Shown in pieces: positions 1-64,000 of a stretch of DNA of 64,000 nt. The translations under genes were made by a program, and so were the position numbers. The stretch spans positions 1 to 64,000 of the forward strand of contig NZ_JAMQBK010000002.1 in the NCBI RefSeq assembly GCF_023701485.1. Direction: 5' to 3'. Under the pieces are notes generated by a model. The model did no database searches. It was not told the origin of the DNA and saw only the letters and a program-made list of their open reading frames with translations. This DNA is from Aporhodopirellula aestuarii. Lineage in GTDB: Bacteria > Planctomycetota > Planctomycetia > Pirellulales > Pirellulaceae. How positions within the stretch are numbered: the first letter of the stretch is position 1; every line of letters starts with the position of its first letter.

Positions 1-290
1 TTGTGTAGATACCAATGCCCTCCGGGAGGGTCGCGTGAAGCGAGGGGAGGGTCCAGCATCGGCTCCAGCGCGTAATCCTCCCCAGCCCGGAGCGGACCGA
101 TCCTCTCAAAGTGTGAAGCAAAGCCACACGACCTCATGAGTTTAGGAAGGTGCACGAGACGTTTCTTGAACGATTTTGCGCGCCGTCAAAAGAAAAGAAT
201 GCAGCTTGAGGAAAACCCTCGTCGATGGGATCACCAACGTTTGAGAGGAAGCTCCAAACCCCGGCGACTTCGGCTACGGGAAACGGCGCG
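1..290. other. Intergenic region with a GC-rich hairpin segment
   Basis: No convincing coding sequence is visible upstream of the reverse-strand AraC gene end. Bases about 19-55 contain a short hairpin (CCCTCCGGGAGGG) followed by a second purine-rich GGGGAGGG block. This resembles dispersed intergenic repeats of planctomycete genomes, but only one copy lies in this window, so its repeat status is inference. The short open frames here look like chance frames. Confidence 0.35.
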
Positions 291-1118
291 TCAGGAGTTG
301 CTCGATGGATTCACCGCCTTGGAATACGCTCCCGGCGCGACCCCGATGAATCGTTTGAAATGCCGCGTGAAGTGCGACTGGTCCGCGAATCCGGCAGCGT
401 AGGCGACATCAGCGAGCGTCTCACCGGCCATCAACATCTGCTGCGCACGACGCACTCGGATTTGAGAGAGATAAGCCTGGATGGGAATACCGACCTCTTT
501 GGAGAAGACGCGGCTTAGATACGGGGCGGAGGTCCCAGCCAATTGCGAGAGTTCGTGAAGCGAGACATTCTCGCGAAATTTTGCTTCCAAGCTCTCCTTG
601 ACTCTGCGAATGTTCGCCCGTCCCCGCTTTTTCGGAATGTCCGGCATGGATGCATGCCGCACTAACAGCTCGCAGATGGCTTCATAAAAGGCTGATTCCT
701 GATCCAACTGCGGATCTCCCTCGTCCATCGCCCGGTGAGCCTGCAAAACGAGCTCCACAAGTTGCGTGTCGTCGATGACCGGGGGCAGCAATAATGGTTC
801 GATATCACCGTTGCGGTCAAACGTCCTGACGATACTGGCGATGACGTTCGGGGCAGCATAGAGATAACGCCACGCTCCGGTAGCCGTGCACGAATGCACT
901 TCATTGGGGTGAATGACAAGCAGCTTCCCCGGTCCGGTGAAGTATCGCTGGCCACGATAGAAAAATGTCCCCGTTCCGCCTTCGGAAACGCCCAGTTTGT
1001 ATTCAGGGTGCGAGTGATTCGGCCAAGTGTGTTCGACCGACTCCCATTGATGCACCGTAATCCCGTCATCGGCAGAACCACGAACTTTGAAATGCTTCAC
1101 TTTTAACCCGGAAGCCAT
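291..1118 (-). CDS. AraC-family transcriptional regulator with N-terminal cupin domain
   Basis: A 275-residue cytoplasmic DNA-binding regulator. The N-terminal half is an AraC-type cupin: histidines in HTWPNHSHPEY, then a GxGxxxYRGQRY strand and HPNEVHSC. The last 100 residues carry two helix-turn-helix units: SLHELSQLAGTSAPYLSRVF, then the signature around LADVAYAAGFADQSHFTRHFKR. A longer frame starts at 1190, but the ATG at 1118 begins directly before the cupin and the extra 24 residues look non-conserved. It is transcribed away from the sigma factor and sulfatase run, separated by about 600 bases. By family habit it would sense a sugar or its degradation product, but the ligand and targets cannot be read from the sequence. 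Family assignment is secure. Confidence 0.9.
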   Translation of the reverse strand: MASGLKVKHFKVRGSADDGITVHQWESVEHTWPNHSHPEYKLGVSEGGTGTFFYRGQRYFTGPGKLLVIHPNEVHSCTATGAWRYLYAAPNVIASIVRTFDRNGDIEPLLLPPVIDDTQLVELVLQAHRAMDEGDPQLDQESAFYEAICELLVRHASMPDIPKKRGRANIRRVKESLEAKFRENVSLHELSQLAGTSAPYLSRVFSKEVGIPIQAYLSQIRVRRAQQMLMAGETLADVAYAAGFADQSHFTRHFKRFIGVAPGAYSKAVNPSSNS

Positions 1119-1736
1119 ATTGTCCTCGGTGGCGATGCAAACAACGTGAAAGGCAACGGAGAGTTTACGTCGCGGGATGAGTGCGAGCAAGCAGGACGAA
1201 GAGTGGCCTGTCGGGGGCTTCCTATTCTACCCGGAAAACGCCACTAGACCGCTAACACCCGACATCGAGAGATAACACCACCTGCGACATTCTAACAGCG
1301 GTCTGAACCGCCTCTAACAGATTACGCAAGTACGGCCGTAACTTGTCTGCACAACAGCGGATGAGCAACTGCTGTTGAAGACGGACGACTTCATTGTGAC
1401 GTTATCTTTGCCTGAGGTCGAATTGTTCACCGACGATGAATCCCCAAAACATTGATTTGGCGATTACGGCCAATCGCGAGTGCACCGGACCCAAGCTTGA
1501 TTTGCTGTCAGCCGGATTTGTCGGAAATCCACGTGTCATCGGAGCAAGGGGTTTTCCGGATTTGGAGCGGATTGAGGACCATCCGACCACCGACTAGTCG
1601 GCCAGCCAGAGGATTAGCGCGACGTTGCGTCGAGTGAAATAAAGTAGGATCAAAATATTTCTGGATTCCTGTTAATGATTTCGATTGCCATTCGGCATAC
1701 GGTTAACAGACAGTCGCTTTAGTGTTGGCCGTGCGT
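1119..1736. other. Divergent intergenic region, about 600 bases
   Basis: This stretch separates the reverse-strand AraC gene from the + strand ECF sigma factor and should carry promoters for both. The short frames in it (for example around 1402-1637 on either strand) match no family I recognise and lack good ribosome binding sites. I see no clear inverted repeat or terminator. Confidence 0.4.
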
Positions 1737-2261
1737 ATGGACGAAAATCAGAAACGCGAAGAATTCACCCATTACTGGCTGCAGGCCGAGCCTTCGGTTT
1801 CGGCGTACGTATTCGCGTCAATTTCCGGATTTCATGATGCTGAAGATGTCGTCCAGCGGATCGCTCAAGAGCTGGCTCGTCGGTTCGACGAATATGACTC
1901 AAGTCGATCGTTCGTGGCGTGGACGCTTTGGATCGCCAAATCGCGGGTGATTGATTTCTACCGGACGCAGGATCGCGCTCGGATCATCTTTTCGGATGAA
2001 CTGCTCAGCCAACTTGCTGACACCATCGCACGGCAGGCTGACGGTCGGAGTCACAGGCGTGAGGCTTTGGATGCGTGTTTGGATGAACTTCCTGCGAAGT
2101 CGCGGCGGCTGCTCGACTTGCGTTACGTCGACGAGCTCTCCGCCGAAGAGACGGCACGAGCGGTCGGTTCGACCAGCGGTTCAGTGCGAGTCTTGTTATC
2201 TCGTGTTCGAACGGTGCTCACCAGTTGCATTGAACGTCGGCTTGCGATGGAGAATTCGTGA
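1737..2261 (+). CDS. ECF-type RNA polymerase sigma-70 factor, planctomycete type
   Basis: A sigma factor of about 174 residues. Region 2 is visible in GFHDAEDVVQRIAQEL and SFVAWTLWIAKSRVIDFYR. Region 4 is a helix-turn-helix in LPAKSRRLLDLRYVDELSAEE followed by ARAVGSTSGSVRVLLSRVR. The ATG at 1737 is chosen; an in-frame GTG at 1722 would add five residues, and neither has a strong ribosome binding site. Its stop overlaps the start of the FecR/LamG protein, so the two are translationally coupled. In planctomycetes such pairs often precede sulfatase and glycoside hydrolase genes, and this gene probably directs transcription of the following polysaccharide operon, although no target promoter can be shown. 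Confidence 0.88.
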   Translation: MDENQKREEFTHYWLQAEPSVSAYVFASISGFHDAEDVVQRIAQELARRFDEYDSSRSFVAWTLWIAKSRVIDFYRTQDRARIIFSDELLSQLADTIARQADGRSHRREALDACLDELPAKSRRLLDLRYVDELSAEETARAVGSTSGSVRVLLSRVRTVLTSCIERRLAMENS

Positions 2262-3778
2262 TGGACATCAACGATGATTTGATCGATCGCGTTCTTCAGG
2301 GACAGGCGACCGCCGTTGAGGCTGCTGAATTTCAGAAGTGGCTCAGGATTCCCGCCAACTTGGAACGCTTTGCGCTTCGAGCCGAGTTGCATGCGGATTT
2401 ACGGCGTTCGTTGCGCCGCAGGGATATTCAGAACAGTGCGTTGGAGGCGAGGCGTGATCCCGAAACCAGCACGACGACTTCACCCTCCATTTTCCACTCG
2501 CGACAAGCTTTGCTGCTGACCGGCGTCGCGATTGCCGCTTGCCTGATCGTCGCATTCATGTGGCCTGCAGCAGAAGACGCCCCGGGCACGGCTGGCACTC
2601 TTGCGGCCAATGTCGTCAGCGATGTGAACGGGTTGCTAACGAAGAGTGACGAGCGTTGGGATGACACGAATCTACCGACCGGCGAGTACGAATTGCAAAA
2701 GGGGTTGTTGCATCTGCACTTCGGCGGCGGAGTGATGGTTTACCTGGAAGCTCCGGCTCGATTCGATGCTATCAGCGATTCACGTGTTGTGTTGCACAGC
2801 GGACGGCTGTCGGCCACGGTTCCTCCCGCGGGGATCGGATTCACCGTCGAAACCCCCGAAGCGGAAGTCGTTGATTTTGGCACCGAGTTTTCCGTCGATG
2901 TGGAAGGCGGCGCGAGCGAAGTTCATGTGTTTGACGGGCTCGTTCGGGTACATCCCGGCGCGTCGAACGGGCGCGATGCATCCAGGTCCGTTGATGTGCA
3001 GGCGTCTGAAGCAGTTCGGATTAAGGAAGGAACGCCTGATCCCGAAAACATTTCCATCGCGACCGATCGCTTCATTCGCGATTTTGAAGAGCATGCTCGA
3101 AAATACGCGCCCGCTGTCAGAAAGAAGTCGCCGCTCGCGTTTTACCGCATGCCAATCCGCGACAAAGGCCTGGTATCGGAACCCCCAAAATATTCCGGCG
3201 TCGTCTTAACCGGAGAAGGAAAACGTCCGCCGCACGCACGCGGCGTGTTCGTCGGCGGTTCGCTACGAGTTGGAGCGGATTCAATCGGGCGTGGAGGACG
3301 CGTGAACAATCCACCTGCACTGAATACCGGGCAATTCTCGGTGACTTTGTTTGTCTACCGCGAATCGGATGATCGTGGCGCGACTGCTGCCACAAACATG
3401 CACGATGATCACGGTAACTTTGACGTGTTGCTGGATGACGACGGGCGGCTGCAAGCCACTGTCAGGAGTCGCGATGGGAGTCAATCAACGGTCCTAGGCG
3501 AATTGGTTCTTCCACTGCGCAAATGGCGACATGTGGTTCTAACGGTTGACGGTCACAACATGCACTTCTACGAAGACGGAAAGCTGGTTCAGTCGAAGCC
3601 CTGTGCGGAATTGGCCACGAGCGAATCGGATCCAATCTGGTTTGGAACCAACGCCAGTACAACACAAGTGTGGGATGGACGAATTGACGAAGTGGCGTTG
3701 TTCGACCGAGCACTCGACGACGAAGAAGTTTTAACGCTGTACCGACTGGCGCAAGAGGAGATCACCAGATCAAGATGA
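2261..3778 (+). CDS. FecR-domain membrane protein with C-terminal LamG domain (probable sigma-factor partner)
   Basis: A 505-residue single-pass membrane protein. The first 80 residues are a cytoplasmic helical segment (DLIDRVLQGQATAVEAAEFQ), typical of planctomycete anti-sigma-like proteins. A membrane segment follows at about 83-103 (LLLTGVAIAACLIVAFMW). Residues about 125-245 form a FecR-like beta domain with the VVDFGTEFSVDV signature. The last 150 residues are a concanavalin/LamG fold (WRHVVLTVDG, then IDEVALFDRALDDEEV). It overlaps the sigma gene stop and its own TGA overlaps the next ATG. The layout suggests it senses something outside the membrane, perhaps a glycan through LamG, and controls the sigma factor. 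The domain calls are visible; the signalling role is inferred. Confidence 0.85.
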   Translation: MDINDDLIDRVLQGQATAVEAAEFQKWLRIPANLERFALRAELHADLRRSLRRRDIQNSALEARRDPETSTTTSPSIFHSRQALLLTGVAIAACLIVAFMWPAAEDAPGTAGTLAANVVSDVNGLLTKSDERWDDTNLPTGEYELQKGLLHLHFGGGVMVYLEAPARFDAISDSRVVLHSGRLSATVPPAGIGFTVETPEAEVVDFGTEFSVDVEGGASEVHVFDGLVRVHPGASNGRDASRSVDVQASEAVRIKEGTPDPENISIATDRFIRDFEEHARKYAPAVRKKSPLAFYRMPIRDKGLVSEPPKYSGVVLTGEGKRPPHARGVFVGGSLRVGADSIGRGGRVNNPPALNTGQFSVTLFVYRESDDRGATAATNMHDDHGNFDVLLDDDGRLQATVRSRDGSQSTVLGELVLPLRKWRHVVLTVDGHNMHFYEDGKLVQSKPCAELATSESDPIWFGTNASTTQVWDGRIDEVALFDRALDDEEVLTLYRLAQEEITRSR

Positions 3779-5031
3779 AATCATTAAGCAATTTGTGGCA
3801 CCGCAAACCATTACCCACCATACGCCTGCGCTTGCCCGCGGCGATTGGGTCCGCTCTGTGCATCATGGCAATCGGGTGTGCGACAACTGCCCGGGCGCAG
3901 CAACCTCGTGCCCAGATGCCTCGGGGTCAGCAATCTCGCATGGAAGGCAAGACAGTTATCCCGAAAGCCGTGCTGGACAAGTTGGACGAACACCTCGATG
4001 TGACGTTCGCCCAATACGGTGACCGAACTTTGCAGTTAGACATATTCCGTCCAAAGAACGCGTCGGAGGAATTGCCGGCGATCGTCTGCATTCACGGTGG
4101 TGGCTGGCGAAAAGGATCGAAACTCAATCATCGCAAAGTTGCTCAAGCTCTTGCAGCCCAAGGTTACGTGACGGCATCCATCGACTATCGGCTGAGCGAA
4201 GAAGCGACCTTTCCGGCTCACATCCACGACTGCAAAGCGGCGGTTCGCTTTCTTCGCGCAAACGCGAGTCAGTACGGGATCGACTCCGATCGCATCGGCG
4301 CCATAGGTCACTCAGCGGGCGGGCATCTGGCGGCTTTGTTGGCGACTTCCGCTGGCGTAGCAGAACTGGAAGGTGACGGTGGGAACTCCGAATTCAGCAG
4401 TGCGATCCAGGCTGTTGTGCCAATGGGCGGCCAGACGGACTTCATGTCGGAACGCAATCGTCAGAAATCTGCGAGTGCAGAGATCTGGCAGCAGTTCATG
4501 GGCGGCTCCCAGGACGAAGTCCCCGCAGCCTACCGATTGGCATCACCGCTTTTCCACCTCGACAAGGACGATCCACCAGTGTGGCTGATCACGGGCGAGA
4601 AGGATGACCCCAGCACGCGTGCCGAGTCCCTGCGTAAGAGAATGGACGAACTCGGCATTCTAAACGGGCTGACTATCATCAAAGACGCTCCGCACCCCTT
4701 AAGGAGTACGCAGCCGACTGTGTGTTTCGCGAAGGTTACACTCGCGACGGAATCCTCAAGCGGGAGACAGCGGCATGTCCGCTGGTTCGCGACAACATCG
4801 TCATCGAAGTCCCCGCAGACCAGACGCAGTTCACGCAGCGGTACACTCGCGAGACCATTCGTTTCATCACCAAAAACAAAGACAAGCCGTTCTTTGTTTA
4901 CCTTGCGCACAACATGCCGCACATCCCGCTGCATGCGTCCGAGAAATTCGTGGGCAGCAGCCGGCGAGGCATCTACGGCGACACAATTCAGGAACTCGAC
5001 TGGAGCACCGGTGAGATTCTGCGGGCGCTGA
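3775..5031 (+). CDS. Secreted alpha/beta-hydrolase (carbohydrate esterase-like), 3' end replaced by out-of-frame sequence
   Basis: The first 305 or so residues are a secreted esterase of the BD-FAE/acetyl-esterase class. A signal-like N-terminus ends near TTARAQQ, the oxyanion motif is CIHGGGW, the nucleophile is Ser180 in GHSAGGH, the acid lies in ITGEKDD and the catalytic His in DAPHP. Right after that His, near 4692-4704, the reading changes: the frame stays open to 5031 but encodes Arg/Ser-rich nonsense, because the DNA beneath it is the 3' part of a sulfatase in another frame. The last 20 or so residues of a normal esterase are therefore missing and about 110 foreign residues are added. 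The catalytic triad is complete, so activity is possible but doubtful. Such esterases typically remove acetyl groups from polysaccharides. Confidence 0.7.
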
Positions 5032-5651
5032 AGGAACTTGGACTCGATCAGAACACGCTGGTCATCTTCACGTCAGACAACGGCCCCAACACCGGCAAAG
5101 GTGGCAGTGCCGGCCCGTTGAAAGGAGGTAAAGGCTCGACTCTGGAAGGTGGCGTTCGAGTGCCGTTTGTGGCTCGCTGGCCGGGGAAGATACCGGCGGG
5201 AATCGAAACTGACGAAGCCATCACCAGCATGGATCTTCTGCCGACGCTGACCAAACTCGCGGGCGGCGAAGTTCCGGATGACCGCGTGATTGATGGAAAG
5301 GACATCTCGCCGCTACTCTCCGCAACCCCGGATGCGAAGTCACCCCATGAAGCTATCTACTACTTGCGAGGCCGTGGCGTTGATGCCATCCGCATGGGAG
5401 ACTGGAAGTACCGAATGGCAACCGACAAGCCGCCGAAGGAAAAGGGATCAAAGCGACAGCCCAACAGCGCCCCCAAGCCCAAAAAGGTCAACGTCGAGAC
5501 ACTTTACAACCTGGGCGATGACATCGGCGAGCAGTCGAACGTAATTGGTGAGCATCCGGAAATCGCCCGGCGTCTGAAGCGACAACTGGCAACCTTCGAG
5601 GCCGAACTCCGCAAGAACTTACGTCCCGCCGGTGTTGCGGGCGAACGATGA
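4698..5651 (+). pseudogene. 3' fragment of a formylglycine-dependent sulfatase
   Basis: The frame encodes the C-terminal two thirds of an arylsulfatase: [18 protein letters not shown], the metal/substrate motif [40 protein letters not shown], then the C-terminal subdomain. The N-terminal 150 or so residues, including the CxPSR cysteine that is converted to formylglycine and the first metal ligands, are absent. Upstream is the esterase in a different frame, with the junction near 4692-4704. The fragment can be read back to about 4698 ([15 protein letters not shown]) and has no convincing start. Without the catalytic cysteine it cannot be an active sulfatase. The 3' end is normal and its TGA overlaps the next ATG, which points to a deletion fusing two neighbours, or to an assembly error. 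Confidence 0.8.
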
Positions 5652-6844
5652 ATCGGGAACTGACGATGATTGACAACACTTCTCGACGCGAGTTTATAAA
5701 ACGCACGGCCGCACTCGGTGCGAGTCTGTCTGCGGCGTCGCTTTCGCAGTACGCGTTGGCTGCACCAACTAAGACTACACAGCCCGAGCCAGACGGGTTC
5801 TTCACGCTTGGTAAACGGCAAGATCATTGGTGGCTGATCACGCCGGATGGAAAACCGTTCTTCACGATGGGCCTGAACCACATCGATCCGGCCAGTTTGC
5901 GGTACCCGGAGAACATTGACATTTGGCGGGAGAAGTATGGCGGCAGCACGATTCGCTGGATCAAAGAATCTGTGTCTCCGAATCTCAGGGAGTGGGGATT
6001 CAACACGGTCGGATGGGTGCAGGAAGTGACCGTGCGGAAGTGGCGACATTCGCGCGCCTTCACAGTCGATGAGTACCGCGCGCTCGACATGCCCTATTGC
6101 CACCTGCTTCCCTTCACCGAATCGCACCAGTGGGAAAAGCACACCGTCCACTACGATTTTCGGAGCGACGACTGGAAGGAATGGGTCGATTACGTCGCAC
6201 GCTCTCACTGTGCTGAGCTCAGCGACGAACGAAACCTGATTGGCTACTTCTACAGCGATTGTCCGACATGGACGCACTCAAGGCCGGACAACGAATGGCG
6301 CGGCCCAATCTTTGATCCTGAACAGCTCAAAACAGAAGCCGGCCGCAAAGAACTGACCGAGTTGGCTCACAGCTATTACAAGACCACGCACGACGCCATC
6401 CGACGCTACGACAAGCATCATCTGATCCTTGGCGATCGGTACGAAGCCATCGCTCCCATCGCAATGGAAGTGATCGATGCGTCGAAGCCCTATGTCGACG
6501 TGCTGTCGTTCCAGGACTTCCGTGATCCGGTGAAACATCTCGACGAGTGGCACCGGAAAACCGGCAAGCCTGCCCTGCTGGCAGACGCCGCGAGAATGAA
6601 CTGGCTCACCAAGCCGGGTGAGTTCACTCGAAACGAAGGCGATTGGTATGCAAGGACGCTGGAGGCGTTATTCAAGAATCCGGGATGTATTGGATTCCAT
6701 CTTTGCGGAGCCTACCAACGCAACCGGGCTCGGCGATACGGTCTGCTGGATGAACAAGAAAAGCCCGATCAGGAAAATGTGGCTCTGATGAAGACTGCCA
6801 ATCAAGAGATTACCGCGTGGATGCAGCAGGAGTTTGGTCAATGA
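5648..6844 (+). CDS. Tat-exported agarase-like TIM-barrel protein with Asp at both putative catalytic positions
   Basis: A 398-residue protein. It opens with a twin-arginine signal ([20 protein letters not shown], cleavage near ALA-AP), followed by a TIM barrel related to beta-agarases: [45 protein letters not shown] and [11 protein letters not shown]. Compared with the GH50 enzyme at the right edge of this window (FYVDNELYW and IIIGEFHF), the acid/base position reads SD-C (Asp204) and the nucleophile position reads AD-A (Asp313), so neither canonical Glu is present. Its ATG overlaps the stop of the sulfatase fragment and its stop overlaps the next gene, so it sits inside the operon. It may be a distant glycoside hydrolase family using Asp pairs, or a non-catalytic binder. 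Substrate unknown. Confidence 0.7.
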
Positions 6845-8289
6845 TCATAAACATGAAGACAATCACTTTGATTCTGATAAGCGTTGTTGCATTGAGCTCT
6901 GCAGGAGCTGCGGACGACCCGCCGAATGCAGAAAGCACCAGCCGCCAGGACAAAACGTTCAACGCCCGGATGGAGCCGTTTCTGAAGGAACTGAATCTCT
7001 CCGAAAAGCAGAAGCCAGAGTTTCTGGCCATCCAGAGAGCGATGACCACGAAGTGGGCGGAATTCCAAAAACTGCCAGCCAATGAGCGGAAGCCGAAACA
7101 ACAGGCTTTCTATCAGGCCCGGTTCGAGGAACTTGACCAACTTCTCACCCCGGAGCAGATGGCAAAGTACCGGGCGATCCGGGCTGGAGGGACGGCAGGT
7201 ACGAATGCGACGGGGCGGGAGAAGAGACTCCCAAACATTCGCTTAACCAGAATCGATGGCCGGCACTGGCTTGTCGGCCCGGACGGCAAGCCTTTCTTTG
7301 CCCACGGCATCACTCATGTGAGCAACAACAGGGCGAAGTTCGACTTTGCCGAAATGTCCGCAGCCTGCCAAAAGCTCGGCTTTAACTCTTATGGTTACGG
7401 CTGCCCGGACCAACTGCGGCATGATATGCCTTACATCGAAAGCTGGAATCACCTGGTTCCCATTTCGTATTACCGAGGTGAAAACGGCGTCAAGTTCATC
7501 GATGTTTTTGATCCGAAGGAACAGGCTCGGCTTGAAGCAGGTGTCAAAGCCAACTGTTTCCGCAGTCTTAGCCACCCGCACCATGTCATCGGTTATTGCT
7601 GGACGGATCTTGGCTCGTGGCCGCTCGACAATCCATCCGGCAGGAACTGGGTGGACTTCATCCGGGGATTGCCTGAAGAGTCTCCCGGTCAGAAGGCGTA
7701 TCAGAAGTATCTCAGCACATGGGAAGGTGGTGACGACAAATCGCGGGACCAGGCTTTTCTTCGCCTCATCGCCCGCGAGTACTTCCGCGTCGTTGGTGGC
7801 GCCCAGCGGAAATACGATCCCGACCATCTGATCTTTGGTGATCGATTTGATTTTAACACATTCGATTCCGATGTCGTGAAGGAGATGCTGCCCTATATCG
7901 ACGGGGTCGCGATTCAGCCGCCGTTCCGGGCTCCGTTTCCGAAAGAGAAACTCGACGAGATTCACAAGCTCACGGGGAAGCCGATTCTCCTGTGCGACTT
8001 CGCCATTCGTTTCAAAGATGGTGACAAAGACATCCGTAGCTGGAAGGCGGAAGAGAATTCCGTTGTCGCAGGCAAGGCATATTCTGATTACGTGAAAGCA
8101 GCGATCAACACGGACTACATCATCGGCGTCTTCTGGTGCAATCCGGTCGATACTCCGAAGGGATTTGGTAACCCTGGAGTCAAACAGGGATTCTTTGACG
8201 ACGGCCTGGCGGAGCGGCCCGGCCTGCACCAGGCGGTCAAGGAACTGAATGCGTATCGTGAAAACATGACGCCAAAGGAACTGGAATAG
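6841..8289 (+). CDS. Secreted agarase-like TIM-barrel protein with an N-terminal Spy/LTXXQ-like helical domain
   Basis: About 482 residues. A Sec signal starts at the second methionine (KTITLILISVVALSSAGAA). Residues about 40-115 are helical and Lys/Gln/Glu-rich, ending in LTPEQMAKYRAIRAG, which resembles the LTXXQ motif of Spy/CpxP-type proteins. The remaining 360 residues form the same barrel as the preceding gene: HWLVGPDGKPFFAHGITHVS, VIGYCWTDLGSWPLDN with Asp256, HLIFGDRFDFN and KPILLCDFAIRF with Asp386. Again Asp replaces Glu at both places. The start at 6841 overlaps the upstream stop; 6853 is the alternative and gives a cleaner signal peptide. Probably an exported glycan hydrolase or binder acting with the neighbouring sulfatases. 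The helical domain is unusual on such a protein. Confidence 0.68.
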   Translation: MIINMKTITLILISVVALSSAGAADDPPNAESTSRQDKTFNARMEPFLKELNLSEKQKPEFLAIQRAMTTKWAEFQKLPANERKPKQQAFYQARFEELDQLLTPEQMAKYRAIRAGGTAGTNATGREKRLPNIRLTRIDGRHWLVGPDGKPFFAHGITHVSNNRAKFDFAEMSAACQKLGFNSYGYGCPDQLRHDMPYIESWNHLVPISYYRGENGVKFIDVFDPKEQARLEAGVKANCFRSLSHPHHVIGYCWTDLGSWPLDNPSGRNWVDFIRGLPEESPGQKAYQKYLSTWEGGDDKSRDQAFLRLIAREYFRVVGGAQRKYDPDHLIFGDRFDFNTFDSDVVKEMLPYIDGVAIQPPFRAPFPKEKLDEIHKLTGKPILLCDFAIRFKDGDKDIRSWKAEENSVVAGKAYSDYVKAAINTDYIIGVFWCNPVDTPKGFGNPGVKQGFFDDGLAERPGLHQAVKELNAYRENMTPKELE

Positions 8290-8300
8290 TGGTATCGATA

Positions 8301-9671
8301 ATGGTGAAACGATCATTCACGCTCGCCGTGTGCTGGACCGCTGTGCTCATTGGGGTCGCAGAAACTGAGGCTGCCGACAAACCGAACATCGTTGTCTTTC
8401 TGACGGACGATCAAGGCTACGGTGACCTCGGTTGTTTTGGGTCGGATTCACTTGAAACACCGAACATCGACGATCTTTGCACACAGGGTATGAAGTTCAC
8501 CGACTTTTATGTGCATCAGCGCTGCTCGCCGACGCGTCTGGCATTGATGACCGGCTCTCACGCGCACCGTGCGGACTGCACCAAAGTCATCTACAACAAG
8601 GATCGCATCGGGATTCACGCCGACGAAGTCACAACGCCGGAGCTACTGAAAACCGGCGGCTACACAACGGGGATCGTGGGTAAGTGGCACCTCGGCGAAT
8701 GGGACGCGTTTAATCCTACGCGTCACGGCTTCGACTTCTTTTACGGTTTCATGATCAATCTCGAACACGGCGCAGGGATTTATCGGAACCTGGAACGCAT
8801 TGAATCGATCAAGCACAAGACGGACGGAGAACATTCTCCGAAGCTGCTCGACGCCGCGATTGGCTTTATTAAAGAGAACAAAGCGCGACCGTTCTTTCTC
8901 TACTATGCATCGCCGCTGCCGCATACGCCGTGGATTCCAAACACACGATTCAAGGGAACTTCAAAGCGCGGTGCGTACGGCGACGTGACCCGTGAGATCG
9001 ACTGGCAGGTCGGTGAGTTAATGAAGACGCTCGACGAGCAAGGGCTTGCCAGCAACACGTTATTCGTCTTCGCATCAGACAACGGCCCGGTGCTTGGCGC
9101 GGGAGGCGGCGATGCTGGCCCGCTTCGCGATGGCAAATAGACTGACTTCGAAGGAGGCATCCGCGTCCCGTGCCTCATGCGTTGGCCAGGCACGATCGAG
9201 CCAGGTTCAACCAACGATCAGATAACCGGAATCATCGACTTGCTGCCGACGTTCTGTGCGATCGCCGGAGTCGACTCGCCGGGCGACCGTGTCATCGACG
9301 GTCGAAGCATTCTCCCGTACATGAGGGGCGAGAAGGTTGAGAAACCGATCCACGAATCATTCATCGTGCCTGGTTCGGTGATTCGTCACGGGCAGTGGAA
9401 GCTGCTTGTTCGAGATCTAACGCCGGGTGGCAAGAGCGGTCGAGAGGGAAAGCGTCCGTCAGCTCCGGCAGGATCGCTGTTTAACCTGCAGGTCGACCCC
9501 GGCGAGACGCGAGACGTCTCAGCGGACCATCCCGAAATCGTCGCAGACCTGCGACGTCAGATGGATGCAGCGGTCAGGGAATTCGAATCCAACAGCCGAC
9601 CGATTGGTAGACTCCCCAGTGCAGAAGATCCAGCGACAAAGAAGAACAGAAAGAAAAGGAGCAAACAATAG
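8301..9671 (+). pseudogene. Secreted arylsulfatase interrupted by an in-frame TAG
   Basis: The two halves lie in the same frame and together make a complete arylsulfatase of about 456 codons. There is a signal peptide, NIVVFLTDDQGYGDLGCFG metal ligands, the formylglycine motif CSPTR with Cys75, GKWHLG, and FASDNGPVLGAGGGDAGPL. A TAG at 9138-9140 falls immediately after LRDGK, where relatives continue with a small residue and then the TDFEGGIRVP motif; here that motif follows the stop directly. The C-terminal part then runs normally to a TAA-ending tail rich in Lys. Truncation would remove the C-terminal subdomain. A point mutation (for instance from AAG, GAG or CAG), a sequencing error or stop readthrough would each explain it. 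The ATG at 8301 is preferred over a GTG at 8289. No other sign of decay is seen. Confidence 0.82.
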
Positions 9672-11138
9672 ATGCGTTTCAGACTCATACAATTCATCTT
9701 CGCCGGCGCCATCATTGCGCTGTTCACACAGTCGGTCGGGGCAGCGACACCGACGGAAAGACCGATGAACGTGCTCTTTCTGGTTGCCGATGATTTAAAC
9801 AGTTGGATGTTGGAAGACGCGGATCGCTATGCAGGCAAGGTGGTCGCACCGAATCTTCGCAAGCTCGCCAGCAGTGGAGTGAACTTCACGCGAGCCTACA
9901 CCGCCGCGCCGGTTTGTTCGCCTTCTCGCACGGCGTTCTTTTCGGGTGTCGCACCCTGGAAATCGGGTATCTACAACAACGCGCAGATCATCAATGAGAG
10001 CGAGGCACTTAACCAGGATGCGGTGCTATCTCTTGCCGGGTTGTTCAAGAAGGGCGGCTACGACACTTTCGGGTACGGAAAAATCACCCACGGCTGGGAC
10101 CAGAAAGAACACTGGGATGATAAGGTCGGCCACAAAAGAGATCCGGCTCCTCCCGGTGCTCCTCTGGCTGGACTGAGCGGGGGCGAGCAGGACTGGGGAC
10201 CTATCCACCTCACCGAGGAACAAATGAATGACACCGGAGGAGCCAATAGAGCCATCGCGGTCTTAGAGAAAAAACACAACAAGCCATTCTTTCTGGCCTA
10301 CGGCTCCTTCAATCCCCACATGCCCTGGTACGTTCCGCAAAAGTATCTTGACATGTACCCCCTGGACCAAATTGTCCTTCCCGAGCTGAACGAGGATGAC
10401 CTGGACGACCTTCCTCCCCTGGCCAAAGCGGTCAGTGACGGGATCGGGAGCTTCGCCGACAAAGTCATCAAGACTGGTAAACACAAAGAGGCGGTGCAGG
10501 CTTACCTGGCCACGACCACTTATGTCGACACTCAACTCGGGCGCGTCCTCGATGCCCTCGAGAATAGCCCCTACAAGGAAAACACCATTGTCGTCTTCCT
10601 CACCGATCACGGATTTCACCTGGGCGAAAAACATCACTGGCAAAAGACGACCCTCTGGGAGGAGAGAACGCACACCTTGTTGATGTTTCGCGCGCCGGGA
10701 GTCACCAAAGGCGGAGGCGTGTCGGAGCGGTTTGTTTCCCTGATGGACATCTACCCCACCCTGGCTGAACTCTGCGGACTGACGCCTCCAGCCTACGTCG
10801 ATGGACGCTCGCTGGTCCCCCTGCTTATAGACCCGAAGGCTCCCTGGCAAAGCACCGCCGTCACCGGATTGTGCGATAAGACCAAAACGGACTTTGCCTA
10901 CATCAGCATCCGCCACGAACTCGGACGCTATACCCGCTATGGGGCCGAAGAAGAGGAGTTCTACGACACGACCAAGGACCCACACGAATGGACCAACCAG
11001 ATCGATAACCCGATATACGCCATGACCGTCGAAAAACTCCGCGCCCTGGTCCCAGGTTTCGAGGATGCCGCTCAGCCCCTTCCCTCTGCCTTGACCAAGA
11101 CGCGTAGGGGAACCCCAAAAGAGAAAAAGAAGAAATAG
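9672..11138 (+). CDS. Secreted sulfatase, iduronate-2-sulfatase-like
   Basis: A 488-residue exported sulfatase. It has a signal peptide ([17 protein letters not shown]), metal ligands in [14 protein letters not shown], the CSPSR formylglycine signature at Cys82, the [10 protein letters not shown] segment typical of iduronate-sulfatase-like enzymes in place of [21 protein letters not shown], and [17 protein letters not shown]. These features fit the S1 sulfatase branch acting on 2-O-sulfated sugars, although algal substrates are equally likely here. It begins right after the stop of the interrupted sulfatase, with GGAGC eight or so bases before the ATG. The C-terminus ends in a Lys-rich tail. 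Activity needs a formylglycine-generating enzyme, which is not in the window. Family secure, substrate open. Confidence 0.88.
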
Positions 11139-11187
11139 TTCAGTCCTTCTACATCACGAGAACAAGCTGAACAAACAGGATCAAAAA

Positions 11188-12462
11188 ATGAACTCTTCCC
11201 CGCACAACAAGACTTCACGTCGATCCGTGTTGAGATCGATCGGCGCGACCACCGCGCTGGCTGCGTCAGGTCTGTTGCCATCAGCAATCTACGCTGCCCC
11301 GCCCGCATCGGCGAATGACAAGTTGCGAGTCGGATTGATCGGCGCGGGCAATCGAGCCAAATGGCTGACGCGTGCGTTGTCCCGCGAATCCCATCGAGCC
11401 GAACTGGTCGCCGTCTGCGATTGCTACTTGCCGCAGATCGATGTTCTTGCGGCTGACAACAAGAACAATCCACGGGCCGGTGATTCCTGGAAGCTCTATC
11501 AGAACTACGAGCAGATGTTCGACCAGGAAGAACTCGACGCGGTCATGATCGCGACGCCCGATCACGTACGCGTGCGGGCGGCAATCATCGCCTGTGTCAA
11601 GGGTCTGGATGTCTACGCGGAAAAACCGCTCAGCTTCAGCATTCCGGAGGGTCGCGCATTGGTCGAAGCCGTGCAAAGACACAAACGTGTGCTGCAGGTT
11701 GGTACGCAACAACGCAGCACCCCGATCAATCAATATGCCTGCGAGTTCGTACGCGGAGGGGGACTGGGCAAAGTTTCGACGATCCTGGTGAAGAATTACT
11801 CAGGCTCTCGGCCTGCGACGGGTCTCGACCAGCAACCCATCCCCGAAGGCACGGATTGGAATCGTTTTTGTGACCAGGCAAAGCTGCTCGATTATCACGA
11901 ACAGCTACACCGTCGGTGGCGAAACTTCAACGCCTTTACGGGAGGACCCATTTGCGATCGTGGTTCGCACGCACTGGACATGGTTCACCTTGCCATGGGG
12001 TGGGAGAATGTCGCTCCAACACGGATCGAACCTACGACCGAAGCGAAAGAATACTGGGGCCGCGGCGTGAGACTTTACTACCCCGATGGCACTGTCATTC
12101 GACTGGAAAGCACGGGCGGTCCCGCATTCGGCGGCATCTTTATTGGCCAGCAGGGCAAGATTGAAATCAATCGTGGACGGTTCGCGTGCAACCCGAAGGA
12201 TCTGCTCGCTCCATTCAACGGGTCGGAAACGGAATCGCACGTCGCTAACTGGCTGGACTGCATTGAAACCCGCGAACAACCCAATGCACCGGTGGAAGTC
12301 GGCCATCGGATTACCAGCGTCGCGCACCTGATCAATATCTGCCGGATTACCGGACGCACGATCAACTGGGATGCGACCAAAGAGCAGATCATCGGCGATG
12401 ACGCGGCCAATGCATTGCTGACCAAAGAACGACGTCCCGAATTCTCACTTCCCACGGTTTAG
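11188..12462 (+). CDS. Tat-exported Gfo/Idh/MocA-family oxidoreductase
   Basis: A 424-residue NAD(P)-dependent sugar oxidoreductase with a twin-arginine signal ([18 protein letters not shown]). The Rossmann motif is [11 protein letters not shown], the family lysine lies in YAEKPLS, and the substrate domain contains [16 protein letters not shown]. In planctomycetes these exported dehydrogenases are very abundant and oxidise sugar hydroxyls, in several studied cases at C3. The next gene encodes a DUF1080 protein, now linked to 3-keto-glycoside hydrolysis, only 14 bases downstream. The pair suggests oxidation of a glycoside to a 3-keto form and then cleavage, working beside the sulfatases. The coupling is inferred from gene order; the substrate is not evident. 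Confidence 0.85.
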
Positions 12463-12476
12463 CCCAAGGACTTCAA

Positions 12477-13187
12477 ATGCATTCCGATTCAATCTGTCGT
12501 TCTGATCGCGCGACAACGCGCCGGTATTTCTCGACCATTGTGCTCGTTGCAATCTCGTTCTGCAGTAGTTCCGCCTTCGCCGATGATTGGACCACCCTGT
12601 TCGATGGCAAAAGCCTCGACGGCTGGAAAGCGTCTCGCGACAACACGCAGTTCACGTTGTCCGGCGGAGTCATCGTTGGTGCAAGTTCCAGCCAGACTCA
12701 GTTTCTGCACACGGTCGAAGAGTACGGTGATTTCGAACTCGAACTGGAAGTCAAACTTCACGACACGGACTTAAACTCGGGCATTCAAATCCGGACCGGG
12801 TTGACTCGCAAGAACGCGAAAGGCCAAGCGAGGGAATCGATCCATGGCCCTCAAGTCGATATTGGAAAATCTCCGGGGCGTTCCGGACACATCTTTAACC
12901 AGGGCAATGGTGCCTGGATCACGCCCCAAGAAAATCTGACTCGGAACGAGCTGATGGTCAACGGAGAATGGAACAAGCTGCGTGTATTGGCCGTTGGCCC
13001 GCGAATTCAAACCTGGATCAATGGCAAACAAGTTGCGGATGTCGCCGATGATGAAGCGTACGCGAAGTATCCTTCTGGCGTGATCGCGCTGCAGGTACAC
13101 GGTGTCAAGAAGTCACCAGAGAAAGCACGCCACGTTTCGTTTCGATCGATTCGTGTTCGCAAGTTTCAATCGAAGACCAATGAATAA
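12477..13187 (+). CDS. Secreted DUF1080 (3-keto-disaccharide hydrolase-like) protein
   Basis: A 236-residue exported protein: a signal peptide ends near SSSAFA, followed by one LamG-like jelly roll with the DUF1080 hallmarks [36 protein letters not shown] and [21 protein letters not shown]. Family members cleave 3-keto-glycosides by elimination. It sits 14 bases after the Gfo/Idh/MocA oxidoreductase, which could supply a 3-keto substrate, and is followed by another sulfatase. The start at 12477 gives a long n-region; a start closer to the hydrophobic stretch is possible. Family call is good, substrate unknown. Confidence 0.85.
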
Positions 13188-13248
13188 GAATTTGAATTCC
13201 TTTAAACTTTAAACAACAACGATTAGTCATAACGATCCAGGAACTTCC

Positions 13249-14805
13249 ATGAATCCAGCGGGAACAATCGCTCAAGCGAGTTTGTCTTTGTTATTCGCAT
13301 TTCTGCTGGCTGGCACAGGCTTGGCCGCTGAGAAGCCGAACATCGTGTTGCTGTTTATTGACGACTGGGCTTGGAACGGCACTCCGGTCCCTATGAACGA
13401 CGGCATGGAAAACTCACGTATGCCGGTTCTGCAAATGCCAAATGTCGAGCGACTGGCTCGCGAGGGAATGAAGTTCACCAATGCGTATGCGTCGCCGCAG
13501 TGTTCTCCGTCACGAGTCTGCGTTCAAACCGGACAGTCCTCGCCACGCAGCGGCTTCACCGTGTTCATGAACGACGGCAGGCAGGACTACTTCGACGAAA
13601 AGGGCTACCCCGACTTCCCGGTCATTCCCTGCATCTCAGACATGACGATTGACAAGGATGCAGTGACAATCCCCGAAGCCCTGAAGCCGCTCGGTTATGT
13701 CAGCGCCCACATCGGCAAATGGCACATGCGAGGTGATCCCGGCGACGAGGGATACGTGCTGCACGACGGTGATACCAGCAACACTCCCGGCAACACACTG
13801 CCCGACAGCGCAAAGCAACGCCTGCCTGACGACCTGACCGATCCCAAGCTGATGTTCAGCGTCACCGAAAAGGCACTTGGCTTCATGAGCGAGCAGGCGC
13901 AAGCCGGCCAACCGTTCTACCTGCAGATCTCACACTATGCGATGCACGAAGGCCGCGAGTGCCTGCCAGCGACACGCGAAAAGTATACTCGGCATCCGCT
14001 GGTGCAGGCTTATTACCGGAAGATCGGGAAGACGGCCGACACCATCAAACGCAAGGAAGATCCGGCCATCTGGTTGGGCATGGGCGACGACCTCGACGGA
14101 CGTATCGGAGCCGTGCTCGACCGTATCAGCGAGCTGGGAATCCAGGACAACACGTACGTCGTACTGGTGTCAGATAACGGTTACCGGCACAAAGAACTCC
14201 TGCTAACGAAGGGACTCAATCAGCCACACCATGGTGCCAAGTGGTGGGCTTGGCAGGGAGGCATTCGCGTTCCGATGATCGTCAAAGGCCCCGGCATCAA
14301 GGCGGACTCTGTCTTCAAGGGCAATGTCGTCAACTACGACTTTCTGCCGACCTTCGTCGACTGGGCCGGTGGTGATCCGACCACACTGCAGAACATCGAC
14401 GGCGTCAGTCTCGCGTCCTACATGGCCGGGCAGCCGCCGACCGACGCCTTCCTCAACCGAAATCTCTATTTCCACTACCCCCACTACCGATCAAGCATGC
14501 CACACTCCGCCGTCGTTTCTGGCACGTTCAAGCTGCTGCACTTCTACGAGCGACCGGAAATCCCCATGCTCTTCGATCTGTCTCAAGACATGGGTGAAGT
14601 CCACAACATCGCCCCGACTCATCCGGAAGAACACCGCCGACTCCATGACGATATGATGAAATACTTTGACCAAGTCGGCGCCCGTATCCCGAAACGAAAT
14701 CCGAATTACGATGCTGCTGTCTATGAGAACTCGAAGGAGCACGAGAAACGCGTCCAATGGGGACCGTTTGCCGGCAGCAGACAACTAGAAGAGGATGAGA
14801 GATGA
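13249..14805 (+). CDS. Secreted arylsulfatase
   Basis: A 518-residue exported sulfatase, and the only full-length arylsulfatase-A-like copy in this run. It has a signal peptide ([14 protein letters not shown]), [14 protein letters not shown], the formylglycine motif CSPSRV at Cys85, [40 protein letters not shown] and [13 protein letters not shown]. It follows the DUF1080 gene by 61 bases and appears to be the last large gene of the operon. Sulfatases of this class remove ester sulfate from polysaccharides after export, and several different ones in one locus fit a multiply sulfated algal glycan. The exact subfamily cannot be assigned by eye. Confidence 0.88.
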
Positions 14806-14902
14806 CTGGTTTTTGTGCCACCGTGAAACATAGTGTTCCGCTGCCGACTTTGCATTGCCTGGGATCGCTAGCGACGATGGGCGACAGCTTCCAACCTCAA
14901 TC

Positions 14903-15199
14903 ATGAACGCAAATCAGCAGATCATTCCTGGCATCACGATTGGGCCAACGGGTCAGGCAACCGTTGCCCCAGCAATCGCAAGTGTTCTTTTTGATCTCGC
15001 CATCAACCTCGAAGAATCGACAAATTTGCCAGTCGATATTGAGCATGTCGTTGCCGCACTTGTGTTGGCCAATCGCAATGGTGAGATCGACGCATCCGCC
15101 CCCGTTTCAGCCGATGACTCGAAGCTGCTCGGCATTTTGGCACCGCATGTCAAAACCGTTTTCACTCTTTTTGGTGGAAGTGTTGGTATCGATGACTAG
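14903..15199 (+). CDS. Small hypothetical protein
   Basis: A 98-residue frame starting at MNANQQIIPG, with balanced composition and no signal peptide. I do not recognise the family. It has a hydrophobic helix near VAPAIASVLFDLAINLEE and a second near HVVAALVLANRNGEID, and may be a small helical cytoplasmic protein. The frame remains open upstream to 14855, but those codons look unstructured. It lies about 100 bases after the sulfatase operon and 230 before the HAD phosphatase. The intervening DNA at 15200-15430 shows nothing I can name. Confidence 0.4.
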   Translation: MNANQQIIPGITIGPTGQATVAPAIASVLFDLAINLEESTNLPVDIEHVVAALVLANRNGEIDASAPVSADDSKLLGILAPHVKTVFTLFGGSVGIDD

Positions 15200-15430
15200 C
15201 GAGTGGATTCGCTTTGCATGAGGCTTCCGCAGTGCAGGCCCGATTGCGTCTTCCAGCCCACCATCGTCATCCGCGATCACGAAACGCACCGGCTCTTCTT
15301 TCATTGCCGCTGGGCTGATTTTTCGAGAAGTGCCGTCGCGCTGCCTTCCTCAATCCAGCGTTATCGATCAGACTTGTGCTGCAAAAAGTGCCTGAATTGA
15401 AGCCCGAGTTCCTCGAAAACAAATCGCCCC

Positions 15431-16186
15431 ATGCCGTTTCGAACAACAGGGAAGTATGATCTCGTCATCTGCGACATTGACGGTTGCCTGTCCCCCGAGT
15501 CACACGCCCCGATCAACATTGCAGGACTATCGCGGATCGCCGAGCATAATCGTCTCGCAATCCAAAATCGTGATCGCCCCGTCGTCACGCTTTGCAGTGG
15601 CAGACCGATAGGCTTTGTCGAGTGTCTCTGTCGGCTCATCCAAAACACGCAGGTTCCCTGCATCGGTGAAAACGGTGTTTGGCTCTGGCGTCCGACAGAC
15701 AATTCGTTTGAATGTGACCCCGCCATCACTGATGAGCATCTCGAAACCGTTCACGAAGCCCGCAAACTTTTGCGATCGCTCTTCCACGCCAGTGGCGTGA
15801 TTCAACAGCCGGGGAAGTCTGCATCAGTGGCGTTGTACCATCCCGATACGGATTATCTCCGGTCCATCGTGCCGACCATTGCTGAAGAGTTTCAAAAACG
15901 GAACTGGCCGATACGGGTATTGATGACGTGGCTGTACATTAATTGCGATCTTCAGCACGTTAACAAGGCGACCGCGATAGATCGACTGATGACGCAAACT
16001 GGATTTCAACGAGAACGAACGGCAGGGATTGGCGATACGATGGGCGACAGGTTTATCGCCGAGCGTGTGTCATGGTTCGGATGTCCAGCCAATTCCGAAG
16101 CCGAAATTAAAGAGGCGGCCACCTATGTTTCGACACACAACGAAGTCGAAGGCGTACTGGACATCCTTGATCAGCTCGCTCACTGA
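15431..16186 (+). CDS. HAD-superfamily phosphatase (type IIB, Cof-like)
   Basis: A 251-residue cytoplasmic HAD hydrolase. Motif I is VICDIDGCLS (Asp15 nucleophile, Asp17 acid/base), motif II lies in VVTLCSGRP, motif III is the Lys in HVNKATAID, and motif IV is GIGDTMGDRF. The large cap between motifs II and III (about residues 80-190) marks type IIB members such as sugar phosphatases, phosphoglycolate phosphatase or sucrose-phosphate phosphatase. No operon partner is evident: it stands between the polysaccharide locus and the arsenic island. Substrate cannot be assigned. Confidence 0.8.
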   Translation: MPFRTTGKYDLVICDIDGCLSPESHAPINIAGLSRIAEHNRLAIQNRDRPVVTLCSGRPIGFVECLCRLIQNTQVPCIGENGVWLWRPTDNSFECDPAITDEHLETVHEARKLLRSLFHASGVIQQPGKSASVALYHPDTDYLRSIVPTIAEEFQKRNWPIRVLMTWLYINCDLQHVNKATAIDRLMTQTGFQRERTAGIGDTMGDRFIAERVSWFGCPANSEAEIKEAATYVSTHNEVEGVLDILDQLAH

Positions 16187-16505
16187 CAAAATTGACGTTA
16201 TGTCGTAATAGCTCGCTGGCTTGAGGAGCCGCACGGTCCACGACGGGAAATACTGGCCGTCCTGGGTTGGAAGAGCGTCACTTATGAGAGTTGTTTCCCA
16301 ACGCGATAACGCTTTGTCGCGCGGGCGTTTAAGACGTCAATGCCTCGGGATTGGCAAGAAAAGAGGCGAGAATTCGCCCACGTTTTCAAGGCATTTCCGA
16401 CCGTTTCGTGCGTCAAGCTTGACAAAAAAGATGAAGAGTCCTATCGTCAATCGACGATAGACAATTTAACAGCGAACGGCAATTCATTCTCGCAGACGAT
16501 TGATC
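16187..16505. other. Intergenic region upstream of the arsenic island
   Basis: About 320 bases without a recognisable gene. Its 3' part carries the first arsenic operator (16441-16460), preceded by the hexamer TTGACA (16419-16424), which could serve as a -35 element. The rest shows no repeat or coding signal that I can support. Confidence 0.5.
16441..16460. promoter_or_regulatory. Putative ArsR operator 1
   Basis: CTATCGTC and its exact reverse complement GACGATAG flank a 4-base centre. The site lies 45 bases before the arsR ATG and 17 bases after a TTGACA hexamer, overlapping the expected promoter. The same outer half-sites with the same 20-base span recur at 16902-16921 before the arsM-arsD gene. 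Binding by ArsR is inferred from position and symmetry. Confidence 0.7.
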
Positions 16506-16841
16506 ATGGCCCGAACCAAAGCAGACTCGCGAAAGTGCTGCACCACCAATGAGAATCTGGCGTTACCCGACGTCGAATGGGCCGAAGACATGGCCAAACT
16601 GACCTGGGCCTTGGCTCATCCCGCGCGGGTGCGGATCGTTCGGCTATTGCTCAACAAATCGTCATGCGTGTGCGGCGAAATCGTCGAAGAGATGCCGTTG
16701 GCCCAGTCGACAGTTTCTCAGCACCTCAAAATCCTGAAGGAAACGGGCCTGGTCCAGGGCGAGATCGATGGACCTCGAGTCTGCTACTGCATCAACCAAG
16801 ATGCGATGACCAAACTGAAGAAGTTGATCGCCGAACTTTAG
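16506..16841 (+). CDS. arsR: ArsR-family arsenite-responsive repressor
   Basis: A 111-residue winged-helix repressor. The metalloid site is classical: Ser-Cys-Val-Cys-Gly-Glu in the position of the ELCVCDL motif, with another Cys pair at the N-terminus (RKCC). The recognition helix is in AQSTVSQHLKILKETGLV, followed by a wing at GPRVCYCIN. The ATG at 16506 is preferred over a TTG two codons upstream. It is the first gene of the + strand arsenic run and lies between two matching palindromes, so it probably represses itself and the arsM-arsD-arsA genes until arsenite binds. A second, different ArsR is encoded on the opposite strand at 21402. Confidence 0.9.
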   Translation: MARTKADSRKCCTTNENLALPDVEWAEDMAKLTWALAHPARVRIVRLLLNKSSCVCGEIVEEMPLAQSTVSQHLKILKETGLVQGEIDGPRVCYCINQDAMTKLKKLIAEL

Positions 16842-16901
16842 ACCATGTCGTCAATCCCCAGTGGGCGATTGAAACAACTCAACCCAAAACCCTTACCATT
16901 T

Positions 16902-16921
16902 CTATCGCATTTCGACGATAG
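16902..16921. promoter_or_regulatory. Putative ArsR operator 2
   Basis: CTATCG and CGATAG are separated by 8 bases, the same half-sites and spacing as the site at 16441-16460; the outer T and A extend the symmetry by one base pair. It ends 25 bases before the arsM start, so arsM may have its own ArsR-controlled promoter. Confidence 0.65.
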
Positions 16922-16946
16922 ACGATAACTAACGGAGAAGCACGAG

Positions 16947-18239
16947 ATGAAAGAGCGAATGATTATCGATGATGTCCGAGACCAGTACGCTGACGTGGCC
17001 AAAGGCGCCCTATCAAACGATTCGAATTCGGTCCGGTCGATCGCGTCCGCATTCGGCTATTCCGAAGTGGAACTGAGCCAATTGCCCGCCGAAGCCAATA
17101 TGGGGCTGTCCTGTGGCAACCCATTGGCACTGGCCGGGATTGGCGAAGGCGAAGTGGTTGTGGACCTCGGATGCGGCGGTGGCATGGACGTCTTTTTGGC
17201 TGCTCGCAAAGTGGGAGCATCCGGCCGAGTCATCGGGATCGACATGACAACGGAGATGCTCGAGCGAGCTCGAGCCGGTCAACAGAAACTCGGCCTCACT
17301 AACGTCGAGTTTCATCAATCGACCATCGATCAATTGCCGCTACCTGACAACTCCGTCGACTGCGTGATCAGCAATTGCGTGATCAACTTGGTGCCCGACA
17401 AGCTGGCTGTTTTTCGTGAGATCCAACGAGTGCTCAAACCAGGTGGTCGAGTTGCGTTGAGCGACATTGCTCTCAAGCAACCGCTGCCAGAAGCAGTGAA
17501 ACAAAGTGTGGAAGCTTATGTCGGTTGCGTCTCGGGTGCGATTCTTATCGATCAGTATCGCAGCTCCCTCGAACAAGCTGGCCTGGCGGACGTGGTCGTG
17601 ACGGATACCGGTGCCGACCTCAATGCGTATGCCATGGCCAGCGAGGGCGGATGCTGTGGCGAAGTTTCGTGTTGCTCCGATACGAGTGAAGCAACTAGCG
17701 ACACCTCGCAAAAATCATTGCATGATGGACTCGCTTCCGTCATGCAATCGTTCGACGCCAACGCGTACGCCGCCAGCGTACGAGTGCACGCTCTCAAGCC
17801 CTCCTCGACACACGACGCGAACACGGCGCCCGTTTCGAATCTTCAACCCATCTCGGAGGAGAAAACAATGAAGTCGGTACAAGTCTACGACAAACCGATG
17901 TGCTGCTCGACCGGCGTGTGTGGTCCCGAGGTGGATCCGGTCTTACCCCAGTTCGCTGCGGATCTCGACTGGCTCAAAAACCAAGGACACCATGTTGAGC
18001 GATACAACTTGGCTCAACAACCACAGGCGTTCATCGAGAACGAGACGATTCATCAACTGTTGGGCACCGCCGGAACGGATTGCCTCCCCGTCGTGATCAT
18101 GGACGGAGAGATCGTTAGTCAAGCCGTTTACCCATCGCGTGAAGATCTCGCGAGCTGGGTCGCTGGATCACCCGCCAAACAACTGCTGCCCGTCACCAAA
18201 CCAGGTGGAGGATGCTGCGGGTCGAGCGGCTGCTGCTAG
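16947..18239 (+). CDS. arsM: Fusion of arsenite S-adenosylmethionine methyltransferase (ArsM) and arsenic chaperone (ArsD)
   Basis: A 430-residue two-domain protein. Residues 1-230 are ArsM, which methylates As(III) with S-adenosylmethionine: the cofactor motif is [15 protein letters not shown], and the three arsenic-binding cysteines lie in [15 protein letters not shown] and, probably, the NCVINL region. Residues about 231-307 are a linker with two Cys pairs ([10 protein letters not shown]). Residues 308-430 are a full Ars[18 protein letters not shown] with the Cys-Cys/Cys triad, [11 protein letters not shown] and a vicinal-Cys tail [11 protein letters not shown]. No stop separates the parts. 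An ATG at 17868 with a strong GGAGGA ahead could also yield free ArsD. ArsD delivers arsenite to ArsA, whose gene follows by 59 bases. Confidence 0.9.
17855..17870 (+). promoter_or_regulatory. arsD: Strong internal ribosome binding site and start for a separate ArsD
   Basis: GGAGGA at 17855-17860 stands 7 bases before an in-frame ATG at 17868, exactly where ArsD homology begins (MKSVQVYD). Such a site inside a coding sequence suggests that ArsD is made both as a fusion domain and as a free 123-residue chaperone, or that the fusion arose recently by loss of the arsM stop codon. Confidence 0.65.
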
Positions 18240-18298
18240 AGCGGACAAGCCGAAACGGTATCTCTCGAATTTGACGACCAACACAAGGAACACGAATC

Positions 18299-20083
18299 AT
18301 GAAGTTTTTAGATCACCCAACTCGGAACTTGTTCTTCACGGGTAAGGGCGGCGTCGGAAAAACGTCGGTGGCGTGTGCGACTGCCGTACGGCTCGCCGAT
18401 GCCGGCAAAAAGGTTCTGCTCGTGTCCACGGACCCTGCTTCCAACCTCGACGAGGTGTTGGGCGTCACGCTTGAAAACCGTCCCACGGCGATTCCCGAGG
18501 TACCATCGCTGTTCGCGATGAACCTGGATCCGGAGAAATCAGCAGCCGAGTATCGCGAACGAATGGTGGGGCCGTACCGCGGAGTTCTTCCCGATGCGGC
18601 GGTGGCCAGCATGGAGGAGCAATTCTCTGGTTCTTGCACGCTTGAAATTGCTGCCTTTGACGAGTTCTCAAGGTTGCTCGGAGATCCCACCGCCACGGCA
18701 ACATTCGACCACGTCATCTTCGATACCGCCCCCACGGGTCACACGTTGAGGCTGCTGACGCTGCCATCGGCTTGGGATGGCTTCATGGAACAGAACACAA
18801 CAGGCACCAGTTGCCTCGGTCCGTTGGCTGGATTGCAGACGCAGCAGAAGCTCTACCAAGAGTCGGTCAAGGCGCTCAGCGATTCGGCCGTGACCACCCT
18901 CGTTTTGGTTGCTCGCGCCGAGCCCAGTGCGTTACGGGAAGCGGCACGAACCAGCGTTGAGCTAGCAGATCTAGGAGTTGGCAACCAACACCTCGTGGTC
19001 AATGGAGTGTTTCGAGCAATCGACGCGAGCGACCCGTATGCGATCGCGTTGCAGCAACGGGGCGCCGCGGCACTCGAAGCGATGCCGGAGGAACTCAATA
19101 CGTTCCCACAGTCCATTATACCGCTCAGTCCTCATGGCATGATGGGGATCGATTCGCTCCGACGTCTCGGTGCAGCCGATGCGCTATCCGGCAATCACAC
19201 AGACAGCGAAGATGCCGTCAACAAGCATGATGATCTTCCGCCACTTTCCGACTTGATCGACGACCTTGTGGCACCTGGTCATGGCGTGATCTTGGCAATG
19301 GGCAAAGGGGGTGTTGGCAAGACCACGGTGGCGGCGGCGGTAGCTGTTGCGATAGCCGAACGCGGCTACAAAGTCCATCTGTCGACAACCGACCCTGCGG
19401 CACACATCGCGGCAGCCATGAATGACGAACGCTTGCCGAACCTTTCGGTCAGCCGCATCGATCCGGCTGAAGAAACCGCCCGATACTCGGCCGAAGTCTT
19501 GCGGAAGGCGGGTGCCAACCTCGACGAACAGGGCAAGGCACTTCTGGAGGAAGACCTGCGTTCACCGTGCACCGAAGAGATTGCGGTGTTCCGAGCTTTT
19601 GCCGATGCCGTTTCCACCGGCACCGACCAATTTGTTGTACTCGACACGGCGCCCACGGGTCACACGGTTTTGCTACTCGATTCGGCACTTGCTTATCACC
19701 GCGAAGTAACACGACAGACGAGCGAAATGCCCGAGGCCGTTGAGAACCTGCTACCACGACTCCGCGATCCCGACTTTACAAGAGTCCTGATCGTCACACT
19801 GCCTGAAGCGACTCCAGTGCATGAAGCCGCAGCGTTGCAGCGAGATCTGCGACGCGCCAAGATCGAACCCTTCGCTTGGGTGATCAACCAAGTGCTCAGC
19901 CCCTTGCCGATCACCGATCCGTTGATGAAACAGCGCCAATCGCACGAGCAGAGATACTTGCGTGAGGTCGACGATACCCACGCCAGTCGCACCGCCATCG
20001 TGCCTTGGCAGTTGCAACCACCCACTGGCCTTCAGGGGCTAAACCGTTTAACTCACGCCGACCTAGCCACTTCAAGTTCTTAA
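18299..20083 (+). CDS. arsA: Arsenite-transporting ATPase ArsA (duplicated NTPase domains)
   Basis: A 594-residue ATPase with two homologous halves. Each has a deviant Walker A (FTGKGGVGKTSVA near residue 14; AMGKGGVGKTTVA near 335) and the signature DTAPTGHT (near 142 and 450). Cysteines corresponding to the metalloid site occur in FSGSCTLEIA, GTSCLGPLAG and LRSPCTEEIA. ArsA powers arsenite extrusion; the upstream ArsD domain hands it As(III). The partner pump here is probably the Acr3 encoded convergently 165 bases downstream rather than ArsB. It is 59 bases after the fusion gene and likely cotranscribed. Confidence 0.93.
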   Translation: MKFLDHPTRNLFFTGKGGVGKTSVACATAVRLADAGKKVLLVSTDPASNLDEVLGVTLENRPTAIPEVPSLFAMNLDPEKSAAEYRERMVGPYRGVLPDAAVASMEEQFSGSCTLEIAAFDEFSRLLGDPTATATFDHVIFDTAPTGHTLRLLTLPSAWDGFMEQNTTGTSCLGPLAGLQTQQKLYQESVKALSDSAVTTLVLVARAEPSALREAARTSVELADLGVGNQHLVVNGVFRAIDASDPYAIALQQRGAAALEAMPEELNTFPQSIIPLSPHGMMGIDSLRRLGAADALSGNHTDSEDAVNKHDDLPPLSDLIDDLVAPGHGVILAMGKGGVGKTTVAAAVAVAIAERGYKVHLSTTDPAAHIAAAMNDERLPNLSVSRIDPAEETARYSAEVLRKAGANLDEQGKALLEEDLRSPCTEEIAVFRAFADAVSTGTDQFVVLDTAPTGHTVLLLDSALAYHREVTRQTSEMPEAVENLLPRLRDPDFTRVLIVTLPEATPVHEAAALQRDLRRAKIEPFAWVINQVLSPLPITDPLMKQRQSHEQRYLREVDDTHASRTAIVPWQLQPPTGLQGLNRLTHADLATSSS

Positions 20084-20248
20084 GGCGACTTCGCCAACGC
20101 GGAAGTTCAAGCCCTCGGGACCGGCTACACGAAACCTGCCCACTTATCCGAGAACGCCGACACCGCGACTAACCATTCGCGGATCGCGAGACGCACCCTT
20201 ACGGACTGTCTCTCCGGTACACGAAACGTCCACCTGCCTCACGCCGCG

Positions 20249-21316
20249 TTAACCCTCGTGATTTGCTTCGAATCGCGAGAACCATCCGCTGGTTCGGTTG
20301 GCGTAAGCGACAAGCGCAAGCATCACGGGAACCTCCACCAACACGCCCACAATCGTTGCCAGGACAACCGGCGACGACGCGCCGAACAATGTGATCGCGA
20401 CAGCGACGGCTAGCTCAAAGAAGTTGGATGCGCCAATCATACCCGCCGGGGCAGCAACGTCGTGACGACAGTGGAGTCGGTAACAGGCTCCATAGGCCAG
20501 GAAGAATACCAAAACCGTTTGGATAATCAGCGGGATGGCGATCAACACAATGTGCAGCGGGTTGTTAATGATCACTTCGCCCTGGAACGAAAAGATCAAA
20601 ACCAGCGTCAGCAACAGTCCGGCAATCGTGATGTTATTGAACTTGGGGATGAAGGCGTTTTGAAAATAATCTTCGCCCTTGGATCGGATGACCACATTTC
20701 GGGTCACGACACCACCGAGCAACGGCACCACCACAAACAGGACCACGGACACGATCAACGTCAGCCACGGGATTGTGATCCCACCGATGCCGAGCAAGAA
20801 AGCGACAATGGGCGTAAACGCAATCAGAATGATCAAGTCGTTGGTTGCCACTTGAACGACGGTATACGCCGCGTTTCCACGTGTCAAATGACTCCAAACG
20901 AACACCATTGCCGTGCACGGTGCGGCACCTAGCAGCACAGCGCCAGCCAGATAACTCTTGGCCAACTCAGCCGAGATCCAGGGTTTAAAAACGACATAGA
21001 AAAAGAAGGCTGCGATACCAAACATGGTAAACGGCTTGATCAGCCAATTCACGACCCAGGTCACGAATAGGCCTTTCGGATTCTTCCCAACGTTTTTCAC
21101 GCTAGCAAAATCGACCTTCATCATCATCGGGTAGATCATTAACCAGATCAGAATCGCGATCGGTATCGAAACGTTGGCATATTCAAACTTCGCAAGAAAC
21201 GCGGGAACCGCAGGCACGAATTTTCCGATCAGCACCCCGATGACCATGCACAAGGCGACCCAGTAGGTGAGATTCTTTTCAAAGAAGCTGATTTCAGCCT
21301 TTTCTTCCTTGACCAT
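20249..21316 (-). CDS. acr3: Arsenite efflux permease Acr3
   Basis: A 355-residue inner-membrane protein with about ten transmembrane helices. It matches Acr3 of the bile/arsenite/riboflavin transporter superfamily: the start region is FEKNLTYWVALCMVIGVLIG, the essential conserved cysteine lies in GAAPCTAMVFVWSHLTRGN, and IYPMMMKVDF and GASNFFELAVAVAITLFG are also typical. It exports As(III), alone or energised by ArsA. It is transcribed leftwards with the second arsR 85 bases upstream, so it likely forms a separate arsR-acr3 operon that converges on arsA. No arsC arsenate reductase is visible in the window. Confidence 0.93.
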   Translation of the reverse strand: MVKEEKAEISFFEKNLTYWVALCMVIGVLIGKFVPAVPAFLAKFEYANVSIPIAILIWLMIYPMMMKVDFASVKNVGKNPKGLFVTWVVNWLIKPFTMFGIAAFFFYVVFKPWISAELAKSYLAGAVLLGAAPCTAMVFVWSHLTRGNAAYTVVQVATNDLIILIAFTPIVAFLLGIGGITIPWLTLIVSVVLFVVVPLLGGVVTRNVVIRSKGEDYFQNAFIPKFNNITIAGLLLTLVLIFSFQGEVIINNPLHIVLIAIPLIIQTVLVFFLAYGACYRLHCRHDVAAPAGMIGASNFFELAVAVAITLFGASSPVVLATIVGVLVEVPVMLALVAYANRTSGWFSRFEANHEG

Positions 21317-21401
21317 ATCGCGTTGCTTTTTGATTCATTTGAAATGTAGATTTCGACTGTTTTCCCTAACGACCTATGCGGCCCAGGGACACCTGCCCAC
21401 T

Positions 21402-21746
21402 CTACGTTTTCGCGGACCTGCGTTTCGGACGGTAACTTTCGATCTCGCTCGCTATTGCGTGAAAAGCGTTTGAAAGGTGTCTGTATTTAACGGCATAAAA
21501 AACGGTTCGCCCCTCCTTGGTCGCCGTCAGAACGCCCACTTTCTCGAGCACATTGAGATGGCGTGACACCACGGAAAAATCGACGGCACAACATTCTGCC
21601 AGCTCGGTGACCGAGCACGGCCGTCCACACTTTGCCAAGCAAGAAAGGAGCTTCAATCGTGTCGGCTCGCCCAACGCTTTAAAAAGGTCGGCATCAAGTA
21701 GTTCATCGATCGGCCCGCAGCACTGAGAAGCTTCGAGTGGTTTCAT
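21402..21746 (-). CDS. arsR: Second ArsR-family repressor, upstream of acr3
   Basis: A 114-residue winged-helix repressor starting at MKPLEASQCC, with AAGAGAG as ribosome binding site. Although the frame is open far upstream to 22208, only this part is coherent. HTH: VTELAECCAVDFSVVSRHLNVLEKVG; wing: KEGRTVFYAV. Metalloid ligands are arranged differently from the first ArsR: Cys pairs in SQCCGPID and AECCAVD plus CGRPC, suggesting another arsenic-site type. It probably controls itself and acr3. The palindrome at 21771-21786 just before its start is a candidate operator. The sequence differs clearly from the arsR at 16506, so this is not a recent duplicate. Confidence 0.85.
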   Translation of the reverse strand: MKPLEASQCCGPIDELLDADLFKALGEPTRLKLLSCLAKCGRPCSVTELAECCAVDFSVVSRHLNVLEKVGVLTATKEGRTVFYAVKYRHLSNAFHAIASEIESYRPKRRSAKT

Positions 21747-22195
21747 GCTTGACTCTCTTTTCACACATACTTGCATGCCCGTGCAAACATACGCAACCCC
21801 GCATTTGACGTCAACCTGTTGAGTAGTGCTGGAACGAGACATCCCCCGCGACCGGGTCTCATCTGCGTCGTGGGCCGACCAAACACCGCCAGCGTCCCAA
21901 AAACACGGCGACTTCAAACGGCGTAGCGACTGCCGACACCGGCGGATAAAGTCTCGATTGACCGAACTGACGACGGAGCCGATACAACTTTTCGCCTTCC
22001 CACCCAGGTGAACATACACTTCTGCCCCTTTTCGAACTGCCCGGGGTGACTTGCCCCATGATTGAGCGACGTTTGTTTGCCTCCGCGAAACCGTTTCGCC
22101 ATCGAAAGAAAGCCGAGCATCAAGAATGCAGTGCAAATACTCTAATCCCGACTCGACCACCGAAACTTTTTGACCATGTTGTGGGTTAAACCAGC
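21747..22195. other. Intergenic region upstream of arsR2, with a putative operator at its edge
   Basis: About 450 bases between the leftward arsR-acr3 operon and the rightward gene at 22196. TTGCA and TGCAA at 21771-21786 form an inverted repeat about 25 bases before the arsR2 start. Frames that run through here are extensions of the arsR2 frame or chance frames, with composition unlike the real genes. Nothing else is recognised. Confidence 0.5.
21771..21786. promoter_or_regulatory. Putative operator of the second ArsR
   Basis: TTGCA-6 bases-TGCAA, an inverted repeat within the expected promoter of the reverse-strand arsR2. Its sequence differs from the CTATCG-type operators of the first arsenic operon, matching the difference between the two repressors. 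Function is inferred from position only. Confidence 0.45.
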
Positions 22196-23239
22196 ATGAT
22201 GACTCCATACACGCTCTCGCGACTGATCCTGCCTGTCCTGCTCGCCTCCAGTGCTTTCGGCAAGGACATCGACAAACCGACCGGCACCTATGCCAGCAAG
22301 ATCACTCCCGCCGCCGTCCAAAACAAACACATGCAAGGTGGACTCGTCCGGGTCACTTGGAGCGAAATCGAGCACACGCCTGGAAGGTTCGACTTCACGC
22401 CGATCGAACAACAAGTTCGTCTCCTCAAACCCGGCATGAACTGGACGCTCGCCATCCACGGAGGCTGGACTTCCACGCAAGCCCCCGACACTTCTGCCCG
22501 AGCATGGAGACGCCCGCGATCGCTCTCACCTGAATGGCTCGTCTCCGATCTTGACGTGGAAACCTTCGCAATGAACTTTCGCGGCAACCCCGTCCAGATG
22601 CCCAAATACTGGGATCCACTTGTTCAAAAGCGGCTGAAAGAAATGCTACGCGCCGTCGGCAACCGATACCGATCCGACCAACGTTTAAAACTGATCTACG
22701 TCCCACAGATGACGAGCAACGGCACCGAAGGGCATTTCAATGGCGTCCCCTCACAGACACTGCTCCACGCAGCTGGTATTAACCCACGCGATCGAAACGC
22801 GGAAGAGAAGTTCGGTGACCTCTGGCTCAAAGCATCCACCGAGGCCACACAAAGTGTACTTCAAGCGTTTCCCCAAAAAGCCGTCGCCTTCGAAGTTCAC
22901 GAACTGTTCGGTAGTACCGAAATCCCAAATCGCCTCATCAATGAGTTCGAAAAGCCGCAGTATGAGAACCGAGTCGGCATCGGCATGTGGTGGATTTCCG
23001 GCAAATCGAGTTACCAGGGCAACTTGATCAGCCTCCTAAAAAACTACGAAGGAGACCTCTACGGCCAAGTCATCGGTCGCTCCGACCAACGCGACCGCTT
23101 TCAGAATCGAGACTACAACACGGTATTCAAACAGGCCGAAGAACTCGGCATGCGGTACATCGAACCCTGGAACTACGAATTTGAAAACCACACCTGCGAC
23201 GAAGCCCTACAAGAATTCAACGCCCTCACTCGCTCCTAA
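22196..23239 (+). CDS. Secreted TIM-barrel protein, GH42/GH10-like, function unknown
   Basis: A 347-residue exported protein with a short signal peptide (LSRLILPVLLASSAFG). The pattern LVRVTWSEIEHTPGRFDFTPIEQQ, then WTLAIHGGWTS and IYVPQMTSNGTEGHF, resembles the barrel of beta-galactosidase/xylanase-type hydrolases, in which the rule that a path leads to a separately considered Glu holds; candidates here are the Glu in NGTEGHF and the one in AFEVHELFG. I cannot assign a family. It stands alone between the arsenic island and the S9 peptidase, so context does not help. A role in polysaccharide breakdown is a guess from fold and export. Confidence 0.6.
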   Translation: MMTPYTLSRLILPVLLASSAFGKDIDKPTGTYASKITPAAVQNKHMQGGLVRVTWSEIEHTPGRFDFTPIEQQVRLLKPGMNWTLAIHGGWTSTQAPDTSARAWRRPRSLSPEWLVSDLDVETFAMNFRGNPVQMPKYWDPLVQKRLKEMLRAVGNRYRSDQRLKLIYVPQMTSNGTEGHFNGVPSQTLLHAAGINPRDRNAEEKFGDLWLKASTEATQSVLQAFPQKAVAFEVHELFGSTEIPNRLINEFEKPQYENRVGIGMWWISGKSSYQGNLISLLKNYEGDLYGQVIGRSDQRDRFQNRDYNTVFKQAEELGMRYIEPWNYEFENHTCDEALQEFNALTRS

Positions 23240-23542
23240 TACGCCACCCCCTAATCACATTCTCCCCCCTTCGCATCTCGCGACCGAAGTGGCCATCTCC
23301 AATTCAATGGGGTTGCGTTTACCGGTAAACGCGGGGGCAGACAACACATGCAAACGCCATGGACGTTGAATCAGATCACGCCTAGCGTGCCGCTCACACA
23401 AACGCCCGATGCCAATAACGGCTGAAGAGTGATTGCTTTCACCCCCTTCGGGCTGCTATCGCTCGCTCGAGTTAACTTTCCAATTTTTGGAACGTGATTA
23501 TCCTAGGACGCTTGGTTCGACTTGCTTCCTGGGACCCACTCC
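23240..23542. other. Intergenic region with a perfect 18-base palindrome
   Basis: About 300 bases before the S9 peptidase. GCGTTTACCGGTAAACGC at 23315-23332 is a perfect palindrome, the size of a dimeric repressor operator, about 210 bases before the peptidase start. No other copy was seen in the window. No gene is supported here. Confidence 0.5.
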
Positions 23543-26500
23543 ATGACTTCTTTTTTCGATTTTGGACGCCGCGCTGTCATTTATGCATCGGTGTTCACTT
23601 TCGCCGTTCTCGCCATTTGTGACAGCCTCCATTCGCAAGACATCACGCGGCGAATGCTCGACCACAGCGATTATGACCTCTGGAACACCCTATCGCGTAC
23701 AGAAATTTCCAACGACGGGAATTGGATTTTATACACGGTGCAAAGTGGTGAGATTGATGGCGAAGGGACATTGCACGTTCAACATACGACAACGGCCCAA
23801 GAGTACGTCGTCGAGCGGGGCGCCGATGCGCAAATCACCCACGACAGCCGGTTCGTGATCTACCGCGTCACACCGGAAAAGAAGAAGGTGAAACAGCTGC
23901 GTAAGCAGAAAAAACAACCTGACGAGATGCCTCAGGCGGAACTGCAAATTTTAGAACTCGATTCAGGTGATCTACAAATGCTGCATGGCGTGCGATCCTT
24001 TCAGCTGCCTGAAGAGAACGGTGATTGGGTTGCCTGCCTGATGGAGAAGACGAACGACCCCAGCGAAATTGACAAGACCACCGTGAAGGATCGCGAAGTT
24101 TATGAGGTCACGCCCGACGGACTGCGACGTCCCGAGAAGAAGCTAAAGCTGAAAAGCCGTGAAGAGGCGACTCGCCAGCGTGGCAAGCTCGAAACCGCTA
24201 AGAAAGACAAACGCGAGCACGAAACGGCAGAGACTCCATCAGCCAAACAAGAATCGGAAGTTGAGGAGGATGATCACGAGGAAAAGGAAAAGACCGTCGG
24301 CACCGCTCTTCGATTGATCAACCTCAACACCGAGGTACTGCGGACGTTTCCTGCCGTCCGCTCTTTCCAGTTCTCGAAGAATGGAAAGCGGATTGCGTTT
24401 GTGACGTCGGTTAAAGTACCTGAGTCAACTGAAACCAAACAATCGAGTGAAATAAAAAAATCACGCGAGCCAAACGAAGCCCCGATCGAACAGAAACCCA
24501 AGGGGGCTGCGGACTCAAATTCGGAGGCAACAAATGATCGCGGTCCGATCGACGGTGTTCACATCATCACGCTCAAATCGCTAGATCGCGTCACCATCGC
24601 CAGCGGAGTCGGCGAGTACAAAAACTTAGCCTTCAACGAGGATGGCTCCCGCCTGGCGTTCATCAGCAACGCCGACGACTACAAATCAAAAACACCGTCT
24701 TGGAATTTATACGCCTGGAACGCAGGTCAGAAGAAAGCAAAGCGAATTGCCAGCGAAGCCGATAAAGAGATCCCTTCGGGATGGTGGATTGCACCTGATT
24801 CCGACCAACGTTTCTCGGAAGATGGTCGCCGGTTGTACTTCGAGACCATGCCCATTCCTGATGCGGTCCTGGAAGAACGTCTCGCCAAAACAGAAGGCCG
24901 AGAAGTCGAAGATCAAGACGCCGACGATCAAGCCAAACTGGACATCTGGCATTGGCAGGACCCTGAACTTCAACCGCAGCAACTCCTCCAAGCCGAACGC
25001 GAACGCAACCGGCGTTATCAAGCCGCCTACATCATCCAATCAAAACGAATGATCCAACTCGAGGACAGTGAAATCCCATCGCTGAGTCTCGACATTCGCT
25101 CCCCCGCCAACATTGCGGTCGCGAACACCAAAGTTCCCTATCGCAAAACACTCTCGTGGGAAGTGCCGGGTTACCAAGACGTCTACCTTGTCAATTTGAA
25201 CTCGGGTCGTCGTGAGCGAGTCCTCGACAAAGTTCGTTGGGACGCGTCGTTGTCACCTCAAGGCAAGTATCTGTTTTGGTTCGATTCCGAGCAAAGAAAG
25301 TGGTTCGCCAAGGCGACGCAAGGGAACGACGCCAAAAATATCGAGATCAGCAAAGGAATCAAGTATCCACTATTTGACGAACTCGACGACCGGCCCACTT
25401 TGCCGTCTGCCTACGGAGTCGCGGGATGGATGGAAAATGATCGAGCCGTCTTGGTTTACGATTCGCACGACATTTGGAAACTCGATCCAAGCGGCAAAAC
25501 GAAACCGATGTGTATCACGTTCGGGAAGGGCCGGAAAAATGATCTTCGTTTCCGCTACCTTCGGCTCGATCGCAAAGAGCGTTGCATTGACGCGTCCAAA
25601 CCTTTGATCTTGAGTGCGTTTCATCGAGGCAGCAAATCAAGTGGCTTCTATGCCCTGGATTGGAACGAACCAAGCCGTGATACGAACGCGAAACACGTGA
25701 ACGTGGATACCCTGCGTTCGTTGATCATGTTGGACGAGAATCTCTCCGAACTAAAGAAGGCCAAGGAGAGCGACCAAGTCGTGTTCACTCGCAGCACCTT
25801 CCGGCGGTTTCCGGATCTTTGGACGAGCACGACCGACTTCGACAAGATTCAACGTGTCAGCGACGCGAACCCACAGCAAGAGAAATACTCCTGGGGCACC
25901 GCAGAGTTGACTCACTGGAAAGCTCAGGATGGCCAAGACTTGGACGGGATTCTGCTGAAACCGGATGACTTTGATCCGTCACAGAAATACCCCATGCTCG
26001 TTTATTTTTACGAACGCAACTCAGACAATCTGCACAAGTACTACCCACCCGCGGCGGGTCGGTCGATTATCTGTTTTAGCTTTTACGTTAGCCGTGGCTA
26101 CCTCGTGTTCATTCCGGACATCCCCTACACCACGGGCGAGCCCGGCCAGAGTGCAGCCAATTCCATTTTGCCGGGCGTGGATCATTTGGTTGCCCAAGGT
26201 TTCGTTGACAATGACCGAATCGGAATGCAAGGGCATAGTTGGGGCGGCTACCAAACGGCTTACCTCGTGACGCAGACGGATCGGTTCGCGTGTGCGGAAG
26301 CTGGGGCGCCGGTAAGTAACATGACCAGCGCGTATGGTGGGATCCGTTGGAGTACCGGCATGAGTCGTATGTTCCAATACGAACGGACTCAAAGCCGGAT
26401 CGGCGAAGACCTATGGTCCGCACGTGAGAAATACATTGCCAATTCACCGCTCTTCTTCGCCGACAAAATCAACACCCCGTTATTGATCCTGCACAATGAT

Positions 26501-26770
26501 CAAGACGGCGCCGTCCCCTGGTATCAGGGGATCGAACTTTTTGTGGCCCTCCGGCGTCTGGAAAAGCCCGCTTGGATGCTCAATTACAACGGAGATCCTC
26601 ACTGGGTCATGGGCGAACCCAATCGACGCGACTTTGCAATTCGCATGCAACAGTTCTTTGATCATTATCTCCAAGACGCCCCCGAGCCTGAATGGATGGC
26701 GGTCGGAGTTCCTGCTGTCGAGAAGGGAGACAACTTTGGTCTCGACTTACTCGAACCGGCTGATGAGTAG
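23543..26770 (+). CDS. Secreted prolyl-oligopeptidase-family (S9) serine peptidase
   Basis: About 1075 residues with an N-terminal signal/anchor (AVIYASVFTFAVLAICDS). The long N-terminal part is a beta-propeller built from WD40-like repeats (NWILYTVQ, GKRIAFVTS, DGSRLAFIS, DGRRLYFET). The C-terminal 250 residues are an alpha/beta hydrolase: nucleophile near residue 899 in GMQGHSWGGYQTA, Asp in HNDQDGAVPW and His in GDPHWVMGE. Two highly charged Lys/Glu-rich stretches (about residues 110-140 and 195-255, with another near 300-330) interrupt the propeller and make it longer than typical S9 enzymes. It degrades peptides outside the cytoplasm. The ATG at 23543 is chosen over a TTG at 23522. Stands alone. 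Confidence 0.87.
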   Translation: MTSFFDFGRRAVIYASVFTFAVLAICDSLHSQDITRRMLDHSDYDLWNTLSRTEISNDGNWILYTVQSGEIDGEGTLHVQHTTTAQEYVVERGADAQITHDSRFVIYRVTPEKKKVKQLRKQKKQPDEMPQAELQILELDSGDLQMLHGVRSFQLPEENGDWVACLMEKTNDPSEIDKTTVKDREVYEVTPDGLRRPEKKLKLKSREEATRQRGKLETAKKDKREHETAETPSAKQESEVEEDDHEEKEKTVGTALRLINLNTEVLRTFPAVRSFQFSKNGKRIAFVTSVKVPESTETKQSSEIKKSREPNEAPIEQKPKGAADSNSEATNDRGPIDGVHIITLKSLDRVTIASGVGEYKNLAFNEDGSRLAFISNADDYKSKTPSWNLYAWNAGQKKAKRIASEADKEIPSGWWIAPDSDQRFSEDGRRLYFETMPIPDAVLEERLAKTEGREVEDQDADDQAKLDIWHWQDPELQPQQLLQAERERNRRYQAAYIIQSKRMIQLEDSEIPSLSLDIRSPANIAVANTKVPYRKTLSWEVPGYQDVYLVNLNSGRRERVLDKVRWDASLSPQGKYLFWFDSEQRKWFAKATQGNDAKNIEISKGIKYPLFDELDDRPTLPSAYGVAGWMENDRAVLVYDSHDIWKLDPSGKTKPMCITFGKGRKNDLRFRYLRLDRKERCIDASKPLILSAFHRGSKSSGFYALDWNEPSRDTNAKHVNVDTLRSLIMLDENLSELKKAKESDQVVFTRSTFRRFPDLWTSTTDFDKIQRVSDANPQQEKYSWGTAELTHWKAQDGQDLDGILLKPDDFDPSQKYPMLVYFYERNSDNLHKYYPPAAGRSIICFSFYVSRGYLVFIPDIPYTTGEPGQSAANSILPGVDHLVAQGFVDNDRIGMQGHSWGGYQTAYLVTQTDRFACAEAGAPVSNMTSAYGGIRWSTGMSRMFQYERTQSRIGEDLWSAREKYIANSPLFFADKINTPLLILHNDQDGAVPWYQGIELFVALRRLEKPAWMLNYNGDPHWVMGEPNRRDFAIRMQQFFDHYLQDAPEPEWMAVGVPAVEKGDNFGLDLLEPADE

Positions 26771-26921
26771 ATGGTGGTAAAATACTACTCCCTTCGCAGC
26801 GGTCAGAGGCACCACTGACGGACCATCGCCGCATCGATCCGGGTAGAATGCATGGATCAAGCCTGCGTCTGCGAACTTCGCCGGCGCGTCTTCCCTGGAC
26901 ATTCACCGGAAAGGTCGTGCT

Positions 26922-29834
26922 GTGGACGATCTCCCCCAGCCGCATTTAATTTCGCGATTCCACTTGGTATCTCGAGTGCTGAGTATCGCCGTGATTGCGG
27001 TCAGCGGGCTGGTCTTAGCGGGATGGCTGCTGGACGTCGAGACGCTCAAAACGGTCGTTCCGGGACTCGTTGCGATGAACCCCGGCGGTACCGCGTTGGG
27101 TTTTCTGTTGGGTGGGGCCGCGTTGTGGGTATTGCGAGAGCCGATCACGCCGAGCCGACAACGACTTGGCATCGGTTTGGCCGGCCTGGTGGTGCTGCTG
27201 GCCCTCGTGCGGCTGGCGGGTTACCTTTGGCAGTTCGACCATGGCCCCGATCGCTGGCTATTCTCTGCGAAGCTTGAGTCTTACGCGATACCGAACCGGA
27301 TGGCGCCCAACACGGCGGCAAGCTTTTTACTGACCGGATTAGCGTTGATGACGCTGAATCTGAAGTTCGCTCAAATATGTCGGCCTGCCGAATGGTTGGC
27401 ACTGGGCTCGGCGTTGGTGTCGTTGCTGGCGATCATCGGCTATGCCTACAGCTCGGTCAGTTTGATTGGCGTTAAGTCATACATCCCGATGGCGTTGAAC
27501 ACGGCCATCTGCTTTGCGATGTTGAGTGTTGGGATCTTATGCGCTCGTCCCAGTGAAGGGGTGATGGCGATCGTTAGCGACACCGGCGCGGGTGGTGTCA
27601 TGACGCGGCGATTGTTACCGGCGGCACTCCTGATCCCCTTTCTGGTCGGATGGGTCAGATGGTGGGCACAACAGCTCGGCATTTTCGATCAAGTAATGGG
27701 GCTGTCACTTTTCGTGCTAACCAACATCGTGACCTTTAGCCTGCTGATTTGGTGGAATGCGGCTTCGCTGAACCGCACCGATGCCGAGTTACAGAAAGCC
27801 AAAGTCGAAGCGGAGGCCGCAAACCATGCCAAGAGCGAGTTTCTGGCAAACATGAGCCACGAAATCCGGACACCCATGAACGGAATCATAGGGATGGCGG
27901 AACTTCTCTCCGAAACACCGCTGTCCAACGAACAGAAAGAGTACCTGGGTTTGGTCCAGCAGTCGGCCGATTCATTGCTTCGGCTGCTAAACGACATTCT
28001 GGATTTTTCGAAGATTGAGGCGGGTCGTTTGGAGCTCGAGCATATCGACTTCGAACTGCGTGATTGCATCGGAAACGCCATCAAACTGTTCACATTGAAA
28101 GCCGACGACAAAGGAATCGAATTGGCCGGCCGTATCGATCCGACGATTCCTAATAGGCTGGTCGGAGATCCAGGACGTTTGCGCCAAATCATCGTCAACT
28201 TTGTTGGCAACGCGATGAAGTTCACCGAGCGAGGTGAAATTGTCGTCGACGTCAATCCGGAGGAGCTATCGCCGGACCTTGCGGTGCTACACATCAGTGT
28301 CCGCGACACCGGGATTGGAATCCCCGCAGAGAAACAGCAGCTAGTATTTCAGGCGTTCTCGCAGGTCGATACATCGACGACCAGGCGGTTCGGTGGCACG
28401 GGATTGGGTTTGACGATCTCGGCGAGATTGATCGAAATGATGGGCGGTCGTGTTTGGCTAGAAAGTGAACTCGGCGTCGGGTCGACATTCCATTTCATCA
28501 TTCACCTCGGCGTGTCCGAAGACCAAACCATCCGACGACGAGCCGAGTTGTCCAGGCTCGCCGGAACGCGGGTGCTGGTGGTGGACGATAATTCGACCAA
28601 CCGGCGAATCCTGCGAGAAACTCTCACGCAGTGGAAGATGGAGCCGGTGTTAGCGGCCAACGGCAATCAGGCATTGCAAGCGATCGCCGACGCGGAACAG
28701 AAAGGGCTTCCGTTTGAGCTCATTCTATTGGACTACCAGATGCCCGAAATGAATGGGCTGGAGTTCGCTGAGCAACTCAGCTCGAGCACGGACATCACTC
28801 ATAGCCCTATCGTCATGCTCTCGTCAGCGGTCGGCGGCTTGAATTCACCACGGTTGCGACAATGCGGTATCGCTCGCTACATGACCAAGCCAGTCATCTC
28901 GTCTGAGTTGTTGGATGCGGTGTTGGACACCATGGGGGTTTCCACCCCAGAAGTTGCTCCGGAGCCGGAACACGGGCAGATTTCGAGCGAGCCACCGCGG
29001 AAGATTTTGCTCGCCGAAGACGGTCTGGTGAACCAACGTGTGGCGATCGGTTTTTTAGAAAAGTGGGGGCACCGTGTGGTGTTGGCCCGCAACGGGCAAG
29101 AGGCGGTCGAGGCGATCCAACGGGAGCCCTTCGATTTGGTGTTAATGGATATTCAGATGCCGGAATTGAATGGCTACCAAGCGACGAAGGCCATCCGCGA
29201 ACTGGAGGCCGGCACCGACACGCACCGTTTCATCGTTGCGATGACGGCAGAGGCGATGAAGGGGGACCGCGAAAAATGTCTCGAGGCCGGAATGGACTCC
29301 TACGTTTCCAAACCGTTCGATCCCGTGGATTTGCAACGGGTAATCTCGCAGGCGCCGGCTCAAGTGTTATCGGGGCAAGATTTGATATCGCAAGCCGACG
29401 TCGTTCCCGTATCCGAACCGAAGTTGGAGACGTCGCAAGTGCCTTCGAGTGTCGACGGCGACGGCGAAACGGACAACAAACTCCTTGACTGGTCGCGCAC
29501 ACTCCACGAGACCGGAGACGACGAGAACATGGCGATGGAGCTTGCCCAAGTGTACGTCGGTGAAGCAAGAAAGCTGATTGCTGACATGCGCAGCGCCCTG
29601 AAAACGGGTGATGCAGAACTGCTGCAACGCAGTGCTCACACGCTGAAGGGATCATCGAATTATTTTGGCGCCCATAAGATCGTGAAAATGGCGAAGTGCC
29701 TCGAGCAGCAGGCGAAAGAAGCTGATTTCACCGACGCCGCCGAACGACTCGATGTCCTGGCTGACGATTCGTTGCGTCTGGCCGAAGAAATCAAGCAAAA
29801 GACCAACAACGATGGGACCGGACCACCCACCTAA
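26922..29834 (+). CDS. Hybrid sensor histidine kinase with two receiver domains and HPt
   Basis: A 970-residue membrane sensor. About 280 N-terminal residues contain some seven or eight hydrophobic helices without an obvious ligand domain. The HisKA box has His313 in [12 protein letters not shown]. The ATPase domain follows: [30 protein letters not shown]. Receiver 1 starts near residue 548 ([12 protein letters not shown]; phospho-Asp near 604 in [11 protein letters not shown]). Receiver 2 starts near 693 ([12 protein letters not shown]; Asp near 742 in [10 protein letters not shown]). The HPt domain is at the C-terminus, with His near 905 in SAHTLKGSS. The GTG start is preceded by AAGG. Phosphate would pass His to Asp to HPt and then to an unlinked regulator; no response regulator gene adjoins. 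The signal sensed is unknown. Confidence 0.92.
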
Positions 29835-30343
29835 CTGGACAGTGTCGCTTTTTACCTGAGCACGTAGGCTGGAGTGTTTCGGTATATCGGCCATTTGATG
29901 CTAATGCCAAGCCGGATCTTCGGTCGCAAATCGATTGATATTGAAAATCACAGACTGTATTTCGAGCAAATCAGGTTGATGTGGATACGGCAGGGTTTTT
30001 CGCGACCTCGGTCCGGCCTACGCAATATCCGGGCTAGGGTTGTCGGCTCATTGATTTTTGCGAAACGATTAACTCGACAGCCCGCAAGCCGTCCGGTATC
30101 CCGGGACCGGACGGCTTGCGCCGTTCCGCTAAAATTTGAATGCGGGCGTCACTCGGTTTCGGAGCCCCACAGAAATCCTGCTAGATGAGAGTCGAAAACG
30201 CCAATGCGTCTGCCAGAACGCGGTCCACCGTCTGGCAATGGGTGGCACGAATGGCACTGTCATACGGATTAACTGACGAAGGTGTCATTGCCACTCATCC
30301 CACCAACCGAACCATGATTGGGCATTCCTGCTGGAAGCCGTGG
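29835..30343. other. Intergenic region holding a long hairpin repeat
   Basis: About 510 bases with no supported gene between the kinase and the convergent hydrolase. It contains one copy of the palindromic repeat family (see 30078-30140). The remainder is unremarkable; no clear Rho-independent terminator follows the kinase. Confidence 0.5.
30078..30140. repeat. Palindromic intergenic repeat, copy A
   Basis: Arms CGCAAGCCGTCCGGT (30083-30097) and its exact reverse complement (30106-30120) enclose 8 bases, followed by CCGTTCCGCTAAAATTTGAA. The core is shared with copies near 39167, 41732, 42780 and 57036. It could form a very stable hairpin between the convergent kinase and hydrolase genes. 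Confidence 0.85.
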
Positions 30344-31348
30344 TCAGCGAGCTAACGCCTTTTCAAACTCGACGCGGAATCGCTCAAAGGCTTCGATTTG
30401 GGGCATGTGGCCAAGCCCTTCCAGCTCATACAGTTCACCGTTCTCGATTTCCGCGGCAGTCTCCTTACCGAGATTTTGATACTGGCCTAGTTCCCGTTCC
30501 ACTCCCGTCTTCATCCAGCCACGTCCCGGCCCGGTTCGATCGCGGGTGCCGATGATCAGTCGCGTGGGAACCGCGAGGTCGGCCCATTCATTGCAAACGG
30601 GTTGTGAGAAGATCATGTCGTAGGTCATCGCATTGTTCCACGCGACCCGCTCCCAGTCCGGCCCATTCATCCAGCCGACGTGAATCGCCATCAAAGCGTC
30701 GTAAGCCGGCTCCCATTTGCCATCGTAATAGTTTTTCAACTGATACGCTTTGATATCAGCGGGCGTTTTTTTGACTTCGTTCTGATAGAAGAATTGAATG
30801 TCCTTGTACTGCACGAATTGGAGATAGTCCTCCAAACCGATCGGATTGACCAAAATCAATCGCTCGACATCGGGCTGGAACATCAGCGTGTACCGAGTTG
30901 CCAACATGCCGCCCATCGAGTGCCCGACGATGATCGGTTTTTCGATCCCAAGTTTCTCGATTAATTGCCGCGTGTTCTGAGCCAATTGAGGAAAACCGAA
31001 TTGGTAGTACGCAGGCTTGGACGATTTGCCAAACCCGATCTGATCAGGAATTAAGACTGAGTAACCCTTCGATTGCAAGAACTTCGCTGTCTGCTCCCAG
31101 TACGATCCGGAGAAATTCTTGCCGTGCAGCAAGACGACTGTTGGCATCCCGTCAGATCCCTTCAGATGCATATACGCCATCTGCAAGGTCTGTCGCTGCG
31201 AAGTGAATTCAAACGTCCCAACGGGGAACGGATAGGAATACCCATCCAGTTGAGCATCAAATGCAGGCGTTTCTTGAGCAACTGCGGCTACCGACGTGAA
31301 AACCATCGCGAATAAACTGGCAAGCACGCATCGGGCACTTTGTTTCAT
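30344..31348 (-). CDS. Secreted alpha/beta-hydrolase
   Basis: A 334-residue exported hydrolase with signal MKQSARCVLASLFAMVFTSV and cleavage near VAA-VAQ. The fold is clear: VVLLHGKNFSGSYW (oxyanion region), nucleophile in VGHSMGGMLATRY, acid in GTRDRTGPG and His in LEGLGHMPQIE. Sequence pattern is that of proline iminopeptidase/haloalkane dehalogenase-like or lipase/esterase members of the family; the substrate cannot be told. It ends in the region holding repeat copy A and has no close neighbour on its strand. Confidence 0.83.
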   Translation of the reverse strand: MKQSARCVLASLFAMVFTSVAAVAQETPAFDAQLDGYSYPFPVGTFEFTSQRQTLQMAYMHLKGSDGMPTVVLLHGKNFSGSYWEQTAKFLQSKGYSVLIPDQIGFGKSSKPAYYQFGFPQLAQNTRQLIEKLGIEKPIIVGHSMGGMLATRYTLMFQPDVERLILVNPIGLEDYLQFVQYKDIQFFYQNEVKKTPADIKAYQLKNYYDGKWEPAYDALMAIHVGWMNGPDWERVAWNNAMTYDMIFSQPVCNEWADLAVPTRLIIGTRDRTGPGRGWMKTGVERELGQYQNLGKETAAEIENGELYELEGLGHMPQIEAFERFRVEFEKALAR

Positions 31349-32205
31349 TTGACATTCCTTGTTTGCTATACGTTCGTACGATTGGAACGCAGAAGTGACT
31401 TATGTGGAAAACAGCGTTTGAGATACTGACTGCGACATGCAACGAGTTCATCTCAACGTTTCTAAGCAGAGTAGTAACCCGGCAAATCCGTGTTCCATTT
31501 GGCGAGCCCACGCAGCAAAACTTTGCCCCCGTTTGCGTTGATTGTCTGATCTGCACTACGAAAATGTTGTCTGGACCTGTCATCCATCCGCTTTTTCAAC
31601 GGATATTCCCCAACAAGTCTGCCCGGGGGAGCGAGGAGGTCCTCACTGGCCGATGACCGAACGTCCACCCGTTTTGTTGTCACGCTGAGCATGTCTCCGC
31701 TCATCTTGGTCGTTTGCAACTTTCGCACCTCTGTCCCTTTTTAAACGTTGACCTAGCGAACCGCATTAGCCGTAGCCAACAAAGGAAACAATGGCGTATT
31801 GATTGACTCAAGCCCCTGTACTTAACAGACAATTCACAACCCAACGCGTTTTTGAGCAGATCGCCGGCTATACGGTTGCGTTACGAGTAGTCACGTCTGT
31901 CTAGAAAACCGGGAGGCGACTCACGAAAGCCGCGACGACACACGCCATGCCTTCCGCACTTGTGCTACTTGGTACTGCCATCGACCATGGACTTGTGTCC
32001 ATGGCTTGCGCATGCCATGCCTTCGGCACTCAGTTCGCAGGCGAGGTCAGCTCTATACTGGTCGCGTGTTTGACAACAACAAACACATCTGCTGCCGTGC
32101 TAGAATTTCATGTTCGCCGTCTTGATGCGACCCACATGAACACGATCGCCAGCTCAGGCAAAGTCATTTGGTTCGCGAATGAAAACGACTTTCGATAAAG
32201 CCAAC
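31349..32205. other. Long intergenic region with a hairpin and direct repeats
   Basis: About 860 bases between divergent genes, without a frame I can support. Near the right side, GCCATGCCTTCCGCACT (31944-31960) recurs with one change at 32014-32030, flanking a perfect hairpin CCATGGAC-TTGT-GTCCATGG (31985-32004). Short frames crossing these repeats look accidental. Promoters for both flanking genes must lie here but are not obvious. Confidence 0.5.
31944..32030. repeat. Hairpin flanked by 17-base direct repeats
   Basis: Two near-identical 17-base direct repeats, 70 bases apart start to start, bracket a perfect 8-base-arm hairpin. A related hairpin (CTACGGAC-TCAC-GTCCGTGG) is at 39456-39475, and a half copy (GTGAGTCCATGG) lies near 43061-43072. 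Probably a second dispersed repeat family. Confidence 0.6.
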
Positions 32206-34323
32206 ATGAAATACGCCATCACGCTCCTCACCGTGGTACTGCTCGGATTTCCGTCGTCGTTGCACGCTGGGGAAACGATCCGAACCGAAATCCTCATCGT
32301 GGGCGGCACCGAGTCCGGTTGGGCGGCAGCGATTCAGGCGGCGCGAATGGGGTGCGAGTCGATCACGATCGTGCATGACGGTCGATGGCTCGGAGGGCAA
32401 TACACCGAACAGGGCCTCGCATGCGTGGATGAGAGCAAGGGGCCAGGCAAAGTGGGCTGGGGACCAGCGTGGCATCCGATGAAGCGATCGTTTCATCGCT
32501 TCGGTCTCTTCAAAGAATTGATGGATCGCATCGAGGCCTTCAACACGACGAAATACGGTTCGCCGATGCCGGGTAAACCGATGCACGGGCCGACCACTTT
32601 TCGCCCCGCGGAGGCAGAGGCGATTTTTCGTGACATGCTCCAGCCTTACATCGCGAGCGGGCAGGTGACGCTCAAGCTGAATCACCTACCCATTGCGGCG
32701 TTGACCTCGGCGAATGCGGTCACCGGCATGACGTTTCGCTCGGAGGAAGGTAAGACGCTGGAGGTGCAGGCCGCCATCACCATCGACGCGAGCGATTGGG
32801 GCGACGTCGTGCAGCTCAGCGGCGCCGAATTCGAAGTCGGTCCGGATCCAAAGTCACGCTACGGCGAGCCCAGCGCTCAAGCCGACACGTCCGTCAATCC
32901 ACCCAACGAGATGAATCCCATCACCTGGACACTCATCGTGGAGGAAGGGGAAGACGACTCGCCGATCGCGGCCCCTCCGGGGTACGACGAGCGCAGTTAC
33001 TTCCGCTGCACCTCGTTCGGACGTCAAGACGCCATGAAGTTGAAGTGGGAACAACGGGTCAAAGCGGGCAACAACTCGCCGTGGCCCGCCAAGGGCACCG
33101 AAAGCCGACGCCAGGGAACTGTTCTCACCATGCGTCGCCTCGTGGAAGGCACCACGAGCACCGACGGTATTACCTCGGCACTGATTTGCTATGCGAACGG
33201 CCAAGACTACCCGCTCGAGCGTCTACCACGGCATGTATGCGACGCGTTGGAGGCTACGGAACCAGGCGCGTCAATGAAGAACATTGTTTTAATGACACGC
33301 GAGCAACGCCAGATCGTTTTCGAGAACTGCAAGGCACACTCCCTCGGCCTGCTGCATCATTTGCAAACGACCGTTCATGATCGCGCAGCAGATAAGGCGA
33401 ACAGCCTGCGTCATTTCCATCTCAGTACCGAGTTTGGCACGCCTGATCGTCTGCCGATGAAACCCTACATCCGCGAGAGCCTGCGTCTCAAATCACTCTA
33501 CATGATCCGTGAGCAGGACGGCCTGACCCGAGGGAAAACGGCCAAGAATGCGAAGGAATCCTTCGCCCACATCATGTATCCCGATAGCGTCTTCGCGTGG
33601 CAGTTCCACTACGACTTCCATGATACCGGGCGGACGTATCTGAAGGATGAGGGCGATACCGGCCCGTGGACTCACTACGAAAAGCCGGGGCGTGGCGTGC
33701 ACAATCTCAGCGACCGCAGCGTCTTTCCGCTTCGCAGCCTGATCCCCGTAAAGATGGATGGTTTGATCGGTGCACAAGGGAACGTGGGCTTCAGCAGCAT
33801 CGTCAGCAGCGCCATTCGCCTGCACGATCATCGCGTGCATATTGGTCAAGCCGCCGGTGCGCTCGCCATGGTCGCCTTGCATCATCAAAGCCAGCCGCGT
33901 GATCTCGCGTGGAGCCGTGAACGACTCGAAGAAATCCAACACGCGATTTGCGGCGGCACCGAGACCACCCCCATGCTGCTCTGGCCCTGGCGTGATCTGC
34001 CCGCCGATCACGCCGCCTTTGTCGCGATCAACCGATTGAGTGCCCGCGGCCTCATCCCCACCGAACGTGACAAAGTCGACTTTCGTCCCGATGCGCCAGC
34101 GGAAAAAGCCTGGCGTGATGAAGTGCTTACGCGATGCAGCGGCTATGATTTTGAGCTGCGCGTCGGTGAAGAGCTCACGCGAGGCGAATTTGCTCATAGA
34201 CTTTGGAACGCGATCCAAGACCAGCCCGCACCGGCTTGGCAACGCCATGAAAGCAACGACGCCGACGCAGATGGCGTTCACGACCTGGATGATCCCCAAC
34301 CGTTTGGTGCATGGGAGTGGTGA
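32206..34323 (+). CDS. Secreted FAD-dependent oxidoreductase (FAD_oxidored/PF12831 type)
   Basis: A 705-residue exported flavoprotein with signal peptide YAITLLTVVLLGFPSSLHA. The dinucleotide-binding loop is ILIVGGTESGWAAAIQAAR; a central block reads AAITIDASDWGDVVQLSGAE; the C-terminal FAD contact reads GLIGAQGNVGFSSIVSSA. This architecture is common in planctomycetes and verrucomicrobia beside polysaccharide genes, but its substrate is unknown. The tail DADADGVHDLDD resembles a single calcium-binding thrombospondin-3 type repeat. A start at 32179 would add nine residues before the signal, so 32206 is preferred. It converges with the flavin oxidoreductase at 34324, with their stops almost touching. 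Confidence 0.8.
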   Translation: MKYAITLLTVVLLGFPSSLHAGETIRTEILIVGGTESGWAAAIQAARMGCESITIVHDGRWLGGQYTEQGLACVDESKGPGKVGWGPAWHPMKRSFHRFGLFKELMDRIEAFNTTKYGSPMPGKPMHGPTTFRPAEAEAIFRDMLQPYIASGQVTLKLNHLPIAALTSANAVTGMTFRSEEGKTLEVQAAITIDASDWGDVVQLSGAEFEVGPDPKSRYGEPSAQADTSVNPPNEMNPITWTLIVEEGEDDSPIAAPPGYDERSYFRCTSFGRQDAMKLKWEQRVKAGNNSPWPAKGTESRRQGTVLTMRRLVEGTTSTDGITSALICYANGQDYPLERLPRHVCDALEATEPGASMKNIVLMTREQRQIVFENCKAHSLGLLHHLQTTVHDRAADKANSLRHFHLSTEFGTPDRLPMKPYIRESLRLKSLYMIREQDGLTRGKTAKNAKESFAHIMYPDSVFAWQFHYDFHDTGRTYLKDEGDTGPWTHYEKPGRGVHNLSDRSVFPLRSLIPVKMDGLIGAQGNVGFSSIVSSAIRLHDHRVHIGQAAGALAMVALHHQSQPRDLAWSRERLEEIQHAICGGTETTPMLLWPWRDLPADHAAFVAINRLSARGLIPTERDKVDFRPDAPAEKAWRDEVLTRCSGYDFELRVGEELTRGEFAHRLWNAIQDQPAPAWQRHESNDADADGVHDLDDPQPFGAWEW

Positions 34324-35598
34324 TTAGGAGACTTTCATCGAGTCAATGTCGACAAACACCTGATCCAGCTCCTTCTTGAAAAGGTCGCCGATGAGCAGAT
34401 CAGTGACGCTGCCTTGGTGATGCGGGAAGCGACGAATAAATTCCCCGAAACTGAAGCCGTCGTAGTATTCGCAAACCAGTCGCCGCATTCGGTTCATTCC
34501 CTCGACATACTCCGCTTCCCATTTGCCGATCTGCGACCGAGACGTGTCACCGATTCGCAGACCTTCGACAATCGCATCGGCGGCAAGCTCTCCCGACTTC
34601 ATCGCCAGCAGCACTCCCGATGAGTAAAGCGGGTCGAGAAATCCGAACGCGTCACCGACCAACACCCAACCATCTCCAGCGGCTTGTTTGGCACTGGAAG
34701 TGTAGTCCTTCGTCGCCTTGACCGGGGCAACTTGTTTGGCGCCAGCCACCCGTTCTTTGACGACGGGGCAGTTTTCCATTTCTTCGAAATAGGTGGACTC
34801 GTTGCTATCCCGGCCTTTGAACAAGTAGTCGAAGTCTGCCACCACACCGATGCTGACGAGGTCATCGTGCATCGGGATGTACCAGAACCAACCTTTCCTG
34901 TTTTGCAAACTCAGGACGATCGTCGCCCCTTCGTCCTTGCCTTGATCCCGATCGGCCCCCTCATAGTATGTCCAGAGTGCTCCCTTATTCAGCTGCGTAT
35001 CGGGGACTCGCAGTCGGAACTTGTTGATCAGCATGGAACTCTGTCCGCTGGCGTCGATAACCACATCGGCTCGAACTTCTCTTTGGTTCCCGGCTTCATC
35101 CACAATCTGTACGCCGACAGCCTTGTCACCCTCGAACAAGACGTCGAGAACCCGTACTCCCTCATTAACGACGACGCCATGTTCCTCGGCATTATTGAGC
35201 ATCATGACGTCGAATTCGCTCCGGCGAATTTGCCACGTCTGCGAACATTCGTGCGGTTTGTTGTCATGAAAGTAGAACGGCGCCGAAATCCTGCCCGACG
35301 GACTCACAAACTGAACGCTGTGTTTTTTGACAAAGTGGCTCGACTTCATCTTGTCGAGCATCCCGAGCCGTTTGAGCACCCAATAGGTTTCCGGAATTAG
35401 CGACTCGCCGATGTGATAGCGTGGAAACCGCTCTCGCTCGAATAGTTCCACACGATAGTCCTGCTGAGCGATCAATGTCGAAGCGGTCGCACCGGCTGGA
35501 CCGCCACCAATCACAACGACATCAAGATCCTGGTTACCCGCCATCGTTTTATCCGTGCTGAAGTTTGATGTATTGAAAATGCGTTCACCGTTACTCAT
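34324..35598 (-). CDS. FAD-dependent oxidoreductase of the geranylgeranyl-reductase/flavin-halogenase-like group
   Basis: A 424-residue cytoplasmic flavoprotein. FAD site: VVVIGGGPAGATASTL; the group motif FPRYHIGESLIPETYWVLKR; second FAD motif WVLVGDAFGFLDPLYSSGV. The halogenase-specific WxWxIP signature is not evident (only GWFWYIPMHD, which is close but also found in reductases), so halogenation is not claimed. Its ATG overlaps the stop of the MarR gene upstream in an ATGAGTAA arrangement, a sign of translational coupling. It may oxidise an aromatic or isoprenoid compound that MarR senses. The first 22 residues before LDVVVIGG may be longer than necessary; a start at the inner MAGNQD is possible. 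Confidence 0.82.
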   Translation of the reverse strand: MSNGERIFNTSNFSTDKTMAGNQDLDVVVIGGGPAGATASTLIAQQDYRVELFERERFPRYHIGESLIPETYWVLKRLGMLDKMKSSHFVKKHSVQFVSPSGRISAPFYFHDNKPHECSQTWQIRRSEFDVMMLNNAEEHGVVVNEGVRVLDVLFEGDKAVGVQIVDEAGNQREVRADVVIDASGQSSMLINKFRLRVPDTQLNKGALWTYYEGADRDQGKDEGATIVLSLQNRKGWFWYIPMHDDLVSIGVVADFDYLFKGRDSNESTYFEEMENCPVVKERVAGAKQVAPVKATKDYTSSAKQAAGDGWVLVGDAFGFLDPLYSSGVLLAMKSGELAADAIVEGLRIGDTSRSQIGKWEAEYVEGMNRMRRLVCEYYDGFSFGEFIRRFPHHQGSVTDLLIGDLFKKELDQVFVDIDSMKVS

Positions 35599-36097
35599 CG
35601 GCGACCGATAGATGACTGGGATTCTCGTGGGGTTGGCGGGCCTGTCGGAGCAAGTCGGCCAACTGACGCAAATCCTTCTTCTTCAGGTGCCCCAACTGCT
35701 GTTGATGACATTCCTGGACAGCATCGTGAATTTCGTCAAGCAGCGTTACGCCCTTCTTAGAGATCCGGACTTCGACCACGCGGCGGTTCTCAGGCTTCCG
35801 CTCGCGATTGAGAAGTTCGCGTCGTTCTAAACGATCGAGCAGACGCGTCATGTCGGGGGCACGCGATATCAGCCGACTCCCCAGCACCAACGTCGGCATC
35901 GCGTCCGGATAAATCGACTGCAACAACCTGAGCGCGTTGTACTGTTGGGCGGACAAACCGACTCGACCGAACACGTCATCCTCCAACGTCTTGAGGCGAT
36001 CATACGTCCGCCACAGGTTCAAGAAGACTTCTTGTTCCAACGAATCGTAAGTTCGTTTCGTCGGCGTCACCGCGGTGCGGGTCGATGTTTTGGCCAT
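35591..36097 (-). CDS. MarR-family transcriptional regulator
   Basis: A 168-residue winged-helix regulator. Helices and recognition region: GLSAQQYNALRLLQ, then ISRAPDMTRLLDRLERR, with the wing at NRERKPENRRVVEVRISKKG. The C-terminal helices (LGHLKKKDLRQLADLLRQ) form the dimer interface. It overlaps the flavin oxidoreductase start by 8 bases, so it very likely controls its own operon and responds to a small, often phenolic, ligand or redox change. Ligand not predictable. Confidence 0.88.
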   Translation of the reverse strand: MAKTSTRTAVTPTKRTYDSLEQEVFLNLWRTYDRLKTLEDDVFGRVGLSAQQYNALRLLQSIYPDAMPTLVLGSRLISRAPDMTRLLDRLERRELLNRERKPENRRVVEVRISKKGVTLLDEIHDAVQECHQQQLGHLKKKDLRQLADLLRQARQPHENPSHLSVADE

Positions 36098-36401
36098 GGT
36101 TCGAAATTACTCGTCGCAACAACTATCGTCAAGACAAGTGTTATGTCGACACGTATGGACGCGTGTGCGCCGTGAATCGATGAGAGCTGGATTTCAATGA
36201 CGTGACCGGACGGTTGCATCAAAACTTCGAGACATCGAAACGGCCGGACCTCTTAGGCAGGCATCGCACGGGCAACTTGCGTGCAGCTTCCGGCAGAGCC
36301 TATCATTGCAACTTGACGCAGATATCTGCATCGCTCGGATCTTGAGCACACGTACGGCTGCTTCCGATTTCGTTTTCCAACTTCCGTGGATTCCATCCGC
36401 G
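36098..36401. other. Divergent intergenic region
   Basis: About 300 bases between marR and the membrane-protein gene. The AAACTCGTTGTCGC-like AT-richer part just before marR (36100-36150) includes TGTTATGTCGACACG, an imperfect palindrome that could be a MarR operator. Nothing else is seen. Confidence 0.35.
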
Positions 36402-36845
36402 ATGAATGAATCGCACGCTCACAATCGATGGCGAATCGCTTTTCGAGGTTTCGTGATTTGGCTGATGCTGATCGCCGCGGAAATCTTCCACGGTGTTTTT
36501 CGAACAATCGCACTCATGCCTTTGATAGGCGAATTCCGATCCAATCAACTGGGTGTTTTCAGCGGATCGTTGATCATCCTGCTCATCGCGTCGATAACGA
36601 TTCGATGGATCGGCGCTCGCCGAAGTAATGAACTGCTAATGATTGGTTTGCTCTGGCTGGTGTTGACGGTTGCCTTCGAGGTGTTGTTTGGTCGGTTCGC
36701 GATGGGACTGACATGGGAACGCATTGCGTCAGACTACAACCTGTTCAAGGGAGGGCTGATGCCTCTCGGTCTGCTAACACTCTTCTTCAGCCCGATGATT
36801 GCGGCAAAAGTCCGAAGCTCGATCGATCGGCATAAAGTTCGGTGA
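36402..36845 (+). CDS. Small four-helix integral membrane protein, unknown function
   Basis: A 147-residue protein starting at MNESHAHNRW. Four hydrophobic segments are apparent: VIWLMLIAAEIFHGVF, GSLIILLIASITI, LLMIGLLWLVLTVAFEVLF and LMPLGLLTLFFSPMIAA. The order and the Arg/Lys between segments suggest an inner-membrane protein with cytoplasmic ends. The frame extends upstream to 36306, but that part is not hydrophobic and the inner ATG fits better. I do not recognise the family. Neighbours (marR, haloperoxidase) give no clue. Confidence 0.6.
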   Translation: MNESHAHNRWRIAFRGFVIWLMLIAAEIFHGVFRTIALMPLIGEFRSNQLGVFSGSLIILLIASITIRWIGARRSNELLMIGLLWLVLTVAFEVLFGRFAMGLTWERIASDYNLFKGGLMPLGLLTLFFSPMIAAKVRSSIDRHKVR

Positions 36846-36958
36846 AACGCGTGACATTCAGTGTGCGTTTTCGCACCTAAAGAAGGACACAAACAGCGGC
36901 TGGTCCAGGCCGTTTCGCGGTGGTCCTCGCCACCCCCTTCTCCACTACAGGTGCACGC

Positions 36959-39136
36959 ATGGCCCGTTTTATGAATCGTTGGGTTCGACGCTCCCCCTCC
37001 CCCCAAAGTTCGACACCATTGAAAAGCAATGGTCGCAAACGCAAATCAACGCGTCGACGACTCCGTCCCGAGACGCTAGAGAATCGACAATTGATGGCGG
37101 CTAACATCTTTCACAACGAAGCGATGCCCGAAGACGTCAACGAAGACGGGATCGTTTCAGCCGTTGACGCGTTAACGATTATCAATCAAATCAATCAAGC
37201 GGACAGCAGTGGGGCGGGCGAACCCGGGTCGCAGCAACGAGGCAGCGGACGGATGACCGACGTCAACAACGACGGCCGCGACAGTGCACTGGATGCCTTA
37301 ATGGTGATCAATCGTCTCAATCGCGGGGACGACGGATTGCGAAATCCCGTTGACAACCCCGACACGTCTCTTGATCTACCGAGCGAAGATTCACCCACTG
37401 ATTCAGCCGACGACAGTGATCTACCCACATTTGAAAGCGATTCCGATGTGGTACTCCAATGGAACGATCTTTTTGGTGAAATCCTGGCAAGCAGCGTCGA
37501 GAATCAGAATCCCGGTTACGCGTCGCGGTCGATGGCGATGTTGAACGTCGCCATCTTCGACGCCGTTGCCCTCGCTACCGATGGTGCCGACGCGAATACC
37601 TTCTACGACTATGCGATCGACTTCCGCGGCAGCACTGACAACGTCACGACGGAAATCGTGGCCTCTCAAGCGGCATACACTGTTCTCAGCGGACTCTACC
37701 CAGACCAGCAGGATACTCTCGACTCGTTCCTAGCAGCGAGCCTCGCAAACTACCGCAGTGGTGACAACACCTCCGACAGCATCGCGTTGGGTACCGAAAT
37801 CGGCAACGAGATCCTCGCGAGCCGCGCCGACGACGGTTCCGACGAAATCGTTCAATACACCTACTCAGATGAAGTCGGCTCGTTCCAAGCTGATCCACTC
37901 AACCCCGACGTCCCGGTGTGGGGACCGGGCTGGGGAGAGGTGGACACGTTCGCGATCAGTTCCAGCGACGATTATCTACCTGAAACCACTCCGGCTCTGA
38001 CCAGCGAGGAGTACGCCGCCTCCTACAACGAAGTCAAAGAACTCGGTGCGGCCGACAGCACCGTCAGAACGGAGGATCAAACGGAAGCCGGCCTTTTCTG
38101 GGCGTACGACCGTGAAGGCTTGGGAACGCCATTGGCACTTTACAACGATGTGCTCTTAACGATCGCTGTCCAACAAGGGAACACGCTCGAGGAAAACGCG
38201 GCGTTGTTCGCCCAGGCATCCGTAGCGATGGCCGACGCGGCGATTGTGGCATGGGACACCAAATTCAGCGAAGAGTTTTGGAGACCCGTCACGGCGATTC
38301 AATCCGGCGACATCGACGGCAACGGGCTCACAGAAGGCGACGCCGACTGGACCGCATTGGGAGCTCCCGATGGAGGCGACGATGAGATCGGATTCACACC
38401 TCAGTTCCCAACCTATATTTCCGGACACGCGACGTTCGGCGGCGCCCTCTTCGGGACGCTTCAGGAGTTCTACGGAACCGATGACATTTCCTTCGAGTTG
38501 ACATCGAGGGAGCTGGAGATCTTGCTCGAAAATCCTGAGCTACAAGACGCCTACGGAATCAGCCTTGACGATGCAACTCGCACGTTCAGTTCGTTCAGCG
38601 AAGCGATGGCTGAAAACGGCCGCAGTCGTGTGTACTTAGGTATCCATTTCGACTTCGACGATCTCGTCGGTCAAGCAGTCGGGCAAACCGTTGCCGCGAC
38701 CGTTGCATCCGAATTCGCGGCTTTGACCGGCGCCGACTCAGGAAGCGATACGGGAGGCGGAGGCTTCGCCGACAACAACCAAGGTGGAAACGGAAACGTA
38801 GGAAACAACGACGGAGGTGATCGCAGGGGGAACGAAAGGGACACAAATAATAGTGACTCCCCACGTTCCACCACCTCTTCTCGTGCTCTGGCGACGACTC
38901 CACTCGATACCACTCTCGATGACGCGGATCTCGAGCTGTTCGATCAGAGCCAAACGGCCAACCAAGTGAATTCCAGCGCGACGGCAGCATCACGCTCGAC
39001 ATCCAATAGCCAATCGGAAATCCAAAGCCCAGAACTGGATGCGTCGGGCCTTCGTCAGGATGAATTGTCCGGGCGGGATTCGCTCGAACAACGGTTGGCT
39101 ATGATCGATTCCATCTTCACGGAAAATCGATTTTAG
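36959..39136 (+). CDS. Secreted vanadium-dependent haloperoxidase/PAP2-like protein with dockerin repeats
   Basis: About 725 residues. The long Arg-rich start contains RRRLRPETLENRQLMAA, the N-terminal sorting motif common in planctomycete surface proteins. Two dockerin-type calcium loops follow (DVNEDGIVSAVDALTIINQ and DVNNDGRDSALDALMVINR), then an acidic linker. Residues about 150-590 form the vanadate/acid-phosphatase fold: FWRPVTAIQ, TYISGHATFGGA (near 487) and SRVYLGIHFDFDD (near 556), which supply the Arg and His ligands of vanadate. The end is Gly/Asn/Ser-rich and low in complexity. It probably oxidises halides with peroxide outside the cell. The start is uncertain among ATGs at 36920 frame, 36959 and 36974. 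Confidence 0.82.
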   Translation: MARFMNRWVRRSPSPQSSTPLKSNGRKRKSTRRRLRPETLENRQLMAANIFHNEAMPEDVNEDGIVSAVDALTIINQINQADSSGAGEPGSQQRGSGRMTDVNNDGRDSALDALMVINRLNRGDDGLRNPVDNPDTSLDLPSEDSPTDSADDSDLPTFESDSDVVLQWNDLFGEILASSVENQNPGYASRSMAMLNVAIFDAVALATDGADANTFYDYAIDFRGSTDNVTTEIVASQAAYTVLSGLYPDQQDTLDSFLAASLANYRSGDNTSDSIALGTEIGNEILASRADDGSDEIVQYTYSDEVGSFQADPLNPDVPVWGPGWGEVDTFAISSSDDYLPETTPALTSEEYAASYNEVKELGAADSTVRTEDQTEAGLFWAYDREGLGTPLALYNDVLLTIAVQQGNTLEENAALFAQASVAMADAAIVAWDTKFSEEFWRPVTAIQSGDIDGNGLTEGDADWTALGAPDGGDDEIGFTPQFPTYISGHATFGGALFGTLQEFYGTDDISFELTSRELEILLENPELQDAYGISLDDATRTFSSFSEAMAENGRSRVYLGIHFDFDDLVGQAVGQTVAATVASEFAALTGADSGSDTGGGGFADNNQGGNGNVGNNDGGDRRGNERDTNNSDSPRSTTSSRALATTPLDTTLDDADLELFDQSQTANQVNSSATAASRSTSNSQSEIQSPELDASGLRQDELSGRDSLEQRLAMIDSIFTENRF

Positions 39137-39166
39137 TTCTTGTTCAGCAGTCTAAATGGGGGTGAG

Positions 39167-39331
39167 ACCGGACGGCTTGCGGGCTGTTGTTTTAATGAGC
39201 CGACGGCGCTGTCCGCGGGCCTAACGGTGAGAACACGGTCATTGGAGGCCCGCAGCTCGCGTTGCCGGCTCACGAAACTTTTCGAAACAACTAAACCGAT
39301 AGCCGGCTTGGGCCGTTCCGCTACATTTGAA
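39167..39331. repeat. Palindromic intergenic repeat, split copy
   Basis: ACCGGACGGCTTGCGGGCTG at 39167-39186 is the exact reverse complement of 30078-30097 in copy A. After about 115 unrelated bases, AGCCGGCTTGGGCCGTTCCGCTACATTTGAA (39301-39331) resembles the right flank of copy A. The arrangement suggests insertion or recombination inside an old copy. Confidence 0.6.
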
Positions 39332-39455
39332 GTCCCGCAGAAATTAAATCGACGCCCTGAGCAATGACAGATGCCGTTCCCGGTAGTTCCTTCGTAAGCA
39401 CACGCCCGCGTTTGGTGTCGTCGCGTTGCGACTTGCATTAATTTGTCTTCCCAAA

Positions 39456-39475
39456 CTACGGACTCACGTCCGTGG
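39456..39475. repeat. Short hairpin of a second repeat family
   Basis: CTACGGAC-TCAC-GTCCGTGG: 8-base arms with one mismatch and a 4-base loop, closely similar in design to the hairpin at 31985-32004. It lies in a gene-free stretch downstream of the haloperoxidase. Confidence 0.6.
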
Positions 39476-39831
39476 CTTTTGGATGTCATCACGATCGTGA
39501 CTAATTTCCCGAAACACTGGATCCAACTAAACACAAAAGAAACAGCGACACGTCTTGTCCATGATGAATTTTTGGCAGGCAAGCGATAGCCTTGTTTGAA
39601 CGTAGACACCATGTACGGTCATAGCGACGAGTTCGCATTCCACGTCGCCAAAAATCTCCTTCACATCCGCGATTTGCAAGCCACACTCTTGCATCTATGC
39701 GGCGACCACGAGCGATTCACACATCGTCATCAAGGTCTCGACTTCAAACGAACCGATGTCGAACTAGCAAGTGTTGTCAATAGCATCTTGGCCTGATTCA
39801 CAGCGTTATCCGCGATCAAAAGCACGCGAGA

Positions 39832-41085
39832 CTACGAGTTCGCTCGCAGTGCGTCAATTTTCTTGCGAAGGAATCGCTGTTCAGGTTGCAGTTTGGCAAG
39901 GTTCAATGCACGCTTGAATGCTTGTAACGCTTCGTCGGTTCGGCCCAGGCGTCGCAGCAACTCGCCTCGCGCGGAGTGAGCAAGGTAGTAGTCGTTGATC
40001 TGGCCTCGTTGCATCAACTCATCGATGATCGCCAACCCGACTTCCACGCCGTCACGCATGGCGACCGCGACCGCTCGATTGAGCTCCACGATGGGGGACG
40101 GAGCCGCACTCGACAACACATCGTAAAGTGCCACGATTTGTGCCCAGTCGGTTTCACTCGCTGATCTTGCGTCCGCGTGAACCGCTGAGATCGCGGCTTG
40201 AATCGTGTAAACGCCAATGCGCCGCGTCCGCAAGGATCGTTCGATCAGATCCTTTCCTTCGCCGATCAAAGTTTGATCCCAAAGACTTCGGTCTTGATCT
40301 TCTAATAAAACAATATCGCCCAGCGAATCCGTACGCGCGGTGCGTCGGGACTCGTGCAGCAACATCAACGCGAGCAAACCCGCGACCTCGGGCTGTGGCA
40401 ACAGATCCATCAATAATCGGGCGAGACGGATTGCTTCGTCCGAAAGATCCACACGTGTGAGACTCTCCCCGCTCGATGCGGAGTATCCTTCGTTGAAGAC
40501 CAGGTAAATCACCGAAAGAACCGAATCGAGACGTTCGGGAAGATCCGATAGCGATGGAATGGCAAACGGGATCTTTGCGTTGCGAATCTTCGATTTCCCA
40601 CGCACAATCCGCTGTGCCAACGTCGAAGGTGGCACCAAAAACGCACGTGCAATTTCCTCCGTCGTCAGTCCGCAAACTTCACGTAGGGTCAGCGGAACTT
40701 GCACTTGCGGATCGATCGCGGGGTGGCAACACGTGAAGATCAAACGTAGCCGGTCGTCTTTGATGTCTTGCTCAGCAATCGAATCATTGGCTGCTTCGAT
40801 CTCGCTCACTCGGCGTGCCAACTCGGGTTGCAACTCACTGAGTCGTCGTCGCCGGCGGATGTTATCGACGGCTTTAAATCGCCCGGTCGAAACCAGCCAA
40901 GCCACCGGATTAGCGGGTATTCCCTGTTCCGGCCATTTTTGAATCGCGGCCGCGAACGCTTCATGCATGACCTCTTCAGCCAAATCGAAATCGCCGAGCA
41001 ACCGCACCAACGTCGCAAACACTTGTCGCGATTCGTTGCGGTAGATCTGGTCCACGGCGTCGGCGTTCATCTGTGACGACATCAC
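39832..41085 (-). CDS. ECF42-type sigma factor with C-terminal TPR-like extension
   Basis: A 417-residue sigma factor. Region 2: RLLGDFDLAEEVMHEAFAAA and PVAWLVSTGRFKAVDNIRRR. Region 4: VPLTLREVCGLTTEEIARAF and STLAQRIVRGKSKIR. Beyond that, 230 residues form the ECF42 extension: NEGYSASSGESLTRVDLSDEA, AVAVAMRDGVEVGL and tetratricopeptide-like helices near the end. ECF42 genes sit by DGPF-motif (YCII) protein genes, as here with three of them just upstream on the same strand. The extension replaces a classical anti-sigma factor. Role of the regulon is not firmly known; oxidative or antibiotic stress has been proposed for the group. Confidence 0.9.
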   Translation of the reverse strand: MMSSQMNADAVDQIYRNESRQVFATLVRLLGDFDLAEEVMHEAFAAAIQKWPEQGIPANPVAWLVSTGRFKAVDNIRRRRRLSELQPELARRVSEIEAANDSIAEQDIKDDRLRLIFTCCHPAIDPQVQVPLTLREVCGLTTEEIARAFLVPPSTLAQRIVRGKSKIRNAKIPFAIPSLSDLPERLDSVLSVIYLVFNEGYSASSGESLTRVDLSDEAIRLARLLMDLLPQPEVAGLLALMLLHESRRTARTDSLGDIVLLEDQDRSLWDQTLIGEGKDLIERSLRTRRIGVYTIQAAISAVHADARSASETDWAQIVALYDVLSSAAPSPIVELNRAVAVAMRDGVEVGLAIIDELMQRGQINDYYLAHSARGELLRRLGRTDEALQAFKRALNLAKLQPEQRFLRKKIDALRANS

Positions 41086-41122
41086 GATTCAGTTGGCGAA
41101 TGGAAGGAGGGCCGCAACAATG

Positions 41123-41515
41123 CTAAACGCTCGCTTTCCTATCGGATGCCATCTCGGTTGAAGATTCGGGCAATTCGGGTTTTGGAAAGATCGGTCGGAT
41201 TTCGACCGTCCCAAGTTTCGCGGGTGGCAATCGACTCGCGATCGCGATCGCTTCGTCTAGATTTTCGACGTCGATCAAATAGTAACCGCCTAATTGCTCA
41301 GACGTTTCCGCGAACGGGCCATCAGTGATCTGCCGATTTCCTTCACGCACTCGGACACTCGTCGCCGTCGTGATCGAATACAGCGGGTCAGACGAAATCA
41401 GCTTTCCTTGCTGCTGGAGTTCATTGCTGATCTTCATCGACTCGAGCATGCATTCCTTGCGTTCGTCCTCGGTCCAACAATCTTCGTTTCCATAAATGAG
41501 AAGCATGTATTTCAT
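41123..41515 (-). CDS. YCII/DGPF-domain protein
   Basis: A 130-residue single-domain YCII-related protein beginning KYMLLIYGNEDCW, with the hallmark ITDGPFAETSEQLGGYYLID and NLDEAIAIASRLP. The frame extends upstream, but the inner ATG is preceded by AAGGGA and matches the family start. It lies 37 bases upstream of the ECF42 sigma gene and would be cotranscribed. DGPF proteins are the typical companions and probable targets of ECF42 sigma factors; their biochemical activity is not established. A His/Asp pair typical of YCII enzymes is not obvious. Confidence 0.87.
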   Translation of the reverse strand: MKYMLLIYGNEDCWTEDERKECMLESMKISNELQQQGKLISSDPLYSITTATSVRVREGNRQITDGPFAETSEQLGGYYLIDVENLDEAIAIASRLPPAKLGTVEIRPIFPKPELPESSTEMASDRKASV

Positions 41516-41696
41516 TTTTAAATTCCCTTGGCGATCGTTTTCAAAATAGCAGTCCGCCTTGAGCGGGAAAAACGTGTGATTTGATAGCTGGAGAGTGACA
41601 TTTTTTGGCGAACGCATTGGAGTTTTCGCCTTTCACGTAGCTGAGTCTCTCCGGCGCTCTGAAAGTGGGAAGCGTCCGAAATCCTCGGTCTCGCGA

Positions 41697-41816
41697 GACG
41701 TCGATTTTATTACTGCGGGATTTCAAATGGAGCAGAACGGCGTAAGCCGTCCGGTAACGCGGGACCGGACGGCTTGCGCCGTTCCGCTAAAAGGAGCACT
41801 AAAACAATCAATGTCC
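41697..41816. repeat. Palindromic intergenic repeat, copy B (120-base unit)
   Basis: The 25-base right arm (41764-41788) is identical to that of copy D at 57069-57093; the left arm is 41732-41755 with 8 bases between arms. The likeness extends well beyond the hairpin: 41697-41816 aligns without gaps to 57002-57121, and I count about 15 differences in 120 bases. Flanks GACGTCG and AATCAA-GTCC are shared. Confidence 0.85.
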
Positions 41817-41864
41817 CGAGCGACCGAGCTACGTGAAAAGTGGCGATATCAAGTTAGGTAATGG

Positions 41865-42710
41865 TCATTCGCATTCACCGGCAACCATCACCATCCAACC
41901 CACTCCGAACGGGTCCGTCACCATGCCGAATCGAGGCGACCAAAACGTTTGGGAGAGAGGCATATCGATTTTGCCACCTTCGGCGAGTTGACCAAAGACC
42001 AAATCCGCATCCGCGACTGTTTTGACGGATAACGCGAGTCGGAATCCGTCGTGCGTAGGTTTTGCGGTGCAATCATCGCACGCCATTAACGACATCTCGC
42101 CGACGTTAAAGGACGCGTGCATGATTTTGTTCTCGTATCCATCCGGCACCATTCCTTCTGGCATTGGTTCGGGCGATTCGCTGTATCGCATCTTCATCGT
42201 TACCGTCGCGCCAATTGCGTGCTCGTAAAAGTCCAGAGCCTCTTCGCAACAACCTTCGAAGAACAGGTACGACTGGACGACCGCGGATTTGGTAGCGAGT
42301 TTGGCAGCCAGCTGTTCTTCGTGTTTGGCAATCTCGCCCGACGGATCGCTCTCGGCAAAGTCAGCCATTTCATAGATCTGGCGAATTTCAATATCGGACT
42401 CCTCCACCATCGGGTTCGGGCAACGCTTCACCCATTCGATCGCTTCCTCCATCGACGCGACTTCCCAGATCCAATAGCCCGCCACCAACTCTTTGGTCTC
42501 CGCAAACGGTCCATCAGTGACGGTTCGGTTCGCCCCTGAAAAGCGAACGCGGACACCCTCCGAACTCGGTTTGAGCCCTTCACCTGTTTTCATAATTCCG
42601 GCGTCGATCAATTGCTCATTGAACTTCCCCATTTCGGTTAGCAACTTTTCACTGGGCAACTCGCCCGCTTCGGAACTCTTCGTCGCTTTCACCATTACCA
42701 TGACTTTCAT
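41865..42710 (-). CDS. Fusion of YCII/DGPF domain and PhnB-like VOC (glyoxalase) domain
   Basis: A 281-residue protein. Residues 1-120 are a YCII unit (VMVMVKATKSSEAGE, VTDGPFAETKELVAGYWIWE). Residues about 140-281 are a PhnB-like vicinal-oxygen-chelate domain: VQSYLFFEGCCEEALDFYE, MRYSESPEPMPEG, KIMHASFNVG and a C-terminal PFGVGWMVMV. Such fusions accompany ECF42 sigma factors. Repeat copy B separates it from the single-domain YCII gene downstream. Reaction unknown; the VOC half of this group often lacks clear metal ligands. Confidence 0.85.
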   Translation of the reverse strand: MKVMVMVKATKSSEAGELPSEKLLTEMGKFNEQLIDAGIMKTGEGLKPSSEGVRVRFSGANRTVTDGPFAETKELVAGYWIWEVASMEEAIEWVKRCPNPMVEESDIEIRQIYEMADFAESDPSGEIAKHEEQLAAKLATKSAVVQSYLFFEGCCEEALDFYEHAIGATVTMKMRYSESPEPMPEGMVPDGYENKIMHASFNVGEMSLMACDDCTAKPTHDGFRLALSVKTVADADLVFGQLAEGGKIDMPLSQTFWSPRFGMVTDPFGVGWMVMVAGECE

Positions 42711-43106
42711 CTTCTTCTCCCTATGTTTAAAAATTGCGTTTCTTCTCTAGTGATTTGCCACCATCGAAAATGAGGGGTGACCGGACGGCTTGCGCCGTTC
42801 CGCTAAGTTTTTTAGCGGAATTGCGCGAGCCCTCCAGTTCAGGCAACCCCGAAGTTCAGGTTTGACAAAGCACTCGCTCAATAGCAGTCGTTTCTTGTAA
42901 TCAAACCTGCGGCCCGTTGTTGATCAACGTTGAGCGATGTCCTTCATTTGACGCCGCCATACGCCGGGTCACGCAGGTAGGCGTTGACGAAGAACGGACA
43001 CTTCGGCATCACGCACAACAGGATACCGGGAATTGCCCATTTGACGACTGCCTTGTGTACGTGAGTCCATGGTGACACTGGCCACGTTCCCCAAAACAAA
43101 CACGAC
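42711..43106. other. Intergenic region with inverted-order repeat copy C
   Basis: About 400 bases between two - strand YCII genes. ACCGGACGGCTTGCGCCGTTCCGCT (42780-42804) is the full right arm of the repeat family, followed across AAGTTTTTT by an inverted left-arm remnant (AGCGGAATTGCGCGAGCC, 42814-42831), so the arms are in the opposite order from copies A, B and D. Nothing else is supported. Confidence 0.55.
42780..42834. repeat. Palindromic intergenic repeat, copy C (arms in reverse order)
   Basis: The right arm is a perfect match to copies B and D over 25 bases; a partial, diverged left arm follows instead of preceding it, making a smaller hairpin TTCCGCTAA/TTAGCGGAA around a T-run. On the - strand this lies just upstream of the YCII-VOC gene. 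Confidence 0.75.
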
Positions 43107-44237
43107 TCATTTCTGCAACGATGTTAGAGTGGGCGCCTCGTATTCGTCATGCCGCCGCCACCAAACGTACGGATCGGATTGAGGCCAGCCTTCCGGGGAA
43201 TCTTCCCAAGTCTCTTGTCTTCCCAAGGGAGCCCGATCGAGCAAGGCGAATGAAGTCATGAACGCTTCACAGCCACGTCGTCCGGTGAAGTAGGTTTGAT
43301 AGATATCATCACCGTCTCGCAAAAACATACTCAGCCCATGCGATTCTCCTTCAGGAGTCGTCACCCCAAAATCCTCATTGAACGTGGTGCCTGCTGAGGA
43401 ATACCACGGCAGCGTCCAGCCCATGCGTTTATTGTAGGCTTCTAGAGTCGGAAATGGCCCGAGTGAAACCAACGCAATCGATAAACCGCGAGCGTTGATA
43501 TGTGCCGGGTGCCCGAGGTTGTCGACCAAAGTGGAACATCCGACGCAACCAGCCGCCGGCCAACCACAAACGCTTTCGGCGAACATGAAGTGATAAACGG
43601 CGAGCTGCTGACGGCCTTCGAACAGATCGATCAATCTGGCTTTGCCGTCGGGACCTTCGAACGTGTAATCCTTTTCGATCTTGACCATTGGCATCCGACC
43701 TCGCTCGGCAGCGAGTGCATCTTGAGCTCGTGTCGCCGCCTTTTCTCTGACCCGCAGTCGATCCATCGCAGACTGCCACTCTTTCCGCGAGACCACGGCG
43801 GGCTTCCCTCTGCTAGGTTTCAGTGACTTGTCGCATTCATCGTGCGATGCGTTCGCCATGGCGGCGTCGCGGGCGGCGATCAGCGCGTTGACCTCTTCAT
43901 CGGCGGGCCGAATTTCGAACGGCCCCATCTTCACGCCAGGATGTTGAGTCATCAACGAAATCGCGTGATTCAGGTCGCGGGCTTCAAGCAAAAGGATGCC
44001 GCCGAGCATTTCTTTCGATTCGATGTATGGACCATCGGTCACCTCGACGCTGCCGTTCTTTATCCGCAACGTGACCGCGTTTTGTGCCGCCTGCAGAGCT
44101 TCGCCCCCAAGAAAATGGCCGCCGCGACGCAGTTCGTCGTCGTAGGCAAAGCACTCTTCCATCATCCGCTGGCCATCCTCCTCGGCCAAAAACGCTAGTT
44201 TGGATTCGTCAATGAATCCCATACAAATGAATTTCAT
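43107..44237 (-). CDS. Fusion of YCII/DGPF domain and DUF899 thioredoxin-like domain
   Basis: A 376-residue protein. N-terminal YCII unit: [35 protein letters not shown]. After a charged linker, a DUF899 domain occupies residues about 160-376: [40 protein letters not shown] with clustered cysteines, [17 protein letters not shown] and [11 protein letters not shown]899 proteins have a thioredoxin-like fold, which hints at redox chemistry. The inner ATG at 44237 is preferred to 44300 because homology begins there. It is the third DGPF-type gene near the ECF42 factor. Confidence 0.85.
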
Positions 44238-44400
44238 CGTTCTCTCTCGCATGTGTGACCAACGGAACTCCTCGCCACTTTGTGAATAGTCGAAACACAC
44301 CGCAGCAAATCGACATCACTGCAATAAAAATTACCAGAGAACGCGCACCGCCCAGAGGTTCCTATCCGTACATCATGTTCAAACGGGTGCGGAGACGATA

Positions 44401-45840
44401 TCACGGCATCGAGATCGGACCGGGTTCGTTGATTTCCGTGGCCTTTGAGGCGTCACCGGGCATCTCCAGATGCTTAAACGCTTTGCGGTCCGGCTTGGAA
44501 CCCCCGGGGGCGGCATCCCGGTGCGGGGTAGGGTTGGTCGGGATCGTGTCGCCGGTCTGGTCGGTCCAACGTGTTAACAATGCACGAGCTTGGTTGAGTA
44601 CCTGCTCTTGCTCGGGATTCGAAGCGAGATTGTTTAACTGGTCGGGGTCGCGTCCAACGTGATAAAGCTCTTCCGCGGGACACGGGTTTTGAAAGACGTT
44701 CGATTGCGCGTCCGTCAGTTGCCCGGATTTATGTGCGGCCCAAAGTTCCTCTCCCGCACCGCCGATGTACGCTTCCACGCAAAGGTTTTGCTGGTCAGGA
44801 AAATTGTTGCGGATGTAGAGCCAATCGCCGAATCGGACGGACCGCTCGTGATTGCGGTAGACGTGCCAGTTATGTTCGGCGAAGACCATGTCACGAATGC
44901 TGGCCTTCGGATCCTTCAAGATTTTCACAAAGCTGACGCCTTGAATTCGAGGGTCTTTCTCGACGCCCGTGAATTCAAGAATCGTGGCTGCAACGTCGAT
45001 GGAACTGATCAGCCCCTCTACGACTGCCGGTTCGGATCGCCGCGGATCGTGAACGACAAATGGCGTTTTAATTCCGCTGTCGTACAACCGGGTTTTGCAG
45101 CGGGGAAACGGACGTCCATTGTCTGCCATCACGATGATGAGCGTGTTATCGAAAACATCCTGGCGTTTGAGTTCTGCGACAACCTCGCCAACAAAATGGT
45201 CGTACCGGCTGACTTCGTGATAGTAACTCGCGAGATCCTCACGCGTTTTCGGACCGTCAACCAGATAAGGCGGGACCTTCACGTCAGCGGGATCATATTT
45301 CGGTGCGTCCTCGTTGATCGACCAAGCACGGTGTGCGTCCGTGGAGGCAAACCAGCAAAAGAATGGTTTGTCTTTCGGACGGTCACGCAGTATTTCGACC
45401 CAATCTTCTTCCTTGCCGGGGCCTTTGCCTTTGGAGATTTTGGTGAACGCGACGTTCGCGTGATTGCCCATGTGATGCTTGCCCGACAAGACGGTGTAAT
45501 ACCCCGCGTTTTTCAACAACTCGGGAAACAACACGGATCCCGCGGGCAACTCGGTGTGCAATTCAGGGGCACCGGTGTTGTGCGGGTATCGCCCGGTGAT
45601 GATGCTGCACCGACTCGGACTGCAACTGCTCGTCGTCAGGTAGGCGTTGTCAAAACGCAAGCCACGGGCGGCCAACGCGTCGATGTTGGGAGTCTGCACA
45701 CTCGGGTGTCCGTAACATCCGAGGTCCTCCTGAGAAATGTCGTCGGCAATCAGAAACACGACGTTGCTGGGATCCGCCGCCGCGGAAACCGCCGCAAAGA
45801 CAAGGCAACCTAACGCTAAGATCACATACCGATAATTCAT
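44401..45840 (-). CDS. Secreted sulfatase (N-sulphoglucosamine sulphohydrolase-like)
   Basis: About 479 residues. The signal peptide starts at MNYRYVILALGCLVFAAVSA. Metal ligands: NVVFLIADDISQEDLGCYG. Formylglycine motif CSPSR with Cys73. Substrate-side residues: LSGKHHMGNH, FFCWFASTDAHRAW and VMADNGRPFPRCKTRLYDSG. This layout is that of sulfamidase/heparan-like sulfatases, a group that also acts on other sulfated sugars in marine bacteria. The frame is open to 45918; several upstream ATGs exist, but 45840 gives the cleanest signal. It lies 200 bases from the EamA gene and is near the agarolytic locus. Confidence 0.86.
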   Translation of the reverse strand: MNYRYVILALGCLVFAAVSAAADPSNVVFLIADDISQEDLGCYGHPSVQTPNIDALAARGLRFDNAYLTTSSCSPSRCSIITGRYPHNTGAPELHTELPAGSVLFPELLKNAGYYTVLSGKHHMGNHANVAFTKISKGKGPGKEEDWVEILRDRPKDKPFFCWFASTDAHRAWSINEDAPKYDPADVKVPPYLVDGPKTREDLASYYHEVSRYDHFVGEVVAELKRQDVFDNTLIIVMADNGRPFPRCKTRLYDSGIKTPFVVHDPRRSEPAVVEGLISSIDVAATILEFTGVEKDPRIQGVSFVKILKDPKASIRDMVFAEHNWHVYRNHERSVRFGDWLYIRNNFPDQQNLCVEAYIGGAGEELWAAHKSGQLTDAQSNVFQNPCPAEELYHVGRDPDQLNNLASNPEQEQVLNQARALLTRWTDQTGDTIPTNPTPHRDAAPGGSKPDRKAFKHLEMPGDASKATEINEPGPISMP

Positions 45841-46041
45841 GAGGGCAAATTCGTTTCGAGGCATGGGGATTTTCGCACTCATCATAGTCGACGTTTCGTG
45901 CCAAATGGAAATGCGCACCCGCCGGGCAAACTCATTCGCTGATGTCGACTCATCACTTGTGTAGGCAGCATCAAACGCGGCGGTGACGAGCGTTGTCGTT
46001 TGAGCATCATTGGGTTGGTTTTGAATTTCGGTTCGCTGAAT

Positions 46042-46935
46042 TCAGGTCAGCGGTTCAGAGCTTTGCGGCGCGATCCGCTCCTCGCTTAACCATGGCTGAA
46101 TCAACACCGAAATGAGGATGACCGCGGCACCAACGTAAAAACTGAAACTGACGTCACGATGATCGTGGAAGAGCAGCGAACCCAACGCGATTCCGTAGAC
46201 CGGTTCGAGGTTGTTCGCAAAGTTGATCGTGAAGACACTCAATCGCTCGAGCAGACGCACGTACACGTGATAAGCGTAGATCGTGCAGGCCAGTACCAAG
46301 ATCATCATCCATCCCCACTGGGAAACCGGCGGAATCCATGGTTTCAGGGTGGGGCCTAGTTCAGATGAACCGAAACACAAAAGTGCGGCGGCGCAAAACA
46401 TGGCCGATCCCGCCATTTGGTACGTAACGATGACAATGGGCGGCGCACGATGAAACAGTTGTCCATTGAAGATTGAAAACAAACACGCCAAGACTGCCGC
46501 CACAACCGCAACGATCACGCCAGTTTGAAAATGAGCTTGGCTGTAGTAGATAATCCCGACACCGCCTGCGGCAACGACGCCGAGTAGCAAGTTCAACGCG
46601 TTGAATCGGACCCGCGAGACCATCATTGGTTCCAGAACCGCAGTCCAAAACGAAACCGTCGCCATGCCGATCATGCAGACGGAAACCGACGCGATTTTGA
46701 CTGCGACAAAGAATAGGATCCAGTGAAGCCCCAACAGGAATCCGTTGCCCAACAGCATGGCAGCAACCTTCGTGTCGATCTTCAAACGCGATCGTAAAAC
46801 TGCCACTAAAATCAGTGCGGACAACAGGCTGCGCAGGAAAACCAGTTGAGTCGGGCTGAGGTCGATCAGGTTTCCAAGGACCGCGGTGAATCCCCACAAC
46901 AAGATAACGAAATGCAGTTTGATATAGTCGATCAC
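46042..46935 (-). CDS. EamA-family (DMT superfamily) transporter
   Basis: A 297-residue inner-membrane protein with ten hydrophobic helices in two repeated EamA halves: LHFVILLWGFTAVLGNLIDL and TQLVFLRSLLSALILVAVL in the first, VIVAVVAAVLACLFSIFNGQ and VYGIALGSLLFHDHR in the second. The GTG at 46935 fits the family's usual length; the frame is open to 47085, but those residues look non-coding. DMT carriers export metabolites such as amino acids or sugars; the substrate is not predictable. Between the sulfatase and the AraC gene, all on the - strand. Confidence 0.8.
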   Translation of the reverse strand: MIDYIKLHFVILLWGFTAVLGNLIDLSPTQLVFLRSLLSALILVAVLRSRLKIDTKVAAMLLGNGFLLGLHWILFFVAVKIASVSVCMIGMATVSFWTAVLEPMMVSRVRFNALNLLLGVVAAGGVGIIYYSQAHFQTGVIVAVVAAVLACLFSIFNGQLFHRAPPIVIVTYQMAGSAMFCAAALLCFGSSELGPTLKPWIPPVSQWGWMMILVLACTIYAYHVYVRLLERLSVFTINFANNLEPVYGIALGSLLFHDHRDVSFSFYVGAAVILISVLIQPWLSEERIAPQSSEPLT

Positions 46936-47314
46936 TGAAACCAACGATTGAAGGCAGATCGGAATCCCGCCTACGTTCACAGCGGACGAAGGATGTCGCG
47001 GTGCCTGCGGGATGTTCCAGTTGCGGAGTCTAAGGGAGCAGACGGATTCCGTTAAGATGGTCCCCGATTGGAGGATCAATCGCATTTCGTTTCTATCCAG
47101 ACCGGCAATTCCAAGCCAGCGGATCTGAAAACGAGCGACTGAATCGGTGAAATATTGAACTCTCGGTGAGTGTCACGTAGCCATCATGGCTGTGGTCACT
47201 GGAGCTTCTTACCCGGACCACGTCGTCGACAATGAACTGGTCTCAGATCACGCCGCGAATGACGCGTCATCGATTCACGTTCATCTTCTTGCGTTAGCTA
47301 ATGTAGCCGACGCG
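46936..47314. other. Intergenic region between EamA and AraC genes
   Basis: Roughly 380 bases. The 5' extension of the EamA frame (to 47085) is the only long frame and lacks membrane-like character. No repeat or terminator was identified. Confidence 0.35.
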
Positions 47315-48154
47315 TTATCTCGACCGGTAGTCACGCGGAGAGATGTGGTAGCGAGCCAAAAAGAGTCTGTTGAAATTTGCGAGATTGTTGAAACCGCAAC
47401 TGAAGGCGATGTCCGAAACGGTGCGTTTGCTTTCGAGCAATTCTCGAGCAGCCCGGCTGAGGCGTAGTTCGATAACGTATTCCTGGAACGTTCTGCCCAG
47501 CCGTTTCCGAAAATAGCGACTCAACGATTGAGGGTGCAGGCACGCGACTTTCGCGATGTCGGCGAGGCGGATTGTGTCCTGCCAGTGGGCGTCGATGTAA
47601 CTGAGAATCCTTTCGAGTCGCTTGTCCTGTTCGACGTCTTCGGACGCCATAAAATCATGACTGGCCATTTGTTCTCGCTGAGTGTCGGAGCTGAGAACGT
47701 CCAATAGCTCGATCAGGCGACTGAGTCGCTGCGGCCCGATGGGGGCTTTGAAAAGGCGTGTCATGACGCGACTGCCTTCTTTGCGAACCGGATCGGAGAA
47801 TTGCAGGCCGCGTGAGGCGTCTTGAATCAGTTGGCGAATGGAACGGCATTCCGCAAGATTGAAGAAGTCACCTCCCAGGGCGTCGATGCGAAATTGCACC
47901 ACCCGGGAGTGCGACTTCTTGCATTTCCAATTTTTGTAACGATGCGGCAGTAGAGGCCCGAACATGGCGAGATCACCGGGGGTATAGGTATCGAACTGAT
48001 CCCCAACCAACCGCTCACCGCTGCTCGCGATGATATGAGTGATCTCGATTTCGGGATGAAAGTGGTGAGGACAATCGAAGTCCTTGTCGATCCACTCCAA
48101 GCACCGAAACGACGCCTGCTCATCGACGGTGACTTTCTCGTAGATCATCTTCAT
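47315..48154 (-). CDS. AraC-family regulator divergent to the sugar operon
   Basis: A 279-residue regulator. The N-terminal cupin has histidines in CPHHFHPEIEITHI and a TPGDLAMFGPLLPHRYKN strand. The C-terminal two-HTH domain reads IRLADIAKVACLHPQSLSRYF and VSDIAFSCGFNNLANFNRLF, ending in the family motif YHISPRDYR. It is divergent from the isomerase-kinase-aldolase-enolase-GH2 operon with only 116 bases between the start codons, so it is the prime candidate to control that operon, probably as an activator responding to the sugar substrate. The ATG is at 48154. Confidence 0.92.
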   Translation of the reverse strand: MKMIYEKVTVDEQASFRCLEWIDKDFDCPHHFHPEIEITHIIASSGERLVGDQFDTYTPGDLAMFGPLLPHRYKNWKCKKSHSRVVQFRIDALGGDFFNLAECRSIRQLIQDASRGLQFSDPVRKEGSRVMTRLFKAPIGPQRLSRLIELLDVLSSDTQREQMASHDFMASEDVEQDKRLERILSYIDAHWQDTIRLADIAKVACLHPQSLSRYFRKRLGRTFQEYVIELRLSRAARELLESKRTVSDIAFSCGFNNLANFNRLFLARYHISPRDYRSR

Positions 48155-48270
48155 GTGAATTGCTCTGGTAACACATTGCGGGCGTGTTTTTTCGAAAACT
48201 GGTGAAGATAGTATAGGTCTTTGTGAGCCAAAGCGTAGTGGAGCCGGGGGCTACCTGGGATCTTGATGGG
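48155..48270. promoter_or_regulatory. Divergent control region between araC-type regulator and the sugar operon
   Basis: 116 bases. Contains the palindrome TTTTCGAAAA (48189-48198) and an AT-rich GATAGTATAG (48207-48216) that could be a -10 element for the rightward operon. AraC half-sites cannot be defined by eye. Confidence 0.4.
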
Positions 48271-49785
48271 ATGAATAACAACTCCACATTTGCGTTGCCA
48301 ACAAAAGGCATTCTGAACGATGTGCTATCCGAGATAGTGCGTCCGCCACGTCCACTCTCGCCGAGCAGGATTTTGATTGTTGCCTGTGGGGTGAAGATCC
48401 ATTTTCCGTGGGGGAAGGCGTGTCAGCGATACGATGCCGCGTACTCGGCGTTGTGCGAAGCCACGGCAGATCTGCCGGTTGAAATCGTTCGTGCCGCGGA
48501 GCCATTTGAGGATCCGGACGCACTCTGTGAGTTGCTCGACGGAGAACTGCGAGAGGGCCTGGCCGGAATCGTGTTCTTCCATGCCGCGTATACCGCGGGT
48601 GAAATCGGAAGTCATCTGGGCCGGTGGTTGACCGACCACAAAGTCCCACTGCTTTCATGGGCGTGGCCGGAGCCAGGCAACCGAGCGTCGAATGAAGCAA
48701 ACAGCCTGACGTGCCAAAACTTCCTGCAGCAAATGTGGACGCAAATGGAGGTGCCCTACGCTTGGTTGCACGAAGAGACTAATGCGTCGTCGCACGGCAT
48801 ATTGCAATGCTTTGCGCGGGCTGTGTTTGCTCGTGACAAGTTTCGACACTCTAAGTTTCTGCATGCCGGTGGCTCACGTGTGACGGCATTTTATGACGGC
48901 GAAGTCGACGAACTCGCGGTCATGCGAAACCTGGGGTGTCGTTTCGACCGGATAGATTTGGAAGCCGTCTTTCAGCACGCGAACAAACGTTTCACCGATG
49001 CCGATGTTATTCGTCTGAAAGACGCCATGATTGGGCATCCTGACTGCGCCAAGGTGAGCGTGCCTGATGAACAAATTTTGCAAACCTATCGATTCGGTTT
49101 AGCAATGCTGGATCTCGCGGCGGAGCACGGCTATATCGGTGCCACGGTGAAGAGTTGGCCTGAACTGTTTGATTGTTATCACTGCGCGATCGATGGCTCG
49201 GTGTCGATGATGAACGACTTTGGTTTCTGCGTTGCCGAAGAAGGCGAAATGAACGGGTTGCTGTCGTCGATGGCGTTGTGGTTGTTGTCCAACGGTGACG
49301 CCGTACCGACGATGATGGATTTATCGCTTTGGAAACTGAAGCAGGATCGACTCGGCATTTGGCATTGTGGTGCGTCTCCAACCCGGTTGCTCAAACCGGG
49401 GACTCAATTCGCCGCGACGCGTCACTCGATTTTGGAAAATGGTGACCCTGAAACGGCCGTTGGTTTGATGCTGGAGTTTCTCTTGGCCAACGGGCCGATC
49501 ACGGTCATGCGGTATCTCGCCCCCGATGCGAGTCGTTGGTTCGCGTTCGAGGGTGAGTTCGTTGACACGGAACTGGACTACCGAGGTACGTATGGATTGA
49601 TGAAGCCGACGGGCGATACCACGGTCGGACAGATCATGGGAACGATTTTTGACGCCGGCCTCGATCATCACTGGAGCGTCGGGTACGGCCATTGGCACGA
49701 GGAGCTTCGGATATTGAATCATTTCTGTGGGTTGAAGGAGATTCCACTTCGCCAATCAAACGCTAACTATGGGCTGAGTCGTTGA
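48271..49785 (+). CDS. L-fucose/L-arabinose isomerase-like protein
   Basis: A 504-residue cytoplasmic protein of the FucI-like fold, which interconverts aldoses and ketoses with a bound divalent metal. Family features: [15 protein letters not shown] near the start; [20 protein letters not shown]; then [19 protein letters not shown] with Glu323/324, [10 protein letters not shown] with Asp350, and GIWHCG with His365. These three positions correspond to the Glu, Asp and His metal ligands of the family. The start is the ATG at 48271; a GTG at 48223 would add 16 residues. It is the first gene of the operon; the kinase gene follows with a 2-base gap. D- or L-galactose and related sugars are plausible substrates from context. 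The exact substrate is unknown. Confidence 0.78.
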
Positions 49786-49787
49786 AA

Positions 49788-50930
49788 ATGCTGAGCCACC
49801 ATCATCAGGACAAACTCAACGCATTGGCCGATCGGCTTTTGTCAGCGGATGTGACGATCGATCGGTTGCCGGTGGTGATGGGATTTGATGCGTTCGTCGA
49901 TGAGTCGATTCGCATTGTTGGACAACGGCACTCGCCGGAGTCATATCTACCGATGCCGACCATTGCGGACTTTGGTGCGTGGGCCAACGCCGCTACGGGA
50001 CAGAGCGGTTTACGAGAATTCGTATGCGAGCAAGTGACCGCGGGCGGTTGCACGGTCAACATGGGCGACGGCATCGCGACGTTGGGGTTTCCGCTGACTG
50101 CATTTTCGGGAGTGGGGGCTCCGCCGCATCCAGTGTTCGCCGATTTCATTGCCAAGTGTGAGGCCGTTGACTCGCTCGGGATGGACCCTGGACGCGCGAT
50201 CGTCACTGAATTCGACGACGGCAAATTGATGTTCTGTTCGTTCAGTCATTTTGCCAACTTCACACCTTCGTATCTCCGCAAAAAGTTCGCCGACGGCGTG
50301 TTCCGAACCGCGTGCGAGCAGGCGTCGGGGATCGCGCTGACGAGCTGGTCGGTCTACCCCTACATGACGCAGTGTTGGAAATATCTGGTTGAGGAAGTCC
50401 TCGCGGGAATGTCACATCGCCCACATTTCTTTTTCGATCTCGCGGATCCCGCGAGCCGGACGGCAGACGCGTTGGTTGAGATGCTCGACGCCTTGAAGGG
50501 ATTTGAATCCATCGGCCGGGTCACATTGAGTGTCAACGGGAACGAAGCGAACCAGATCGCGAGAGCATTGAAGATCGAGGAAGCGGGAAGTGACGCGAAA
50601 TCCTGGGAACGTCTGGCCAACGAAATCCGGATGCGGGCCGAAATCAGCGAAACCAGCATTCATCTCATCGACTCGGCAACAACGGCAACCACGGAAATGG
50701 TCACAACGGTGAGCGGTCCGTACTGCATCAAACCCAAACGCAGTGTCGGAGCGGGTGATCGTTTTAACTCGGGATTCTTTGCCGGGCTGTTGTTAGAGCT
50801 CAACCCTGCCGATCGACTGCGACTCGGCAACGCCAGTTCGGGCTACTTCGTGCGGCGTGCCGAAAGCGCCTCATGGCCGCAACTTATTCAGTTCCTTCGC
50901 GAATGGGCGGCGGACGCAATCGTCTCTTAA
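49788..50930 (+). CDS. PfkB-family carbohydrate kinase
   Basis: A 380-residue kinase of the ribokinase/PfkB family. It has the substrate-binding [16 protein letters not shown] segment (the first PfkB signature) and the second signature [13 protein letters not shown] with catalytic Asp324 in the GAGD anion hole. The nucleotide region includes [12 protein letters not shown]. Members phosphorylate ketoses, ketose phosphates or keto-deoxy acids. It starts 2 bases after the isomerase stop (ATG at 49788; a TTG at 49782 would overlap it). Position between an isomerase and an aldolase points to phosphorylation of the ketose produced by the isomerase. Longer than E. coli PfkB by about 70 residues. Confidence 0.85.
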
Positions 50931-50943
50931 GAGGAACGAATTC

Positions 50944-51966
50944 TTGAAAACCTTAGATCAGAAACTCAATAACCTGCGCAGCAACCCGGACGCGACGGAC
51001 TTCATCATCGCGGATGCGAAGGATGCGGACATGGCGTGGGGGATCGCCTCTCCGGGGATGCCTTATCCACCGCAGAGTGAATCCCGGTTCTATTCCATGC
51101 CGGAGTTCATGGACCAAATGCGTGAGATGGTAGGCAGCGGGTACATCGATATTCTGTTGGCATCCAACTCGGCGATGAGTGTGCTGGCGCACCGTGAACG
51201 CTTGTTTGATGACAGCCCCGTCACGCCTGCGATACGTGCCAACGACACCACCGATGTCTGGATCAGTCGTGCGGCAAATTATCGGGACCAGCCGTCACGC
51301 CCATTCCGAACGAGTTTCTTGCACGAAGCTCAGTACGGAAGTCTAACGGCACCAGTAACCGAAAAACCGGTTGTTAACTTGGGGTTGTACTCGATGACGT
51401 TCAACAATGATCTCGATTCCGATATCAACAATTTGATGGCGTTTCGAGAGTTTCGCTTTGAAGCGGCTCAGTGCGGGTTCGAGTACTTCCTGGAAGTCTT
51501 TGCACCCAACGTTGAAAATTGCGGGATCGCACCGGAGGCCATTCCTTCGTTTGTGAACGACGCACTCGTTCGCGCTTTGGCGGGCGTCGCACGGGATCAC
51601 TGGCCCAAGTTTCTAAAGATTCCCTACTTCGGTCCGAAGCCGATGGAGGAACTGGCCGCGTATGACTCGGAGTTGATCGTTGGGATTTTGGGCGGCGGAA
51701 GCGGGACGACGTACGATGCATTCAAGCAGCTTTCCGAGGCTCAGAAGTATGGCGCCCGTGTTGCTCTGTATGGTCGCAAAATCAAGGATGCCGAACATCC
51801 GTTAACGATGGTTCGCTATCTGCGTGCGATTGTCGATGGCGATGTCTCTGCCGAAGAAGCCGTGAAGGCCTATCACGGCGATTTGCAAAAACTCGGCATC
51901 GCACCCAAACGCGACTTGGATCAAGACAGCGAACTGACCGCCCCCGAACTCAGCTACGCGCGTTAG
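50944..51966 (+). CDS. Class I (Schiff-base) aldolase-like TIM-barrel protein
   Basis: A 340-residue protein that resembles the DeoC/FbaB/LacD class of aldolases. The barrel strand FLKIPYFGPKP puts Lys225 where these enzymes form the Schiff base; a phosphate-binding loop follows as GILGGGSGTTYDAFKQ, and the last strand is GARVALYGRKIKDAEHP. The N-terminal FIIADAKDADMAWGIASPG is typical of the group. The start is most likely the TTG at 50944 with AAGAGGA upstream; no ATG fits, and the frame's upstream codons lie within the kinase gene. It would cleave the phosphorylated ketose into two three-carbon pieces. Exact substrate and stereochemistry unknown. Confidence 0.7.
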   Translation: MKTLDQKLNNLRSNPDATDFIIADAKDADMAWGIASPGMPYPPQSESRFYSMPEFMDQMREMVGSGYIDILLASNSAMSVLAHRERLFDDSPVTPAIRANDTTDVWISRAANYRDQPSRPFRTSFLHEAQYGSLTAPVTEKPVVNLGLYSMTFNNDLDSDINNLMAFREFRFEAAQCGFEYFLEVFAPNVENCGIAPEAIPSFVNDALVRALAGVARDHWPKFLKIPYFGPKPMEELAAYDSELIVGILGGGSGTTYDAFKQLSEAQKYGARVALYGRKIKDAEHPLTMVRYLRAIVDGDVSAEEAVKAYHGDLQKLGIAPKRDLDQDSELTAPELSYAR

Positions 51967-52072
51967 GGGACGTCATGAGATCAAGTAGGTCGTCTTTCGA
52001 ATTTTCGCAAACAGCGTGCGTCCACGCATTTTGCATTTCGATGAACCCGCCTGATTGCAAGTGGGCCCGATC

Positions 52073-53065
52073 ATGACGACCGCATTTGAGCAACTGTTGC
52101 GAGATCGCGGATTCCTGCAAACCGCGACGCCGAGTTTGAAACCGCTCACCGGTGGCGTTTCCAGTGAAATCTATCTTGTTGAAGACGGAGATCGACGATT
52201 CGTTGTCAAGCGAGCACTGGCGAAACTGAAGGTACAGCAGGACTGGTTCGCCGACACGTCGCGGAATCAAACCGAACAAGCCTACATGCGATACGTCGCG
52301 AGTTTTCGTCCCGACGCAATGCCCGAAATCTATCACTGCGATGCCGAGGCGGGATTGTTCTCGATGGAGTATCTCGAGGAGTTTCAAAACTGGAAAGATG
52401 ATCTCTTAGCGGGACATTGTGATGTCGACTTAGCGCGCCGAGCTGGCGTTCTGGTTGGTGAAATTCACTCACGCACGTGGGGAGATCCTCGCGTCAAAGC
52501 GGACTTTGACACGATTCCCAATTTCGATCAGCTCCGGATTGATCCTTATCTCAGAGGGACCGCACACAAGCACGCTGATTTGGCAACGAGAATACTAGCG
52601 GAGGCGGATCGGTTGACACGGAGCCGTCAATGTTTGATTCATGGCGACTACAGTCCCAAGAATATCATGCATCTGAATGGCCGATTGGTTCCGCTGGACT
52701 GCGAAGTCGCGTGTTTTGCCGATGCCGCTTTCGATCTCGCGTTTTTGCTGAATCATCTGTTTCTGAAAAGTCTGTTCCACGTCCCGGTCGAACTGCCGAT
52801 GCCGGAAATAATCTCCGCCGTGCGAGAGGGCTACGGCGACGGTAATCCAGAGCATTACCGCGAGGTCGAAACGCGTGCCGCGACGTTGTTGCCGATGCTC
52901 ATGCTGGCACGTGTCGATGGCAAGAGTCCGGTGGAGTACCTGAACGTCGATCAACAAAATTTCGTTCGCTCGTTTACACACGAACACATTTTGCGTGACG
53001 GCATTTCCTTAAAACAAATCGCAGAGAACTGGTTCCAAACTCTTCAGCCATTGATAAATAGATGA
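52073..53065 (+). CDS. APH-fold phosphotransferase (methylthioribose/homoserine kinase-like)
   Basis: A 330-residue kinase of the aminoglycoside-phosphotransferase fold. The ATP-site Lys lies in RRFVVKRALAK; the catalytic loop is LIHGDYSPKNIM (Asp192, Asn197), with the metal Asp209 in VPLDCEVACF. Unlike resistance enzymes, it sits inside a catabolic operon, so it probably phosphorylates a sugar or sugar acid, as methylthioribose kinase does. The start MTTAFEQ at 52073 is chosen; six further codons are open upstream. It is 106 bases after the aldolase, the only real gap in the operon, and its TGA overlaps the enolase ATG. Confidence 0.82.
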   Translation: MTTAFEQLLRDRGFLQTATPSLKPLTGGVSSEIYLVEDGDRRFVVKRALAKLKVQQDWFADTSRNQTEQAYMRYVASFRPDAMPEIYHCDAEAGLFSMEYLEEFQNWKDDLLAGHCDVDLARRAGVLVGEIHSRTWGDPRVKADFDTIPNFDQLRIDPYLRGTAHKHADLATRILAEADRLTRSRQCLIHGDYSPKNIMHLNGRLVPLDCEVACFADAAFDLAFLLNHLFLKSLFHVPVELPMPEIISAVREGYGDGNPEHYREVETRAATLLPMLMLARVDGKSPVEYLNVDQQNFVRSFTHEHILRDGISLKQIAENWFQTLQPLINR

Positions 53066-54354
53066 AAATTGAATCGATTGACGCCTATCAGATTTATGAC
53101 TCCCGTGGCAATCCGACCGTTGAAGTCGAGGTCACATTGGGCAGTGGAAAGAAAGGTTATGGACTTGTCCCCAGCGGAGCATCGACCGGACAATTCGAAG
53201 CCTTGGAACTTCGCGACGGTGACAAGCATTTTTTTCGCGGTAAGTCAGTCTTGCAAGCCGTTGAAAATGTTCGTTCCAAAATCGCAACCGCGTTACGCGG
53301 ACACGATGTTTTTGATCAATCCGGAATCGATCACGCCATGATCGAACTCGACGGGACACCGAACAAAGCGTGTTTGGGGGCGAACGCGATTCTAGGTGTG
53401 TCGATGGCGGTGGCGAATGCGGCTGCCGCCGAAAAGGGCGTGCCACTTTACGAATCCCTCGGTGGGACCGATGGCAATTTGTTGCCGCTTCCTGAAATTC
53501 AAATTATCGGAGGCGGAGCTCACGCGAACTGGCGAACCGATGTTCAAGATTTCCTGGTCATTGCGACCGGAGCAAAGAACTATGCCGAGACGCTGGAGAT
53601 CACCTTCAACGTTTATCACGCGGCGGGTGATATCATGCGTGAGCGAAACAAGTATTACGGTTTGGCAGACGAGGGCGGCTATTGGCCTGAGTTCGAAACC
53701 AACGAAGCTGCGTTCGACGTGTTGACCGAAGCGATGGTACGAGCGGGCTACACGCCAGGCAAAGAAGCATCGATTTCGCTGGATATCGCGGCCAGTGATC
53801 TTTATGACGAAACGACGGGGACTTACCACTTTCGCCTCGAAGATCGTCTATTCACGTCTGAAGAGTTTTCGTCGCTATTAATCGAATGGTGCGAAAAGTA
53901 TCCGATCATCTCGATCGAGGATCCCGCTGCGGATACCGATTGGGACGGCTGGGATCGGATCAATCGGGCGATAGGCCATCGCGTCCAAATCGTCGGCGAT
54001 GATCTGTTTACGACTAATCTCACGCGCATCCGAGAAGGGATTCGTCGCCAGGCCGCCAACAGCGTTTTGATCAAGTTGAATCAGATCGGAACAGTGACCG
54101 AGACAATGGACGCGATTCGCATGACGCAGGAGGCGGGCTGGTTACCGGTCGTTTCGGCGCGCAGTGGTGAGACCGAAGACGCTTTTATTTGTCACCTCGC
54201 GGTAGCGACCAATGCCGGTCAGTTGAAGGTTGGTTCGTTTGCCCGCAGCGAGCGAATGGTGAAGTGGAACGAGGTTCTACGCATCGAACGACAACTCGGT
54301 CGTCGGGCACGTTTCGAGGGCGGCAATATCTTCACGCAACTGGCACGCGTTTAA
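53062..54354 (+). CDS. Divergent enolase paralogue with altered active site
   Basis: A 430-residue protein alignable end to end with enolase. Kept: SGASTG loop, His154, Glu204 (DEGG), metal ligands Asp241, Glu286, Asp313, the base Lys338 and Lys389. Changed: the Glu corresponding to yeast Glu168 is Asp163 (VQDFL for IQEFM), and yeast His373 is Ala366 (VSARSGE for VSHRSGE). Both altered residues face the C3 hydroxyl that leaves when 2-phosphoglycerate becomes phosphoenolpyruvate. The core machinery for proton removal is therefore intact, while the leaving-group pocket is opened. Cotranslated with the APH-fold kinase (ATGA overlap) and 12 bases before the GH2. It is unlikely to be the cell's housekeeping enolase. 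An enolase-type dehydration of a larger 2-phospho-sugar acid is my inference. Confidence 0.85.
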   Translation: MKIESIDAYQIYDSRGNPTVEVEVTLGSGKKGYGLVPSGASTGQFEALELRDGDKHFFRGKSVLQAVENVRSKIATALRGHDVFDQSGIDHAMIELDGTPNKACLGANAILGVSMAVANAAAAEKGVPLYESLGGTDGNLLPLPEIQIIGGGAHANWRTDVQDFLVIATGAKNYAETLEITFNVYHAAGDIMRERNKYYGLADEGGYWPEFETNEAAFDVLTEAMVRAGYTPGKEASISLDIAASDLYDETTGTYHFRLEDRLFTSEEFSSLLIEWCEKYPIISIEDPAADTDWDGWDRINRAIGHRVQIVGDDLFTTNLTRIREGIRRQAANSVLIKLNQIGTVTETMDAIRMTQEAGWLPVVSARSGETEDAFICHLAVATNAGQLKVGSFARSERMVKWNEVLRIERQLGRRARFEGGNIFTQLARV

Positions 54355-54366
54355 CGACGAGACAAT

Positions 54367-56989
54367 ATGATGAAGACAATCCGAACGCTGTTTCTGGTGG
54401 TTGTTTCATGTGCCTGCGGTGAAAGCATTGCCGCCGATCGGGCCTTGAAAGATTCGCCACGAACCGTAGTTGATTTCAATTTCGATTGGCAGTTTGGCTT
54501 ACAAGAGTTTGCGGACTCGGATGTTCTGCGTCACGATTCCCGCAGCCAACCTGCTCTTGTTAACGACCGCCAAGGAATTGATTGGACCCCCGTCACGCTT
54601 CCGCATGATTGGAGCATTCGCGAGTCCTACCGACAAGAAAACACTGCTGCGAGTACAGGGTTTCTTCCTGGTGGAATCGGTTGGTACCGAAAAACGTTCT
54701 CGTTGCCGGAATCGGATCGAGGCCGATCCATTCGGATTGAGTTCGATGGGGTGTATTACAAGTCTGACGTTTGGATCAACGAGCACCATCTCGGATTCCG
54801 TCCGAGTGGATATAGCAGTTTCTCGTACGACCTCACCCCACACCTGCGTTTTGGCAGCAAACCGAATCGGATCACCGTGAGAGTCGATCACTCTGCCTAT
54901 GTTGACTCGCGTTGGTATACCGGATCGGGAATCTACCGAAACGTTCGACTGGTCAAGACTTCGCCGGTTAACGTACCGCAATGGGGAGTGCAGATCACGA
55001 CCCCGCAGGTCACCTCTTCCTTTGCGGACATTCACGTCACGACGGAGGTTGTCGGAGAAGAGGAGGCTGTTGATCCGGCCAGTATTGCTGGCGACGAAAA
55101 CGACGGCATCGAGGTAGAAACGCGTGTTATTGATGCTAACGGCGTGATCACGGAGTCGGTGCAAGCCGAAATGAAAGACGGGCTGTACGAGAGCCAACTC
55201 AGGGTGCTCAATCCCTCTCGGTGGAGCGTTGATTCGCCAAACCTGTCGTCGTTAATCACGACCATTCGGCAAAACGGCATCGTGGTCGATCGCGTCGAGA
55301 CGCAATTTGGTATTCGAACGTTTGAGTTTGATGCGGACAAAGGGTTTTCACTCAACGGAGTGCCGATGAAGATCAAAGGCGTTAATCTGCATCATGACGC
55401 GGGGGCGTTGGGAGCGGCGGTGCCAAAGTCTGTTTGGGAATACCGCGTCGGGAAACTGAAGTCGATCGGAGTGAATGCGATTCGCATGTCGCACAATCCT
55501 CATTCGGTTGAGTTGATGGACGTGTGCGACCAAATGGGAATGTTGGTCATGGATGAATTCTTCGATGAGTGGGATCGGCCCAAGGTCAAGAGTCTTCGCT
55601 ATATCGGTGACCAAGGTGCGAAAGACCTGAACGAGGCACGTGGTTACAGCGAGTGTTTTGAGCGTTGGGCAGAGCGTGATTTGAAGGACTTGATTCGACG
55701 AGACTTCAACCATCCATCGGTGATCATGTGGAGCATCGGCAACGAAATCGAGTGGACCTTCCCGGCCTATTCGAAAGCGTTCGCGATGCTGAATCCGGAT
55801 GCCGTCGAAAGCAAAACCATTCCCGTCTTTGACCCGTCGATTGTGAAACCGGTGTTCGATCAAGTTTCCGGTGGTGACGATCCACTCGCCAAAATCGCGA
55901 AGCAATTGTCAGCATGGGTGAAGGAAGTCGATACCTCACGTCCGGTCACGTGCGGAAGCGTTCGTCCATCTCTGGCAGCGGTCAGCGGGTATCTCGATGC
56001 GGTTGACGTTGCCGGATTCAACTATCGAGCAGAATGCTACGATGCGGCCCACGAAACGTACCCTGAAATGAAAATCATTGGCTCTGAAAATTGGGGAGCC
56101 TATTCCGAATGGAAGAACGTCCTGGATCGAGACTTCGTCAGCGGCATGTTTGCTTGGACGGGGTTTGCCTATTTGGGCGAGGCAGGGCCGTGGCCTCGAA
56201 AGGGACTCAATCTATCGTTCTTCGACTATGCCGGGTTCAAAACGCCGCGAGGGCACTTCTTCGAATGCTTGTGGAAAGATGAGCCGAAGGTTTACATGGT
56301 CACAACACCGTCTGCCGAATCGGAATACTCTTTCTCGCAGGAAGACGGATGGCAGTTTGAGATGCAAATGCGAGACCCTCCGTTTTGGGGTGCGTTGAGG
56401 AAATGGGAATGGTACCGCGTGAACGAACACTGGGATTACCAACCCGATCAAGACATTATCGTTCAGGTCTACACGAATTGTGACGAGGCAGAGTTGTTCC
56501 TGAATAACAAGAGTTTGGGAAAGCAAGCTCTTGCAGACTTCCCGGACGATCATGTGATCAAATGGTTGGTTCCGTACGCTGCGGGTGAGTTGACCGTCAA
56601 AGGCTACGCGGAGAATGGCGTCCACGCGGGAGTACACTCTCGCCACGAGCGGTGAGTTTGCCGAAATTGAGTTGTCGTCCGACAAAAACACTCTCAAGGC
56701 GGATGGGTATGATATCGCACACGTTCGTGTGAGATTACTCGACGCGTTTGGAAGACGAATCAATGATCCGGCGATAAAAGTTCAGTTCCAGGTCAACGGC
56801 GACGCCGAACTTCTCGCGGTTGATAACGGATGGGAGATGAACGTCGATTTTCACTATCAATCAACGGTCCTCACCCACAATGGACAAGCGTTGGGATTGA
56901 TTCGATCAGGTCGCGATTGCGGAAGGTGCGAGGTGATTGTTTCGGCGGCAGGCATCGTCAGCAAACCGCTGTCTCTCAACGTGCGGTGA
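54367..56989 (+). pseudogene. Secreted GH2 beta-galactosidase-like enzyme, frameshifted near the C-terminus
   Basis: The first frame (54367-56655, 762 residues) encodes a signal peptide, GH2 sugar-binding domain ([19 protein letters not shown]), immunoglobulin-like domain and catalytic barrel: acid/base Glu460 in SIGNEIEW, nucleophile Glu574 in IGSENWG. It ends abruptly with unrelated residues and a TGA at 56653-56655. The expected C-terminal domain continues in another frame to 56989 (EFAEIELSSDKNTLKADGYD to SLNVR), the shift lying near 56630-56645 and fitting one extra base. The catalytic domain is intact, so the short form might work; alternatively it is a decay or sequencing error. It belongs to the operon by spacing (12 bases after enolase) and would release galactose from oligosaccharides. 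Confidence 0.82.
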
Positions 56990-57001
56990 GTCTCGCCTGA
57001 G

Positions 57002-57121
57002 GACGTCGTTTGTATTACTGAAGGATTTCAAATATAGCGGAACGGCGCGAGCCGTCCGGTGACTCGGGACCGGACGGCTTGCGCCGTTCCGCTAAAAAAG
57101 GCACTAAAACAATCAACGTCC
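57002..57121. repeat. Palindromic intergenic repeat, copy D (120-base unit)
   Basis: Left arm AGCGGAACGGCGCGAGCC plus GTCCGGT (57036-57060), 8-base centre, right arm 57069-57093; nearly perfect 25-base arms. The 120-base unit matches copy B at 41697-41816 with about 15 differences. It sits between two convergent GH2 genes and could act as a bidirectional terminator or mRNA-end stabiliser. Confidence 0.87.
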
Positions 57122-57167
57122 TGCGGCGAGTTCTACGACCAGAGCGAGAGCCAACCGTCCAACGTGT

Positions 57168-59708
57168 TTACCGGACGTCGATCGTAATCGGGCGACTTTG
57201 GAGGTTGTCTGCGTGAGCACGGATGGTTGCGACGCCGGACATTCCGGTCGCCTGGACCAACAACAGGCAACGTCCCTGGTGCGTGACCACTCGGTTCGAT
57301 TGATACTGAGTGACGGTCTTGCCTGATCCGTTGTCGACGCCCAGGACACGTACGGCACCCTCGATCTCAAAGACCACGTCCAACTCCTGGTCTCTAACGG
57401 GGATGCCATCTGCATCGACGAGTTGTGCGACCACGTGGGCGACATCGCGGTTGTCGACGTCCAAATCGGTTGTGTCGGGCGTCAACGAGACGGACGCGGG
57501 TGGACCGGCTGTTTCTAAGCGATCGCGGATGACCGCATCGCAGTGAACGGCTCTCGCTTCCAGGACGCCCGGTTCATAAGGGACCAGCCACTTAAAAATG
57601 CGGTCGGGGAAGTCCGACAAACTCTTGATGCCGAGCGACCGTCCGTTGAGAAGCACTTCGACGCGATCGGTGTTGGAATAGACTTCCACAACGACGTCAT
57701 CACCCGGTGTGTAGTCCCAATGATGATTGACCGAATGCCAAACCCAAGTGCGTTTGGTCCATGCGTCCGGACTTTCGGTGCCGATGACTCCCGAGGTCGC
57801 ATCGACGTGATAATCCGTTTGAGGCAACGTTTGGGTTGCGAGGTAAAGGTGAGGTTCGTCACACCACAACGTTTTCATCATGTGGTACGACGGCTTTTTG
57901 AAACCCGCGGTATCTAAAAGACCACTGAGGACTCCTTTTCGCGGCCAGTCTTCGCGGGCTTCGCCCATGTAGTCGATGCCCGTCCAAAGAAACACGCCTG
58001 AGATGAACGGTCGCTCTAACACGGCTTTCCACTCATGCCACTGGGCAACGTTCTCGGTTCCCATGACCGACTTTCCAGGGAAGTGTTTTCTCGAATAGTC
58101 GTAGACAACTCTTCGGTAGCTATAACCGACCACATCGAGTGCATCGGTGTAGCCAGTCACATGACTCACCGAGGGAAGGATGCAGTTGGAGATCACCGGA
58201 CGAGTCGTGTCCATCTCCCGCGTCCACTGAGCGAGTTTTTTAGCGGTGTCGGCGAGAACATAGGTGCCATCCGGAATGCTTTGGTACCGTTCGCGAACCT
58301 CGTCAGGCGTCAAATGCGGAGGTGTCCAAAAGTAATTCCCTGACGCGTCTGCATCAAAATATCCCGATGCTTCTCGGTATTTTGGGTAAGTCCACTCGAT
58401 CTCGTTTCCGATGCTCCACTGAAAGATCGAAGGATGGTTGCGGTCACGACGCATCGTCGCTTTCAAGTCTCGTTCGGCCCAGTCTTGGAAAAACTCCGCA
58501 TGGCCACGGGTAATCCGATCGTCATGCTGTTCGGCCATATTGAGACGTTTGTCTTTGGGGTTATCCCATTCGTCGTAGAACTCTTCTTGGACGAGAAAGC
58601 CCATCCGATCACAGAGGTCGAGAAATTTCTCCGAGGCCGGGTTGTGGGCGGTTCGAATCGCATTGCAACCGCCTGCCTTCAACTTGGATAAACGGCGTTC
58701 CCAAACACCTGTCGGAACTGCGGCTCCGACGAGTCCAGCGTCGTGATGGAGGCACACCCCTTGAATCAGCGTATGTTCGCCATTGAGATAGAAACCTGAT
58801 TCCGCGTCAAACTTGATTTCGCGAAACCCGAATGGAGTTTGATAGGAATCGATCACCTCGCCGTCGTGCATGATCGTCGTGTCGGCGACGTATTGAGACG
58901 GATCATCGAGATTCCAAAGGCGGGGCGAGGTCACCGAAAGGTCTTGATGGAACGTGTGCGTGGCTTCAGCCGAGATTTCGGCTGTCAATTCATCGGTCGC
59001 AACCACGTCTCCGGATGAGTCAACTATTTTCGTTAAGAGTTGAAACGTTTTGGGACGATCGAACGCATTTCGAACTTCGACGTCGATGGCAACTTCGGAT
59101 ATTTCCCTGGATACTGTCGGCGTCGTTACGAAGGTTCCTCCGATCGGAACATGCAGTTTGTTCGCTCGGATTAGTTTGACGTCGCGATAGATGCCCGAGC
59201 CAGTGTACCAGCGGCTGTCCGCGTATCGCGAGTGATCGACTTTCACCGCAAGGACGTTGTCTTCGCCCGTTGCGTTGAGATATTCGGTGACGTCGAAGAA
59301 GAATGGCGAGTAACCGTAAGGATGAAACCCGAGTTTGACACCGTTGAGCCAGATCTCGGCTCGGTTGTAGATCCCATCGAAGTACACATAGGTAACGTGA
59401 TCGTCATCGACGTTGGTTTCAAAGTGTTTTCGGTACCATCCGATTCCGCCTGGAAGATAGGCCGTGCACCCTTCCAAGCGTTGATCGAAAGGTGATTCGA
59501 CGCTCCAGTCATGAGGCAATTGCACATGCCGCCATGCGGTATCGTCAACGTCGACGTCGTGAGCGGGTTGTTCTTGAAGTGAAAAGAGCCAACCGGAATT
59601 GAAGTCGACCGCGCCTGAGTCACCGCCGTGAACGTTGGAGGCCGTTGTCAACGCCGCGACAACGAACATGAAAAGTCGCAGCGACGAACGGAGGTGGCTC
59701 ATGTTCAT
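57168..59708 (-). CDS. Secreted GH2 beta-galactosidase-like enzyme
   Basis: An 846-residue exported hydrolase with signal [22 protein letters not shown]. It carries the GH2 jelly roll ([35 protein letters not shown]), an Ig-like domain, and the barrel with acid/base Glu436 in [10 protein letters not shown] and nucleophile Glu552 in MGTENVAQW. It ends with DUF4982-like and invasin-like beta domains ([18 protein letters not shown]). It is complete, unlike its paralogue at 54367, with which it converges and shares layout. Gene order with GH117, GH16 and GH50 suggests action on agar- or porphyran-derived oligosaccharides, releasing D-galactose from non-reducing ends. Confidence 0.9.
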
Positions 59709-59797
59709 GTTTTCGGAAAATGCTTGCTTCAGATAGCCAAGGTGAACCGCGGTAGTGTGTCGCCGAGTGATTTACGATGCCAATTGGATCGAGCGTT

Positions 59798-61117
59798 CTA
59801 TTTCACCTTTTGATACTTTTGGATGTACATCCAACCTTTGGGGCCCGCGTTCCATTTCAAGACGTGACTGAGTCCCCATTCGATCCCGCCATGAGGTGTA
59901 TTCTCAGGATCGTTCGGACGAAACAGCCCCGCGGCTTCGGGCATGTCGATAGCGGAACCCATGATTTCAAAATTGACACCGTCTTCGGCGTACTGAATCG
60001 TCTTCGCTTCGGGCCCGTCTTGGTGTTGGAGAATCGCGATTCCGGTTCCATATTTCCAGACCATGACTTCATGTCCGGTGTTGGTGATCGGATTGAATTC
60101 TGATTTGATGAACGGTCCGGTCGGGTGATCCGCAATCGCGACTCCCCACTTCACCTGTTTCTTGAGACCGCAGCACGGGTTGCACCACCGCTGGCAATCT
60201 TCATCTTCAAAACAAATGCATTCACCTTTGTAGTAAAGATAGAACTTGTCGCGGTAATGAATCAGACATGGATCGTGAACCGCGTTGTTGTCGAAATACT
60301 GCTCGTTCGTGTAGGTCGGTCGTAGGACCGGTTCGTCAACTTTTGTCCATGGGCCGTCCGGTGATTCGGATTTGGCCATCCCGATCACATTGCGATTGTA
60401 GATGCCGTCCACGTCACCCGCAGCTTGATAGATGAGATAGTAGACGCCGTCATGGACGAAGATCTCGGTTGTGAAAACGGAGCGATGGTCAAAAGAGCTT
60501 TCGGGACCTCGTGTGACCGCTGGACCTTGTTCTTCCCACGTTTCTCCATCCGTTGAGGTTGCGAAATAGAGATCGTTCAGGTCCCAGGGAGCTAGTTTCT
60601 TTGTGTCGTGAGTGAGGCTGTAGGAATACCAAACGTAGTATTTCCCGTTTACCTGGATAACCGCACTCGGATCCCGCCGTGTGTAGGTCGGATCAGGAGC
60701 CAAATCACCTTTCAACAAAGACGATTTGAAACGGATGTTCCAGTCTGGATTCATCGGGTTGTCGATTTCACATCCATCGGCCCGGTAGCGTTCTTCTCGA
60801 ATGGTCGCAGCACTTTTTTTCGCCTTCCTCAATCCGATCGCTAGACCGGTTGCCGGTTCGACGCCGCGTTTCTCAGCGAACATGTATCCGTCGATTGCGA
60901 AACGCAGAGTCTTGGGATCACGATTGCCAATCGAAATAGCAAATCCACCATCGTCACGCGTCGTGGCCGAAACGTTGTCTTCCACGACGAGCACAGAGAC
61001 ACCCGCCAGCGGGCTCCCCGATTCGGAATCGGAGACGACACCTTGAAATCCCTGACCACATGCAACCGTGGTGAGAAACATCGAAACGGCAGAGAACAAA
61101 ACGGCTCGATACGACAC
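59798..61117 (-). CDS. GH117 exo-alpha-1,3-(3,6-anhydro)-L-galactosidase with N-terminal carboxypeptidase-regulatory domain
   Basis: A 439-residue exported enzyme. After a signal (MSYRAVLFSAVSMFLTTVA, near a lipobox-like Cys) comes a CarboxypepD_reg-like beta domain (GVVSDSESGSPLAGVSVLVV), then the five-bladed GH117 propeller: RRDPSAVIQVNGKYYVWYS, AVHDPCLIHYRDKFYLYYKG, NTGHEVMVWKYGTG and GPEAKTIQYAEDGVNFEIM. His349 in TGHEV corresponds to the unusual histidine general acid of this family, and Asp residues in RDPS and HDPC to its acidic partners. Family members cleave neoagarobiose to 3,6-anhydro-L-galactose and D-galactose. A cysteine cluster (CICFEDEDCQRWCNPCC) may bind metal or form disulfides. 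It follows GH2 on the same strand. Confidence 0.87.
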   Translation of the reverse strand: MSYRAVLFSAVSMFLTTVACGQGFQGVVSDSESGSPLAGVSVLVVEDNVSATTRDDGGFAISIGNRDPKTLRFAIDGYMFAEKRGVEPATGLAIGLRKAKKSAATIREERYRADGCEIDNPMNPDWNIRFKSSLLKGDLAPDPTYTRRDPSAVIQVNGKYYVWYSYSLTHDTKKLAPWDLNDLYFATSTDGETWEEQGPAVTRGPESSFDHRSVFTTEIFVHDGVYYLIYQAAGDVDGIYNRNVIGMAKSESPDGPWTKVDEPVLRPTYTNEQYFDNNAVHDPCLIHYRDKFYLYYKGECICFEDEDCQRWCNPCCGLKKQVKWGVAIADHPTGPFIKSEFNPITNTGHEVMVWKYGTGIAILQHQDGPEAKTIQYAEDGVNFEIMGSAIDMPEAAGLFRPNDPENTPHGGIEWGLSHVLKWNAGPKGWMYIQKYQKVK

Positions 61118-61271
61118 GGGAATGCTTTCGATTGAGAGGAACGCTTTACATTCGAACTACGCGGGTTCGTTCAACAACGCGTTGACCGAAACGGATGAAA
61201 TCTCCTACGTGTCGCCTCTGTACACCCGAGGCGACTGAAGACTGCCACTTAATGGCCGGAAAAACCAACGA

Positions 61272-62135
61272 CTATTCAAGACGCCAGGTTCGAATCCAAT
61301 CGTACTGCGTCGTGCGTTCTTCCTTCGTCGCCGTGGCAACTAATCCTCCGTCGTCGGGGACCGGGTTCCAGTCGTACGTCTCAATCGCCATCTGATAGTA
61401 AGACGGCACGTCCCAATCGACGCTAGGCTTCAGCGAATAGACGTATTTTCCGTCGAGATAAAACCGGAGTTCTCGCGGTGATTTCCACCAGGCGCCGTAG
61501 ACGTAATAGCGTTCCCAGTTCGGGGTTTCCGTTCTCACCGAACTTTGGATCTGGATCTTTTCGGGCCCTTCTTTTGTGGCGTGTTGGATCGCGTTGGAGT
61601 GGAAAATCTGATCCCAGTTTCGCCCCCAGCTAGCTGTTTGTTCGGTCGTCCGCCCCACGCATTCTTGGATGTCGAACTCCAATCTCCTTGCATCTTTGGG
61701 GCGGGGCATCAACCAGAACGTCGACGACATTTCGGTCTTGTTGGCCTTCATGCGGCATTCGTAGTACCAGCCCACGGTTCCGGGATTGACCGATCGAACG
61801 ATACCGCCGTGATACTTGAACTCGTTCCCTTTGATTACGACGGGCGAGTCCAGCACGCCCACCGTCACCCGTAGGTTGCCTTCTTCGACGACGACGCTTT
61901 CCTCTTGGAATAGGCCTGGAGGACGACCTATCCAGCCCCAGTGCTTGGAAGCGGGATTTTTGTCCCATTTTGTCGCATCCAATGAGTCGCCATCGAATTC
62001 ATCTGAGAGCAGATCGACCTGTTGCCAAACCTTTCCGACTGGCCGTGGGTCTTCTCCTTCGGCAAAGAAGGGTTGCGTTTGTGCCATGCCGGTACTCAGC
62101 ATGCAGGTGAATATCAAAAGTGACATGAACTTCAT
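61272..62135 (-). CDS. Secreted GH16 beta-agarase/porphyranase-like enzyme
   Basis: A 287-residue exported enzyme (signal MKFMSLLIFTCMLSTGMA) made of one GH16 jelly roll. The catalytic motif is RLEFDIQECVG: Glu153 nucleophile, Asp155 and Glu158 acid/base, in the insertion-type E-x-D-x-x-E form used by agarases, kappa-carrageenases and porphyranases. Supporting blocks: DEFDGDSLDATKWDKN, GIVRSVNPGTVGWYYECRMK, SSTFWLMPR and RFYLDGKYVY. It would cut internal beta-1,4 bonds of agar or porphyran outside the cell. Which of the two cannot be settled by eye. It lies between GH117 and GH50. Confidence 0.88.
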   Translation of the reverse strand: MKFMSLLIFTCMLSTGMAQTQPFFAEGEDPRPVGKVWQQVDLLSDEFDGDSLDATKWDKNPASKHWGWIGRPPGLFQEESVVVEEGNLRVTVGVLDSPVVIKGNEFKYHGGIVRSVNPGTVGWYYECRMKANKTEMSSTFWLMPRPKDARRLEFDIQECVGRTTEQTASWGRNWDQIFHSNAIQHATKEGPEKIQIQSSVRTETPNWERYYVYGAWWKSPRELRFYLDGKYVYSLKPSVDWDVPSYYQMAIETYDWNPVPDDGGLVATATKEERTTQYDWIRTWRLE

Positions 62136-62208
62136 GGTTTTCCTTCAGGCAGTTGTGTTACGGTTGTTGCGAGCGGCTGCGGGGCGGAACGACGTTCGCG
62201 ACATTGGC

Positions 62209-64000
62209 TCATTCACTCGCAGCTCGATACTGATACATCTCGTCGCCGATCTCTCGCGCCGCGTTCACGGTTTCGACATATGGCGTGTCGCAGTTGTCGA
62301 CAAAGCCGACTTGATAGTTCTCTCCGTCGCCACGTCCCGCTGTCGGCTCGGACGTGTACTGAAACCAATGCGTGCCAACGACTCGCGGGTTTGCGAGGGC
62401 GCTGTGCAGGAAGTTCTTGTAACACTCGGCGCGATGCTTCTGATCCTTTGCCGGCACTTTCGTCGGATGAAACATTCCTCGATCAAGAGCACCAAAGTGG
62501 AATTCACCGATGATGATCGGTTTGTCTTCACCGGCGGGCAATTTGAGATCCGCGACGCTGTAGCGATACTGGTTGAAACTGACCACGTCACAGTATTTCG
62601 CCGCCGCTCGCAACGCGACCTCGGAATCCCAAATGAAACGACATCCCAAATACAACTGGTCCGGTGCCGCTTTGGCGAGTTCCGCTTTGACGGTACCAAA
62701 ATAGGTTTCAGCGAATTTGACTGAGAAAGCACGCAAATCGGCTGCTGCCTTCTTCACATCAGGAGGCTGTGTTTCGGCGGCAAGATCGTCCCAAGTTGCA
62801 TGGCTGGTTCCCCAAGCCTCGTTCAATGTGGCGATGTTTTCGTATTTGGCTTGAAGGTCGCTGAGAAATACCTGCTTGGCGACTTGCTCGGGTGGACACG
62901 CCAACGTCCACAATGCTAGTGATTCGTTCCCGCCCCAATAAAGTTCGTTGTCGACATAGAAGCCGATGCACCAAGGGTCGCCCAACGATTCATGACAGGT
63001 CTCAATCCCCTCGACGACCGCGTCGCGAAATTGCGGATCAAACACATCGACGAACGTAGTCCAGCGTTTCTCGGCTCCCTGTAACGTCGGACAATCTTCG
63101 GCCCGAAAGAACGCCACATAGGGCGTCTTGCGTTGCAAGTAAACGTCCGGGTCGCACCACGACGCGAGCGTGTTCATGCCCCAACTTCGCAGCCGCTGGT
63201 GAGCGACGGTCGCGAACTCGTCCGCCCAATCCTCACCATACTTTCGATACAAGTTCGCAGCGTAGAAATTGTATGTTTCGAATGGGATACGACTGGCGTA
63301 GAAACCAAACGCCCACGTGCTGCGAGAATAAAACTTCCCCAATGGTTCCGCTTTGGTCGGCAAGTTACGAAAGTAGCTTTCGCGATGCTCGGTTCCCGTC
63401 CCGCCAAATCGTGTGGAAACCGAATCGATGCCGTGCGACCAAAATCGACAACCGTCTGGATCAATGAACCACCATTTTCCATCATGTTTTTCAACCCGGA
63501 AAAACTTAGCCGGATCACGTTTGGGGCCGTCTTTCCATCCGCCAAAACGATTGAACGAGGCCGGTCGCTGGTCTTCCGCGAGAGCGGCCAGTTCTTTTTC
63601 ACGGTTCTCGCGCAATTGTTCATCGGAATGAATTTTCCCTGGCCAATCGGCATGAATGAATTGCCCGTACTCGTCGATGAACGGTAGAAACGTATCGGGA
63701 TCTAGAACTTGGACTCGTTTCTCGAAACGCACGTTGTCGATCGTGAATTGATGATCCGAATTCGGTGTGCGAAGAAACAAAATCACCTCTTGGATCTTTG
63801 CCGGATCGATCGCTTGTTGGCCAGGTGCCGCGTGCATGCCTTCGAGCTTCAGCGGACTCGAAAACTGCCATGGGGTATCCGAAAGGTTTGCGGACACCAC
63901 TCGTGATTCACCGGGTTTGACAAACGTCATCACCGTGACACTCTTGTTCTGGCCATCCCCTCCTGGATTGTCGATCCGCAGTCCGAGCTCGAAGGCGCTG
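62209..64000 (-). CDS. GH50 beta-agarase, 5' end beyond the window
   Basis: At least 596 codons; the frame remains open to base 64000, so the true start and signal peptide lie outside. The first visible 90 residues are a beta-sandwich, CBM-like domain, as usual in GH50. The catalytic barrel begins at FIDEYGQFIHADWPGKIHS, with PASFNRFGGWKDG and HDGKWWFIDPDGCRFWSHG. Acid/base Glu lies in GFYVDNELYWGG (codon complement at 62944-62946) and the nucleophile in IIIGEFHFGA. GH50 enzymes cut agarose and neoagaro-oligosaccharides to neoagarobiose, the substrate of the neighbouring GH117. It is the most complete agarase reference in this window for comparing the Asp-type relatives at 5648 and 6841. Confidence 0.92.
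   Translation of the reverse strand, partial: SAFELGLRIDNPGGDGQNKSVTVMTFVKPGESRVVSANLSDTPWQFSSPLKLEGMHAAPGQQAIDPAKIQEVILFLRTPNSDHQFTIDNVRFEKRVQVLDPDTFLPFIDEYGQFIHADWPGKIHSDEQLRENREKELAALAEDQRPASFNRFGGWKDGPKRDPAKFFRVEKHDGKWWFIDPDGCRFWSHGIDSVSTRFGGTGTEHRESYFRNLPTKAEPLGKFYSRSTWAFGFYASRIPFETYNFYAANLYRKYGEDWADEFATVAHQRLRSWGMNTLASWCDPDVYLQRKTPYVAFFRAEDCPTLQGAEKRWTTFVDVFDPQFRDAVVEGIETCHESLGDPWCIGFYVDNELYWGGNESLALWTLACPPEQVAKQVFLSDLQAKYENIATLNEAWGTSHATWDDLAAETQPPDVKKAAADLRAFSVKFAETYFGTVKAELAKAAPDQLYLGCRFIWDSEVALRAAAKYCDVVSFNQYRYSVADLKLPAGEDKPIIIGEFHFGALDRGMFHPTKVPAKDQKHRAECYKNFLHSALANPRVVGTHWFQYTSEPTAGRGDGENYQVGFVDNCDTPYVETVNAAREIGDEMYQYRAASE

Follow-up and report, generated by a model that had tools for sequence, protein, structure and literature searches.

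The 64,000-nucleotide stretch of Aporhodopirellula aestuarii DNA analysed here (the window) carries a variant enolase that, with what we consider an even chance, represents an unrecognised and widespread enolase subfamily hidden under the ordinary enolase name. Its members would use 2-phospho-L-glycerate, converting it to PEP or to the D form, and would be served by their own APH-fold L-glycerate 2-kinase. The pair would let bacteria and a haloarchaeon burn L-sugars, and would complete a six-step isomerase route for L-galactose in marine bacteria. Few enzymes of central metabolism are as conserved as enolase; if the proposal is true, the enolase reaction has a second substrate, and L-sugars have an entry into glycolysis. 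A possible means by which marine bacteria live on porphyran L-galactose would then be in sight, together with a genome marker for such use.

The AraC-controlled block of isomerase, kinase, aldolase, APH kinase, odd enolase and GH2 described in the original prediction does exist. A divergent AraC-family regulator (47315..48154, minus strand; Pfam HTH_18 and HTH_AraC) is followed on the plus strand by an aldose-ketose isomerase of the FucI/AraA fold (ISO, 48223..49785), a ketohexokinase-like kinase of the PfkB superfamily (KHK, 49782..50930), a class I (Schiff-base type) aldolase (ALD, 50944..51966, with a TTG start codon at 50944), an APH-fold kinase (52073..53065; its longest reading frame begins at TTG 52055), the variant enolase (ENO, 53062..54354) and a beta-galactosidase-like GH2 glycosidase (54367..56655; Pfam Glyco_hydro_2 domains, GalA/GalB-like below cut-off). 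The frame of this GH2 is broken ahead of the C-terminal domain, and the rest lies in another frame at 56615-56989. The operon has glycosidases of red-algal type beside it: a second, convergent GH2 (57168..59708, minus strand) and a GH117-like 3,6-anhydro-alpha-L-galactosidase (59798..61117, minus strand) that matches the solved members 4ak5 (264.6 bits) and 3p2n (261 bits) strongly. Upstream lie an S1-type sulfatase (44401..45918, minus strand; Pfam Sulfatase, nearest solved relative S1_8) and an EamA-type transporter (46042..47085, minus strand; Pfam EamA). The block recurs in Rhodopirellula rubra and R. sallentina, and the sulfatase, the transporter and the second GH2 are kept with it in the three Rhodopirellula.

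We read the operon, with about equal weight for and against, as encoding a complete pathway for a hexose of the L series, L-galactose from red-algal galactan being its most likely substrate. ISO would convert L-galactose to L-tagatose, KHK would phosphorylate the ketose to L-tagatose-1-phosphate, and ALD would cleave this into DHAP and L-glyceraldehyde. An aldehyde dehydrogenase (ALDH), presumably supplied from elsewhere in Rhodopirellula, would oxidise L-glyceraldehyde to L-glycerate, from which the APH-fold kinase would produce 2-phospho-L-glycerate. The variant enolase, altered on its leaving-group side, would then yield PEP. We infer the substrates, the stereochemistry and the PEP product from observed gene content, conservation, gene order and active-site changes.

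ENO is a full-length match to the enolase family TIGR01060 (551 bits against a cut-off of 300) and a paralogue; a housekeeping enolase 50% identical to it is found elsewhere in the genome. D163 and A366 of ENO stand where yeast enolase has Glu168 and His373 (other positions of this comparison are likewise given in yeast numbers), two residues on the leaving-group side of the active site. A column comparison revealed Asp at the Glu168 position and Ala at the His373 position in all 44 enolases of the SARSG type, and Glu and His at these positions in all six housekeeping enolases. The search motif left the Glu168 position free; for the 28 motif-found enolases, Ala at the His373 position is there by selection. 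All 44 share two further changes, NGG to [GS]GG and KTG to K[VI]G. The metal ligands Asp246, Glu295 and Asp320, as well as Lys345, Glu211, Lys396, Arg374, Ser375, Ser39 and His159, are unchanged in 8/8 operon-type, 36/36 other SARSG-type and 6/6 housekeeping enolases; a degenerate enolase was rejected given the intact catalytic set of the 44. The comparison comprised 28 of the 29 motif-found enolases, one having been dropped by an N-terminal motif filter, and 27 entered the tree after an additional length filter. In this unrooted tree, in which some inner branches are weak, a single branch with a support of 100/100 splits SARSG from housekeeping enolases. A subfamily acting on D-2-phosphoglycerate would need no uniform change of Glu168 to Asp and His373 to Ala, and a dedicated acid kinase together with a modified enolase would be hard to explain if the acid were D-glycerate.

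The APH kinase (Pfam APH, 7e-18) has methylthioribose kinase as its nearest named family, at 55.6 bits well below the NCBIfam cut-off of 275. The enolase motif gave 30 matches outside the window, one of which (L213) is not an enolase. Among the remaining 29, all planctomycete, an APH kinase gene lies no more than 3 kb away in 21; the APH profile was partly built from the same loci, and plain BLAST without the profile returns the same 21. No APH homologue was found in the stretches examined for the other eight (L192, L195, L204, L205, L206, L211, L212 and L215), the contigs of L211 and L212 being short or ending close by. None of the six housekeeping enolases has an APH kinase nearby, in flanks of only about 1.0-1.5 kb. 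Searched from the kinase side, 32 plasmid records matched APH, and the eight stretches inspected besides Persicobacter all contain the variant enolase; they constitute a biased sample because five also stood in the enolase list, and three (H24, H27 and H30) were chosen from the APH list alone. The pair is found in a haloarchaeon as well as in several phyla, also in genomes without a visible tie to algal sugar and in loci where no isomerase relative was seen. APH-ENO is a module of its own. Because the kinase tracks the enolase even in the latter loci, it most likely phosphorylates a three-carbon acid. The idea of two sugar kinases giving a bisphosphate was rejected, since the APH kinase goes with the enolase rather than with the isomerase. 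In two Rhizobium copies, a single gene separates the APH gene from a PEP carboxylase gene of like orientation, which fits PEP as the product.

ISO has the overall fold of L-fucose and L-arabinose isomerases and is equally near to both, with L-arabinose isomerases ranked first by Foldseek. L-arabinose isomerases can act on D-galactose. Residues E340, D366, H482 and H483 are invariant among 18 sequences and are candidates for the Glu, Asp and His metal ligands of this fold. The sole named-family match of ISO is the sulfoquinovose isomerase SftI, at 88 bits and far under the NCBIfam equivalog cut-off of 700 bits. Searches of PDB sequences with ISO and with KHK gave no meaningful match. KHK belongs to the Pfam family Khk (PF25270; 7e-45, 154 bits against a gathering score of 35 bits) and also matches PfkB (5e-7). 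For ALD, weak PDB sequence matches to LsrF only were obtained; an AlphaFold2 model (pLDDT 86) displays a TIM-barrel fold, with LsrF, the M. jannaschii ADH synthase and an archaeal FBP aldolase as the best Foldseek matches (E 1e-10 to 1e-7; query TM about 0.52-0.57). K224, invariant among 16 aligned sequences, is the probable Schiff-base lysine. Of 26 other planctomycete loci with relatives of ALD (51-57% identity), 14 have a FucA-like gene next to the relative, and in 13 of the 14 an LDH-like gene is present as well.

The original prediction had proposed a search for conserved synteny, and the gene set does recur across three phyla. A sugar kinase and an aldolase each adjoin the isomerase in 14 of 15 loci, and an AraC gene stands beside the isomerase or kinase genes in 12. 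APH and the variant enolase are present together in eight loci and neither ever occurs without the other; two of the seven loci that lack them reach a contig end first, and in the other five, ALDH, APH and ENO are all absent from the stretch examined. The kinase is of the KHK type in five loci, another PfkB protein in nine and neither in one, PfkB lying upstream of the isomerase on two Persicobacter plasmids; class I and class II aldolases likewise replace each other. These swaps of non-homologous kinases and aldolases would keep the chemistry. An ALDH is found in six of the 15 loci. The three Rhodopirellula operons lack it, whereas each of the five APH-ENO copies from other genera has it within the cluster; in Verrucomicrobiota, and likewise on a plasmid of Persicobacter, it is added to the gene set. 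In one locus (G042), ALD followed by ALDH is kept amid fragments of KHK and ENO; no intact ENO stands beside ALD there, only a fragment containing a stop. The Pelagicoccus ALDH has its nearest counterpart in the window genome in a protein of 51% identity, whose gene adjoins one that resembles EF-P by eye. Across 392 planctomycete genomes, 29 matches to ISO were found including that of the window, the others being of partial length and 21-29% identical. The neighbourhoods of three plasmid-borne distant relatives (≤29% identity) were read, and a 25% relative in Chlorohelix lies near a nitrite/sulfite reductase gene.

AHG-type genes are present directly beyond the window edge, and the genome encodes a galactokinase scoring above its family cut-off; L-galactose is therefore the sugar of agar and porphyran that is left without a visible route. 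The Pelagicoccus copy comes after a GH29 gene whose product scores 345 bits against the exo-alpha-L-galactosidase BpGH29 and 245 against the next distinct protein, an L-galactosidase-like neighbour seen at this one locus. Conserved synteny and the adjoining red-algal-type glycosidases support a path devoted to a hexose derived from galactan. From the earlier pathway reading, this path and the role of the enolase in completing it are supported and the bisphosphate is not; L-galactose, one of the examples then offered, is the substrate that we infer. The ALDH of other copies, the enolase active-site changes and the AHG-type genes past the window lay outside its view. Ordinary L-fucose use was rejected, since this 6-deoxy sugar gives lactaldehyde, whose acid offers enolase no leaving group. 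The AHG route was rejected as well, the likely AHG genes being different ones just outside the window.

Several other interpretations were weighed. The enzyme might be a 2-phosphoglycerate epimerase that has lost its leaving-group machinery and in which Lys345 and Glu211 act from opposite faces to invert C2 of the L form and the housekeeping enolase then uses the D form. The changes at positions 163 and 366 on the leaving-group side, the retention of Lys338, Glu204 and the metal ligands, the housekeeping-type enolase also present in all six genomes searched (one with an internal stop) and the racemases of the wider enolase superfamily agree with it; no sequence feature demands such an activity, however, and PEP as the product accords no less well with the PEP carboxylase gene close to the Rhizobium module. 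We regard this reading as unlikely. We would also be surprised by a D-galactose pathway leading through D-tagatose-1-phosphate, D-glyceraldehyde and D-glycerate to ordinary 2-phosphoglycerate, with the enolase duplicated for flux. Agar consists mainly of D-galactose, the operon is bordered by beta-galactosidase-like GH2 genes, and the equal nearness of ISO to L-arabinose and L-fucose isomerases would suit it, but the genome has a galactokinase and the uniform Asp and Ala replacements would be superfluous for the D substrate.

Improbable, too, is a route resembling sulfoglycolysis, in which a 6-sulfo or 6-O-sulfated hexose, after isomerisation and phosphorylation at C1, is split into DHAP and a sulfo-aldehyde. 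ALDH and the APH kinase would turn the latter into a 2-phospho-3-sulfo acid, from which the enolase would release sulfite or sulfate to give PEP. It draws on the SftI match, on the sulfo-EMP2 pathway with its FucI-family isomerase, 1-kinase and aldolase (as outlined in PMC9594981), on the alteration of the leaving-group pocket, on the nearby sulfatase and EamA transporter and on the reductase gene in Chlorohelix. Yet the ISO score is far beneath the SftI cut-off, and no sulfite-handling genes are named in the annotated Rhizobium and Rhodococcus stretches; the sulfoquinovosidase family NF007746 is unmatched in the genome, a weak counter-argument given that 0 of 14 control genomes passed its cut-off. 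Least credible, and very much so, is the cleavage of the 6-O-methyl-D-galactose of porphyran, a methylation reported in PMC12316285, to 3-O-methylglycerate from which the enolase frees methanol. An enlarged leaving-group pocket would be called for, but no methanol-handling gene was noticed among the protein families reported in the searched parts of the window, and the APH-ENO module is found far from agar contexts.

L-galactose is 6-hydroxy-L-fucose, and the preferred L-galactose route shares its sequence of isomerase, ketose 1-kinase and aldolase with the FucI-FucK-FucA pathway of L-fucose, of which a planctomycete PVM microcompartment version is described in PMC4207490. The window enzymes belong to other families, no shell-protein family is listed among the block genes in the family searches, and the aldehyde side would continue through ALDH, APH kinase and variant enolase. 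The sulfo-EMP2 set (SqvD/SftI, SqiK, SqiA) similarly combines a FucI-family isomerase, a ketose 1-kinase and a DHAP-yielding aldolase, whereas the kinase and aldolase of the window differ and the word enolase is absent from the main text of PMC9594981. A point against the preferred route is that Verrucomicrobiota already have a described way of degrading L-galactose with dehydrogenases: the lgu pathway of Luteolibacter LG18 for L-glucose and L-galactose begins with a dehydrogenase that acts on L-galactose and proceeds through galactonate and tagaturonate (PMC12632266), with no isomerase route in the text consulted. No paper describing the present gene set was found in searches of the open-licence PMC literature.

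ENO shares the fold family, metal ligands and phosphate site of TIGR01060 enolases and differs in commonly adjoining an APH kinase. Glycerate kinases of classes I-III (PMC2063504) carry out the type of reaction proposed here, glycerate to phosphoglycerate; the window kinase is distinguished by its APH fold and its putative L-specificity. In the open-licence PMC texts, the only papers found to give an enzyme 2-phospho-L-glycerate concern the phosphoglycerate cytidylyltransferase CpgD (PMC12275187; preprint PMC13228409), and enolase goes unmentioned in their available text. CpgD acts in lipid synthesis and favours the D form, and the 2-phospho-L-glycerate given to it was a purchased compound (PMC13228409).

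In the source genome of the window (9.07 Mb in 165 contigs), an AraC regulator on the minus strand (47315–48154) faces an operon that encodes an isomerase of the FucI/AraA fold (48223–49785), a ketohexokinase-like PfkB kinase (KHK; 49782–50930), a class I aldolase (50944–51966), an APH-fold kinase (start at 52073 or 52055, end at 53065), a variant enolase (53062–54354) and, as its last gene, a GH2 enzyme (54367–56655). An EamA transporter and an S1 sulfatase are encoded on the AraC side. A second GH2 gene (57168–59708) is convergent to the operon and is followed by a GH117-like anhydro-alpha-L-galactosidase (59798–61117), whose best solved relatives are 4ak5 and 3p2n. Two genes adjoining the latter (61272–63933) have no Pfam match at an E value of 1e-5. 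The C-terminal domain of the operon GH2 (54367–56989) lies in another frame; in Rhodopirellula rubra the frame read is interrupted by a stop following residue 561, and the copy of R. sallentina is open through 853 residues. The broken frame possibly reflects decay or an assembly error.

A tblastn comparison of 11 proteins with 30 stretches, of which 29 surround aldolase relatives in as many other genomes and one is the window's own contig beyond the window, revealed that the block from the sulfatase to the second GH2 is kept in two other genomes of the genus, with 67–97% identity per protein. A scan of 84,980 species for the isomerase by exact short peptide patterns, which recover close relatives only, returned six loci, in R. 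rubra, R. sallentina, Pelagicoccus mobilis and three verrucomicrobial MAGs. By its close matches to R. rubra and R. sallentina contigs, the window belongs near Rhodopirellula. Among 384 genomes of the class of Pelagicoccus, 18 have an isomerase match at E 1e-20 or better, and six of these (Pelagicoccus itself counted, one genome having two copies) hold relatives of at least 45% identity. Among 72,556 plasmids, 11 records matched the isomerase, including two Persicobacter plasmids at 34–36%. With weaker matches left out, the set comprises 15 isomerase loci, the window counted.

Conserved co-occurrence in other genomes, on which the original prediction of a dedicated sugar pathway was made to depend, was indeed found: a sugar kinase and an aldolase adjoin the isomerase in 14 of the 15 loci (the exception is L101; in L104 the aldolase runs off the contig end), and the APH-enolase pair is present in eight (the window, L099, L100, L102, L103, L108, L142 and L143). 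An AraC gene occurs at 12 loci, and an aldehyde dehydrogenase (ALDH) of a shared type at six (L102, L103, L108, L141, L142 and L143). The contig edge precedes the expected place of the APH-enolase pair in L104 and L141; ALDH, APH and enolase are absent within the stretch examined from L101, L107, L140, L144 and L145, where no contig end explains the absence. The full six-step set (isomerase, kinase, aldolase, ALDH, APH and enolase) is found in L103, L142, L143 and L108, which are Verrucomicrobiota-type loci and one Persicobacter plasmid.

KHK serves as the kinase in five loci (the window, L099, L100, L102 and L103), and another PfkB takes its place in nine. Twelve loci have a class I aldolase and the two Persicobacter plasmids a class II enzyme; an additional class II-like gene is present in L144 and L145. 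Persicobacter JZB09 carries the genes for ALDH, APH and enolase on the strand opposite to the kinase, isomerase and aldolase. Because the chemistry is kept while the enzymes are swapped, the gene set argues for a pathway rather than an inherited neighbourhood. Genome G042 (L042, 9100–11999) has an intact aldolase (79%) followed by an intact ALDH, with KHK and the enolase only as fragments on either side. We consider this conserved pathway cluster, with its new enolase-kinase module, to be real.

A separate housekeeping enolase, 50% identical to the operon enzyme, is encoded in the window genome, and one was found in all five other genomes searched, one copy having an internal stop. The eight operon enolases group in a single clade (support 100/99). 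Our comparison covered 44 SARSG-type enolases, 8 of the operon type, 8 encoded on plasmids and 28 of the 29 found by motif, with the position numbers and residue roles of yeast enolase. Position 168 is Asp in all 44, and two further positions differ uniformly, one having Gly or Ser in place of Asn and the other Val or Ile in place of Thr; no change is seen at the metal, phosphate or general acid-base positions. Housekeeping enolases are canonical at the compared positions (6/6). The operon-type enzymes have Trp at 157 and 208 (8/8) and Arg at 158 (7/8). Such uniform alteration of the leaving-group side suggests a substrate different from ordinary D-2-phosphoglycerate.

The module extends beyond the operon. 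A kinase-independent DNA pattern for SARSGETED matched 31 of 392 planctomycete genomes, and its backward control had no match among the rows listed. Outside the window, 29 of 30 matches are enolases; an APH homologue lies at most 3 kb from 21 of these 29, and near none of six housekeeping enolases within flanks of 1.0–1.5 kb. Plasmid searches (32 records for the APH kinase; 1120 for the enolase, of which the best 12 were looked at) located the pair in Rhizobium, Pararhizobium, Sinorhizobium, Paraburkholderia, Rhodococcus and Methylobacterium, and in the haloarchaeon Haladaptatus, with the variant enolase in all eight plasmid stretches examined. In two Rhizobium plasmids, a single gene annotated as C-terminal binding protein, by name presumably a 2-hydroxyacid-dehydrogenase relative, separates the APH gene from a PEP carboxylase, whose proximity fits PEP as the product. 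These gene groups (L147, 9578–20051; L148, 9627–20097), which also include the variant enolase and an ABC transporter, look like a catabolic cluster, seemingly undescribed. The Rhodococcus pair is flanked by fumarylacetoacetate-hydrolase-type genes, and near that of Haladaptatus are an aldolase/citrate lyase-type gene and mandelate-racemase-type genes; enzymes of these types can yield L-glycerate or L-glyceraldehyde in L-sugar-acid pathways.

From a hexulose, a ketose-1-phosphate aldolase produces glyceraldehyde without phosphate, ALDH oxidizes this to glycerate, and a kinase acting at O2 of glycerate gives 2-phosphoglycerate, the substrate class of enolases. The APH kinase and then the variant enolase would act in sequence on a three-carbon acid that is phosphorylated but is not D-2-phosphoglycerate, a proposal in which we have more confidence than in the choice of L-galactose as the sugar. 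The simplest alternative substrate would be the enantiomer of D-2-phosphoglycerate, derived from an L-sugar, with PEP as the product. The Rhodopirellula operons have no ALDH gene; the nearest ALDH in the window genome, 51% identical to that of Pelagicoccus, adjoins an EF-P-like gene, as judged by eye. Searches of the open-licence PMC literature yielded no account of an L-glycerate 2-kinase or of this combination of genes. 2-Phospho-L-glycerate was tried in vitro as a substrate of CpgD, which preferred the D form, and the sections consulted of these papers do not mention enolase (PMC12275187, PMC13228409). A verrucomicrobial L-galactose route is already known and, as described, is unlike the isomerase route proposed here (PMC12632266).

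The identity of the sugar was approached through the neighbouring genes. In Pelagicoccus, a GH29 gene lies upstream of the isomerase. Among solved structures, its product is closest to BpGH29 (7snk, 7ljj, 'Exo-alpha-L-galactosidase'), with 345 bits versus 245 for the next distinct protein. Porphyran breakdown involves BpGH29 (PMC12316285). The Pelagicoccus GH29 has 34 matches in the window genome, the best being 43% identical. Just beyond the window (L039, G000:C78 ~64.8–77.5 kb) are genes for a KDG-kinase-like protein, an Eda-type aldolase, RhaT-like and KduD-like proteins, an ALDH, a mandelate-racemase-type enzyme, a second GH117-like protein and a galactofuranose-type (YtfQ/YtfR-like) ABC transporter, several of which fall short of the cut-off for their assigned family; together they likely represent a catabolic set of the 3,6-anhydro-L-galactose type. 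A galactokinase is also encoded in the genome. With these two accounted for, L-galactose is the sugar left over, and from gene content we give even chances that it is exactly the substrate of the operon pathway. The isomerase has a fold shared by L-arabinose and L-fucose isomerases and is about as near to one as to the other, so its fold cannot settle between L- and D-galactose. Of 26 other planctomycete loci with aldolase relatives (51–57% identity), 14 have FucA-like genes beside the relative, as do the planctomycete microcompartment (PVM) loci for L-fucose, and 13 of these 14 have an LDH-like gene too. This adjacency hints that the operon aldolase may act on L-fuculose-type ketose-1-phosphates.

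Near a weaker isomerase relative in Chlorohelix (L109, 3086–9314) are a PPi-dependent phosphofructokinase-type gene and a nitrite/sulfite reductase gene, a group resembling a sulfosugar cluster. Elsewhere in the window, arsenic genes (16947–20083) include one for a fusion of a methyltransferase domain with ArsD, followed by an ArsA-type ATPase.
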